Origin: Bryoerythrophyllum caledonicum
Lineage: Eukaryota; Streptophyta; Bryopsida; Pottiales; Pottiaceae
Length of the DNA: 64,000 bases
Direction: 5' to 3'
NCBI GenBank assembly: GCA_963971425.1
Contig: OZ020517.1
Span: forward strand, 17,636,904 to 17,700,903
A model generated the notes under the pieces. The model did not search any database. It saw only the letters and a list, made by a program, of their open reading frames with translations, and was not told the DNA's origin. The position numbers were made by a program, and so were the translations under genes. Within the stretch, counting starts at the first letter, position 1. The number at the start of each line of letters is the position of its first letter. Below are positions 1 through 64,000 of the stretch, in pieces.

Positions 1-1657
1 CCCAAGCAAAGCAGACAATATATGTATCACAATACATACAATTGGCCACCAACACTACTGCCAAAAATTGAATTCAACACCCAAAGCAACAACAACATTC
101 ACAAGCCATCATCGCCACTTGAGGTAAGTACCGACTTTACCTTTCTCTATTACTGTAGATATGAATAGATCTTAGGAAAACATACCTATCAGTATCTTCT
201 TTTTACTATTGGTATCCTTTAAACCTAGAAAATAGATACACACACCTAGATCCATAGCTCTTGTCTCTAGCACAAGTAAGTTTAAACTCAGATTTAGAAT
301 TACTTTCCGCACCACGCGGAAGCGCTTCCCAAATTGGTGCAAGAAAAACCGAGGTTCTAACGCCTATAGAGTACAACCCTCAAAAGCTCCACATAGTCAA
401 GACACCAACATCAAACATCACACACAACACGGTCAAGAAAGAAATTGTTACATATATCATAGCAGGACATGCCAAAACTATATAGCAACAGACAACAACT
501 ACAACGCTGAAGCAGGCCGATACTGCACCAACAGATTACGTAGAGACAACATGAACACATGTCCGCCTCACACCAATCTACATCACATCCAGGTACACAT
601 CCTTCACTCCTTGCAATTCCGATTCAATTACAAGACCTCCAGTTTGCTAGCTTGCACTACTTTCTGTCCAAATATAAGATGTGACCGAGGCAGAAAATAC
701 TAGCTTTCAGAACATATACACCACAACAGCGCCTAATAGTACTTAGACAAGAGGCACACCTAGAAAGATTTCAACAAGAGGAGTCCCAACAAACACAAAG
801 ACGGCAACGCAAAAGGATCAAAATACATCACGGAAGAGACACACAGAGTAGTAAGACGAGATGCAACAACGCGACCAAAAACCCTAGTTTCCACGTATGT
901 GAACCTCATTGGAAGGTCCACACCCTTAGATTAACCATAGATGCCCAGTCAATATCTACAAGTAGACACTATCCGAGAAATCAAATGATAGCGGCACGAC
1001 AGATTGCACTCACCGCTCCAATACCTCATGAACAAACCACACTTAAAGCTCCTTTCCAGGCAGCCTTCTAGAACCCAGAGACAATTTCAACGCGACCAAC
1101 AACGACGCCACCCCAAGCGACATCAGACCGAGCCAACCTCGACGCGACCCGAGCAACATGAAACCAACGTCGACACCACAGACGTTTCAGACCGAGCCAA
1201 CAACAAAAATCTTCAACAAACGATCATCAAAGAGCAGCTCTCAAGGATCCACACAAAGAAGCACGCAACCACGCCCACAAGAAGAAACAAGATCCATACG
1301 ACGGCATCTGAAGAAAGCGCCCCTCTCATCAAAGCCCGCACGAATAGAAGAGCGGAAGGAGCCCACAAGAACAACAAACTAGAAAGAGCCTCGTAAGTAA
1401 CAATCCGAGGGACGAAGGAGAAGACAAAAGCCCAACTCGTGGACATCATGCTCTTGGCTGTGCCAACCTAACTCCACTAGTGCCCAACGGCTACCTCCCC
1501 CTACCACCACTAGCATCGGCCCCGCCAACAATAATTAACTCATCATGTCAACGACAATTCCTAGTCAATCTCCCTCACTGCTGACCAGCATGGTAGGAAG
1601 TTCCAAGCAAATCTTCTCCAACAGTTTCGACACATAGGGCCTAGATGAGAGCCCTAT
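1..1657. other. Unassigned A/C-rich stretch, possibly old retroelement leader
   Basis: No gene is recognised. The two plus-strand ORFs near 1004-1396 are low-complexity (rich in T, R, Q, K, S) and have no recognisable domain. Two short motifs recur in element A further right: ACTTGAGGTAAGT (about 118-130; also about 6543-6555 in the element A leader) and CACGCGGAAGCGCT (313-326; also 5710-5723 and 9415-9428 in the element A LTRs). This hints, weakly, that the stretch is an old piece of a related gypsy-type LTR/leader. Confidence 0.25.
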
Positions 1658-1903
1658 TTGGACTTACAGCAAAAGAACCTCAAGAAAAGTGCGGAAGAGA
1701 CCAGCAGCCACAAAAAGAGCAAGGTCTTGCCCAAACAAAAAGGTAAGTTATTTCTAGAACCAGAATTTTTGGAGTTTAAGTATTGGATGGATTTCCAAGC
1801 CATGAAGGCCTTGGCGATAGAAGAAGGTGCCAAAGAACTATACAGTGGAGAATCCGTAGAAGACATGGTTACACAAGGCATGAAGGTGGAGGAAACCATG
1901 TAA
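1658..1903 (+). CDS. Unrecognised ORF, lysine/glutamate-rich, 81 aa
   Basis: A short plus-strand ORF with a lysine-rich N-terminal part and a more ordinary second half (ending near the motif MVTQGMKVEET). I do not recognise a family. It is followed within about 200 bases by two more plus-strand ORFs of similar base composition (2110-2472 and 2438-2833), so the three may be parts of one old coding region, perhaps of a retroelement. There is no splice or promoter evidence. Confidence 0.2.
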   Translation: MDLQQKNLKKSAEETSSHKKSKVLPKQKGKLFLEPEFLEFKYWMDFQAMKALAIEEGAKELYSGESVEDMVTQGMKVEETM

Positions 1904-2109
1904 GTTTGCAACCCAAGGATGGCCTTTCCTTGAATCCTCCAAGTACTTTATCCCATGTCATGGAATGAAATTAAAGGCCAACATTTCAACATCACCTAAG
2001 TACCTTTCAACATCAAAACAAGTGAGAATTCTGGCCTCTCCCTTGATTTCCATATTGCTATCTTTTTAAAACTCCTAAAACCCCACTTATACATGATGAA
2101 GTAAAAAAG

Positions 2110-2472
2110 ATGGTTGAAGCAAGGCTTAAAAAGATGGACATTTTACTAAGAGTAGACCTTATAGACCCAATTTCCATTCAATGCTCAAGCATTAAACATG
2201 GAAAAATTAAGGGGATTTGGGCGGAGAGCATTAAATTGCACCTTGTGAAATCGGAGATTGATAGTTTAATGCTACTCAAGGGCATTAGGCTCTTCATTCT
2301 AACAATTGATGGTGAGTGTATAGTTGGAAAAGTGTGTAAGTCCTATCATGGCATTGCCAAAGGTTCTAACCTTTCTATGAAGATCAAGTGCGAGACTTTG
2401 GTGGGAATCTCCGCCCAAGTACTCTTCAAGGAAGTACTTGGAAATAGCTTTCACTGTGGACATAAATTTTAA
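2110..2472 (+). CDS. Unrecognised ORF, 120 aa
   Basis: The ORF has a plausible soluble, mixed alpha/beta composition (motifs such as LLRVDLIDPISIQ and LFILTIDGECIVGKV) and starts at an ATG. I recognise no family. Its 3' end overlaps the next ORF (2438-2833), which is in another frame and has a similar composition. That looks like one older coding sequence whose frame has shifted, or two exons. It lies directly upstream of the antisense CACTA relic. Confidence 0.3.
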   Translation: MVEARLKKMDILLRVDLIDPISIQCSSIKHGKIKGIWAESIKLHLVKSEIDSLMLLKGIRLFILTIDGECIVGKVCKSYHGIAKGSNLSMKIKCETLVGISAQVLFKEVLGNSFHCGHKF

Positions 2473-2833
2473 GATTTTGGGGGTTCAAAAGGTGGTTGGA
2501 GAATCACTTGCCTTTATCGTCGCCACCACCCCTCAAGAAATGAAGAAAATGCTTGTGCACCACATCACCATGAGGAGTGAAGTCTTGCAAGCAAGACAAT
2601 TCCTTGACACCAAAGGACCAAAAGATATCATTGAAACCAAGGCTAGAAAGGATGCTTTGATACTCACTCTATCCCCTCTCCCTATCCGCTTAGATGCTTT
2701 GATACTCATCTATGTTTCGGGGTTATCTCCTTCTTCTTTTGAACTATACCCTTCTTCGACCACCACCTACTCTTCCAAGTCATACTCTTCAAAATTATTC
2801 CATAGAGATGATTCTCCTCTCTCTCTGGTTTGA
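2438..2833 (+). CDS. Unrecognised ORF, 131 aa, continues the previous one in another frame
   Basis: The first about 80 residues look protein-like (for example VVGESLAFIVATTPQEMKK). The last about 50 are Ser/Thr/Tyr/Pro-rich and partly encoded by a short repeat: GATGCTTTGATACTCA occurs twice, about 42 bases apart, near 2650-2710. No family is recognised. Its end abuts the minus-strand CACTA relic, so the tail may be read-through into foreign sequence. Confidence 0.22.
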   Translation: MEIAFTVDINFKILGVQKVVGESLAFIVATTPQEMKKMLVHHITMRSEVLQARQFLDTKGPKDIIETKARKDALILTLSPLPIRLDALILIYVSGLSPSSFELYPSSTTTYSSKSYSSKLFHRDDSPLSLV

Positions 2834-3410
2834 GTCTTGGTAAATTTATTTTTGTATACACGTGTCTTATGCACCTCAGAATCCACGACGATTTTCCAAT
2901 TGTCATGTATTTTAACATTCACCAAAAAAACCTAATTGCAATTATCTCGGTATACTAACGGTTCATGTCTTGGTATATGAAAGTTTATAAAGTCTTCTGC
3001 AAATACCGTGTTATAGCCACATTTGTCTTCAATCAATGTTGTACTACGTCAACAATTGATTTTGTTGTTTTTATACCGTTGTCTACTGATGAGGGTCTAT
3101 TTAACAGAGTCATAGTCTAGTTGGATGATGTTTTGTATTTGTCCTATGAACTCTACCTTCTCCAATAAGCCCATGTCAAAGATAGCGGATATATTCAAAT
3201 TTTGCGTTGTTTTTGCTAATGAGTCATGAGTTGCAACTCTGAAATGCCATCCTTTGCACCACATTCCAATATAAAACCGCGATTTTCTAGATGGTTCAGT
3301 AGTTATACCTAGAACCGTTTGTGTAATGTGACATTCTTCCATTGCCGACAATGTCGCTCGTCGCACCCAATGTCTGAACAATGGTAGATTTCTACTATTG
3401 AAATATGATG

Positions 3411-3456
3411 TTGAAACTGATGGATAATGTCTATTGAAACTGATGGATAATGTCAT
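3411..3456. repeat. 23-bp tandem duplication
   Basis: Two adjacent, almost identical 23-bp units beginning TTGAAACTGATGGATAATGT start at 3411 and 3434, inside the CACTA relic. Confidence 0.85.
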
Positions 3457-3474
3457 TCCAAATAGCACATTGCC

Positions 3475-3520
3475 TTGTAGCCTTTTAGCTCCAATATTTG
3501 TAGCCTTTTAGCTCCAATCT
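3475..3520. repeat. Second 23-bp tandem duplication
   Basis: Two adjacent units beginning TTGTAGCCTTTTAGCTCCAA start at 3475 and 3498. The sequence is unrelated to the previous duplication but the period is the same, 23 bp. Confidence 0.8.
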
Positions 3521-3941
3521 CTACAGGTGTACAGTACAATGTTAAATTCCTTTGCGTATATATATATTTTTAAATGAGATAACTTGTACACTGCAATTCA
3601 TACCTCATTTGTTTATGTGCCTGGAATAGCCACGGATAAAAAAACCATGAGTACGTTGTACCAATTGTGTATCTTCATCCCCACTATCTTGTCATCCTTA
3701 AAATTTTTAGCCATAGAAGAACCATAATTACTCTGGGTCTTCACTTGAGCAATAGTTTGTGTATGACTCTTAAATTCTGCCACAGTCCACACCCAAGGCG
3801 ACTTTTTATACTTATATATCATCTCACAGTCCTCATATGAGCTGTCATAGCCTTTGGATCCTATAAATTAGGCATTTTGCTATTGGCTTACAACTCTTTG
3901 CAAACTGAATCCCCATAAGTCTTAGACCCCTTTGCATTTGA

Positions 3942-3946
3942 CAATG
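3942..3946. repeat. 5' target-site duplication of element A (CAATG)
   Basis: CAATG directly precedes the first LTR base and is repeated directly after the second LTR (10130-10134). Confidence 0.85.
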
Positions 3947-3947
3947 T

Positions 3948-3969
3948 GTGAGCCGCAAAAACGGCTCAC
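3948..3969. other. Hairpin at the 5' tip of the element A LTR
   Basis: GTGAGCCG, a 6-base A-rich loop, then CGGCTCAC: a perfect 8-bp stem at the extreme LTR end. Confidence 0.7.
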
Positions 3970-4934
3970 GGTGATGAATGGACCTCACGTCGGATCCATT
4001 AAGGCTAATGAGTGGTGAAAATGGGTTATCCCATGGACTAGCTCGTGGTTTTTTGATTAAAATGGCCAAGTGGCCTTTCCCCTCACTAAAAGAGGAGCCA
4101 TTTATGGGCAATCGCGGAATTTATGTAGTTAGCCAAAAAGGAAGAAAAAAAAAAAGGGAATAAACCAGAAAAGAAAAGCAAAGAGAGAAGGGAAAAAAGA
4201 CAAAAGAAAATTAGAAAAGAATTAAAATGAGTAGTGGTGGAGAAGAATTTACCTCCTATCGAGTTGTAGACCGTATTCGGTCACGATGAAGAAATCACGA
4301 AACCAAAAAAATGGGAGAAGAAGAAGGAGGATGGTGAGGAGAAAAGAAAAAAGAATGGGGCGTTAAAAGCCCTTAAAAAATAGTCAAAAGGGTCCAAACT
4401 GAAGTGGAAAAGAATCCTCATCAATCACTAAGTAAATTAGGAATTACCCCAAGCAAGGGGAATTCAATTTAGGTAGGTTAAATTAGATTTTTGCACCTTT
4501 GAAAATTAGCTAATAGCTCACTTATTGAGATCATGCACACACATGTGGCATGGAGTCAAAGTTTAGATTTAGATATTCCTTGGTTGGTGGGACACCCACT
4601 TGTGTTAAATGCAAGGGTGGCTAGTGATATATTAGCTTTTTAGTTACTAGTTGTTTAGTGTGACCATTAATGTGCCCACCCAAAATGGCGGCTGTGAACG
4701 ACGAAGGGAACGACCTTAGGAACAAAGAAGGGAGCAAGGGCCTTGGGGTTACCCCCTTGGAGGGCGCTCATTCGAAGGGTGGGAGGTAGGAGTTAGAGAG
4801 GTGTGTGGTAGGAGCTAGAAAACCGAGAGAGGTGTGTGGAAGTGAGAGAGAGGTAGGGTTCCAGATTTCCCCCTCATGTGGGCTGGAATGTGATTCAATC
4901 GTTACCAAAGTTGAAGAGTAGTTAGATTAGAACG

Positions 4935-5560
4935 TTGGCTTTTCAACAAGCTCAAGAACGTGCGGATCGAAGCAGTGACGACAAAGAAACGGGCGGCGGA
5001 GCGAGGACGACCAGCTGGAGGATCGGTGGCGGATCTCATACGGCCTCAGGTTTTCCCTCGTCAGTAGCGGAGTTCTTGTCCAATCAAGCTAAGATTTTAG
5101 AACTAGTTAGATTAGAGCGTTGGCTTTCCAACATGATCAAGCACGTACGGATTGGAGCTGTGACGACGAAGATACAAGCTGCGGAGCGAGGACAACCAGC
5201 TGGAGGAGCGGCGGCGGATCTCACTTGGCCTCCTCAGATTTTCCCTCGTCAGTAGCGGAGTTCTTGTCCAATCGAGCTAAGATTTTAGGACTAGATAGAT
5301 TTGAGCGTTGGCTTTTCAACAAGATCAAGCACGTATGGATCGGAGCTGTGACGACGAAGATACGGGCGGCGGAGCAAGGACGACCAGCTGGAGGATCGGT
5401 GGCGGATCTCATACGGCCTCAGGTTTTCCCTCGTCCGTAGCGGAGTTCTTGTCCGATCAAGCTAAGAATTTAGGACTAGATAGATTAGAGCGTTGGCTTT
5501 TCAACAAGATCAAGAACGTACGGATCGGAGTTGTGACGACGAAGATACGGGCTGGGGAGT
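4935..5560. repeat. 188-bp tandem repeats in the 5' LTR
   Basis: Units begin with TTGGCTTT at 4935, 5120 and 5308, with a partial unit from 5496 (spacings 185, 188, 188). Two unit types alternate. Type A reads GGATCGGTGGCGGATCTCAT; type B reads GGAGCGGCGGCGGATCTCAC and has CTCCTCAG before the T-rich end. The order here is A-B-A. Apparent ORFs over the array overlap in several frames and follow the repeat, so I do not call them genes. Confidence 0.85.
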
Positions 5561-6427
5561 GAAGAGCACCAAGAAGAGGAGGACGACCACGAACACGGCA
5601 GAGGGTGAATTGAGCTAGATCAGGGAGCCTTCTTCCTCTCTCAATTGATTCATTATCTTCTTGATTGCATGTGGGGAAGGAACCCTAAATTTTCTAGTTA
5701 CAAAAAAATCACGCGGAAGCGCTGCCAAATTTTCACTAGGATTAGGGTTTGCTATCAACTCAACCAAACAATCGGTTTAATCTACAATAGTAAGTGAAGG
5801 CAGCTGGAGGCTCATGCATGGTATAGTGTTTGAGTAGGGCCACTTGTGTGAATGCATGTGGTATACAGGTGAATTGTGGTGCACGATTTTGAATAAACAT
5901 GTATGTTAAGTGTGCACTGTTGGTCGTTGGCTGTGAGTCCCGGATTGAGTCAACCGGTTAATTGAAGGCTGCCATCGTGTTAAGCAAGAAAAACTATTAA
6001 GAATACAAAAAACAAACGTAAAAAACGGAGTCATAATCACGAAGATAATGAAGAATTAAACTTTTAACATAAAAAGAGGAGTATGTCTGCTGGTTGCTGC
6101 TGTCAGGGTCGCACTTGGGCCTGGAATTGGTGGTTAAGGTGCTAATCAAGTTCACAAGGCGAAATTGAACCTAATGGAGCTTTAAAACATTGGAAACGGA
6201 GCTGTGAGGCGGAATTTACGCTTGTCTAAAGGTTGGATTCAACCTAAGGCTGAATTCAGCCATCACATCACTAATTATTAATGAACCCTCTTAAGTGACC
6301 ACGCCTTGGGTCATCGTGCTTGTATGAATGGTTAAGTATGTTTGCACAAGGGGCTGCATCCCATATGTAGGATCTTGTGTTCAAGATAAGCCACCCCATT
6401 AGGGGGCGGTTTATTTGGCTCACATTT

Positions 6428-6445
6428 TGGTGCGTCTGCCGGGAG
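6428..6445 (+). other. Element A primer-binding site
   Basis: TGGTGCGTCTGCCGGGAG lies three bases after the LTR end, the usual place and TGG start for a tRNA-complementary site. The exact tRNA was not assigned. Confidence 0.6.
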
Positions 6446-8032
6446 GAGGCTTGTTCATGGTTTGATTGTGCTAATTGTTCTATCGTTGGATGTAAGGTAC
6501 AAACGCAATTAGCCTTATGGCATATGGAGCAGCATAGGGCAACTTGAGGTAAGTGCCCAATTTACTCATGAATGGTTAAGTTATTGTTGGATGGTGAATG
6601 ACTTGTGAATGTTTGAAAGTATGGTGAGTGCATGGATGCCAAGTTGTGTTTAAAGGTGGGGGTCTAGAAGGGAGTGTGGAGTTCCCGACCCTCCAACCAC
6701 AAAACACCTTGTGTTGGGGGGATCCCATTCTAGGCTTGTGGCTTGAGTTGAGCAAGGGGCCTAGGGGTGAAAGGTTGAGGCCCTCCCACGGAAATCCACG
6801 AGGATTTCTAGTGAGCCCCTAGGTCGAAGGGGAAGGGTGCAAGTGCCCGGGTATGGGACAAGGGCGCCCCTTCCTTCCCCCCGCGCTTGACTAACCACCA
6901 AGGTAAGAACAACTTGGTGTAACTGGAATGGTTGAATAAAAAGTTGCAAGTTAACGCTATGTATGTGTGAATGAGCCACTTGGAGGGGAGTTGGAGTCGT
7001 GGACGCATCCAAGACGTAGGGGTGCTGTTTGGAAGGAGCGCTGCGTACGGTATGTGCACTACACCCTCTTTGTAGGACCACGAGTAGTAAATAGGACCAA
7101 CTTGGATGTGGTGACTACACTAGGGTTAGAAAACCCTGATTTCCCACTTGAGCCGTGTGGAACACTTGCCTTAGAACCGCTAGGTTTGGCCAACCATGAA
7201 ATTGCATACAACAAATCTTGTGCTAAGAAGTGGATTGGCTGGAGTTGCTTCAAGGTAAGTTATCCCCCTCTATAACATTGTATGTGACTTATTGGTTGGC
7301 CTTAGCATCGATAGAGTGCGATTAGGTCCACGGTCGACTTCAACTAATGGTGACAGGGTGGCTGGAGATGCATCGAGGTATGTCTTCTTCACAGTGATAA
7401 CATTGTATACACACCTTGTTGCATGCCGTCCCGTGATTGAGTCGTTTTCCTCCTAGTGGGTAACGCCTAGTTCAAGGTGGTAAAAGGTGGAAGGGGGGAT
7501 ACCAAAGATATCGAGGAACCCCACCTTTTATCAAATTGAGGTCTGGGTCAGCCCCACAGTAAGGATCTGTACCGTGTGGCGTCAGTTGGGGGACAACTTT
7601 CCAACGGGGTGATGCTCGTGGAGACATCCCTCAATTCGGTTAGCTTTTTGTCGTTTGCCCTTGGAGGGTAGTCCTTAATAGGATTCTTCGGCGGCTTCAT
7701 CGAGCTAAAACTCCACCACTAAAAATTGGGTCTTGGTCTTGGGTCAGTCCATCCTCGTGATAGAATTGGGAGTAGGAGTGTTGGAAACATCCACTCACCG
7801 ATCGAATTAGACCGTGCTTCGTGTAGTTTCACCCACGATCCTTAAACCTTGGATGGAAAATCTTTCGGGGGAACATGACCATCATCAACACACAACAAGA
7901 TCTTACTCTTAGACTTTAGAGTAGATCTCCCGTGCCACAAGGTCCCAAAAACCTTCCCTCACACCACCGTGGGAACCGGCGAGTGAAAGGAGTAGGTCTA
8001 GGGAACTCACTGAGGACACAGCGGAAGGATTC
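6446..8032 (+). other. Element A leader, no gene seen
   Basis: A transposon leader of about 1.6 kb with no convincing protein. It contains four splice-donor-like strings: GAGGTAAGTG (6546), AAGGTAAGA (about 6900), CAAGGTAAGT (7251) and GAGGTATGT (about 7375). A family that splices its leader could use them, but no pairing with acceptors is claimed. Confidence 0.4.
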
Positions 8033-8450
8033 TTGGAGGTTCAGCTAGAGGCTATCCCAGCTCCTCCCCTTCTTTTTTCCCTATCTTTCCTTATCCCTGC
8101 ATTTGATCCAGTGAACACCACCAACACCACTAGTCCACGAGGCAACACCTCAGCCCCTACCATGGCCTCTGGAAGGCCACCCCCGATTCGGCCTCCCATC
8201 AACCCCTTGGTTTACCAATTGTAGTACCCGAGGGCTTACAGGCGGCGCCTATGCCACCCAATTTGCCCACGTTTAGAGGAACTAGGGATGAAGACCCCTC
8301 CGCACATGTGGAACGGTTTCTAGAGCTCCTCACTACCTGTCTCATCACCAACACCGGATATTTCCTAGTGTGGTTCTCGTGTACCTTAAAGGATGCCGCT
8401 TACGAGTGGTATAGGAACCACCCCCCCAACACCTTCCAGGACAGGAATAG
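8033..8450 (+). mobile_element. Element A gag remnant
   Basis: A proline-rich N-terminal stretch (8033-8224) and a gag core (from 8251). The core motifs FRGTRDEDPSAHVERFLELL and LKDAAYEWYRNHPP match the retrotransposon gag domain of plant gypsy elements (family pattern F.G..DEDP..H...F and A..WY..L). Only the start of the protein remains. It is a fossil gag, not a host gene. Confidence 0.65.
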
Positions 8451-9245
8451 CTCAAGAACGTGCGGATCGAAGCTGTGACGACGAAGATACGAGCGGCGGA
8501 GCGAGGACGACCAGCTGGAGGATCGGTGGCGGATCTCATACGGCCTCAGGTTTTCCCTCGTCAATAGCGGAGTTCTTGTCCAATGAAGCTAAGATTTTAG
8601 GACTAGATAGATTAGAGCGTTGGCTTTCCAACAAGATCAAGAACGTACGGATCGGAGCTCTGACGACGAAGATACGAGCTGCGGAGCAAGGACGACCAGC
8701 TGGAGGAGCGGCGGCGGATCTCACTTGGCCTCCTCAGATTTTCCCTTGTCTGTCGCAGAGTTCTTGTCTAATCAAGCTAAGATTTGGGGACTAGATAGAT
8801 TAGAGCGTTGGCTTTCCAACAAGATCAAGCACGTACGGATCGGAGCTGTGACAACGAAGATACAAGCTGCGGAGCGAGGACGACCAGCTCGAGGAGCAGC
8901 GGCGGATCTCACTTGGCCTCCTCAGATTTTCCCTTGTCAGTCGCAGAGTTCTTGTCCAATCGAGCTAAGATTTTAGGACTAGATAGATTTGAGCGTTGGC
9001 TTTTCAACAAGATCAAGCACGTATGGATCGGAGCTGTGACGACGAAGATACGGGCGGCGGAGCAAGGACGACCAGCTGGAGGATCGGTGGCGGATCTCAT
9101 ACGGCCTCAGGTTTTCCCTCGTCCGTAGGGGAGTTCTTGTCCGATCAAGCTAAGAATTTAGGACTAGATAGATTAGAGCGTTGGCTTTTCAACAAGATCA
9201 AGAACGTACGGATCGGAGTTGTGACGACGAAGATACGGACTGGGG
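8451..9245. repeat. 188-bp tandem repeats in the 3' LTR
   Basis: Unit starts at 8620, 8808, 8996 and 9184 (spacing 188), plus an incomplete first unit. Unit types read A-B-B-A with a partial end, one B unit more than in the 5' LTR. Confidence 0.85.
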
Positions 9246-10129
9246 AGTGAAGAGCACCAAGAAGAGGAGGACGACCACAGCACAAGAACGACCACGAACA
9301 CGGCAGAGGGTGAATTGAGCTAGATCAGGGAGCCTTCTTCCTCTCTCAATTGATTCATTATCTTCTTGATTGCATGTGGGGAAGGAACCCTAAATTTTCT
9401 AGTTACAAAAAAATCACGCGGAAGCGCTGCCAAATTTTCACTAGGATTAGGGTTTGCTATCAACTCAACCAAACAATCGGTTTAATCTACAATAGTAAGT
9501 GAAGGCAGCTGGAGGCTCATGCATGGTATAGTGTTTGAGTAGGGCCACTTGTGTGAATGCATGTGGTATACAGGTGAATTGTGGTGCACGATTTTGAATA
9601 AACATGTATGTTAAGTGTGCACTGTTGGTCGTTGGCTGTGAGTCCCGGATTGAGTCAACCGGTTAATTGAAGGCTGCCATCGTGTTAAGCAAGAAAAACT
9701 ATTAAGAATACAAAAAACAAACGTAAAAAACGGAGTCATAATCACGAAGATAATGAAGAATTAAACTTTTAACATAAAAAGAGGAGTATGTCTGCTGGTT
9801 GCTGCTGTCAGGGTCGCACTTGGGCCTGGAATTGGTGGTTAAGGTGCTAATCAAGTTCACAAGGCGAAATTGAACCTAATGGAGCTTTAAAACATTGGAA
9901 ACGGAGCTGTGAGGCGGAATTTACGCTTGTCTAAAGGTTGGATTCAACCTAAGGCTGAATTCAGCCATCACATCACTAATTATTAATGAACCCTCTTAAG
10001 TGACCACGCCTTGGGTCATCGTGCTTGTATGAATGGTTAAGTATGTTTGCACAAGGGGCTGCATCCCATATGTAGGATCTTGTGTTCAAGATAAGCCACC
10101 CCATTAGGGGGCGGTTTATCTGGCTCTCA
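8451..10129 (+). repeat. Element A 3' LTR, partial
   Basis: From about 8451 the sequence matches the 5' LTR from its repeat array onward, up to a terminus one base different from GGCTCACA. The target duplication CAATG follows immediately. The 5' portion of this LTR is absent. Confidence 0.8.
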
Positions 10130-10134
10130 CAATG
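10130..10134. repeat. 3' target-site duplication of element A (CAATG)
   Basis: Exact copy of 3942-3946. Confidence 0.85.
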
Positions 10135-11866
10135 TCTTCATCAAAAGTACCACCACGTTTTTTTCAATATACATAGGATCTAAGAGATGGAGCAAACAAA
10201 GACCCAACGTAATTCACCTCCAGGTTTACTCCATTATGTAATTTATGTTGCTTTTATAATGTTACGGTAATTGAAAAGGAAGGCATTTAATAATAAACCA
10301 CCATTACAAAGGCCTATCTATATTTTGGTTTTGTTCTAGTTGTTCTCTAAATAGATCTAAATTCATTCGGCTAAATCATATTTCATCATAAATCCATCAT
10401 TAAGAGGTTAGAAGCAACTACTGAAATAGATATGATGAGATGAAGTGTAATCAAACAATCAATAATAGCTATTGCGCATTTTGCATTTGACATGCCTCCT
10501 TTAAAACTTCTATGTAACAACATGACCGTTCATGGTCAATGTTCTATGATTTTTCTAGGCCAGTGAACTATATACCTAATTTTATTTGTAAATATTGTAT
10601 ATTTTGTGGTTTACATTATCCATTCATGTTATGTTCCATCCATACACTCAGATGTATGGAATTTTTGAATTATGTAGGTATTTATAATTATAGTACACTG
10701 TTAAGTCCAAAAAATATGGGAAAATCAAAATTTCTTTGCATATAAATATGGAAAAAAAACCATGAGAGAAAATGTCACTTCTCCCGATTCTATGATTAGA
10801 TTTATAAAATTGCAGTTCAAAATTAAATAAATATTAATAAGTAACAAAAGGTGGAACTCCCTATCTATTTTGAAAAATTGTATCTATTTCTAGATCAAAA
10901 CTACTTTCATATCTATCATAAAAGATTTTTGTAATATAATTGTAATAACTTACATCCAATGGCATTATGCCATTGTGACCTTTTTAAACAAAGTGTGATC
11001 TAATAAATTCAGTCATGCTCATTTCAAATAGCAGCAACATGACACCTCATTCCGATATTGACATTGACTTAAAACAGTGTTTGATGATTTACGAACATGA
11101 ATTTATAGATAGGAAAAACATGAGGTTAAAATGATGAAATGATTTAAAGGACGTATGATCTGAAATAAATTGTTCATGATGTCAAAGTAATCTGACATAA
11201 CTTTTTGAAGGGAATTGAGAGGAAAGCTTATTAAAAGTGGTGAATGACTATTAATTTTAATTGTGTTAATCTGACATCAAATAAATAGTTATTCACCACT
11301 TTCAATAGTTCATGTCTTAGTGACAAATTTCGAATACCCTTGATAAATTACCTTACTTAGGTGCTTTGAGTATTGACTTTCCAATTCCTCTAGGCCATAG
11401 AGGGGATACACCTTGTAACCAGCAACAAAAAATCAGAAAATATGTCATATCCTACACTTTCCATTCAATGATATTTCATGTTCAATGATATCAAATAATA
11501 CACTACACCATTTTTGCAATATTTTCCATATTAACGTGCATATATATGTAAACACGATTCAACACTCAATCTTTGTTAAATTTCCACACATACGTCATTA
11601 TACACTATTCTAATGATTTAAGGGCACCTAATATGTGCAACATTGCACGTTCTATATGCATAGCACATTATTAATTTTCATATTATCATACTCAAATGTG
11701 ATATATTTATCCGTGGGATAAATACTAAAATTCTTATATGGATTCATAGTTTCAATTTTTTTTTTGAAAATTAATATACAATTGATGTTATCTTAAAATT
11801 TACTTCAATTGTATACTAAGTAGTAATATAAGATATTTCATCAAGCTCTAAAACACAAGTAGAGAA
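10135..11866. other. AT-rich stretch without recognisable gene
   Basis: About 1.7 kb of AT-rich sequence. The only ORF of note (10539-10745) shows no family. The direct and inverted copies of the TTCACCACTTT motif near 11240-11300 are short and unassigned. The left end of the copia LTR may lie in the last part, but I could not find it. Confidence 0.4.
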
Positions 11867-12102
11867 ATGATTGCACAAGCAAATGAAACACACACGATAT
11901 TACAAACAATGCTTGGAGTGAGAAATGGCCTCTTTCGAAGGCCTTCACTTATAGTACCAATTGATAACAACCTTTGCCAATACATATGGGACTACTTTAA
12001 GTTCCTTTCACCTCTTTCTATTTCTCCACTTTACTTTGTTTCTAAATCTACCTCAACTATTTACGATATCATAATAACTACAAGCAACTTTGATCTCTAA
12101 CA
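11867..12102 (-). repeat. Inner end of the copia 3' LTR (outer boundary not found)
   Basis: On the minus strand an LTR-type start TGTTAGAGATC begins at 12102, directly after the purine-rich string AAAGTGGGAG (12103-12112). Both are typical of the copia 3' junction. The outer end and any target duplication were not located. The ORF at 11867-12100 on the plus strand lies inside this LTR and is not called. Confidence 0.5.
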
Positions 12103-12233
12103 CTCCCACTTTGCAAGTAATTACCTTTCCACAATTCCATTGCCTTTGCTAACCTTCATGCCGCTATTTTGCAAATGCTTTCGTCAACACATCCGCCACG
12201 ATGTCTTCCGGTGGGCAATACTTCAAGCTTTTC
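12103..12233 (-). mobile_element. Copia element, end of the RNase H region
   Basis: The minus strand reads KYCPPEDIVADVLTKAFAK, the C-terminal signature of Ty1/copia pol (family: EYCPTEDMVADVLTKAL). The polypurine tract and LTR follow. The element continues on the far side of the nested CACTA insertion (13570 onward). It is an old, broken copy. Confidence 0.8.
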
Positions 12234-12236
12234 TTG
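12234..12236. repeat. Target duplication TTG, left of the small CACTA element
   Basis: The 3-bp duplication usual for CACTA elements; repeated at 13567-13569. Confidence 0.75.
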
Positions 12237-13566
12237 CACTATAAGAAACCCGTGTTTTTTGTGACAGGGCAATTAACGTGCAATTATGTTTTGTGCAGCA
12301 TCCGGCACGTCAACGTTGACATCCAAAAAAATCCGTTATAATTGACATGCGAAAAACATGCCAAAATCTCAAAAAATAGGCCCACGTTTTTTAAAACGTC
12401 ACAAAAACTTGGGGGTTGAAGGTGTTAAAAATCTGCCATGTGGCTGCCACATCGCGTCCACGTCATTGCCACATGGACGGGCAGTGCCACATCCCCAACT
12501 TTTTCATCCGGGCCCTTGGTAATGTGGCCCATGATGTGGTGCATGACGTGGCATACGATTGTGACTAGGCTTGCATACGTGGACCCGCCATTTTATGACG
12601 TGGCACCTTTAAAATATGACGTGTCACTTTTTAAAATATGACGTGGCATGTCCAATGAGCATAGTTTAATGCAATAATTAATTGTGGACAACGTAAATTG
12701 GGACGTCATTTCTACACGGTATGTTTTCTGTGACGTTCGTTATGACGTTTTCTGTGACGTTCGTTGAGATGGAGGTCACCAAAAGCAAGCACCAAGTCAG
12801 CAAAAGCAAGTGCCATGTCACCAAAAAGAAGCGCCATGTCATCAAAAAGTACTGTATCACTTTAAGTTTCAAGGGTAATTCAAATTCATCCAAATAGATG
12901 GATGAAAGTGAATCACTCTTGATTCAAGTGTGATGAGATAGGAGAGAAGGCCTTACATATATATACAATGGGATGCACAAGTGGTGACAATCCATATGGG
13001 ATTTTTGGATTTGTCATGGTGTTAGCATAAACATTCAAATGTCACAGTAGACGTCCATCCAGACGTCTGTTCCAACATCCTCTTTGCCTACGTGGCAGCT
13101 GATTTCAACCTTGCCTACGTGGCACAAACATTTTAAAAAGAATCCAATTTCTACCTTGCCTACGTGGCTCAAACATGTTTTTTGTGATGTCAGTAACGAC
13201 ATCCATGTTTTTATTTTTGTAGGGGTCAGCCCATCTCCACTGTATTTTAACCGTTGGGCAGTGTTTTACGGGAGGTTGCAGTAACAATCTCGAAGTTACT
13301 CACAGTGAAGCTGAAACCCCCCTGCCGACGTGGCATTGTCACCTTTCTGAGGACGTTGTCTAAAACATGACTATGTTCACTAGGACGTCCCGCAAAACAA
13401 ATACGTTTATGCTAACATCTCTGCGTTTTTCCGCCAATTTTTCCATGTTTGATGCAACATCCACCAGAATCCGAGAGCCCAAGGCTCGGCCCGTTCGCAA
13501 AAACATGTTTTGAAAAACACACTTGATCACAGCTAACGTCACAAAAATCACGGGTTTCTTATAGTG
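12237..13566. mobile_element. Small non-autonomous CACTA element (1.33 kb)
   Basis: The terminal inverted repeats begin CACTATAAGAAACCCGTG at both ends and continue as TTTTTGTGAC, with one mismatch in about 29 bp. The element is flanked by TTG on both sides. No transposase is seen. The interior carries subterminal-type repeats: ACGTGGC occurs seven times on the plus strand (for example near 12548, 12597, 13092 and 13158), and TGACGTT-like words cluster around 12730-12765. The element lies inside the RNase H part of the minus-strand copia, so it is younger than that copy. An autonomous CACTA elsewhere would have to mobilise it; the TNP2 fragment at 2.8-3.8 kb is decayed and is no obvious source. 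Confidence 0.88.
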
Positions 13567-13569
13567 TTG
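13567..13569. repeat. Target duplication TTG, right of the small CACTA element
   Basis: Matches 12234-12236. Confidence 0.75.
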
Positions 13570-14320
13570 CCACTCTCCAACTTCTTGCAAATGAAGTGAT
13601 GTTGCACATCAATGTGCTTTGTGCGTGCGTGGTGTGGGGTTCTTTGCAAGGGCTATGTACCCTTGATTGTTTCACATGATGGTGATTTCTCCTTCTTGAA
13701 TAAATCTGACATCTGCCAAAAGCTTGTGGAGTAAAATGGCCTGCTTTGTACTTTGGCTAGTTGCCATATACTTGGCCTTTGTTGTGGACAAAGGAATGGT
13801 TTGTTGCCTCTTACAATTCCACTAGATGGCACCAACTCCAACAAAGAACACATACCCCGTTGTTAAACGACACTTGTTTGTATCTCCGGCCCAATCCTCA
13901 TCGTCATACTCCCTCAAGGCAATGTCCTTACCACCAAGGCACAATTTGTAGTCTATAGTAACGTGCAAGTACCGCATGATGCGCTTCATAGGATTCCAAT
14001 GTGTTGGACCAGCCTTAGACATGAATTGGTTTATCATGCTTACTGCAAATGCAAAGTCAAGCCGTGTGCCTACCAGAGCATACACTAGTGACCCAAATCC
14101 ACTATGGTATGACATGCCTTCCATCTCACGTTGAATCGCCTCAAACTCTTCTTCCGAAAGCTTCAACAACTTGACATTCACATCAAGAGGTGTACCAATG
14201 GGCTTGCACTACTCCATGTTGAAGTGCTTAAACACCTCCTCAACATACTTTTTTTGGCTCATGGTCATGGTGCGTGCCCTGCAGTCTCTCACAAATTCCA
14301 CATGGAGACAATACTTTAAC
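13570..14320 (-). mobile_element. Copia element, RT C-terminal and RNase H region
   Basis: Minus-strand motifs in order: RARTMTMSQKKYVEEVFKHF (end of the RT palm/thumb region), GSLVYALVGTRLDFAFAV, HWNPMKRIMRYL, WAGDTNKCRLTTGYVFFVGV and an RNase H stretch that reaches the CACTA insertion. This is standard Ty1/copia pol. The copy is broken, with several interruptions. It belongs with 12103-12233 and 15085-15600 and probably with the gag-integrase half at 62.1-64 kb. Confidence 0.85.
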
Positions 14321-15084
14321 CCCTAAATTTATAACAGTCCCCTCAAGAGACTCTATAAGGTTTGGATAGGTTCCTATGGTGTAATTTTACAACAAATTTC
14401 TATGATATTTTTAATATAGATGGACATTACTAAAACCTTTGTAGGAGTCAATTTTTTTCCTAAATTCAACATCTAATGAAAAAATTATAGGTTTTGAAGT
14501 TTAAATGGGGAGAGCGGGCACGTCGGCCAACTCCAAAAACTTTTGATGGGACACTCTATTGTATGTGAGATTTTCAATTCTAGTAAGTAAAATTTTTTCC
14601 TTTCAAATTGTCAATAAAATTCTCTTGTCTTTAGTAAAAAAAATAATATGAATCCAAGTCAAACATTTTCACACATTATTGCACATTGTCAGACAAGGTA
14701 CCAAAAAAACTTCTTCTTCACATAAAACTTTGAGATCATCATATTTATACTTTTTATTTTTTCCGCAACATTATATGGTGTATGCCTTCTTATTGACCAT
14801 TCAGATTCTCATTCTAAACAAACTGAGTTTGCAAAAAAATATGACGCAAATTGACAATTTTTGAATCTCTACTCCTTGCACAATTTTTTTGAATATGCTT
14901 CATCATTTTTCAACCTCTTAAAATTGGAGTACATGAACTAATATTATGCTTAACATGATGGAAATGACTTTAGACCTTGTGTAGTGCAAAAATTTGACAC
15001 CAAGTGAAGTCAAAGTCAGCTAATCCATGAAACGCAAGGAAGAAAATGGACCCTTTTGTCTACTTCAAACACAATGATATTACA
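14321..15084. other. AT-rich stretch within the copia RT region
   Basis: About 0.75 kb where the central copia RT would be expected. I see no protein motif and no clear terminal repeats. It is probably a further rearrangement or insertion of unknown type. Confidence 0.4.
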
Positions 15085-15600
15085 ACTTAATAATACCCCT
15101 TGGCAACTAATCTTGCCTTGAGGCGCACCACTCGGCCCAAAGCATCCTTCTTTGTACGAAACACCCACTTGCATCCAACACTTTTGTAATCCTTTGGAAG
15201 AAGAGCTAGCTCCCATGTGTCATTCACCATCAGCAAGTCGTACTCTTGCATAGCCGACTCCCACTTGCTTGCATCCTCCGATTGCAAAGCCTCACACATT
15301 TTTAAATATCCTCCAATGACGCCACTGTAGTGGCAAGTTCTATCTCATGTTGAGGCAAAATGTGGCTCTTTCACTATTCACCAGGCGCGCAACGCTCTCT
15401 TTTTAGATACCATGGCTCTTGTAAGTTCCCTAAGTCTTCATTGCTTAGTGAAGGTGTTGATGAAGATGCTATTTCTCCTTCTTTGGCATCCAATCTCTCT
15501 TACCATCGTAATCCTTCGAGGGTGGAACACCATATGGGCATAAGTATGCTAAGGGGGGTACAAAATGGGCAAAAATAATATACTCCATAGTATGTTAGTT
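15085..15600 (-). mobile_element. Copia element, start of the RT region
   Basis: The minus strand contains DASKWESAMQEYDLL, DTWELALLPKDYKSVGCKWV and FRTKKDALGRVVRLKARLVA, the N-terminal part of the RVT_2 domain of Ty1/copia RT. A serine/proline-rich linker (PPSKDYDGKRDWMPKK) precedes it and would follow integrase. Integrase itself is not adjacent here but appears at 62.1-63 kb in the same orientation. Confidence 0.85.
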
Positions 15601-16397
15601 TTGAAGCCCTTTGTTAAATTGTTGTTGAATGCCAACCGTCCATTTTTTAGGTGGGGAGAAATCATGGCCAACAAAATGTTACGTGAGCTGAAAATCTCTT
15701 GAACAAGGTGCTGATTTTTGGGACTTTGTGTTGTCATAACACATGTTGCTCAATAAGTGGCCGAACCCTTTCCCGAGATGAAAATATTGCATACTACAGA
15801 GTCTGAAAATATACTAGAAATACTACGCAGTATATCAATTTTTTCAAGGCTAGGTTTTCAACCGAAAACTAGATTTTGAAGAAAATGATGGAAAATAAAA
15901 ATATTTTTGAAAACACTTTATGTTTTAAGATAGATTTTTGTATGCTAAAGAAGGTTCGATAATAATTTGGAGAAAAAATCAACATTTAACCCCCATTTTA
16001 AGTATTTTTGACAATAAATCCATTTTTTGCTATTACAAGTAAATTTAAGTCTTTGATCATAATTTTTCATTTGGAATGACTAAAAAGAACATATTGTGCA
16101 TGTAATCTAAAAGTTTTGTAGTATTGTGAACTTCTAATCTCCCACAAGAAGTATATTTGTATACTTCTTAAAACTGTGACAAATATATAGTAATTACAAA
16201 TATACTTCTTCTCATTGAATCGTAGAGGGTTTTGGTGAAAATTTATGATATGTGTGATGGCATGGAAGTGAGGACTCACATTTTGGAGACCAACATCTGA
16301 AATCAAAAGCAAATTGGGCATGTGACGCGAAAGAGCACTTGTGACATGGCAAAAAACGGTTTGTGACACTATTCGTGCCACCTTAGTCGACTATCAC
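15601..16397. other. AT-rich stretch, nothing recognised
   Basis: It lies between the copia RT start and the left edge of the inserted block. A 104-aa minus-strand ORF (16067-16381) has no recognisable domain. The short dyad AAGAAGTATA/TATACTTCTT near 16147-16170 is the only structure noted. Confidence 0.35.
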
Positions 16398-16421
16398 CCA
16401 TATTCATTATATTGGGAGATT
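16398..16421 (+). repeat. Left copy of a 24-bp inverted match bounding the block
   Basis: CCATATTCATTATATTGGGA plus four more bases is identical to the reverse complement of 62054-62077, 45.6 kb away. The sequences diverge on both sides of the 24 bp. It is a candidate terminal inverted repeat, but no target duplication is evident. Confidence 0.5.
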
Positions 16422-16679
16422 AGGAGCCTCCCAAAATAATACGAAAAACTTGAGCTAACCTAAATATGCAAATGTTTAGTGATTTGCATAGTAACCTTTG
16501 AATACTATCTTTGAGTTTGGTGTCCATTAAAATGGGAGGTGCGGAATTATTTTCAATTTAAAATAAGGCTAGAAAGAAATTGAAGTACATTTTTAGCTTC
16601 AGTCAAGCTAAAAGCAAGCAATACTTACAACTCCAAATATCATTCAAAAACGAAAGATCAAATGTCAAGGCACAAAAAT

Positions 16680-16990
16680 GCATTTCTCGAATTGAAACAC
16701 ACTATCAACTCGATTCGAGCTGAATGTGCCCCAACAATTCCTATGCGATAAAACATTCAGAATAGCAAATATCAAAGGGCAAATCATCAAGCCCAAAATT
16801 CACTTCTCTCCAAGAAAAAAGCCATATACATTTAGCTCGAGTCGAGCTGAATGTGCCCAAGCAATTCCTATGCGATAAATCATTTAGCATAGCAAATAAC
16901 AAAATATCAAAACTCTGAAATGTATTAATCTCTACAAGAAATGGGTGTACAATTTCAGCTCGATTTGAGCTTAAATCATGCCAACATATT
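16680..16990. repeat. Three diverged tandem units of about 125 bp, each with a palindrome
   Basis: Palindromic cores lie at about 16703-16730, 16826-16857 and 16952-16980. The first two units also share GCAATTCCTATGCGATAAA-type sequence after the core, and the last two share a CTCTxCAAGAAA string before it. The array lies just 3' of gene A (minus strand). Confidence 0.65.
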
Positions 16991-17050
16991 TCAATCTTAT
17001 GCACACATTCTTGGATACAAGTATAAGAGCAACATCTTTGTACTAAAAAA

Positions 17051-17482
17051 TCATTGCGAAGAAGATGGCTCGGTATCCCTGATCAAACTATCTTGAATGA
17101 TTTGAACTTGATTTCTAGGTATCTTCACAACAGGAAATTCACTCCTACTTCTAGACTTCCATGCAGTCAACAAAGATCCGGTGTCCTCCCATTGCGGAAG
17201 TTGCTCGTCATCAATTGTCCATTGTAGACCGTTGGAAGAGGCCCATCCATCATAGCATCTTTCGACATTTGCATCGCACGAAGTTGGGCGAAAGTACTGT
17301 ATTTTGATAGAATTAGGCCTTTCTAGATCCGAATTAGGGTCCGAGAGCGCTTGTGCAATCCAAATAGGGCGTTCATCTCCATCACATGCTCTTAATGCAA
17401 CAAAATAGCTTGAGTAAACGTCTCGATTAATCCGAAAAGAAGGGATTGGCCTATCTCGACTCTGCCCAACAAAGTGGTCATC
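17051..17482 (-). CDS. Gene A, C-terminal exon (BAH/SH3-like segment)
   Basis: An open minus-strand frame of 143 codons ends at a TGA at 17053-17051. It has no ATG start, so it is probably an internal or last exon. Motifs in order: DDHFVGQSRDRPIPSF, YFVALRACDGDERPIWIAQA, SIKIQYFRP, LLTAWKSRSRSEFPVVKIPR, ending EPSSSQ. The pattern FVAL..DE.PIWIAQAL followed by IQYF resembles the small beta-barrel (BAH- or SH3-like) tail that I recall in some DUF7869-type proteins; this is from memory. The frame differs from the preceding ORF (17392-17844), so an intron or a frameshift lies near 17480. Gene B has no counterpart. Confidence 0.55.
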   Translation of the reverse strand, partial: DDHFVGQSRDRPIPSFRINRDVYSSYFVALRACDGDERPIWIAQALSDPNSDLERPNSIKIQYFRPTSCDANVERCYDGWASSNGLQWTIDDEQLPQWEDTGSLLTAWKSRSRSEFPVVKIPRNQVQIIQDSLIRDTEPSSSQ

Positions 17483-17844
17483 TCATCATGATCCTTACGA
17501 ACAGCGCCCACACTGGTAAATTGGTCCTCGATTGTTTGACCAATACGACTAGAAGGCCAAAAACCAACCTGTAGAGAGGTGGGCAAGTCCATTAGTTGAC
17601 TAAGTGACTCTCTAACTTCCCACCAATAATAGCTCAAATCGCCTTCAATATTCACATGCATGATCCTCACGTGCTTGACGCTCCCAATATGAAATGAATC
17701 CAGAAAGACCTTTAAACACTTCAGGAAGATTACGCATTGCATGAGGCTGCAATGAAGGTGGTTCTCCACGTGGCCACAAAGACCTCCCATTTGAATCATC
17801 TTTCCACAATTTGATGCCACCCCCTTCTTTTGGAAGCCAATCAT
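17392..17844 (-). CDS. Gene A, linker segment between core and tail (part of the ORF)
   Basis: The useful part is about 17670-17480 on the minus strand: VNIEGDLSYYWWEVRESLSQ, LMDLPTSLQ, VGFWPSSRIGQTIEDQF. It follows the DUF7869 core frame (which stops at 17645) in a neighbouring frame and precedes the tail exon. The first half of this ORF (before about 17700) overlaps the core in another frame and is not meaningful. Whether introns or frameshifts join the pieces cannot be decided by eye. A GT-type donor candidate follows CTCTACAG near 17570. Confidence 0.4.
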   Translation of the reverse strand: MIGFQKKGVASNCGKMIQMGGLCGHVENHLHCSLMQCVIFLKCLKVFLDSFHIGSVKHVRIMHVNIEGDLSYYWWEVRESLSQLMDLPTSLQVGFWPSSRIGQTIEDQFTSVGAVRKDHDEMTTLLGRVEIGQSLLFGLIETFTQAILLH

Positions 17845-18817
17845 CTTGATGACAAAGAATCTTGTATTTCATCATGGGACATCCATTGGAGTCAATAAAG
17901 AATTTGAATTGGTAAGCCTTTGTGTGGCCCTGCAATGCTTTGTCTCCACCTACAATACTTTTACTAATAAAGGACTTGAAGTCCGGGACTTCTTCAATCA
18001 AGTGGGGGACTGATGGCATACGTCCGTTCTCCTTAAATGATCTCATAAGCAAAGGGATTGTGGGGAAACTCTCCTTCTTCAAAGCCATACTCCATGGACC
18101 GAATAATGCATCAATGTCATCATATGTGTGGCCAACAAGCATGAAATTAACATAAACCTCTCGGAAGATACCCTTTGCAACAAGAAGAGACCGAAAGCAA
18201 AACACATATCTATTTTTGTTGTCACTCACCGCATTGTCCATTTGCACATACAAAATAGGCGGCAAAGGTTTTGCTGTAGCTAGAGACTCAGGTGCGGCGC
18301 GGAGGAATGGGACACAAGTATCTGAAGCTCCTTGCAAAACAGCTCGAAGCAATGCAATTCTTCCCGAATCCTGAAATAATTGTCGGGACAATGTCTTCGG
18401 AGGTTGTTCTAAATCTCGCAACAATCTAGCAAAAAATCCCACTGTATAGTTGACATCATGTGGGTAAATGTCCAAGCCATAATGAGCATAACAAACATTG
18501 CCATGACCATGTGCAAGCATTCCAGTTACAGAGATGGGCAACTTCATCAGACCATCCAAATGTTTCGTCTTGTGAGAGAGGACAGGAGATGCAGTCTTCG
18601 AGTGATCCATCTTGTCGTGCATAATCGTAACACATTCATACGGCAACTCTTGAGCGCGGTAATGGTTGGAATAATACAACTTTCGATGAGCCCATGCCTT
18701 GGAAGAACTTGGAATTCCATCAACTCAGCATCTACTGGATCGTGGAAAGACGAGTTGTCACCTGACAAATCAAAATCATCGTCGATTCAGGCACCGGTTG
18801 AAGTCTCCATCTCGGCA
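17645..18817 (-). CDS. Gene A: DUF7869-type protein, core exon
   Basis: A minus-strand exon that opens after an acceptor (TTAACTTTGCAG, 18818-18829). The long open frame runs from about 18727 to 17645. From the first TYR-TYR (YYSNHYRAQELPYECV), the motifs are HDKMDHSK (aspartates about residues 22 and 25), LAHGHGN, DIYPHDVNYTVGF, LYVQMDNAVSDNKNRYVF (Asp 148, Asp 153) and FMLVGHTYDDIDALFGPWS (residues 179-195). These are the signature blocks of DUF7869-type proteins, found in expanded, transposon-like families. The spaced Asp blocks resemble an RNase H-like (DDE/D) nuclease, which is inference. The start is unresolved: a 6-codon first exon (ATG at 19218-19216, donor at 19201) precedes a palindrome-bearing intron. 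Gene B is its inverted partner. Confidence 0.7.
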
Positions 18818-18944
18818 CTGCAAAGTTAAGGCGAAAGTGTAATAAGTTGATGTAGTACAATAGTACTCCAAGGTTCATCCCACATCAATCAAAGTGAACA
18901 AAAAAATAGCATCATTGTTCATCTCCACGATTAGGTGAAAACAA

Positions 18945-18979
18945 AGCACATTCAGCTCGACTCAAGCTGAATGTGCACA
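18945..18979. repeat. Palindromic unit in gene A intron 1
   Basis: About 35 bp: half-site GTGCACATTCAGCTCGA facing its reverse complement around one base, with few mismatches. Confidence 0.85.
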
Positions 18980-18992
18980 TCACATACTGTAC

Positions 18993-19024
18993 TCATTCAG
19001 CTCGAGTCGAGCTGAATGTGCACA
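18993..19024. repeat. Second palindromic unit in gene A intron 1
   Basis: CATTCAGCTCGA, G, TCGAGCTGAATG with flanking TGCAC: a near-perfect palindrome. Gene B has five such units in the corresponding intron. Confidence 0.85.
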
Positions 19025-19200
19025 ACATATTTTATGTCCGGAGTTAGCGGCAATAATATCGGGCACAATTGATGATTGCTTAAACGAAGAGTACTAAATC
19101 AAAACTTGAAGCACTCATACCAACAAAAACTACGCATTTTCACAATTGCAAGAACATATATGTCATACTGACGTACAAATAAAAAAACGAATCTCTAAAC

Positions 19201-19218
19201 CTGTACTAAGGAGGCCAT
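19201..19218 (-). CDS. Gene A, candidate first coding exon
   Basis: ATG followed by five codons (MASLVQ) and then GTTTAG after CAG, a fair 5' splice site. Gene B has the same exon (59168-59185, MASSVQ). The frame link to the next exon is not clean, so this remains a candidate. Confidence 0.35.
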
Positions 19219-19602
19219 TGTGTCAACGCCGAAGTATCACCTCCTTCCTACAACTTTTTCATTACATTGAAAATGATAGTATCAAATGTGCGAACCAAAT
19301 GCCAAGTAAATCACCATAAAGTTTAGACATAAGTCACTTATAAATGGTCCAATTGCGTGCACCAAAACGTCTTGAATGAAGAAGGAAGAGAAAACCCTAC
19401 TCTTTGTCACGGCCGCAGCGACCATTCACGACCACACACCTCCGCATCTCTAGAAATTCCAAACACAACTAAGTTGACCTAGAATAATGTATCTACTTTT
19501 TGCACATAAATTTGACTTCAAATGCAATAGGGTTTTCAAATGTCAAGGCGTACTTCGAGACAATATAGATTCACGAAGGCTTGCCGAGTATTAGAAAGGT
19601 GC

Positions 19603-19606
<4 letters not shown>

Positions 19607-19684
<78 letters not shown>
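19607..19684. repeat. (AG)n microsatellite
   Basis: About 39 uninterrupted AG units upstream of gene A. The mirror (CT)n lies at 58717-58780 upstream of gene B. Confidence 0.95.
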
Positions 19685-19688
<4 letters not shown>

Positions 19689-20039
19689 AGTTGGGGTGTA
19701 TTGACCACGTCGAACAAGTTGCCGTTAAGAAAAGAGTGGGAATGACATCATGTTTGGCGGAGAGGAGCTATTCCAAATAAAACATCTCCCAAATTTGACC
19801 AAAAAATTAACAACCACATAAGTTTCTCCTCATATCTCGATGTAATGGAAGTTTCTGTTTACATGATCAATTGAGGTTATGGATTGGGGTTATGGGTATC
19901 AATTTAAATTTGCAAGAATCAATAATTTTAAATTTAAGGTATAGAATTATGTATCAATTTAAGGTTATCAATTGGGGTTATGGGTATTTGATTACGGTCA
20001 TTTATTTCCATATTAAGGATATTGATTATGACTAGATTA

Positions 20040-20345
20040 TAAAAGTAAAGATTTAGGTTTAGGGTTCAAATTACATTTTGACACTGAGGGTTTAGGATTT
20101 AAGGTTTAGGATTGCAAGTCCATGGTATGAAGTGTAAATTATAGGGTTTAGGGTTTCGGACTAAACAATTCTAGAATTAGATTTATGGATTAGAGTATAG
20201 GGTTTAGATTTAAGGGTTTAGTTTTTAGGATTTAGGATTTATAGTTTATTGTTTAGGTTTAATGATTTAAAGATTAGGGTTTAGGATTTTAGAGTTTAGT
20301 GTTTGGGGTTTAGATGTAGGGTTTAGATTAGCATTGAGATTACCA
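20040..20345. repeat. Degenerate telomere-like repeats (TTTAGGG type)
   Basis: About 20 imperfect words such as GGGTTTAGG, AGGGTTTAG and GATTTAGG run in one direction, many 7 bp apart. They are too degenerate for an active telomere. The mirror array CCCTAAAC lies at 58086-58340. Confidence 0.75.
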
Positions 20346-20405
20346 CTCAATCAAAATGTCCTTTCTAAAAGATTGTTTATCGTATCAAAATTGAATTGCA
20401 CCTTT

Positions 20406-20410
20406 GTATT
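20406..20410. repeat. Target duplication GTATT, left of the tandem retroelement
   Basis: Directly precedes the first LTR. Identical to 55607-55611, directly after the third LTR. Confidence 0.85.
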
Positions 20411-20584
20411 TATAAAGCCTAAATCCTAAAAATGGTTTTTTTAAGAAAATTAAGTGTAAAAAGGATTGTAGATATATGGAAAATTAAATAATCAATGATT
20501 AAGTTTACATTAAATAGTTAATTAACCAAAAAGTGTCTCTTCATATCTAAGAAATAAGAGATAATGGGAAAAGGGTTGAACTTG

Positions 20585-21082
20585 CACCCTTTGGAAAGGG
20601 TGTGCCTTTTCATAAGTAGATATGAATGGATGCGAGGATCAAGTGAAGTTAGTTTTAACGGTTAGTTGTTGAAAAAACCGTTTTTCCAAGAGGTGTGCCT
20701 CTTGGATTTGAGTAGAATGAGCTTGAATTTTTAGCATTCTTGGCCATTTCCATAGACATTCCTTGGAGGAAGATTGGAGTGAGCCCTAGCTTAGGTGAAA
20801 AAGCTAGCAATTGAAGAAATCTCTTATGTTGTAAAAGTATTATGTTATGTGTGAAATTATTAATATATAATTATTATTGAATTTGCATATGTAAAGTCTT
20901 GTGTGTGACTTAATTAATATGTATAATTGCAATAATATTAGTGCTTCATAGAATAAATTTGACATTGTGTTTGTAAATGCAATTATATGCAAGAGGTATT
21001 AATTGTGAATAAATTCCTATGCATAAATGCATTATTTATTTATTTAGATCTCCATTGTAGAAATTAGGATACTATCCTAATT
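20585..21082. other. Short hairpins in the LTR
   Basis: Three perfect dyads: CACCCTT-tgga-AAGGGTG (20585-20602), CCAAGAGG-tgtg-CCTCTTGG (20686-20705) and AATTAGGAT-act-ATCCTAATT (21062-21082). They are present in all three LTRs. Confidence 0.75.
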
Positions 21083-21343
21083 AATTATGTGACATGAAAT
21101 TGTGTGTATTAATGAATTAAATTTAATGTATTGCATATGAGTGAAATATGAATATTTAATATTAAAACTTCAAGAGATAAAGTTAGGGAAGATCCTAACT
21201 ATGTCAAAGTGACATTGTGAATATTAATGTAATAATTCTAAGTGTATGTAAGGCATTTAGAAATTAATTTGAAGTAAGAAACTAATGCATTAATGTGAGA
21301 AATGCATAAGTAATTAATGTTAGATTTAAGTTTGAGTGTGGAA

Positions 21344-21665
21344 ACTTAAGTATTAAGTCATAAGACGGGAGTCTTGTGCATGTGTAAATAAGTAAACTTA
21401 AGTCTAAAGTGGAATAGAACTTAAGTTTAAGTTAGAAAACTTAAGTCTAGAAGAATAGGACTTAAGTCTAAATGTGAAAGAACTTAAGTATAAACGATAG
21501 GACTTAAGTCTAAGTGTTAGGACTTAAGTCTACAGTGAGGGAAAACTTAAGTTTGGATGATAGAACTTAAGTTTGAGTTAGAAAACTTAAGTCAGACAAG
21601 TATAAGAGTGAAGATACTCTTTTGGCATTCAAGTCTTGAGGACTAATAGATAGTTAGACTTAAGT
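21344..21665. repeat. Cluster of twelve ACTTAAGT palindromes in the LTR
   Basis: The 8-bp palindrome ACTTAAGT occurs 12 times in 322 bp, often as GGACTTAAGTCT or AAACTTAAGTTT, at irregular spacing of about 16-60 bp. The same cluster is in the other LTRs (from 38058 and about 54771). Confidence 0.9.
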
Positions 21666-22186
21666 CGGGACTTAGAATATGATTAATTAGGAACTTAATC
21701 TAACTTGTATGTTGTTTGAACTTAATACTTGTAATGAATGCGTGAGCGGATTGGACGCACGTGAAAAGTGAAGCAAATTATATGAGGTAAATTTGTAAAT
21801 TTAAATGAAATTAATTAAGGAGCAAACAATGAGTGCAATGGATAGTATCCATGAGCCGAAGATGGCAAAAATTAAGAAACTAACCAACATGTACATTCAT
21901 AGTTAATTCAAGAGCAAGGCTCTTTAGAGGAGCAAGGCTCTACTTAAGCATATAAATCCTTGGGATTAATACCTTGAGAATGGAATGCCAAGTGTGAGGC
22001 ATTTTAAGGCATAACTTCATAAAAACAAGTGCATAAACTTAAGTGATTCAATAAAAGATAACTTTTGACCTACAATTAAAGACAAACTACTTAACATTTG
22101 ATGCTAGACCATCCCGGGACGAGGGACTTGGATCAAGAGTGATTCTTGGATTTTTTGGAGAGTGGAATTTTTGTGCTACATTTTTT

Positions 22187-22204
22187 TGGCGACCATACTG
22201 GGGA
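22187..22204 (+). other. Primer-binding site, copy 1
   Basis: TGGCGACCATACTGGGGA lies six bases after the LTR. TGGCGAC....CTGGGGA is the form known in Tat/Ogre elements. Confidence 0.75.
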
Positions 22205-22403
22205 TGGTACCGCCAAGTGTCAAGTAATTTTTATTAAAGAAAGTTGTCATTATTTGAGTTGAGTACTTAAGTATTACTGTGAATTAAAGTGTAGAAATGA
22301 ACGAGAAGGTTCATCATAAAAAATACAAAAATTAAAGGTTCGATCCAAAAGTGAATTGGACATTCCTAGTGTGAGATTCCATGGGAGACAAGGTTAACAG
22401 AAC

Positions 22404-22900
22404 ATGTCTTTTCCATGGGAAATTAATGTAGAAAGTCTAAGTGATTTCTTCAAAGGACCATATTTATTTAGGGCTCTATATCATGTTTATAGAGGTTCGT
22501 ATTATGGTCAAGGTTTTCGATTTTATGGAGCGCACCCAAAAGTTGATAAAAACTTTAAGGAAAAGTTTGAACAACTATCGATGGAAATTAAACAAATAAT
22601 TCTAAATAAAGTGTGGAATAAAAGCAAAGGATTTAATGAAGTAATTGTCAAGAAAAAGACATTATGTTTTAAATACCAACTACAATTTCTTTTTGTTCAA
22701 TAGGGTAGATTAAAACTTCAATCCCAACCCTTAATTTCTAAAGGTATTGGAGCTTGGAACGGATATAAGTTTGATAACGAAACTTATATTTTTATTTATA
22801 GTAAACTTAATTTCCAGACTAAGGTGTTTTTTCCAGATTTCTTGTCTAAAGATCCAAAACTTCCCGTGATTATAGCTTTTGATTTATTATGTCTTTAATC
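22404..22900 (+). mobile_element. ORF1-like region upstream of gag, copy 1
   Basis: A coding-like stretch beginning MSFPWEINVESLSDFFKG, with aromatic-rich motifs (YLFRALYHVYRGSYYGQGF). Ogre-type elements carry an extra ORF in this position; the function of that protein is unknown to me. The region is broken. Confidence 0.6.
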
Positions 22901-23449
22901 AATGAGTCTTGAAAACAAGACACCTAAGGACTTAAGAACTAGGTTGAAAAGATTGTTGATCCAAGTTCTTTTGCCCAAAGATTTGAGTCAAAATTAGAAA
23001 CACCAATATTTACTCACAGTGAAGCAAAAGAATCTATTGACCATTTTCTTAATGACAGACCCTCGGAAAATGAGTTTGAAAAACATAAGTTTTGTAAGGA
23101 AATATTAGAAGCATTTAGCTAAATTCTTAGACCTACTACGTTAAATTTTGACATACAAGAAGAGATTGACCAATCTGGTGTGGAGGAAGAGGAAGTTAAG
23201 TATAATCCTATTAAAGAGGAAGAATTCGACGTGAGTGGGCAAAGTGAGCCTAAAGGAGGTGAAAGTAAACTTAACAGTGTTAGTAAAGAAGAAGAACACT
23301 GAGAACCACCATCACGAGTAGAGAGTCCCGTTGGATATTCCTCAGGTACTTCTGGGAGGACTTCTCCTTCTGACACTTCTTCTGTTAATTCTACCTCTAG
23401 CAGGTCCTCATTATCTTCACCACCTTCAACCCCTCCTACTCCTCACGAC

Positions 23450-24661
23450 CTTTTGGTTGATCCCGTTGCTATGGCGCATCCTAGGATGCTTAATATAGCT
23501 CCATTTTCCATATTCTGTGGAGATTTAGGAGAGGATCCAGATTCCTACTTTGAAAGATTCCAAGTAGTAGCAATAGCTAACAATCTAGCAGTTGATAAGT
23601 ATATCACTAGTTTTCCTGGTAATCTACTATGGGAAGCTCAGAGGTAGTATGCAACATTAAATCCTCGACGAGCAGAGTGGGATATTTTGAAAGATGCATT
23701 TTTGGCCAGGTTTAGACCTCAGTCTTATCATAACACCTTGCAAGATCAATTACAAAGTTTTCAGATGTATTCTACTGAATCTATAGCGGGTTACTATACT
23801 CGACTTAAGAATTTGTTACATAGACGGAGGGATAATGAGATGTCCGAGTCATGGATTGCAAATATATTCACCAGAGGATTATTAGATCCTTTGTGTATCT
23901 ATCAAATCAAACTTTCTAATCATGCAAACTTAACTGCAGCATATGAGGCTGCCAGAAATTGGGAAGCTGCTATGAAGAGATCTAATATGTTGTATCAAAA
24001 TAGAAGAGTTACACAACCAGATATTCAATATATGCCTATACCTTACTCAATAGAAATGGATAGAAGTGGAAGAGACTACTATCCTAAAACAATAACCCAA
24101 CAACCTCAATTAATGTTACCAGGACTAATCTCATATAGAGAGAAGCAGTTAGCTTTAATGCCTGTTAGCAATGAAAAAACTGAAATCCAAGCTTTACAAA
24201 ATCAATTCAGGGAATTGTCAGTTCAAATTAATGATGGAAAGAATAAGAGACCTAAGGCTACAAACCAAAGAACTAATATTTGGTGTAGTAACTGTAAAGG
24301 GCATGGACACTTAAGTACAGAGTGTCGATATCCTATTGGGGGAATCCCTAAACTTAAGTGTGCTTATTGTGGTGCAAAGGGCCATGATATAACTACTTGT
24401 AGAAATATCAAAGAAGTTAAGGCCTTGGTGCAAGAGCAACCTGTACAAAGTAATAATAATAAAAAAGTCCCTTATAGGATTACTTCTAAACAACCCTTTA
24501 CCAAACTCGGTGACAATAGATGTCCCAGTGGGACCAATGGATATAGTCAACATACGGTTTGGAAAGGACCATCTAATCAAGATAAGAATAAGGGAGTTGT
24601 ATGTTTTAGGTGTGGAGAGTCGGGTCATTACTCAAGGGAATGTCCAAATCCACGACAATAA
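23450..24661 (+). mobile_element. Gag region, copy 1
   Basis: The core has EDPDSYFERFQVVAIANNL and WDILKDAFLARFRPQSY-type gag motifs, then YTRLKNLLHRR. Three CCHC zinc knuckles follow: CSNCKGHGHLSTEC, CAYCGAKGHDITTC and CFRCGESGHYSREC. Gag forms the particle and binds RNA. The region is broken. Confidence 0.85.
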
Positions 24662-24799
24662 GTGGGATATAATCCAGTTTGTGGAAGATGTGGACAACTT
24701 GGTCATGTTTCTACTTATTACACTGTTGTTATCACATAATTTCCTAATGTAAGAAAACAAGTTCACATTCAAGAGGTAGAATCCTCTAATGCTAGAGAT

Positions 24800-25183
24800 G
24801 TGAATTATCTGGCTGTTGATACACCCCAAGATGTTTTTATTACTAGATCACAAGCTAGAAAAGCTAAGGAACAAGAGCCAATTAGTAGTTCAGAGAGTGA
24901 TTACAGTAAAGTTAAACTTAATCCTGTGCTTAGTAGACAAATGCCCACTATACTTAAGAAACCTGAACCACCTAAACCCAATCCAGAAACAATAGATATA
25001 ACAAATAGTGATTCCCATACCAACATTAGGCGAGAGCCTATACAACCAAAAGATGTATCTCCACCTAAGGATAAGCCAAATATTCCAACAAAGTTGTTGG
25101 AACAACCTACTTTTTATAGACCTTCAAAGTCTATTGTTAAAGAACCATCATTGACATTGAAAAAAGAAAACATCATAGAATGA
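24800..25183 (+). mobile_element. Gag-protease linker ORF, copy 1
   Basis: 127 residues, rich in P, K, S and E (for example KKPEPPKPNPETIDI), with no globular domain apparent. It lies between gag and protease, where Tat/Ogre elements have a variable linker. Confidence 0.6.
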
Positions 25184-25272
25184 TGGAATTAGCTGTTGGG
25201 ATGAATCCTTATGATATCCTTATAGATTTGGATAGACTACAACCTCAGATTTCCTTAAGATAGTTACTTGCT

Positions 25273-25842
25273 TTGTCACCATCTTGTAAGAATGAATTAA
25301 CATCCTCTTTAATAAGGAAAAGAGCCAAAATAATTGAGGATACCAATGTTAAGAACGCTAAACCAAAAATAAACAAAGAGACAAGCAAACTTCAGCCTGA
25401 GATTGTAAGTGTCCATGATATCTCTTTTGATCCAGGAGCACCTACAGTTGATGTCATTATAGATAGAACTTTAGTTGATGGAGTCCAAATTGATAGTGGG
25501 AGTAGTGTTAATCTTATGAATGTTAACACTATGGAAGAGTTAGGTATAACTAACATAGTACCTACTCCTATTATCTTAAGAATGGGAGACCAAAGCCGAG
25601 TGAAACCATTAGGTAAATTATTGCAATTAAATACCATAATTGGTGAGATTGACTATAAAGTTGATTATATTATTTTTAAAGTAACTGAGTCTATATCCAC
25701 TTACCCTATTCTCCTTGGCAGACCTTGGTTATCCTTAGCCAAAGCTAAAGATGACTGGGATAAAGGGAGGTTAACAATAGGGGAGGGTAAAAGTAAAATA
25801 GTGCTACCTATCTTTCCAGTGGAGTACCACGGAGAAACTTAG
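25273..25842 (+). mobile_element. Aspartic protease region, copy 1
   Basis: Contains VDGVQIDSGSSVNLM (the D-S-G active-site type), PIILRMGDQSRVKPLG and YPILLGRPWLSLAKA (flap/ILGRPW type), typical of retropepsins of plant gypsy elements. It processes the Gag-Pol polyprotein. Confidence 0.85.
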
Positions 25843-26214
25843 AATGAGGATTCAGATTGGACCACTGAGGTAGACTCTGAATCTGAACCTGGTGACACTA
25901 ATAAAATCCAAGATATGCCTACTATTAAAAGTTTAGGTCCTGGAGAATACTTTATTCCTCCTAGTCAGATGGATGACTCAGATGCAGCCATAGAAGCATG
26001 GCCAAATGCCCCAATATATAATGTGACAATTGAAAAAGAGTCAGATAAGGAACTTCCTTACGTAAGTGATTTAGAGGAATTACTGGGTGAATAGAAGACA
26101 CCTATTGTCAGACCTTTAATAAAAAATACTGTAGAAATAAACTTAGGAACTAAAAAAGATCCTAAGCCAATAAAAATATATGATGGATTACAACCTCAAG
26201 AATATGATGAGTGG

Positions 26215-28925
26215 TTGGAGTTTTTTAAGAAGGAGAAAGATGCCTTTGCTTGGACATATAAAGACTTAAAAGGCATACCTCCAAATGTTTGTCAACATCG
26301 TATTATCCTAGAAGCAGATGCTAAATCTGTTAGGCAAAGACAATACATGATGAACCCAAAGTATTCCTTAATGGTCAAAGAGGAAATTGATAAATTATTG
26401 GAGTGTAATTTCATTTATCCCGTACCATTTAGCGAGTGGATATCACCTATTGCCATAGTACCTAAGAAAAATGGTAAGATTCGCATTTGTCAAGATTTTA
26501 GGCAGTTGAACAAATCCACTAAGAAAGATTTCTTTCCCTTACCATTTTCTGATGCAGTTCTAGATGGTGTAGCTGGGCATGAGTGCTACTCTTTCCTAGA
26601 TGGATTTTCGGGCTATAACCAAGTTCAAATAGCTCTGGAGGATAGACCATTAACCACCTTCACCACAGATTGGAGAACCTTTGCATATAATGTTATGCCC
26701 TTTGGACTGTGCAACGCACCTGCAACTTTCCAAAGAGTTATGACACAAGTCTTTACAAAATACCTAAGAAAATTTATGGAGATATTTTTAGATGACTTCT
26801 GTGTATTTGGATCTAAGGAAGATCATCCAAAGGCATTAAAGCAATGTTTCGACAATTGTCGAGAGTATGGAATATCCCTAAATGTTGCTAAGTCTGAGTT
26901 TGCCACTGTATGTGGTAAATTATTAGGTCATGTTGTCTCAAAAGAAGGGATCGTAGTTGATCCTGACAAAGTAGCAGTTATAATCACAATGGAAATCCTT
27001 GAGCACTTAACTGCACTTAAAGGATTTCTTGGTGCCACTGGGTATTATAGGAGATTTATATATAGATTTGCATTTATAGCTGCACCTTTGAATGCTTTAA
27101 CTAAACAAATCCTTATACCTAGAGTTTGGTCAGATGACTGTACTAAGGCTTTTAATAAGTTAAAACGCCGGCTTAGCAAAGCACCAATCTTAATTCCTCC
27201 AGATTGGGACAAATCTTTTGAAGTTTATGTTGATGCTTCCAATGTGGCAATTGGAAGTGTCTTGAGTCAGAAAAATAGTAAAGGTCATGATAGACCTATA
27301 TATTTTGCCAGTCGCCAATTAAGTGCTGTTGAGAGAAATTACTCTGTCACTGAACGTGAAGGTTTGGGAATGATCTTTTCTATTCAAAAATTTAGACATT
27401 ACTTATTGGGATATAAGTTCACTTTCCACATTGATTATGATGCTTTAAAGTACATGATCAATAAACCTCAATTGAGTGGACGGATTGCAAGATGGGTTCT
27501 ACATTTACAAGAGTTTGACTTTACCATTAATGTGAGACCTGGGAAGATCCATCAAAATGCAGATTTCTTATCTAGACTTAGTGAGACAATCAATCCAGAA
27601 TCTATTGATGATAGCTTTCCAGATGCACATATCTTTGAAGTTAAAGATGGTATAGAAATACTTGACATAATCCCTCAAGAATATGCAGATATTATCTATT
27701 ATTTAACTAAAGGGATTTTCCCCATTGACTACACTACTAAAGATAAAGCAAGGTTAGTACACCAATCCTTACCTTACACTATGATTAGTGGAGTTCTTTA
27801 TAAAAAAGGAAAAGATGATATACTTAGAAGATGTGGAAATCCTAATGAAGTGCCTATGGTTTTACAAGGATATCACACCGATGTATGTGGTGGCCATTTT
27901 GCGGGGTGGGCTACGGCTCAAAAAGCGTTAAGGACAAGCTATTGGTGGCCTATGCTTTTTTTCGATGCTACTACCTACGTTAAGAAATGTGACCCTTGCC
28001 AAAGAGTTGGTAAACCTACAGCTACTAAGGCTTTGCCTTTGACACCAATTTTAGCCCAAATCCCTTTTGAGAAATGGGAATAGACTTTGTAGGCCCCATT
28101 AATCCACCTAGTCGGGTAGGACAAAAATATTACATCCTAGTTGCCACAGAGTATGTAACTAAGTGGGTTGAAGCCGTAGCAACTAAGACAAATGATGCAG
28201 ATACTGTAGCAAAGTTTATTTATGAAAATATTATTGCTATATTTGGTTGCCCCAAGGAGATTGTAAGTGATAGAAGGACTCACTTTATTAATGATACTAT
28301 TGCAAAAATGTTACAACGATATTTTATTAAGCATCGTAAGTCATCTCCCTATTATCTCAGAGCTAATGGGCAAACCGAGAAGTCTAATGGTATTCTTTGT
28401 AAAATAATAACAAAAACATTAGAAAGAAATGCATCAAATTGGGATTATGAGTTAACTAATGCTTTGTGGGCCTACCGTTGTACCATTAAAACTACAACTA
28501 AGGCTACTCCATTTTCATTGGTCTATGGCTTGGAGGCCATGCTACCAATTGAAGTGGAACTATCATCATTAAGGGTTGCTATTTCTCAAAGATTGGGAGA
28601 TTTGGCTTCCTTAAGGGAACGTCTAGATAATTTAGAGCGACTCGATGAGATTCAAGCACAAGCTTACATGAATATGGAAGCAATTCAAAAGCAACGGAAA
28701 ACTTACTATGATAGTAAGCTACAACCAAAAATATTAAAAGATAATGATCTAGTCTTACTCTATGATAGTAGATTCTAGAAATTTCCAGGAAAATTAAAAT
28801 GAGGTGGTTTGGTCCATATCGGATACTTAAGTCTTATCCTAATGGATCTGTTGAGTTACAAGATTTTGCAGGGAATATCCGTGCAATAAGATACAACGGT
28901 TACAGATTGAAAAAATATGTAACTT
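26215..28925 (+). mobile_element. RT, RNase H and integrase region, copy 1
   Basis: RT blocks: YPVPFSEWISPIAIVPKKNG, CQDFRQLNKSTKKDFFPLPF, YSFLDGFSGYNQVQI, VMPFGLCNAPATFQRVM and IFLDDFCVFG (catalytic LDDF). RNase H: FEVYVDASNVAIGSVLSQ and YSVTEREGLGMIF. Integrase: zinc finger HTDVCGGHF...CDPCQRVGKP, then core GIDFVGPINPPSR, IVSDRRTHFI and ANGQTEKSNGI (D,D,E). The C-terminal stretch reaches about 28925. It makes and inserts the DNA copy in the nucleus. Broken; a few interruptions. Confidence 0.9.
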
Positions 28926-28943
28926 GAGGGCAAGTTAAGCATT

Positions 28944-28953
28944 AAGAAGGGGG
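28944..28953 (+). other. PPT-like AAGAAGGGGG just after pol, copy 1
   Basis: TAAGAAGGGGG occurs here and again at the true 3' PPT (37112-37121), on either side of the 3' accessory region. Confidence 0.6.
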
Positions 28954-31121
28954 TAGGACCTCCAAGATGTGACCTTTTATGCGGTCCGGAATGACCCTAA
29001 ACTACCTAGGTGAAAGTAAGAAATAATGGCAAAGTTTTGAAGTCTAAGTGAAGGTGATTTTTAACTTTGCATTAAAAAATTTCTTACTTGATGGGATAGG
29101 TCACAAGTTGCTAATAAAGTTACTTGTGTGGTAAATAAAAAATAAAAAATAAATAATAAATAAAAATAAAATTACATAATAGTGCCTCATGAAGAAAGTG
29201 AAAAATAAAGCAACAAGTTGGGAAAGTACCCTCAACAAGTTAATTTTTAAAGTGATTAAATGACTCTACATTTCTTGAACGAAAGTGGAAAAATATCTAA
29301 AAGATTTAGAAGCAATATGAGTTTGAATAAGTTAAACACTTAAGACTTCATAATAAAAACTTTTTTTGGATTTTAGAAGATTTTTGAGAGATCACTAAAA
29401 TAACCATTTGTTTATGTTAAAAAATAAAAACGAAAATAAAAAGAAATTTTTGAGTAGAATTCTCAAATTTACAAGTGGTAAAACTTTTTAGACATGATGG
29501 CATGAGTATGTACTTAAGAAAAAAGTTAATGAGTAAGATTGACAAAATAAATGCAAGATAAAAAAGAGTTAAGTCTCGACCCACTTTAATTTTAACTAGA
29601 AACCGTGAGTGTAAGCTCATTGAAGCTGAGATTATGCACTTAAGGGAAATCAGAAAAGCGTGAAAACAAATTAATGGTTGAAAGGAGACAAACTCTGTTG
29701 GAGCTACTTTCCACATGGATGCCAGACAAGGAGCCGAACGCATGATCATGGAAAAATTACAAGAAAACGAAGATTTGATCTTGACAATGATGAATGGTGT
29801 CAAAATCAGAGATATTGACACGTTCCGTTGATCTGGTAAGTTACACTCGTTGAATTAATCATCATGCAGACTCGTCAAGAACGAGTAAAAGGAGTTATTT
29901 TTCTGCCTGTTGATGTCCGCCATAGCTGCGAAGTTGAGAGAGCATGGGGGAAACTGAGAGTGTAGAAAACCATGTGTTGTGAGAGAGTAGGGAAACTTGA
30001 CTTTGTAATTCATAACAAAACTCGCGAGATAGTGCGTGAACATCTTGCGCCGAGACAAGCAACTGAGGTATGTGCTTCAAACATTTTGTGATGGCTGGAA
30101 GTTGATTTTCACACCAACCTTGTAAGTTGATTTCTGCACAGACTAACGGAAAGGTGTGTAACAGACGAGAAAAAACTGCGGTTGGGAGCCAAGACCAAAC
30201 CCTGTTGAGGTAAACAATGCTGACTCACTCATAGGAAGTAATATAATGACTGACTCACTCATAGGAAGTAATATAATGACTGACTCACTCATAGGAAGTA
30301 ATATAATGACTGCCAAAATTGAAGAACAAAGTTAGTAAGTTCATCTTGTGTATAACCGTCAAGAAGTTTAAACTGAAAAGTTCAGTCGAACTAAGAAATG
30401 TTATGACAGTTAAGAAAAATAAATCTTTGGAATTATAAAGTAGTTATGAATCAGAGAAGCATCAAATGAAATTATCATGAATGAACACAGTTGTGAGAAG
30501 GTGAAGTCTCTGAGTTGAGTAAACAAACGTATACTCCAACACAATGGGGAGTATTCGTTGTAATCTCTCTGTCGTATATGAGTTAACAGGAACCCTAACA
30601 ATTTTTCCAAGAAAACAAAAAAATCAGACTTAAACCTAAAGACATTTAAGTTGTTGTGTGTGTGGGAATGGTGTTAAGCAGACTGAATTGTCAGAAGGGA
30701 GTGTAATCAGGAAAGAAAAAAGAGTATGTAAAAGTCTCAGTCTTTTTAGTAAGATTAGCGCTTAAGTGAACTTAATGTGTTTCAGTCTGCATGTGAAAAA
30801 ATAAAAAGTGCGGAAGTCGAAACTACATTTTTATGATTAAGTTGATAGAATACAGTCGTCAATAAGTTATGCCGAGTGAACAGCGAGGAAATAAAGAAAA
30901 ATAGAAGAAGAGTGACGAAGAAGACGAATATCGAAGGAATCCTCTTACCATGGTGATGCCAAGTTGGAGTATTGATGAGGCTTGCACCAGAGCAGACACA
31001 CAAGACAAGATGACGGCAGCCAAGAGCAGGAAAACCGACTTTCTGTTGGTCTCATCAGAAATGCACTACTTGACGGAAAAGGCAATGACAGCCAATCGCC
31101 AGAAATTTGGAGAGCACATGA
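28954..31121 (+). other. Noncoding part of the 3' region, copy 1
   Basis: AT-rich sequence with no convincing coding. Minus-strand ORFs here (for example 29417-29821) have no family. It contains the 30-bp triple repeat at 30221-30310. Confidence 0.5.
30221..30310. repeat. 30-bp unit in three perfect copies, copy 1
   Basis: The unit starts TGACTCACTCATAGGAAGTA and repeats three times without spacer. The same array is at 46935-47024 in copy 2. Confidence 0.95.
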
Positions 31122-32522
31122 TTGTGGCCGTTTATCATACAGAGATGGCCTGAACCGAATCTTCAACGAGCACGAGCGTTCATCATCACCAGTGACAGAG
31201 GGACCCTTGATGAATTTGTCATTGAAGACCAGGTGGTGGCGTTCGACCTCGCGACCATCAAGAGCCACTTTCCTGGATTGAGTGACAACGGGCCGACACT
31301 TGTGAATATTCCCCTCCTGGACCGTAAGACCCTGCGGAAGATCTTTGATGCGCTAAAGAGCGCGAAGGTTGACAAGAAAGATACGAAGAAAGGATACACA
31401 GTGACTAAGGCCAAGTCACGGTGGAAGGACTGGCTTCAATTCGTGAATCGACGATTGTTGATGTCACTACCAGGTCCAAACGTGATCTCATTCGAAGGGC
31501 TTGCAGTAGCTTACAGGGCTTGGCATGGTGATAGATTCAACTGGAGCAAGATCCTGTATGTGCACATCAAGTTGGAGATGGCGAGCAAGACCACCTGCCA
31601 CACGAAGTCCTACTTCTGCACCACCTACCTATCTGAGTTTTGTCCTGAATTACGGAAGCAAGGTTCATCTAAGCAGATGGAGGAGAAGAAGAAGACAACA
31701 CCAACTATCAAGAAGCGACCGAAGCGAGGTGAGAAAAGACAAGAGGAATCAGAGGATGAAGGAGAGACAGGGGCGCTGGATGTGCATAACATGCTTACCC
31801 CGGAGGCTCCAACTATCCAAATGAGAGAGATGCCCGAACCTCAGCCAGAGAGCGAAGAGCAGCGGACTCCCACCTCGGGCGCACAAAAGACCACCAAGAA
31901 GAAGGCGCGACGGGAGGCACCTACCGAGACTAGACCTGCACCTCAAAATCTGGCTGCTGCCTTGGAAGAGATAGAAGGAACCAAGAGCAGAGAGGCCGAT
32001 AAGGAGAAAGTGGAGGTCGTCATCGACTTGGAAGATGGAGAGAATACGACTTCTAAGGCGGAAGAAGTGGTTTCTACAAAAACCGCAGACCCAACCACCA
32101 GTTCGAAGGCAGCTGAGGAAGTGACGACTTCAAAAGCCTCGAAGGGTAAGGCCAAAGTGGACGAGAGAGTCGTTAACTTATCCAGAGGAAAGTCGACCAA
32201 GGATGATGTTATCTTGCCAGTGGGCAAGAAACAATTAGAGTTGTTGGTCGTGGAAAAGGATGATTTGATAAAGGAGTATCAAAGGACTAACGAGTCTATC
32301 TTCCTTGCCACTGAAGAATTGGAGTTTGCGCTTCAGAAGGAGAAGGTACGGGCTACAGCAGATGTGCGGAAGGTACAACAAGAAGCCGATGACTGGAAAC
32401 GCAAGCATGCTGAAGAACAGGTGCTGAGGAAAGCTAAGGAGCAGCTAAATGAGCAGTTAACGAACGAGAGGGATGAATTGAAGAAAGAAGTGGAACAGCA
32501 AGTCACTCACGTGACACACTAG
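31122..32522 (+). mobile_element. Accessory ORF 1 of the 3' region, copy 1 (466 aa)
   Basis: About 165 N-terminal residues look globular (DEFVIEDQVVAFDLATIKSH, FEGLAVAYRAWHGDRFNWSK, YVHIKLEMASK). A long K/E/T-rich disordered part follows (KKRPKRGEKRQEESEDEGE), then a C-terminal coiled coil (about 375-460: EKDDLIKEYQRTNES, EELEFALQKEK). Base composition is richer in G and C than the rest of the element. Extra ORFs are known in Tat-lineage elements. I recognise no precise family; a captured host sequence or a structural accessory protein are both possible. Confidence 0.6.
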
Positions 32523-32594
32523 AGGAAGAAATGTGTCGACCTGCAGGAACAAGCGAGACAAGCCCAAGGACGTGAGAAGGAGGTCCAAGACCTC

Positions 32595-32819
32595 ATGACC
32601 GAACGTGATCCAGCAGTTGCAGGAATGCGTAGAACGAAAGAATTGTACGAGAGTGAGCGAAGCCGTGGGGAGCAGTTTGCTAAAGAACTGGTGGAGCTCA
32701 AGCAACGGCATGCGAAAGAAGTCACGGATTTGCAAAAACAACATACCAAGGATGTTGGTGATTTGAAGGGGCAACATGCGCGAACGGTAGGAGACTTGAA
32801 GAAGCAAAGGAGTGAATAG
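32595..32819 (+). mobile_element. Accessory coiled-coil segment, copy 1
   Basis: 74 residues, almost all coiled coil, with an 11-residue repeat: LKQRHAKEVTD, LQKQHTKDVGD, LKGQHARTVGD, LKKQ. It follows the coiled-coil end of the previous ORF and appears to belong to the same old protein. Confidence 0.55.
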
Positions 32820-33122
32820 TCCTCCTCGAGAGTGGAGTGTCCTCTCCAAGTTACAGAAGGAGGTGGAGACTTTGACTAAGGAGCGAGATCAACTTTGGTC
32901 GAGAGTCGTGACTGAGTGTGGGGCGAAGAAGCGAATGCAGGAGTGTTTGTGGGAGCATGAGTTGCAATCCCCTCCTCCTTTCTCCCTTTTTCGTAATTAC
33001 GAGTTACAACGGGAGACCTTCCTTCGCATGACCTAGATAGCTCCAGGAGCAACACTCCAAGAGCAACACTCCAAGATGCGGAGTTTGATGTCATATGGGA
33101 TAGTGCAGAGCATTATCCCAAT

Positions 33123-34356
33123 ATGAGAAACTTGATCTGTGAAATGCTAGCACGAGGTGCTTTGCAACTTACAAGTGTAAGTAAGTTCACACACCCGATA
33201 GGAGATCTGGGTGCCAGAGTTTTGCTTTATTACATGACACTAGAGCATCAGCTTGCCTTCAAGAGGGCGCGGGATAAGCCCAATGAAGTTTTTAGAATGG
33301 TGAAGATCCCTGAGAACAGGGTGGCTCTAGCGAATTCTCCAGAGTGGAGACAACTGATAGAAATTCTCTATCACGAGATACGTGATGAGAATGCGCTCAT
33401 AAGTATCTTGACTCATGCACAAGCTCGAGAGGCACTTGCTCAGAGAGTAGAACTCTCTACGGGACAATACGTCCATGAATACACCAGAGTGTGTCAACGT
33501 CTCCAGAAGATAGTGGAAGGGCAACAAGTGGCTGTCCATAGTATAGAAAATACTTATCAGCAGGTTCTTTTTGCTCCACCTCCATTCGACTTCAAGGTGC
33601 CACTAGGTGTGAAGATATCCCTACTAGTGATGGGATCCCTCTTCAAGCAGTGGTATTTGGGCAATTATGACCTCATGTTTGATGAAGCTTCGGAGAAGCC
33701 CTTTGCTACGTGGACTACGATGGAGTGGCTGCTTGAAGACTTTGGTGTGTCGCCCAAGCAATGGCGACCATGGGACGTAGTGTATCCCTTGCTTACTCAA
33801 AGTTGGCCGGTGATTGTCTCAGCGGCGGTAGCTCTCGACGCACATTTATGTCCGCTACAGGGGCAACGGCGTTATAAGTGGGCGGTATGGGCGAAGCTGG
33901 ACACAATGCCATATTATTCCGGTATGGGCGGTATGGCCCATTATTCTGGGAGCATTCGACACACCAGAGGAGTGTGTGAATTCTTACCGAACCTTTTTTG
34001 AAGCTCACCGTCACCATACAGATCCAGTTTGTTTTAGAGTTGCAGTGTTCTGCAATATGTTGTCGTATATGTACTCATTCTACAGGATTGTGGTGAATGC
34101 TAATCGTTACAACGAGAAGAAGGTGGAGTTTTTGATGTGGATAAAGTTCCAACAACATCCGGCGCGGTGGATTTGGATGTTTGAGTGCATGATCATCACT
34201 CAGTTCTTGTCTCCATCCAGTTCGGCGTTTGCATTGGAGTTCGAGCCAAAGAGGTACAAGGATATCTCATTATGGTTGAATTTTCAACGGACTCGTAAGA
34301 GTGACTTGTTACGAGATGAAGATGTGTGCCGCAACTTGGAAGAAGCGGACAAATAG
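33123..34356 (+). mobile_element. Accessory ORF 2 region of the 3' part, copy 1
   Basis: Two overlapping ORFs (292 and 126 aa). The first is helix-rich and soluble (LEHQLAFKRARDKPNEVFRM, YTRVCQRLQKIVEGQQVAVH, then VPLGVKISLLVMGSLFKQWY). The second is W/F-rich (FLMWIKFQQHPARWIWMFEC). No family is recognised. The sense orientation, position after the coiled-coil ORF and similar composition suggest one accessory transcription unit. Broken. Confidence 0.5.
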
Positions 34357-37111
34357 AGTCTTCTGAGTGAACTGGAGACTGAAGATGAAGTTAAGCACAA
34401 GCGTCTGCGACATGATAAGCGAAGGAACGATGGTTAGACTTGTTTGTAGCGGAGTAAAGAAACTGATTATGCTCATGAACAAGTTTTATTTGTTAGTCAG
34501 GATTGGCAAGCTAAGTAGAGCTGCGATTTTGAGACCTAAGATTATCCTGAACTATTGATGAAGACTATGATTTTCGGATGTTGTGACTTTAACTTTCGAC
34601 ATTAAGAATGGTTTATCAAGTCCACATGAGTGTGCATCAAAAATTAACAAAGAAGTATAGACAACTTTGCAAAACACCAGCTAAGACATAGTGACTTAGA
34701 ATTGTTACACTCTCGCATGCTTCTCATGCACAAACATATGAAGAACTGATACCAAAGAACGAAGATTTTAAGTATGATTAAGGAACCCAAAGTGGACTAA
34801 ACTTCAAAAATCACCTCAAGATAGAAGAAATCTGGAAGAAGACATCAGGCATAACTTAAATAATTTCAAGACGTTCCACTCATATGTATTACGCTACACA
34901 CAGGTTGTGAAGAAAGAGTTTAAAGATTAAAGACCGAAACTAGGTCTTCCAACTGTAAGAAATTGTAAAAAGATTGAAGAATGTTATAAGTGCAGCAACT
35001 GCAGGAATTTGATTTTTTTTTTTTTTTCTCCAACTGCAAACCTATCTCTACACCTGCACTACACTACGTGGCGTGGTGGGGCGGGTGTCGAGTGGATGAG
35101 TAGAGACTCGGCACTAGCACCCGGAGGTTGCCACGGCAGCGTCTACTTGCGTCCAACAATCACCAGGCCACCAAGGCCGAACTGAAGGAGTGTGTGCCAA
35201 CAAGCCATTATATACTGGCACGTCAAGGACGCACCAAACAATATGGGACAATGCGTTAGCACGCACGGACTCGGCTACCCGTCACCGTGGAGAGAATCTT
35301 GCAGCAACTAACTAATAACGAGCTGCTGGAATGCCACGTGCTGTTGTGGTTTTTGATTAAGAAGTTGGGCTGCATATCGAGTAGATAAAGATCGTGGTGG
35401 ACAGCGATGAGCTGAGCATGGAAGATATTAAACAGTCTATGTGAAGATGGACGGGGATGTACAAAAGACGGACTCATTGACAGAGATGATACGTGCTCGC
35501 GAACACACAGTGTTGATTACACATGAAGATATGAACCAGAATATTCACAACATCGATATGCGCAAGTTCCAAGCTCGATTATTTCAGGAGCGGGACACGC
35601 CTGATCTATTCGCACGTAGTAACAACGTGCAGCAAATGTCACCAGAGATCAAACATGAACTGCTGATAGAGCCCGAGGACTACATGCATCGTATTGAACA
35701 CAATAAGCGTTTCGAACAAAAGAGCGTAGCTATCAACTTTGTGACAAATAAGGATTGGTGAGTTCATGAAGCATTGAAAAAAAAATATAAAAAATAAAAT
35801 GAAATAGGATATGTAAATTGAAAAGTGAACCTTAAGGTAATCCAAGTTAGAATAAAAAGAACAACTAGGATAGCTCTTTAAGATGTCTCAAGAAAAAAGA
35901 GAAAATTAGAAAAAAAAGAAGTAAAATACGAAGTTAGTATTTTACGAAAGAACAATTTGAATAGAATTTTGAGTCTAGGTAATGCAGTAAGAGAATCTTA
36001 TAACAAAAGAACAATTAGAAAAGAATATACCTATAGTATCTCAAGAGAGACTTAATACATAAGAAAAAATTAAGTTCGGTCTAGTAGTGAACGATGAAAC
36101 AAAATGGATGAGAAACATTCTAGTTTAGAATTTCTTAAATCTAAAAATTATTAAAAAAAATTAAAAAAATTAAAAAAAAGCCTGAGTGGATTTAATCAGG
36201 ATTTGATAGAGTTCAAAGTAAATCTAAAAAACTTAATGATTTAGCAAGTCTAAGTAAATAGAGTAGTACCTAAACTTCTAAGCCTAAAAATATGTTGAGA
36301 AAATAAAAATTGGATGAGATGGGAAAGTAGAAGAAAGGGAAAAATAAGAGAGAATATAATAACATAATGAGAGAATCTTATGTTAAGAGAGAATAGGCTA
36401 GAATAGAAAAATATAGTTAGCACAATTAGTAGTGAGGTGATATACACACTATTTAAATTGTATGTAGTATGATACTTCAACTGAAATTGAAGTTACAAGT
36501 AGAAGAGAGTAAAGAAAGTAAGGAAATTAGCAATAGAAAATTAGTAATTAGTAGTGAGAACACAATCTACTAACATACTAATTTAGTGATGTGAGTACTA
36601 ATGAGTGCTAATATTCCAAGGCAAAAAAAAAAACAAAAAAACAAAAAAAATTAAAATGAAATGATGAAGAAGAATAGAAAGTGAAAAAGAAAGAATGAAG
36701 TTCAAAAAAAAAAAAAAAAAAAAACAATGATGGCAAGTGAAGCCTAAATAAAGAATTAAAAGAAAAATTAAATTGAAGAAAAATATTTGAAGAACAATAA
36801 AAGTACAAAAGATAAGATCTAGAAGGGAATGGAAAATTTAAAGTTAAAAAGAAGAAATATTAATGTCTAAGTGAAAGACGTAAACAAAAGAGTTAAGTTT
36901 AGAAGAAAGTTAAAGACTTAAGTATGTAAGAGACATACTTATTTAAGATGGAAAGAATGGAAAGCAAATAAAGATAATCAACAATCCTTAAGAAAGTAAA
37001 GAAAGAAAGCTATATGGAGACTTAACAAGGATAAATAAGTAAAGAGATGAAGAGCGAAAGATTAAGATCAAGGACAAAGGTCGTTGAAGTCGACGAGGAC
37101 GTCTCCGAGCT
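34357..37111 (+). other. Distal 3' region, copy 1
   Basis: A/G-rich sequence running up to the PPT, with a poly-T run near 35013-35026 and a poly-A run near 36701-36723. One small ORF (35441-35761, 106 aa: YMHRIEHNKRFEQKSVAINF) has no recognised family. Confidence 0.45.
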
Positions 37112-37121
37112 AAGAAGGGGG
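37112..37121 (+). other. Polypurine tract, copy 1
   Basis: AAGAAGGGGG, three bases before the middle LTR. Confidence 0.8.
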
Positions 37122-37124
37122 CTA

Positions 37125-38894
37125 TGTAAAGCCTAAATCCTAAAAATGGTTTTTTTAAGAAAATTAAGTGTAAAAAGGATTGTAGATATATGGAAAATTA
37201 AATAATTAATGATTAAGTTTACATTAAATAGTTAATTAACCAAAAAGTGTCTCTTCATATCTAAGAAATAAGAGATAATGGGAAAAGGGTTGAACTTGCA
37301 CCCTTTGGAAAGGGTGTGCCTTTTCATAAGTAGATATGAATGGATGCGAGGATCAAGTGAAGTTAGTTTTAACGGTTAGTTGTTGAAAAAACCGTTTTTC
37401 CAAGAGGTGTGCCTCTTGGATTTGAGTAGAATGAGCTTGAATTTTTAGCATTCTTGGCCATTTCCATAGATATTCCTTGGAGGAAGATTGGAGTGAGCCC
37501 TAGCTTAGGTGAAAAAGCTAGCAATTGAAGAAATCTCTTATGTTGTAAAAGTATTATGTTATGTGTGAAATTATTAATATATAATTATTATTGAATTTGC
37601 ATATGTAAAGTCTTGTGTGTGACTTAATTAATATGTATAATTGCAATAATATTAGTGCTTCATAGAATAAATTTGACATTGTGTTTGTAAATGCAATTAT
37701 ATGCAAGAGGTATTAATTGTGAATAAATTCCTATGCATAAATGCATTATTTATTTATTTAGATCTCCATTGTAGAAATTAGGATACTATCCTAATTAATT
37801 ATGTGACATGAAATTGTGTGTATTAATGAATTAAATTTAATGTATTGCATATGAGTGAAATATGAATATTTAATATTAAAACTTCAAGAGATAAAGTTAG
37901 GGAAGATCCTAACTATGTCAAAGTGACATTGTGAATATTAATGTAATAATTCTAAGTGTATGTAAGGCATTTAGAAATTAATTTGAAGTAAGAAACTAAT
38001 GCATTAATGTGAGAAATGCATAAGTAATTAATGTTAGATTTAAGTTTGAGTGTGGAAACTTAAGTATTAAGTCATAAGACGGGAGTCTTGTGCATGTGTA
38101 AATAAGTAAACTTAAGTCTAAAGTGGAATAGAACTTAAGTTTAAGTTAGAAAACTTAAGTCTAGAAGAATAGGACTTAAGTCTAAATGTGAAAGAACTTA
38201 AGTATAAACGATAGGACTTAAGTCTAAGTGTTAGGACTTAAGTCTACAGTGAGGGAAAACTTAAGTTTGGATGATAGAACTTAAGTTTGAGTTAGAAAAC
38301 TTAAGTCAGACAAGTATAAGAGTGAAGATACTCTTTTGGCATTCAAGTCTTGAGGACTAATAGATAGTTAGACTTAAGTCGGGACTTAGAATATGATTAA
38401 TTAGGAACTTAATCTAACTTGTATGTTGTTTGAACTTAATACTTGTAATGAATGCGTGAGCGGATTGGACGCACGTGAAAAGTGAAGCAAATTATATGAG
38501 GTAAATTTGTAAATTTAAATGAAATTAATTAAGGAGCAAACAATGAGTGCAATGGATAGTATCCATGAGCCGAAGATGGCAAAAATTAAGAAACTAACCA
38601 ACATGTACATTCATAGTTAATTCAAGAGCAAGGCTCTTTAGAGGAGCAAGGCTCTACTTAAGCATATAAATCCTTGGGATTAATACCTTGAGAATGGAAT
38701 GCCAAGTGTGAGGCATTTTAAGGCATAACTTCATAAAAACAAGTGCATAAACTTAAGTGATTCAATAAAAGATAACTTTTGACCTACAATTAAAGACAAA
38801 CTACTTAACATTTGATGCTAGACCATCCCGGGACGAGGGACTTGGATCAAGAGTGATTCTTGGATTTTTTGGAGAGTGGAATTTTTGTGCTACA
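37125..38894 (+). repeat. Middle (shared) LTR
   Basis: 1,770 bp. It serves as the 3' LTR of copy 1 and the 5' LTR of copy 2, and differs from the first LTR at about three positions by eye. Confidence 0.92.
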
Positions 38895-38900
38895 TTTTTT

Positions 38901-38918
38901 TGGCGACCATACTGGGGA
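38901..38918 (+). other. Primer-binding site, copy 2
   Basis: Same 18 bases as 22187-22204. Confidence 0.75.
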
Positions 38919-39117
38919 TGGTACCGCCAAGTGTCAAGTAATTTTTATTAAAGAAAGTTGTCATTATTTGAGTTGAGTACTTAAGTATTACTGTGAATTA
39001 AAGTGTAGAAATGAACGAGAAGGTTCATCATAAAAAATACAAAAATTAAAGGTTCGATCCAAAAGTGAATTGGACATTCCTAGTGTGAGATTCCATGGGA
39101 GACAAGGTTAACAGAAC

Positions 39118-39614
39118 ATGTCTTTTCCATGGGAAATTAATGTAGAAAGTCTAAGTGATTTCTTCAAAGGACCATATTTATTTAGGGCTCTATATCATGT
39201 TTATAGAGGTTCGTATTATGGTCAAGGTTTTCGATTTTATGGAGCGCACCCAAAAGTTGATAAAAACTTTAAGGAAAAGTTTGAACAACTATCGATGGAA
39301 ATTAAACAAATAATTCTAAATAAAGTGTGGAATAAAAGCAAAGGATTTAATGAAGTAATTGTCAAGAAAAAGACATTATGTTTTAAATACCAACTACAAT
39401 TTCTTTTTGTTCAATAGGGTAGATTAAAACTTCAATCCCAACCCTTAATTTCTAAAGGTATTGGAGCTTGGAACGGATATAAGTTTGATAACGAAACTTA
39501 TATTTTTATTTATAGTAAACTTAATTTCCAGACTAAGGTGTTTTTTCCAGATTTCTTGTCTAAAGATCCAAAACTTCCCGTGATTATAGCTTTTGATTTA
39601 TTATGTCTTTAATC
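39118..39614 (+). mobile_element. ORF1-like region, copy 2
   Basis: Identical in sequence and state to 22404-22900 as far as seen. Confidence 0.6.
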
Positions 39615-40163
39615 AATGAGTCTTGAAAACAAGACACCTAAGGACTTAAGAACTAGGTTGAAAAGATTGTTGATCCAAGTTCTTTTGCCCAAAGATTTGA
39701 GTCAAAATTAGAAACACCAATATTTACTCACAGTGAAGCAAAAGAATCTATTGACCATTTTCTTAATGACAGACCCTCGGAAAATGAGTTTGAAAAACAT
39801 AAGTTTTGTAAGGAAATATTAGAAGCATTTAGCTAAATTCTTAGACCTACTACGTTAAATTTTGACATACAAGAAGAGATTGACCAATCTGGTGTGGAGG
39901 AAGAGGAAGTTAAGTATAATCCTATTAAAGAGGAAGAATTCGACGTGAGTGGGCAAAGTGAGCCTAAAGGAGGTGAAAGTAAACTTAACAGTGTTAGTAA
40001 AGAAGAAGAACACTGAGAACCACCATCACGAGTAGAGAGTCCCGTTGGATATTCCTCAGGTACTTCTGGGAGGACTTCTCCTTCTGACACTTCTTCTGTT
40101 AATTCTACCTCTAGCAGGTCCTCATTATCTTCACCACCTTCAACCCCTCCTACTCCTCACGAC

Positions 40164-41375
40164 CTTTTGGTTGATCCCGTTGCTATGGCGCATCCTAGGA
40201 TGCTTAATATAGCTCCATTTTCCATATTCTGTGGAGATTTAGGAGAGGATCCAGATTCCTACTTTGAAAGATTCCAAGTAGTAGCAATAGCTAACAATCT
40301 AGCAGTTGATAAGTATATCACTAGTTTTCCTGGTAATCTACTATGGGAAGCTCAGAGGTAGTATGCAACATTAAATCCTCGACGAGCAGAGTGGGATATT
40401 TTGAAAGATGCATTTTTGGCCAGGTTTAGACCTCAGTCTTATCATAACACCTTGCAAGATCAATTACAAAGTTTTCAGATGTATTCTACTGAATCTATAG
40501 CGGGTTACTATACTCGACTTAAGAATTTGTTACATAGACGGAGGGATAATGAGATGTCCGAGTCATGGATTGCAAATATATTCACCAGAGGATTATTAGA
40601 TCCTTTGTGTATCTATCAAATCAAACTTTCTAATCATGCAAACTTAACTGCAGCATATGAGGCTGCCAGAAATTGGGAAGCTGCTATGAAGAGATCTAAT
40701 ATGTTGTATCAAAATAGAAGAGTTACACAACCAGATATTCAATATATGCCTATACCTTACTCAATAGAAATGGATAGAAGTGGAAGAGACTACTATCCTA
40801 AAACAATAACCCAACAACCTCAATTAATGTTACCAGGACTAATCTCATATAGAGAGAAGCAGTTAGCTTTAATGCCTGTTAGCAATGAAAAAACTGAAAT
40901 CCAAGCTTTACAAAATCAATTCAGGGAATTGTCAGTTCAAATTAATGATGGAAAGAATAAGAGACCTAAGGCTACAAACCAAAGAACTAATATTTGGTGT
41001 AGTAACTGTAAAGGGCATGGACACTTAAGTACAGAGTGTCGATATCCTATTGGGGGAATCCCTAAACTTAAGTGTGCTTATTGTGGTGCAAAGGGCCATG
41101 ATATAACTACTTGTAGAAATATCAAAGAAGTTAAGGCCTTGGTGCAAGAGCAACCTGTACAAAGTAATAATAATAAAAAAGTCCCTTATAGGATTACTTC
41201 TAAACAACCCTTTACCAAACTCGGTGACAATAGATGTCCCAGTGGGACCAATGGATATAGTCAACATACGGTTTGGAAAGGACCATCTAATCAAGATAAG
41301 AATAAGGGAGTTGTATGTTTTAGGTGTGGAGAGTCGGGTCATTACTCAAGGGAATGTCCAAATCCACGACAATAA
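40164..41375 (+). mobile_element. Gag region, copy 2
   Basis: Same gag core and three CCHC knuckles as copy 1; same state. Confidence 0.85.
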
Positions 41376-41513
41376 GTGGGATATAATCCAGTTTGTGGAA
41401 GATGTGGACAACTTGGTCATGTTTCTACTTATTACACTGTTGTTATCACATAATTTCCTAATGTAAGAAAACAAGTTCACATTCAAGAGGTAGAATCCTC
41501 TAATGCTAGAGAT

Positions 41514-41897
41514 GTGAATTATCTGGCTGTTGATACACCCCAAGATGTTTTTATTACTAGATCACAAGCTAGAAAAGCTAAGGAACAAGAGCCAATTAGT
41601 AGTTCAGAGAGTGATTACAGTAAAGTTAAACTTAATCCTGTGCTTAGTAGACAAATGCCCACTATACTTAAGAAACCTGAACCACCTAAACCCAATCCAG
41701 AAACAATAGATATAACAAATAGTGATTCCCATACCAACATTAGGCGAGAGCCTATACAACCAAAAGATGTATCTCCACCTAAGGATAAGCCAAATATTCC
41801 AACAAAGTTGTTGGAACAACCTACTTTTTATAGACCTTCAAAGTCTATTGTTAAAGAACCATCATTGACATTGAAAAAAGAAAACATCATAGAATGA
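41514..41897 (+). mobile_element. Gag-protease linker ORF, copy 2
   Basis: Identical protein to 24800-25183. Confidence 0.6.
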
Positions 41898-41986
41898 TGG
41901 AATTAGCTGTTGGGATGAATCCTTATGATATCCTTATAGATTTGGATAGACTACAACCTCAGATTTCCTTAAGATAGTTACTTGCT

Positions 41987-42556
41987 TTGTCACCATCTTG
42001 TAAGAATGAATTAACATCCTCTTTAATAAGGAAAAGAGCCAAAATAATTGAGGATACCAATGTTAAGAACGCTAAACCAAAAATAAACAAAGAGACAAGC
42101 AAACTTCAGCCTGAGATTGTAAGTGTCCATGATATCTCTTTTGATCCAGGAGCACCTACAGTTGATGTCATTATAGATAGAACTTTAGTTGATGGAGTCC
42201 AAATTGATAGTGGGAGTAGTGTTAATCTTATGAATGTTAACACTATGGAAGAGTTAGGTATAACTAACATAGTACCTACTCCTATTATCTTAAGAATGGG
42301 AGACCAAAGCCGAGTGAAACCATTAGGTAAATTATTGCAATTAAATACCATAATTGGTGAGATTGACTATAAAGTTGATTATATTATTTTTAAAGTAACT
42401 GAGTCTATATCCACTTACCCTATTCTCCTTGGCAGACCTTGGTTATCCTTAGCCAAAGCTAAAGATGACTGGGATAAAGGGAGGTTAACAATAGGGGAGG
42501 GTAAAAGTAAAATAGTGCTACCTATCTTTCCAGTGGAGTACCACGGAGAAACTTAG
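41987..42556 (+). mobile_element. Aspartic protease region, copy 2
   Basis: Identical protein to 25273-25842 (IDSGSS, LLGRPW). Confidence 0.85.
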
Positions 42557-42928
42557 AATGAGGATTCAGATTGGACCACTGAGGTAGACTCTGAATCTGA
42601 ACCTGGTGACACTAATAAAATCCAAGATATGCCTACTATTAAAAGTTTAGGTCCTGGAGAATACTTTATTCCTCCTAGTCAGATGGATGACTCAGATGCA
42701 GCCATAGAAGCATGGCCAAATGCCCCAATATATAATGTGACAATTGAAAAAGAGTCAGATAAGGAACTTCCTTACGTAAGTGATTTAGAGGAATTACTGG
42801 GTGAATAGAAGACACCTATTGTCAGACCTTTAATAAAAAATACTGTAGAAATAAACTTAGGAACTAAAAAAGATCCTAAGCCAATAAAAATATATGATGG
42901 ATTACAACCTCAAGAATATGATGAGTGG

Positions 42929-45639
42929 TTGGAGTTTTTTAAGAAGGAGAAAGATGCCTTTGCTTGGACATATAAAGACTTAAAAGGCATACCTCCAAAT
43001 GTTTGTCAACATCGTATTATCCTAGAAGCAGATGCTAAATCTGTTAGGCAAAGACAATACATGATGAACCCAAAGTATTCCTTAATGGTCAAAGAGGAAA
43101 TTGATAAATTATTGGAGTGTAATTTCATTTATCCCGTACCATTTAGCGAGTGGGTATCACCTATTGCCATAGTACCTAAGAAAAATGGTAAGATTCGCAT
43201 TTGTCAAGATTTTAGGCAGTTGAACAAATCCACTAAGAAAGATTTCTTTCCCTTACCATTTTCTGATGCAGTTCTAGATGGTGTAGCTGGGCATGAGTGC
43301 TACTCTTTCCTAGATGGATTTTCGGGCTATAACCAAGTTCAAATAGCTCTGGAGGATAGACCATTAACCACCTTCACCACAGATTGGAGAACCTTTGCAT
43401 ATAATGTTATGCCCTTTGGACTGTGCAACGCACCTGCAACTTTCCAAAGAGTTATGACACAAGTCTTTACAAAATACCTAAGAAAATTTATGGAGATATT
43501 TTTAGATGACTTCTGTGTATTTGGATTTAAGGAAGATCATCCAAAGGCATTAAAGCAATGTTTCGACAATTGTCGAGAGTATGGAATATCCCTAAATGTT
43601 GCTAAGTCTGAGTTTGCCACTGTATGTGGTAAATTATTAGGTCATGTTGTCTCAAAAGAAGGGATCGTAGTTGATCCTGACAAAGTAGCAGTTATAATCA
43701 CAATGGAAATCCTTGAGCACTTAACTGCACTTAAAGGATTTCTTGGTGCCACTGGGTATTATAGGAGATTTATATATAGATTTGCATTTATAGCTGCACC
43801 TTTGAATGCTTTAACTAAACAAATCCTTATACCTAGAGTTTGGTCAGATGACTGTACTAAGGCTTTTAATAAGTTAAAACGCCGGCTTAGCAAAGCACCA
43901 ATCTTAATTCCTCCAGATTGGGACAAATCTTTTGAAGTTTATGTTGATGCTTCCAATGTGGCAATTGGAAGTGTCTTGAGTCAGAAAAATAGTAAAGGTC
44001 ATGATAGACCTATATATTTTGCCAGTCGCCAATTAAGTGCTGTTGAGAGAAATTACTCTGTCACTGAACGTGAAGGTTTGGGAATGATCTTTTCTATTCA
44101 AAAATTTAGACATTACTTATTGGGATATAAGTTCACTTTCCACATTGATTATGATGCTTTAAAGTACATGATCAATAAACCTCAATTGAGTGGACGGATT
44201 GCAAGATGGGTTCTACATTTACAAGAGTTTGACTTTACCATTAATGTGAGACCTGGGAAGATCCATCAAAATGCAGATTTCTTATCTAGACTTAGTGAGA
44301 CAATCAATCCAGAATCTATTGATGATAGCTTTCCAGATGCACATATCTTTGAAGTTAAAGATGGTATAGAAATACTTGACATAATCCCTCAAGAATATGC
44401 AGATATTATCTATTATTTAACTAAAGGGATTTTCCCCATTGACTACACTACTAAAGATAAAGCAAGGTTAGTACACCAATCCTTACCTTACACTATGATT
44501 AGTGGAGTTCTTTATAAAAAAGGAAAAGATGATATACTTAGAAGATGTGGAAATCCTAATGAAGTGCCTATGGTTTTACAAGGATATCACACCGATGTAT
44601 GTGGTGGCCATTTTGCGGGGTGGGCTACGGCTCAAAAAGCGTTAAGGACAAGCTATTGGTGGCCTATGCTTTTTTTCGATGCTACTACCTACGTTAAGAA
44701 ATGTGACCCTTGCCAAAGAGTTGGTAAACCTACAGCTACTAAGGCTTTGCCTTTGACACCAATTTTAGCCCAAATCCCTTTTGAGAAATGGGAATAGACT
44801 TTGTAGGCCCCATTAATCCACCTAGTCGGGTAGGACAAAAATATTACATCCTAGTTGCCACAGAGTATGTAACTAAGTGGGTTGAAGCCGTAGCAACTAA
44901 GACAAATGATGCAGATACTGTAGCAAAGTTTATTTATGAAAATATTATTGCTATATTTGGTTGCCCCAAGGAGATTGTAAGTGATAGAAGGACTCACTTT
45001 ATTAATGATACTATTGCAAAAATGTTACAACGATATTTTATTAAGCATCGTAAGTCATCTCCCTATTATCTCAGAGCTAATGGGCAAACCGAGAAGTCTA
45101 ATGGTATTCTTTGTAAAATAATAACAAAAACATTAGAAAGAAATGCATCAAATTGGGATTATGAGTTAACTAATGCTTTGTGGGCCTACCGTTGTACCAT
45201 TAAAACTACAACTAAGGCTACTCCATTTTCATTGGTCTATGGCTTGGAGGCCATGCTACCAATTGAAGTGGAACTATCATCATTAAGGGTTGCTATTTCT
45301 CAAAGATTGGGAGATTTGGCTTCCTTAAGGGAACGTCTAGATAATTTAGAGCGACTCGATGAGATTCAAGCACAAGCTTACATGAATATGGAAGCAATTC
45401 AAAAGCAACGGAAAACTTACTATGATAGTAAGCTACAACCAAAAATATTAAAAGATAATGATCTAGTCTTACTCTATGATAGTAGATTCTAGAAATTTCC
45501 AGGAAAATTAAAATGAGGTGGTTTGGTCCATATCGGATACTTAAGTCTTATCCTAATGGATCTGTTGAGTTACAAGATTTTGCAGGGAATATCCGTGCAA
45601 TAAGATACAACGGTTACAGATTGAAAAAATATGTAACTT
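42929..45639 (+). mobile_element. RT, RNase H and integrase region, copy 2
   Basis: The same domains as copy 1 in the same order. Only two amino-acid differences are seen in the RT part, both outside the LDDF active site. Same state of decay as copy 1. Confidence 0.9.
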
Positions 45640-45657
45640 GAGGGCAAGTTAAGCATT

Positions 45658-45667
45658 AAGAAGGGGG
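45658..45667 (+). other. PPT-like AAGAAGGGGG after pol, copy 2
   Basis: Counterpart of 28944-28953. Confidence 0.6.
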
Positions 45668-47835
45668 TAGGACCTCCAAGATGTGACCTTTTATGCGGTC
45701 CGGAATGACCCTAAACTACCTAGGTGAAAGTAAGAAATAATGGCAAAGTTTTGAAGTCTAAGTGAAGGTGATTTTTAACTTTGCATTAAAAAATTTCTTA
45801 CTTGATGGGATAGGTCACAAGTTGCTAATAAAGTTACTTGTGTGGTAAATAAAAAATAAAAAATAAATAATAAATAAAAATAAAATTACATAATAGTGCC
45901 TCATGAAGAAAGTGAAAAATAAAGCAACAAGTTGGGAAAGTACCCTCAACAAGTTAATTTTTAAAGTGATTAAATGACTCTACATTTCTTGAACGAAAGT
46001 GGAAAAATATCTAAAAGATTTAGAAGCAATATGAGTTTGAATAAGTTAAACACTTAAGACTTCATAATAAAAACTTTTTTTGGATTTTAGAAGATTTTTG
46101 AGAGATCACTAAAATAACCATTTGTTTATGTTAAAAAATAAAAACGAAAATAAAAAGAAATTTTTGAGTAGAATTCTCAAATTTACAAGTGGTAAAACTT
46201 TTTAGACATGATGGCATGAGTATGTACTTAAGAAAAAAGTTAATGAGTAAGATTGACAAAATAAATGCAAGATAAAAAAGAGTTAAGTCTCGACCCACTT
46301 TAATTTTAACTAGAAACCGTGAGTGTAAGCTCATTGAAGCTGAGATTATGCACTTAAGGGAAATCAGAAAAGCGTGAAAACAAATTAATGGTTGAAAGGA
46401 GACAAACTCTGTTGGAGCTACTTTCCACATGGATGCCAGACAAGGAGCCGAACGCATGATCATGGAAAAATTACAAGAAAACGAAGATTTGATCTTGACA
46501 ATGATGAATGGTGTCAAAATCAGAGATATTGACACGTTCCGTTGATCTGGTAAGTTACACTCGTTGAATTAATCATCATGCAGACTCGTCAAGAACGAGT
46601 AAAAGGAGTTATTTTTCTGCCTGTTGATGTCCGCCATAGCTGCGAAGTTGAGAGAGCATGGGGGAAACTGAGAGTGTAGAAAACCATGTGTTGTGAGAGA
46701 GTAGGGAAACTTGACTTTGTAATTCATAACAAAACTCGCGAGATAGTGCGTGAACATCTTGCGCCGAGACAAGCAACTGAGGTATGTGCTTCAAACATTT
46801 TGTGATGGCTGGAAGTTGATTTTCACACCAACCTTGTAAGTTGATTTCTGCACAGACTAACGGAAAGGTGTGTAACAGACGAGAAAAAACTGCGGTTGGG
46901 AGCCAAGACCAAACCCTGTTGAGGTAAACAATGCTGACTCACTCATAGGAAGTAATATAATGACTGACTCACTCATAGGAAGTAATATAATGACTGACTC
47001 ACTCATAGGAAGTAATATAATGACTGCCAAAATTGAAGAACAAAGTTAGTAAGTTCATCTTGTGTATAACCGTCAAGAAGTTTAAACTGAAAAGTTCAGT
47101 CGAACTAAGAAATGTTATGACAGTTAAGAAAAAAAAATCTTTGGAATTATAAAGTAGTTATGAATCAGAGAAGCATCAAATGAAATTATCATGAATGAAC
47201 ACAGTTGTGAGAAGGTGAAGTCTCTGAGTTGAGTAAACAAACGTATACTCCAACACAATGGGGAGTATTCGTTGTAATCTCTCTGTCGTATATGAGTTAA
47301 CAGGAACCCTAACAATTTTTCCAAGAAAACAAAAAAATCAGACTTAAACCTAAAGACATTTAAGTTGTTGTGTGTGTGGGAATGGTGTTAAGCAGACTGA
47401 ATTGTCAGAAGGGAGTGTAATCAGGAAAGAAAAAAGAGTATGTAAAAGTCTCAGTCTTTTTAGTAAGATTAGCGCTTAAGTGAACTTAATGTGTTTCAGT
47501 CTGCATGTGAAAAAATAAAAAGTGCGGAAGTCGAAACTACATTTTTATGATTAAGTTGATAGAATACAGTCGTCAATAAGTTATGCCGAGTGAACAGCGA
47601 GGAAATAAAGAAAAATAGAAGAAGAGTGACGAAGAAGACGAATATCGAAGGAATCCTCTTACCATGGTGATGCCAAGTTGGAGTATTGATGAGGCTTGCA
47701 CCAGAGCAGACACACAAGACAAGATGACAGCAGCCAAGAGCAGGAAAACCGACTTTCTGTTGGTCTCATCAGAAATGCACTACTTGACGGAAAAGGCAAT
47801 GACAGCCAATCGCCAGAAATTTGGAGAGCACATGA
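45668..47835 (+). other. Noncoding part of the 3' region, copy 2
   Basis: Counterpart of 28954-31121, including the 30-bp triple repeat at 46935-47024. No gene seen. Confidence 0.5.
46935..47024. repeat. 30-bp triple repeat, copy 2
   Basis: Three perfect units, the same number as in copy 1. Confidence 0.95.
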
Positions 47836-49236
47836 TTGTGGCCGTTTATCATACAGAGATGGCCTGAACCGAATCTTCAACGAGCACGAGCGTTCATCAT
47901 CACCAGTGACAGAGGGACCCTTGATGAATTTGTCATTGAAGACCAGGTGGTGGCGTTCGACCTCGCGACCATCAAGAGCCACTTTCCTGGATTGAGTGAC
48001 AACGGGCCGACACTTGTGAATATTCCCCTCCTGGACCGTAAGACCCTGCGGAAGATCTTTGATGCGCTAAAGAGCGCGAAGGTTGACAAGAAAGATACGA
48101 AGAAAGGATACACAGTGACTAAGGCCAAGTCACGGTGGAAGGACTGGCTTCAATTCGTGAATCGACGATTGTTGATGTCACTACCAGGTCCAAACGTGAT
48201 CTCATTCGAAGGGCTTGCAGTAGCTTACAGGGCTTGGCATGGTGATAGATTCAACTGGAGCAAGATCCTGTATGTGCACATCAAGTTGGAGATGGCGAGC
48301 AAGACCACCTGCCACACGAAGTCCTACTTCTGCACCACCTACCTATCTGAGTTTTGTCCTGAATTACGGAAGCAAGGTTCATCTAAGCAGATGGAGGAGA
48401 AGAAGAAGACAACACCAACTATCAAGAAGCGACCGAAGCGAGGTGAGAAAAGACAAGAGGAATCAGAGGATGAAGGAGAGACAGGGGCGCTGGATGTGCA
48501 TAACATGCTTACCCCGGAGGCTCCAACTATCCAAATGAGAGAGATGCCCGAACCTCAGCCAGAGAGCGAAGAGCAGCGGACTCCCACCTCGGGCGCACAA
48601 AAGACCACCAAGAAGAAGGCGCGACGGGAGGCACCTACCGAGACTAGACCTGCACCTCAAAATCTGGCTGCTGCCTTGGAAGAGATAGAAGGAACCAAGA
48701 GCAGAGAGGCCGATAAGGAGAAAGTGGAGGTCGTCATCGACTTGGAAGATGGAGAGAATACGACTTCTAAGGCGGAAGAAGTGGTTTCTACAAAAACCGC
48801 AGACCCAACCACCAGTTCGAAGGCAGCTGAGGAAGTGACGACTTCAAAAGCCTCGAAGGGTAAGGCCAAAGTGGACGAGAGAGTCGTTAACTTATCCAGA
48901 GGAAAGTCGACCAAGGATGATGTTATCTTGCCAGTGGGCAAGAAACAATTAGAGTTGTTGGTCGTGGAAAAGGATGATTTGATAAAGGAGTATCAAAGGA
49001 CTAACGAGTCTATCTTCCTTGCCACTGAAGAATTGGAGTTTGCGCTTCAGAAGGAGAAGGTACGGGCTACAGCAGATGTGCGGAAGGTACAACAAGAAGC
49101 CGATGACTGGAAACGCAAGCATGCTGAAGAACAGGTGCTGAGGAAAGCTAAGGAGCAGCTAAATGAGCAGTTAACGAACGAGAGGGATGAATTGAAGAAA
49201 GAAGTGGAACAGCAAGTCACTCACGTGACACACTAG
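47836..49236 (+). mobile_element. Accessory ORF 1, copy 2 (466 aa)
   Basis: Protein identical to 31122-32522. Confidence 0.6.
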
Positions 49237-49308
49237 AGGAAGAAATGTGTCGACCTGCAGGAACAAGCGAGACAAGCCCAAGGACGTGAGAAGGAGGTCC
49301 AAGACCTC

Positions 49309-49533
49309 ATGACCGAACGTGATCCAGCAGTTGCAGGAATGCGTAGAACGAAAGAATTGTACGAGAGTGAGCGAAGCCGTGGGGAGCAGTTTGCTAAAGA
49401 ACTGGTGGAGCTCAAGCAACGGCATGCGAAAGAAGTCACGGATTTGCAAAAACAACATACCAAGGATGTTGGTGATTTGAAGGGGCAACATGCGCGAACG
49501 GTAGGAGACTTGAAGAAGCAAAGGAGTGAATAG
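49309..49533 (+). mobile_element. Accessory coiled-coil segment, copy 2
   Basis: Protein identical to 32595-32819. Confidence 0.55.
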
Positions 49534-49836
49534 TCCTCCTCGAGAGTGGAGTGTCCTCTCCAAGTTACAGAAGGAGGTGGAGACTTTGACTAAGGAGCGA
49601 GATCAACTTTGGTCGAGAGTCGTGACTGAGTGTGGGGCGAAGAAGCGAATGCAGGAGTGTTTGTGGGAGCATGAGTTGCAATCCCCTCCTCCTTTCTCCC
49701 TTTTTCGTAATTACGAGTTACAACGGGAGACCTTCCTTCGCATGACCTAGATAGCTCCAGGAGCAACACTCCAAGAGCAACACTCCAAGATGCGGAGTTT
49801 GATGTCATATGGGATAGTGCAGAGCATTATCCCAAT

Positions 49837-51070
49837 ATGAGAAACTTGATCTGTGAAATGCTAGCACGAGGTGCTTTGCAACTTACAAGTGTAAGTAAGT
49901 TCACACACCCGATAGGAGATCTGGGTGCCAGAGTTTTGCTTTATTACATGACACTAGAGCATCAGCTTGCCTTCAAGAGGGCGCGGGATAAGCCCAATGA
50001 AGTTTTTAGAATGGTGAAGATCCCTGAGAACAGGGTGGCTCTAGCGAATTCTCCAGAGTGGAGACAACTGATAGAAATTCTCTATCACGAGATACGTGAT
50101 GAGAATGCGCTCATAAGTATCTTGACTCATGCACAAGCTCGAGAGGCACTTGCTCAGAGAGTAGAACTCTCTACGGGACAATACGTCCATGAATACACCA
50201 GAGTGTGTCAACGTCTCCAGAAGATAGTGGAAGGGCAACAAGTGGCTGTCCATAGTATAGAAAATACTTATCAGCAGGTTCTTTTTGCTCCACCTCCATT
50301 CGACTTCAAGGTGCCACTAGGTGTGAAGATATCCCTACTAGTGATGGGATCCCTCTTCAAGCAGTGGTATTTGGGCAATTATGACCTCATGTTTGATGAA
50401 GCTTCGGAGAAGCCCTTTGCTACGTGGACTACGATGGAGTGGCTGCTTGAAGACTTTGGTGTGTCGCCCAAGCAATGGCGACCATGGGACGTAGTGTATC
50501 CCTTGCTTACTCAAAGTTGGCCGGTGATTGTCTCAGCGGCGGTAGCTCTCGACGCACATTTATGTCCGCTACAGGGGCAACGGCGTTATAAGTGGGCGGT
50601 ATGGGCGAAGCTGGACACAATGCCATATTATTCCGGTATGGGCGGTATGGCCCATTATTCTGGGAGCATTCGACACACCAGAGGAGTGTGTGAATTCTTA
50701 CCGAACCTTTTTTGAAGCTCACCGTCACCATACAGATCCAGTTTGTTTTAGAGTTGCAGTGTTCTGCAATATGTTGTCGTATATGTACTCATTCTACAGG
50801 ATTGTGGTGAATGCTAATCGTTACAACGAGAAGAAGGTGGAGTTTTTGATGTGGATAAAGTTCCAACAACATCCGGCGCGGTGGATTTGGATGTTTGAGT
50901 GCATGATCATCACTCAGTTCTTGTCTCCATCCAGTTCGGCGTTTGCATTGGAGTTCGAGCCAAAGAGGTACAAGGATATCTCATTATGGTTGAATTTTCA
51001 ACGGACTCGTAAGAGTGACTTGTTACGAGATGAAGATGTGTGCCGCAACTTGGAAGAAGCGGACAAATAG
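49837..51070 (+). mobile_element. Accessory ORF 2 region, copy 2
   Basis: Proteins identical to those at 33123-34356. Confidence 0.5.
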
Positions 51071-53824
51071 AGTCTTCTGAGTGAACTGGAGACTGAAGAT
51101 GAAGTTAAGCACAAGCGTCTGCGACATGATAAGCGAAGGAACGATGGTTAGACTTGTTTGTAGCGGAGTAAAGAAACTGATTATGCTCATGAACAAGTTT
51201 TATTTGTTAGTCAGGATTGGCAAGCTAAGTAGAGCTGCGATTTTGAGACCTAAGATTATCCTGAACTATTGATGAAGACTATGATTTTCGGATGTTGTGA
51301 CTTTAACTTTCGACATTAAGAATGGTTTATCAAGTCCACATGAGTGTGCATCAAAAATTAACAAAGAAGTATAGACAACTTTGCAAAACACCAGCTAAGA
51401 CATAGTGACTTAGAATTGTTACACTCTCGCATGCTTCTCATGCACAAACATATGAAGAACTGATACCAAAGAACGAAGATTTTAAGTATGATTAAGGAAC
51501 CCAAAGTGGACTAAACTTCAAAAATCACCTCAAGATAGAAGAAATCTGGAAGAAGACATCAGGCATAACTTAAATAATTTCAAGACGTTCCACTCATATG
51601 TATTACGCTACACACAGGTTGTGAAGAAAGAGTTTAAAGATTAAAGACCGAAACTAGGTCTTCCAACTGTAAGAAATTGTAAAAAGATTGAAGAATGTTA
51701 TAAGTGCAGCAACTGCAGGAATTTGATTTTTTTTTTTTTTTCTCCAACTGCAAACCTATCTCTACACCTGCACTACACTACGTGGCGTGGTGGGGCGGGT
51801 GTCGAGTGGATGAGTAGAGACTCGGCACTAGCACCCGGAGGTTGCCACGGCAGCGTCTACTTGCGTCCAACAATCACCAGGCCACCAAGGCCGAACTGAA
51901 GGAGTGTGTGCCAACAAGCCATTATATACTGGCACGTCAAGGACGCACCAAACAATATGGGACAATGCGTTAGCACGCACGGACTCGGCTACCCGTCACC
52001 GTGGAGAGAATCTTGCAGCAACTAACTAATAACGAGCTGCTGGAATGCCACGTGCTGTTGTGGTTTTTGATTAAGAAGTTGGGCTGCATATCGAGTAGAT
52101 AAAGATCGTGGTGGACAGCGATGAGCTGAGCATGGAAGATATTAAACAGTCTATGTGAAGATGGACGGGGATGTACAAAAGACGGACTCATTGACAGAGA
52201 TGATACGTGCTCGCGAACACACAGTGTTGATTACACATGAAGATATGAACCAGAATATTCACAACATCGATATGCGCAAGTTCCAAGCTCGATTATTTCA
52301 GGAGCGGGACACGCCTGATCTATTCGCACGTAGTAACAACGTGCAGCAAATGTCACCAGAGATCAAACATGAACTGCTGATAGAGCCCGAGGACTACATG
52401 CATCGTATTGAACACAATAAGCGTTTCGAACAAAAGAGCGTAGCTATCAACTTTGTGACAAATAAGGATTGGTGAGTTCATGAAGCATTGAAAAAAAAAT
52501 ATAAAAAATAAAATGAAATAGGATATGTAAATTGAAAAGTGAACCTTAAGGTAATCCAAGTTAGAATAAAAAGAACAACTAGGATAGCTCTTTAAGATGT
52601 CTCAAGAAAAAAGAGAAAATTAGAAAAAAAAGAAGTAAAATACGAAGTTAGTATTTTACGAAAGAACAATTTGAATAGAATTTTGAGTCTAGGTAATGCA
52701 GTAAGAGAATCTTATAACAAAAGAACAATTAGAAAAGAATATACCTATAGTATCTCAAGAGAGACTTAATACATAAGAAAAAATTAAGTTCGGTCTAGTA
52801 GTGAACGATGAAACAAAATGGATGAGAAACATTCTAGTTTAGAATTTCTTAAATCTAAAAATTATTAAAAAAAATTAAAAAAATTAAAAAAAAGCCTGAG
52901 TGGATTTAATCAGGATTTGATAGAGTTCAAAGTAAATCTAAAAAACTTAATGATTTAGCAAGTCTAAGTAAATAGAGTAGTACCTAAACTTCTAAGCCTA
53001 AAAATATGTTGAGAAAATAAAAATTGGATGAGATGGGAAAGTAGAAGAAAGGGAAAAATAAGAGAGAATATAATAACATAATGAGAGAATCTTATGTTAA
53101 GAGAGAATAGGCTAGAATAGAAAAATATAGTTAGCACAATTAGTAGTGAGGTGATATACACACTATTTAAATTGTATGTAGTATGATACTTCAACTGAAA
53201 TTGAAGTTACAAGTAGAAGAGAGTAAAGAAAGTAAGGAAATTAGCAATAGAAAATTAGTAATTAGTAATGAGAACACAATCTACTAACATACTAATTTAG
53301 TGATGTGAGTACTAATGAGTGCTAATATTCCAAGGCAAAAAAAAAAACAAAAAAACAAAAAAAATTAAAATGAAATGATGAAGAAGAATAGAAAGTGAAA
53401 AAGAAAGAATGAAGTTCAAAAAAAAAAAAAAAAAAAACAATGATGGCAAGTGAAGCCTAAATAAAGAATTAAAAGAAAAATTAAATTGAAGAAAAATATT
53501 TGAAGAACAATAAAAGTACAAAAGATAAGATCTAGAAGGGAATGGAAAATTTAAAGTTAAAAAGAAGAAATATTAACGTCTAAGTGAAAGACGTAAACAA
53601 AAGAGTTAAGTTTAGAAGAAAGTTAAAGACTTAAGTATGTAAGAGACATACTTATTTAAGATGGAAAGAATGGAAAGCAAATAAAGATAATCAACAATCC
53701 TTAAGAAAGTAAAGAAAGAAAGCTATATGGAGACTTAACAAGGATAAATAAGTAAAGAGATGAAGAGCGAAAGATTAAGATCAAAGACAAAGGTCGTTGA
53801 AGTCGAAGAGGACGTCTCCGAGCT
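51071..53824 (+). other. Distal 3' region, copy 2
   Basis: Counterpart of 34357-37111. Its few differences from copy 1 include the length of the poly-A run near 53418-53436. Confidence 0.45.
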
Positions 53825-53834
53825 AAGAAGGGGG
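53825..53834 (+). other. Polypurine tract, copy 2
   Basis: AAGAAGGGGG, three bases before the third LTR. Confidence 0.8.
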
Positions 53835-53837
53835 CTA

Positions 53838-55606
53838 TGTAAAGCCTAAATCCTAAAAATGGTTTTTTAAGAAAATTAAGTGTAAAAAGGATTGTAGATA
53901 TATGGAAAATTAAATAATCAATGATTAAGTTTACATTAAATAGTTAATTAACCAAAAAGTGTCTCTTCATATCTAAGAAATAAGAGATAATGGGAAAAGG
54001 GTTGAACTTGCACCCTTTGGAAAGGGTGTGCCTTTTCATAAGTAGATATGAATGGATGCGAGGATCAAGTGAAGTTAGTTTTAACGGTTAGTTGTTGAAA
54101 AAACCGTTTTTCCAAGAGGTGTGCCTCTTGGATTTGAGTAGAATGAGCTTGAATTTTTAGCATTCTTGGCCATTTCCATAGACATTCCTTGGAGGAAGAT
54201 TGGAGTGAGCCCTAGCTTAGGTGAAAAAGCTAGCAATTGAAGAAATCTCTTATGTTGTAAAAGTATTATGTTATGTGTGAAATTATTAATATATAATTAT
54301 TATTGAATTTGCATATGTAAAGTCTTGTGTGTGACTTAATTAATATGTATAATTGCAATAATATTAGTGCTTCATAGAATAAATTTGACATTGTGTTTGT
54401 AAATGCAATTATATGCAAGAGGTATTAATTGTGAATAAATTCCTATGCATAAATGCATTATTTATTTATTTAGATCTCCATTGTAGAAATTAGGATACTA
54501 TCCTAATTAATTATGTGACATGAAATTGTGTGTATTAATGAATTAAATTTAATGTATTGCATATGAGTGAAATATGAATATTTAATATTAAAACTTCAAG
54601 AGATAAAGTTAGGGAAGATCCTAACTATGTCAAAGTGACATTGTGAATATTAATGTAATAATTCTAAGTGTATGTAAGGCATTTAGAAATTAATTTGAAG
54701 TAAGAAACTAATGCATTAATGTGAGAAATGCATAAGTAATTAATGTTAGATTTAAGTTTGAGTGTGGAAACTTAAGTATTAAGTCATAAGACGGGAGTCT
54801 TGTGCATGTGTAAATAAGTAAACTTAAGTCTAAAGTGGAATAGAACTTAAGTTTAAGTTAGAAAACTTAAGTCTAGAAGAATAGGACTTAAGTCTAAGTG
54901 TGAAAGAACTTAAGTATAAACGATAGGACTTAAGTCTAAGTGTTAGGACTTAAGTCTACAGTGAGGGAAAACTTAAGTTTGGATGATAGAACTTAAGTTT
55001 GAGTTAGAAAACTTAAGTCAGACAAGTATAAGAGTGAAGATACTCTTTTGGCATTCAAGTCTTGAGGACTAATAGATAGTTAGACTTAAGTCGGGACTTA
55101 GAATATGATTAATTAGGAACTTAATCTAACTTGTATGTTGTTTGAACTTAATACTTGTAATGAATGCGTGAGCGGATTGGACGCACGTGAAAAGTGAAGC
55201 AAATTATATGAGGTAAATTTGTAAATTTAAATGAAATTAATTAAGGAGCAAACAATGAGTGCAATGGATAGTATCCATGAGCCGAAGATGGCAAAAATTA
55301 AGAAACTAACCAACATGTACATTCATAGTTAATTCAAGAGCAAGGCTCTTTAGAGGAGCAAGGCTCTACTTAAGCATATAAATCCTTGGGATTAATACCT
55401 TGAGAATGGAATGCCAAGTGTGAGGCATTTTAAGGCATAACTTCATAAAAACAAGTGCATAAACTTAAGTGATTCAATAAAAGATAACTTTTGACCTACA
55501 ATTAAAGACAAACTACTTAACATTTGATGCTAGACCATCCCGGGACGAGGGACTTGGATCAAGAGTGATTCTTGGATTTTTTGGAGAGTGGAATTTTTGG
55601 GCTACA
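53838..55606 (+). repeat. Third LTR
   Basis: 1,769 bp, ending GCTACA, followed by GTATT. It differs from the first LTR at about four positions by eye. Confidence 0.92.
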
Positions 55607-55611
55607 GTATT
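55607..55611. repeat. Target duplication GTATT, right side
   Basis: Exact copy of 20406-20410. Confidence 0.85.
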
Positions 55612-58085
55612 GATTGAACAAAATTCATTACATATCACTTAAAGATAAGAGTTAAGAACTCACTACTTCATCTCATTTATTATGAATTAATATTTACTCC
55701 TTTGAGTTGACTTTATAAGATGATATTGTCTCATGCGATATTGATACACTTGCTATTATTTATTTATGTGTTTTTTAATTCAAATCATCTTTGACTCCAA
55801 AGGCCCGAGAGTCCCCTTGAAGGATTCTAAGAATTTTTGGAAGTTCCTATAGAGTCAATTTATTAGTTTTTTGGTGTCGGCTCTAATAGCGCATCCGTAT
55901 CCGTTGATCGCAACATTATGCAATTGTCGCCATTATGGACATAAGTTTGAGTGCCTTCAAAAAGTTATGATCGCAATATTTTTTAATGTCATTCAAACAT
56001 ATTGCAAGTTGATGTGTAACTTTGCGCACTTGCAAAAGTTTGGTTCCATCACTCTTCCCTTTATTGCAAAGGGTACTACCTTACATATGCATTCTTTCAC
56101 ACAAAATTCATGCGTTACATATTATACATAAGTTTTTACTACTATCTTTTCTTCCACATGAATAAGGGTCAAAGATCACATGCGTATGTAAAAACATTTG
56201 CTTAAAAAACTAAAGTTCATTATCTACAACTATACTCGTATCAATATTTTCCATTGAAAACCACTAGTACTCCGGTTGAAAAACAATGGTAGAGTTTACT
56301 CTTAGGCCTCCCCTCTTTCAACAGTAGAGTGTTACACATGTTTACAAAATGAATTTGAGTATTAGATTTGCATCAATAATTTTTATTTTTTTTGTTCTTG
56401 TTCATCAACAACCATACGTAGTTCACCTAGTATGTTAACGACAAGCTTACATGTCCATTTTAATATTTCAAAATGCTCCAACACCCTTGGTGGTAACTCA
56501 ATACAAATTTGGCTTTGACCTCATTGATAATATCTAAAGGCAATTAAAAGAATAAAAAACTATCAAATTCTTCAATAATTATCGACATGTTCTTTGTATC
56601 AATATTGTTCTCCATTGTAATATCTTGTCTTAGCGAGGGACCCTATGAGGGTATCATCTAGGTTTTGGCTTCTGTACGTATATAGTGAAAATTATTATAT
56701 ATAGAGATAAATTATGATATGATATAAATTTATAAATATTGGTAGAGTCAATTGATAGAAATTAAATACTTGGATAGAATTTATACTTAGTGATCAAGCT
56801 TCTATTATATTTTTTTAATATTTTAATGTATTTTCAAAATTATATTTTTTGATATTCAATGATTAATCTTGTAAAAATATTCAACTAACAAAATGTCAAT
56901 TATTAATGACTCTTTGGATTTAAAAGATGACCTTTAAAAAGAGGTGTACAACAAGATTAACTTTATTTATATTTTCATTTATCAATAGTACAATCAAATT
57001 CATTAAAAATGGAGAGTAGTCCAAAATTTTGGAAAGTATAAACTTTTTGTCCAGGTGATTATCCATGTAACGTTAAGGTGCTACCTCTATAATGCATAGG
57101 TGATACCCATGAAATACTTAGGTGAAACCCACTGTGTCCAAATCATTGGGACCAAGAAAAATAATTCTTTTGACTTAGAGGTGTTGAAGAGACCACTAGG
57201 TACGGTAATGATAATCAATGATTATAAATTCTTGATCAATTGCACATTTTTTCCTTTTAGAAATCTATAGTTAAATTTCAAATAAATTTGGAGTCCTATT
57301 GTCCAACCGTAGGAATTTGATATATCCTAGGAATAAACAATGATCATTTGAGGTAGCTTTGATATGATTGAAGACTTCAATTTCAAAATCAATGACTTAT
57401 TGCATATGTATTAAAAAATACAATCTCATTATTGAAGTTTCGTTTCACAATAGATTAGGATTCTCAATCCATGAAAGATATTTGATAGTTTTCAAAATTA
57501 GATTTTTAATTTGAAGCCCCCTCATCCAATCACTAGATTCCAATCTACTTAGATATTTATTTAAACTCACTATTTTATCCATAATATTGCCACTAGGCCA
57601 AAATCTATGCATGTCTTTCAAATAATATTAATTTTTTTGAACATATACAAACTTTGGAATTATATTTTTGGTTTTTATATATGTGCTATCACAAAAAGAA
57701 GAAGATTAAATATTGTAACTCAATTGTTTAACCATAAATCTTCCAAAAAAAGAAATTGATTTTTTTTTATTGTATAATCCCAGTGTCTTTGATCTGCGTT
57801 CACTACAGGAAGTTTTTGAGTATGAATATATACGAGCCTATAGAGTAGGTGCAAAATGTATATAACACAAATTGTATATAATAATGGCAATTTTTCTTCA
57901 TATTGTAAGATTGTCATTCATCATGTAAAGTTGCAATGGGCCGATTCAAAAACAACATGTCCAAAATAGTCTTCACCATCACTTCAAAGCCATAATCTTC
58001 CAAATTCTACTATGAAGGAATTAATAACATTTGTATAAATACATATATTCATTTAAAACATAGAGGTTGTTATGTTTGGCCCTTC
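55612..58085. other. AT-rich spacer, nothing recognised
   Basis: About 2.5 kb between the retroelement and the right arm. Short ORFs (55871-56131 plus, 57720-57917 minus) have no family. The left arm has only about 100 bases of corresponding spacer (20311-20405), so most of the original space between the two DUF7869 genes lies here. Confidence 0.4.
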
Positions 58086-58340
58086 TCCTAAACCCAAAAC
58101 ATCAAACTCTAAAATCCTAAACCCTAATCTTTAAATCATTAAACCTAAACAATAAACTATAAACCCTAATTTCTAAAAACTAAACCCTTAAACCTAAACC
58201 CTAAACCCTAATCCATAAATCTAATTCTAGAATTATCCAGTCCAAAATCCTAAACCCTATAATTTACACTTCATACCATGGACTTGCAATCCTAAACCTT
58301 AAACCCTAAACCCTCAATGTCAAAATGTAATTTGAACCCT
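58086..58340. repeat. Degenerate telomere-like repeats (CCCTAAA type)
   Basis: Mirror of 20040-20345, with words such as AAACCCTAA and CCTAAACCCT. Confidence 0.75.
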
Positions 58341-58710
58341 AAACCTAAATCTTTACTTTTATAATCTAGTCATAATCAATATCCTTAATATGGAAATAAA
58401 TGACCGTAATCAAATACCCATAACCCCAATTGATAACCTTAAATTGATACATAATTCTATACCTTAAATTTAAAATTATTGATTCTTGCAAATTTAAATT
58501 GATACCCATAACCCCAATCCATAACCTTAATTGATCATGTAAATAGAAACTTCCATTACATTGAAATATGAGGAGAAACGTATGTGGTTGTTAATTTTTT
58601 GGTCAATTTTGGGAGATGTTTTATTTGGAATAGCTCCTCTCCGCCAAACATGATGTCATTCCCGCTCTTTTCTTAACGGCAACTTGTTCGACATGGTCAA
58701 TACACCCCAA

Positions 58711-58716
<6 letters not shown>

Positions 58717-58780
<64 letters not shown>
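58717..58780. repeat. (CT)n microsatellite
   Basis: About 32 CT units; mirror of the (AG)n run at 19607-19684. Confidence 0.95.
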
Positions 58781-58783
<3 letters not shown>

Positions 58784-59167
58784 GCACCTTTCTAATACTC
58801 GGCAAGCCTTCGTGAATCTATATTGTCTCGAAGTACGCCTTGACATTTGAAAGACCTATTGCATTTGAAGTCAAATTTCTGTGCAAGAAGTAGATACATT
58901 ATTCTAGGTCAACTTAGTTGTGTTTGGAATTTCTAGAGATGCGGAGGTGTATGGTCGTGAATGGTCGCAGCGGCCGTGACAAAGAGTAGGGTTTTCTCTT
59001 CCTTCTTCATTCAAGACGTTTTGGTGCACGCAATCGGACCATTTGTAAGTGACTTCTGTCTAAACTTTATGGTGATTTACTTGGCATTTGGTTCGCACGT
59101 TTGATACTATCATTTTCAATGTAATGAAAAAGTTGTAGGAAGGAGGTGATACTTCGGCGTCGACACA

Positions 59168-59185
59168 ATGGCCTCCTCAGTACAG
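59168..59185 (+). CDS. Gene B, candidate first coding exon
   Basis: ATG and five codons (MASSVQ) end at CAG before GTTTAG, a fair donor. The same small exon is in gene A. The frame link to the core exon is not clean. Confidence 0.35.
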
Positions 59186-59363
59186 GTTTAGAGATTCGTT
59201 TTTTTGATTTGTACGTCAGTATGACATATATGTTCTTGCAATTGTGAAAATGCGTAGTTTTTGTTGGTATGAGTGCTTCAAGTTTTGATTTAGTACTCTT
59301 CGTTTAAGCAATCATCAATTGTGCCTGATATTATTGCCGCTAACTCCGGACATAGAATATGTT

Positions 59364-59499
59364 GTGCACATTCAGCTCGACTCGAGCTAAATATGCAGTG
59401 CACATTTAGCTTGACTCGAGCTGAATATGCAGTGCACATTCAGCTCAACCCGAGCTAAATATGCAGTGCACATTCAGCTCGACTTGAGCTGAATGTGCA
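59364..59499. repeat. Four tandem 34-bp palindromic units in gene B intron 1
   Basis: Units at 59364, 59398, 59432 and 59466, each 34 bp, each a near-palindrome of GTGCACATTCAGCTCGA-type half-sites. Mismatches differ between units. Confidence 0.92.
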
Positions 59500-59510
59500 C
59501 AGTATGTGAT

Positions 59511-59544
59511 GTGCACATTCAGCTTGAGTCGAGCTGAATGTGCT
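59511..59544. repeat. Fifth palindromic unit, gene B intron 1
   Basis: Separated from the tandem four by 11 bp (CAGTATGTGAT). It corresponds to the gene A unit at 18945-18979. Confidence 0.88.
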
Positions 59545-59671
59545 TTGTTTTCACCTAATCATGGAGATGAACAATGATGCTATTTTTTTGTTCACTTTGA
59601 TTGATGTGGGATGAACCTTGGAGTACTATTGTACTACATCAGCTTATTACACTTTTGCCTTAACTTTGCAG

Positions 59672-60997
59672 TGCCGAGATGGAGACTTCAACCGGTGCCT
59701 GAATCGACGATGATTTTGATTTGTCAGGTGACAACTCGTCTTTCCACGATCCAGTAGATGCTGAGTTGATGGAATTCCAAGTTCTTCCAAGGCATGGGCT
59801 CATCGAGAGTTGTATTATTCCAACCATTACCGCGCTCAAGAGTTGCCGTATGAATGTGTTACGATTATACACGACAAGATGGATCACTCGAAGATTGCAT
59901 CTCCTGTCCTCTCTCACAAGACGAAACATTTGGATGGTCTGATGAAGTTGCCCATCTCTGTAACTGGAATGCTTGCACATGGTCATGGCAATGTTCGTTA
60001 TGCTCATTATGGCTTGGACATTTACCCACATGATGTCAACTATACAGTGGGATTTTTTGCTAGATTGTTGCGAGATTTAGAACAACCTCCGAAGACATTG
60101 TCCCGACAATTATTTCAGGATTTGGGGAGAACTGCATTGTTTCGAGCTGTTTTGCAAGGAGCTTCAGATACTTGTGTCCCATTCCTCCGCGCCGCACCTG
60201 AGTCTCTAGCTACAGCAAAACCTTTGCCGCCTATTTTGCATGTGCAAATGGACAATGCGGTGAGTGACAACAAAAATAGATATGTGTTTTGCTTTCGGTC
60301 TCTTCTTGTTGCAAAGGGTATCTTCCGAGAGGTTTATGTTAATTTCATGCTTGTTGGCCACACATATGATGACATTGATGCATTATTCGGTCCATGGAGT
60401 ATGGCTTTGAAGAAGGAGAGTTTCCCCACAATCCCTTTGCTTATGAGATCATTTGAGGAGAACAAAAGTATGCCAACAATCCCCCACTTGATTGAAGAAG
60501 TCCCGGACTTCAAGTCCTTTATTAGTGAAGGTATTGCAGGTGGAGACAAAGCATTGCAGGGCCACACAAAGGCTTACCAATTCAAATTCTTTGTTGACTC
60601 CAATGGATGTCCCATGATGAAATACAAGATTCTTTGTCATCAAGATGATTGGCTTCCAAGAGAAGGGGGTGGCATCAAATTGTGGAAGGAGGATTCAAAT
60701 GGGAGGTTTTTGTGGCCACAGAATGATTTGTACTCCCTCGGAGCAGCTGATTATTTGATGGACTCTTCGATGGCTCCAATTGAAGAAGATGAAGTAAACA
60801 GCCCCCCACCAAATGTTTGCATTCGAATGGATGACTCCTGTTCTATTCTTCAACCTCGTCGAATTTTGGGGTCCCGATGTGTTGATAGGTTTTGTGGGAA
60901 AGCTGACCAAGTGCTTTTTCGCGGACGTGAGGAATCATTGTCTCTTCCTCCACGTAGCATGGTGTGCCCCCCCTCTCCTTCTCCGTATTTGTCCTAG
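59672..60997 (+). CDS. Gene B: DUF7869-type protein, core exon
   Basis: The exon follows a clear acceptor (TTAACTTTGCAG, ending 59671). The core frame is open from about 59765 to 60997. It shares with gene A the blocks YYSNHYRAQELPYECV, HDKMDHSK, DIYPHDVNYTVGF, HVQMDNAVSDNKNRYVF and LVGHTYDDIDALFGPWS, so all candidate acidic residues are kept. After SNGRFLWP the protein differs completely from gene A: DYLMDSSMAPIEEDEVNSPP, MDDSCSILQPRRILG, ending PPSPSPYLS. A GTCTTT after CCTAG at the stop could be a donor, so the last codons may be spliced. A stop upstream at 59762 leaves the true start unresolved in both genes. It may be a transposase-like gene or a host gene; I lean to transposon-derived. 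Confidence 0.68.
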
Positions 60998-61012
60998 GTC
61001 TTTTTTGGCAAT

Positions 61013-61047
61013 GTGCACATTCAGCTCGAATAGAGCTAAATATGCAC
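61013..61047. repeat. Palindromic unit, gene B intron 2
   Basis: GTGCACATTCAGCTCGA then an imperfect mirror (AGAGCTAAATATGCAC), shortly before the next acceptor. Confidence 0.8.
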
Positions 61048-61084
61048 AAGTTGCATTTTAACTCCCTTTGTTCCTACGTCATAG

Positions 61085-61246
61085 GATCACGTGCTTCAAA
61101 CACTTGCTGGTGTAATTGAACCACCTATGACGGTGCCATTAGAGAAAATGCCCTCAATTCCTACTACGTGTTGGTCTATTGCAACGGTCGGAAATGATGA
61201 GAACATGGTCCAATCTCTAAGTGGGAAAACGCATTCTACTACTGAG
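61085..61246 (+). CDS. Gene B, candidate exon 3
   Basis: An open frame between TCATAG (acceptor) and GAG/GTTGGT (donor): VLQTLAGVIEPPMTVPLEKM...KTHSTTE, about 53 codons. No domain is recognised. It starts with the same codons (GTG CTT CAA) as the next exon. Confidence 0.45.
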
Positions 61247-61403
61247 GTTGGTCCAATTTTTTGTTATTGTTTAATATGTGTTGTATCTTCTCCTCTTAAT
61301 CAACACTGTTTTGATTTTGCATGTTTTACGAACCCTAAATTGGACATAATTATTTGAATGGATTTCACGTCATGGTGTTTGTATTTTTTTGACATGTGTG
61401 GCT

Positions 61404-61428
61404 ACATATTCAGCTTGATTTAAGCTGA
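61404..61428. repeat. Degenerate palindromic unit, gene B intron 3
   Basis: ACATATTCAGCTTGA facing TTAAGCTGA, close to the acceptor TTTTGCTAG. Confidence 0.6.
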
Positions 61429-61450
61429 TTTTTGCGGTTTCTTTTGCTAG

Positions 61451-61711
61451 GTGCTTCAACCGACTATAGAGCGTCAAAGTGCTTCCCCAAAGCATGGTTT
61501 AAACCAAAACTCAAAGCGCCACTCTCGCCGTCGCCACTCGCTTCCTGTGCCTGTTGTTACTTGGAATCAACAAATGCAACGCCAACGAGTGCAAGAACAT
61601 ATACGTGCTAGTCAAATGCTATATACCGGTTATACCCGCAAAAATGAACTTCAGAGGGGTAGGGATGAGCTGAGGAAATCTAATTTTGGTGGCGTGGAAA
61701 AGAACAAGTAG
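61451..61711 (+). CDS. Gene B, candidate last exon (basic C-terminus)
   Basis: Follows TTTTGCTAG and ends at a TAG (61709-61711). 86 codons, strongly basic: SKRHSRRRHSLPVPV is a likely nuclear-localisation or nucleic-acid-binding stretch, followed by an amphipathic helix (WNQQMQRQRVQEHIRASQML). No known domain. The exon has no counterpart in gene A, whose 3' exons encode a BAH/SH3-like tail. Confidence 0.5.
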   Translation: MLQPTIERQSASPKHGLNQNSKRHSRRRHSLPVPVVTWNQQMQRQRVQEHIRASQMLYTGYTRKNELQRGRDELRKSNFGGVEKNK

Positions 61712-61733
61712 ATTTAAGATCTGAGTGGTACAA

Positions 61734-61767
61734 GTGCGCATTCAACTTGGCTATACCTGAATGTGCA
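61734..61767. repeat. Degenerate palindromic unit 3' of gene B
   Basis: GTGCGCATTCAACTTGGC then a mirror ending CTGAATGTGCA, just after the stop codon of gene B. Confidence 0.65.
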
Positions 61768-62053
61768 TTGACTAGGAATTAATATGTATGTTTTGGGTCG
61801 TAGTAGAAGCCTTTTCCTGCATGGAAAGGATGATGCATGTTTTGTATATGGATTACTTATATCATATTATAAATAAAGTCTCCAATAAAAGATATTATTT
61901 CATTTGATTCTCCAATTTGAGTACTCTTTGCACATACAACTTCATATTATCTTACAAAACTGGTGTTGTACTTCTATTCTAATCATGTTTTGCTTCATCA
62001 CTACTGTAAAATATTTGGATTACTCAAGAGTGTGTACCTCCTAAATCCCTGGA
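61768..62053. other. 3' flank of gene B, nothing recognised
   Basis: AT-rich sequence with AATAAAG-like words near 61872-61885 that could serve as polyadenylation signals for gene B. No gene is seen. Confidence 0.35.
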
Positions 62054-62077
62054 AATCTCCCAATATAATGAATATGG
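62054..62077 (-). repeat. Right copy of the 24-bp inverted match
   Basis: Reverse complement of 16398-16421. Copia sequence begins directly outside it. Confidence 0.5.
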
Positions 62078-62970
62078 TGTTGTGGGGGTTTCGAAGATTC
62101 GTCTACCAAGGTGAAGGTTTCAAAGTTTCGTCTACCAAGGTAGGGGTCTCACTTTTCCCACTTGGACTCATCTCCAAAACATCACTAATACTACTAGTAT
62201 GTTCAACAAATATTGCATCAAAATTTTTAATGATCTTCTTCGGCTCAATGCACATGAGCGATATGCCTTAGTACCCTCACAATAGCCAAGAAACAAACAC
62301 TTTATACCTTTTGCAACAAGTTTACCCCTCTCTGTATCTGGCACCATGGCATATGCAATGCATCCAAACACACGCAAATACACAATGCATGGCTTGCGGC
62401 CACTCTAAGCTTCTTGTGGTATGATGGTGACGAGAGCTCTCGTTCAACATCAATTGCGGATGTAGACCACACCAGCCACCGCTTACGCCTAAAATTCAAG
62501 CTTTAGGAGCTGCGCATGGATATGCTCCTCGTCATTTCCACCATGGTACAATTTGTCGGCTCCGCGATTCCATTTTGCTCTGGCCTCTGAGATGTTGACA
62601 TAAGCCTCTCAATGCCATGCTTCTTCAAGAAACTTTGAAAGCCTTTAGTGAGGACTTCATATTCAAATCATGATTCTAAACCAAAACACCTTGATTTCAA
62701 TGCTCCGTTTGCTTCTCCGCAAGGGCCTTGAACTATTTGAACTCCTCAAGGCATTCCTCCTTTGTCTTCAAGATGTATACCCACACCCTTTTCGAAATGT
62801 TATCAATGAAGGTCACAAAATACCTTGTACCACCTATGAAAATGGTCCACATGGGGCCGCATACATCCAAATGCACAATTTCCAAAGGCTTTGTTGCACG
62901 CATCACTCCAACCTTTGAAAATGGTGCCCTATATTGCATGCCTTGCACGCACCCTTCACAAAATGACATT
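62078..62970 (-). mobile_element. Copia element, integrase region
   Basis: The minus strand shows MSFCEGCVQGMQYRAPFSK (CxxC of the zinc-binding part), EIVHLDVCGPMWT and GTRYFVTFIDNISKRVWVYI (integrase core), later LRVFGCIAYAMVPDTERGKL and CLFLGYCEGTKAYR (C-terminal GKGY-like region). The element continues 5' to the window end. It is an old, broken copy. The RT half in the same orientation lies at 12.1-15.6 kb. Confidence 0.85.
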
Positions 62971-63029
62971 GATCATTCATCTTTGCCAAGAGTCATGCCA
63001 CTTACCATGCTTTCAAGTAAATGTACACT

Positions 63030-63480
63030 TCACACGTTCAAATGACCAAGTTGACGATGCCAAAGCTCCGATGCACCGCTCTCTGTCGATAATTGAACCA
63101 CATTGAACGCATCCGCCCCAAATACTTTAATGAAGGTTGTTTGGTACAAATTGCCTTCACGAGGTGCTACCACAAAAACATCTTGATTTGGTACCCTCAA
63201 TACACATCCATCCACATTGAAATGCATCTTCATTCCACTTGTCATAAGTCTGTTCACCGAGAGAAAATTCACTTGCGATTTGGATACATGGAAAAAGTCC
63301 TTGATTCTAAACCTCTAAGAACAACTCGTCACAAGTACTTCCACAACAATTGATCCCATGCCAACGGCCTTCACAACACTATCATCACCCAAATGCACGT
63401 TACGTGGAGTAATTACCTCATACGTATCAAATGCCGCCTTATGAGGTGACAAGTGTTTTGTGGCGTCGGAATCCATGATC
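63030..63480 (-). mobile_element. Copia element, protease and GAG-pre-integrase region
   Basis: The minus strand reads IMDSDATKHLSPHKAAFDTY (protease; family form DSGA..H), then VHLGDDSVVKAVGMGSI, then VPNQDVFVVAPREGNLYQ and ASELWHRQLGHLNV (GAG-pre-integrase, H..LGH..). Fossil. Confidence 0.85.
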
Positions 63481-64000
63481 GACTTACACATGGACTTGGA
63501 ATGTGGTTTACCTTAAGTGATAAATGCATAGTTATCCTCCTCCTTTGCATGATTGGCGTTCTTTTTTTCCTTTGCTTGGTTCTTGTTGTCCGGCTCCCAT
63601 TTCTTTGGCTTGAAGTGATGTTGTGCAATGTAGCCCGGTTTGCATCAATTATAACATACCTTGGACTCGCTACGTGAAGAAGAAGAGCCTCCCTACTTGT
63701 TTTGTTTTGACACCAAGGCCGCATTGACGGCATTGGAATCCTTCACCTTACGCTCGGACACTTCGTGCATCAACCGCACCGTCACAAATTCCATGGTAAG
63801 CTCTCATTGCCAAGGTCTCCAAGGTAGTGATCAAGTGTTCATATGAAGGCGGCAAACTCTCAAGTAAGGTCATGACCACATCTTCATCTCTCACCGGGAC
63901 ATCCAAGCAAATGACTTGATCCGCAAGTGCATTCACTTTGTTGACATGATTCAACAAATCATCTCCCTCTTGCATCTTGATGGTGAAGAACTTGCGGGAA
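63481..64000 (-). mobile_element. Copia element, gag region (runs off the window)
   Basis: The minus strand reads LLNHVNKVNALADQVICLDV, EDVVMTLLESLPPSYEHLIT and TLETLA, the UBN2-type gag of copia elements. A zinc-knuckle remnant (CYN..KPGYIAQH) and a K/N-rich stretch follow. The 5' LTR lies beyond 64000. Confidence 0.82.

Follow-up and report, generated by a model that had tools for sequence, protein, structure and literature searches.

Palindromic motifs in non-coding sequence of a giant DNA transposon resembling Sola-1 are candidate binding sites for an element-encoded protein

Introduction

The bacterial parS sites of ParB are palindromic, are read by a dimer and occur as several sites per replicon. 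Among DNA transposons, VANDALs are Mutator-like, and CACTA (En/Spm) elements carry subterminal repeats. The accessible part of a published survey gives duplications of 7–12 bp for the Mutator-like superfamily, 3-bp duplications with CACTA/CACTG ends for CACTA (En/Spm), and 4-bp target duplications with terminal inverted repeats of 11–1124 bp for the Sola superfamily (PMC10741241). Sola1-1_Ec32 of Ectocarpus, as portrayed in the accessible part of its report, is 21.5 kb long and harbors a ParB-like/methyltransferase gene on the opposite strand; the authors suggest that this ParB-methyltransferase protein may bind the transposon that encodes it, and modify it (PMC12477816). In Arabidopsis, VANC21 binds a short motif that lies in non-coding sequence of VANDAL21, both in introns and in intergenic and terminal regions, and VANDAL21 copies differ in how many motifs they carry (accessible part of PMC5735166).

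The present study deals with a 35-bp palindrome with the half-site GTGCACATTCAGCTCGA, found in a 64-kb stretch of DNA (the window, i.e., the whole stretch analyzed) around two DUF7869 genes, A and B. The transposon family to which it was traced agrees with Sola in having 4-bp duplications and 28-bp terminal inverted repeats.

Results

The window was scanned both with the half-site and with the full palindrome unit. With up to three mismatches, the half-site gave 18 matches, as against a mean of 0.06 and a maximum of 1 in shuffled sequence. The full-unit scan placed the units in two blocks (16.6–19.0 and 59.4–61.8 kb) and found no unit elsewhere in the 64-kb window, in agreement with the first-pass annotation, which had seen the palindrome only around genes A and B and had counted two units in A and five in B within the same intron. 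All of its 13 unit positions were recovered, some of them off by a few bases, along with one weak extra unit at 16585. The units are as follows (both scans unless stated otherwise):

16585..16619, strand., weak palindrome unit (21/34 letters, 11/17 pairs; full-unit scan)
16697..16731, strand., palindrome unit, 3′ non-coding region of copy A
16824..16858, strand., palindrome unit, 3′ non-coding region of copy A
16947..16981, strand., degenerate palindrome unit, 3′ non-coding region of copy A
18944..18978, strand., palindrome unit, 5′ intron of copy A
18989..19023, strand., palindrome unit, 5′ intron of copy A
59364..59398, strand., palindrome unit 1 of the 5′-intron array of copy B (34-bp spacing)
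59398..59432, strand., palindrome unit 2 of the same array
59432..59466, strand., palindrome unit 3 of the same array
59466..59500, strand., palindrome unit 4 of the same array (16/17 pairs)
59511..59545, strand., palindrome unit 5 of the same array
61013..61047, strand., palindrome unit, gene-2 intron of copy B
61402..61436, strand., weak palindrome unit, next gene-2 intron of copy B (22/34 letters; full-unit scan)
61734..61768, strand., palindrome unit 3′ of the gene-2 stop codon, copy B (full-unit scan)

Genes A and B are defective transposon remnants rather than working genes. Their features are given below:

16396..20413, strand −, partial transposon copy A, comprising its 3′ region, the remnant of the DUF7869 gene and the 5′ intron (alignment with other copies)
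16396..16421, strand +, terminal inverted repeat, left end of copy A (CACCATATTCATTATATTGGGAGATT with 2 differences)
17645..18724, strand −, DUF7869 open frame, copy A remnant (PF25273, E 1.1e-43)
58080..62081, strand +, transposon copy B, rearranged: DUF7869 part joined to the gene-2 3′ end and the right end
59765..60718, strand +, copy B, DUF7869 part (PF25273; the entire frame 59765–60997 gives E 2.2e-42)
60719..61711, strand +, gene-2 3′ exons, misplaced behind the DUF7869 part of copy B
62054..62081, strand −, right terminal inverted repeat of copy B (exact)

Of the terminal ends, A has the left, which is shared with L010, L012, L016, L017, L020, and L023, and B the right; the homology of A with other copies shows an interruption near 20413. 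Both lack a stretch of ∼1.08 kb that is present in 8/8 other copies aligned on both sides and forms an open frame in L017 and L023, and both have a stop at the eighth codon, counted from the start used in these two copies. The gene-2 3′ exons of B, which share 92% identity with the right end of a 22.8-kb copy, are fused to the DUF7869 part; in the standard layout they lie far from it on the opposite strand. A role of the palindrome as a regulator or resolution site of two host genes is ruled out since both genes belong to a repeated transposon, of which they are defective copies, and in the genome annotation these two DUF7869 "genes" are to be read as transposon remnants.

The window also contains degenerate telomere-like repeats (TTTAGGG variants) at 19956–20340, within the transposon and upstream of the palindrome-bearing intron. 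Two near-identical retrotransposon bodies of the Gypsy type occupy 23648–34356 and 40362–51070. They point the same way and, as measured on their open frames, are 16,714 bp apart; the first of them has extra long open frames without a Pfam family (e.g., 31122–32522).

Searching the eukaryotic genome (437 Mb, 894 contigs) with the exact 25-letter core of the palindrome identified 185 copies (none with the reversed control), and a degenerate 29-letter form gave 1,076 forward and 1,060 reverse matches (control 0), most sites being counted on both strands as this form is nearly self-complementary. From 50 listed core sites of the 185, all on contig C1, 20 loci were fetched with 10 kb around each; these are chosen places and not a random sample. 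All 20 lie in one DNA transposon family, 8 in miniature copies of 163 bp and 12 in long copies, of which 10 have DUF7869 and two (L011 and L024) have gene-2 sequence. The 163-bp elements (8/20 loci) carry the 28-bp terminal inverted repeat AACACCATATTCATTATATTGGGAGATT at both ends and the palindrome in the middle, and the long copies contain several palindromes each, at spacings of, e.g., 34, 45, 52, 71, and 123 bp. Two further short elements of 237 bp each were present in the fetched loci. At L011:3–1616, pieces of a hAT-type transposase (DUF659, Dimer_Tnp_hAT) adjoin the gene-2 fragment.

The element ends read AACACC...GGTGTT, and a 4-bp target duplication was found in 11/11 elements checked, i.e., in 10/10 short elements and in one long copy of 22,796 bp. 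The latter is flanked by ATTT/ATTT, as read from 100 bp of its left terminus and 4.9 kb of its right terminus. One of the 237-bp miniature elements sits inside a long copy (L024:3517–3753, duplication TTAC), and the related stretch of L019 (L019/L026) is uninterrupted at this place. The family is a giant DNA transposon resembling Sola-1, with miniature derivatives of 163 and 237 bp. The first 25 letters of the terminal repeat occur exactly at 826 places in the genome (control 0). Pairing of ends among the first 100 listed places (C1, 0–32.77 Mb) yielded 15 elements of 162–163 bp, 7 of 236–237 bp and 8 pairs at 5–35 kb; the long spans with a gene-2 exon inside measure 33,820, 22,796, 23,372, and 23,128 bp, and the others 18,266, 18,128, 18,550, and 7,471 bp. 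The earlier suggestion of a nascent satellite does not hold, the units with ends and duplications being the elements of 163 bp, 237 bp and ∼23 kb.

In the same 32.77 Mb of C1, 23 of the 34 exact cores are ≤25 kb from an exact terminal repeat, compared to a mean of 3.6 and a maximum of 13 under random placement (2000 draws). Nine of the 34 are in short elements and 2 between long paired ends; the remaining 23 have no exact terminal-repeat pair around them. When short elements were chosen by their ends only (C1, first 15.58 Mb), the degenerate form of the palindrome was present in 12/13, as judged by comparing the lists by eye.

DUF7869 is a large repeated family with 3,611 first-look candidates, and all of the best 150, which were scored, matched. 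None of 5 intact DUF7869 loci of other lineages carries the palindrome, which rules it out as a general feature of DUF7869 genes, and the core was absent from viral contigs. The proposed tie between palindrome and DUF7869 genes thus stands for one DUF7869 lineage and falls for DUF7869 genes generally. Of the refuting outcome named in the first-pass annotation, a common dispersed repeat unconnected with DUF7869 genes, one half came about: the palindrome is a common dispersed repeat, but its link to DUF7869 is real, since one transposon family comprises the two. On the whole, the first-pass interpretation was partly borne out: the two features share a transposon lineage, while the scope given to the link and the ideas of a mobile unit were not upheld.

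Among 102 listed gene-2 matches (the best 100 of 1,645 candidates were scored), 55 lie on contig C1, which comprises 65.2 Mb or 15% of the bases; many of them contain stops. C1 may be a repeat-collecting or a sex chromosome.

The DUF7869 protein is probably the transposase of the element. No Foldseek match of the DUF7869 model had an E value under 0.001, and a second look at the matches of the model showed weak RNase H-like ones. DUF7869 had no match among solved sequences, and the literature search under the name "DUF7869" found nothing. Gene 2 is on the strand opposite to DUF7869 in L019+L026 and on the same strand in L021, and contains a NIF phosphatase domain (PF03031). The word YIINGQHSVAAS suggests, in our own judgement, that its product is ParB-like. 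The ParB_N model had no match in this genome, and a methyltransferase model matched gene 2 weakly (E 0.033) in the relative L040 only. Comparison of gene-2 pieces and profiles with solved structures, NCBIfam and PHROGs gave nothing convincing, phage records gave no match, and the AlphaFold model of the main exon was unusable (pLDDT 36). The later part of N6_N4_Mtase matches the genome at 84 places (E up to 1), of which 8 exceed the curated cut-off and have similar lengths and scores (e.g., C9:14278932–14279102 and C3:25317–25487); these are possibly the methyltransferase exon of other transposon lineages.

To locate the units within the elements, 15 stretches were used, i.e., A, B, the 12 fetched long copies and L038. 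None of 140 units (one of which belongs to the nested 237-bp element) falls in identified coding sequence; 54.8 were expected, and the lowest of 2000 simulations was 35. Coding sequence was defined here by similarity to the element proteins, so that exons outside the queries count as non-coding, and the first query exon of L038 was ended by hand just before a palindrome into which the open frame runs. The units are positioned in the 5′ intron of DUF7869, 3′ of DUF7869, and upstream of, in most introns of and 3′ of gene 2, in clusters of one to twelve. The information content drops to ∼0 just outside the palindrome; the flanks, which the scan leaves unconstrained, are not conserved, and the edge of the unit is sharpened by scan selection.

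Such sharply bounded units with unrelated flanks would suit a tiny mobile foldback element, one of the first-pass suggestions, that inserts into introns. In keeping with it, 4-bp direct repeats, the length of the target duplication of the family, flank 13/150 units (3.2 expected, ≤8 in 500 shuffles). However, 9 of the 13 are an effect of the 34-bp arrays with overlapping units, and the other 4 (AACA/TGTT; L012:5089, L016:4867, L018:5077, L019:4576) look like a single, related site. Of the 128 units that have no close neighbor, only those 4 show the direct repeat, and repeats of 2, 3, 5, 6, and 8 bp showed no excess at the full unit bounds. Apart from the array effects and the one related site, single units thus show no target duplication, and this proposal is very improbable.

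A scan of prokaryotic contigs for the palindrome form returned two contigs, L040 (CADCWO010000243.1) and L041 (CADCWO010000269.1), both filed under a cyanobacterial metagenome bin. They encode an intron-bearing gene 2 with 34–62% identity by exon and are hence most likely misfiled eukaryotic DNA. By the inner core, they contain 16 units (0.01 expected in shuffled sequence), 4 of which had served to find the contigs. None of the 16 is in coding sequence, where 10.1 were expected, two query exons having been ended by hand where both relatives lose likeness. The g2b–g2c intron has 1, 2, and 3 units in L041, L038, and L040, respectively, and the intron behind the 418-residue exon has one or two in L011, L024, L021, L040, and L041. 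The palindrome is therefore retained in the introns of gene 2 in a relative from a second organism, although the gene-2 identity is only about half.

The distribution of the units could also arise passively, from a functionless palindromic minisatellite with one origin in the transposon, multiplied by replication slippage and held symmetrical by template-switch (cruciform) repair. The strong variation of copy number and spacing between copies (34 to 123 bp, as above) and the modest agreement between arms would suit this, and the absence from exons is explicable by purifying selection on the exons alone. On the other hand, the units share the palindrome and not their flanks, a pattern that tandem slippage leaves unexplained where the units belong to different introns; the relative with the about half-identical protein has it in the same introns, and nearly all ends-chosen short elements retain it. 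This origin is rather unlikely.

The symmetry of the palindrome is maintained, moderately. The first covariation test, in which units were chosen by their match to the consensus, gave 48 compensated double changes vs. 39.9 ± 5.3 expected, which is not significant. In a second test, units were detected by the inner core, outer pairs only were scored and exact matches to the search pattern were removed. For L040/L041 (12 units), the pairing of the outer arms was then 0.556 as compared to 0.466 ± 0.041 after shuffling of arms, with 47/2000 shuffles reaching the observed value; for this genome (95 units), it was 0.730 as compared to 0.687 ± 0.008, with 0/2000 reaching it; relatedness of the units inflates such pairing. 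With the exact-pattern units kept, the values were 0.625 vs. 0.506 and 0.743 vs. 0.699, respectively; units matching the symmetric pattern exactly favor pairing, and the weaker figures are used for this reason. Among 56 typed sites, pairs 5 and 9 were coupled (p 0.013 and 0.022, relatedness uncorrected) and pair 14 was uncoupled; among 28 unique sequences, the coupling of pairs 5 and 9 was at p 0.08 and 0.09. The symmetry of the conservation profile (r = 0.91) was set aside as evidence since free orientation and pooling make the arms alike. Substitutions on both arms, as remarked in the first-pass annotation, are thus at chance level with consensus-chosen units and above it at the outer pairs of inner-core units.

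Paired arms might act in RNA, as intronic hairpins through which the two transposon transcripts would be spliced, exported or self-processed more readily. Units are indeed present in 3/5 inferred introns of the right end of the 22.8-kb copy, where they also lie behind the stop, and in several gene-2 introns of the relative. Single-arm changes, however, keep a G–U pair in the sense RNA in 105 cases and break it in 149; the excess of breaking changes has p 0.007 for all units, 0.13 for DUF7869 units and 0.012 for gene-2 units, and would suit an antisense RNA. Units are also located 3′ of the genes and in the gene-free 163-bp copies, and a function at the RNA level is improbable.

Discussion

We consider it rather probable that the palindrome is a dispersed non-coding cis motif whose units are putative, dimer-type binding sites for a protein encoded by the element. 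Of the first-pass suggestions, that of binding sites for the encoded protein is thereby retained, as a prediction, as the best one. The observations that fit DNA binding are the dyad symmetry, the confinement to non-coding sequence, the varying repeat number, the retention in the smallest derivatives and the persistence in a diverged relative. Each unit would be a dyad-symmetric site for a dimer of the gene-2 product or of the DUF7869 transposase. With many sites over ∼20 kb, the protein may coat and mark its own element, by way of anti-silencing or self-modification; alternatively or in addition, the bound protein may bring the distant ends together for transposition. As to the putative binder, our rough judgement, which is not computed, puts the gene-2 product slightly above even, the DUF7869 protein clearly behind it and a host protein as hardly probable.

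Several observations argue against binding sites. The miniature elements may have retained the palindrome simply because they descend from a small number of founders, and template-switch repair of imperfect palindromes could keep the symmetry without selection. The pairing of arms exceeds that in shuffles only modestly, the first test not being significant, and just 11/34 exact palindromes lie between two exact terminal repeats. The terminal repeat shares ≤5 letters with the C-type half-site (1809/5000 shuffles do as well); with the T-type half-site it has an 8-letter word in common (44/5000 shuffles do as well). The DNA-binding nature of the gene-2 product is itself putative, given the ParB_N and methyltransferase results above. 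A more specific form of the binding-site reading, put forward tentatively, is that the palindromes are parS-like self-recognition sites of the ParB/methyltransferase-like protein of the transposon, which would, in a eukaryote, bind its own DNA over the full length of the giant transposon, and perhaps mark it chemically, as an escape from silencing, and would have co-evolved with them across distant hosts.

With regard to known superfamilies, the family resembles CACTA elements in its large size and repeated short motifs and differs from them in its 4-bp duplications, its AACACC ends and the occurrence of repeats through the whole element; membership in CACTA (En/Spm) is ruled out by the duplications and ends. 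Ginger, with terminal repeats of 40–270 bp and 5′-TG...CA-3′ ends, is likewise ruled out by the 28-bp repeats and the AACACC...GGTGTT termini. A search of the literature on Sola with subterminal palindromic repeats gave nothing relevant by title among the matches listed. The likeness to parS is that of a palindromic site with several copies per element, for which reading by a dimer is putative here; sequence and length differ, and the relation of gene 2 to ParB is putative.

The likeness to the VANDAL/VANC system, as far as the accessible parts of the two reports describe it, comprises a short motif that recurs many times, and in varying number, in introns and in non-coding sequence elsewhere, C-type and T-type variants, and a second protein beside the transposase (PMC5735166, PMC10398659). 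The non-coding motif arrays of VANC-type systems are present in this family, with 0/140 units coding. VANC21 differs in recognizing a 9-letter word, as against a 35-bp palindrome here, and the accessible part of PMC5735166 has 0 occurrences of "palindrom". In the VANDAL/VANC system, as the same parts report, binding and loss of methylation have been demonstrated; for the present family they are hypothetical.

Sola1-1_Ec32 is comparable in size (∼20 kb) and in the second gene, which lies opposite the transposase in standard-layout copies; gene 2 is read here as encoding putative ParB-like and methyltransferase-like domains. The present family differs in that its gene 2 additionally has the NIF phosphatase domain PF03031 and in that palindrome arrays are unmentioned in the accessible part of PMC12477816 (0 occurrences of "palindrom"). 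The similar layout and the 4-bp duplications, set beside the published description, indicate that the family is therefore probably a Sola-1 relative. The accessible part of PMC12477816 names no target site for the algal ParB-methyltransferase, and the palindrome, which two organisms retain in non-coding sequence of an element of similar appearance, offers a concrete candidate. If this is true, dense self-recognition motifs as in VANDAL/VANC arose in another transposon superfamily too.
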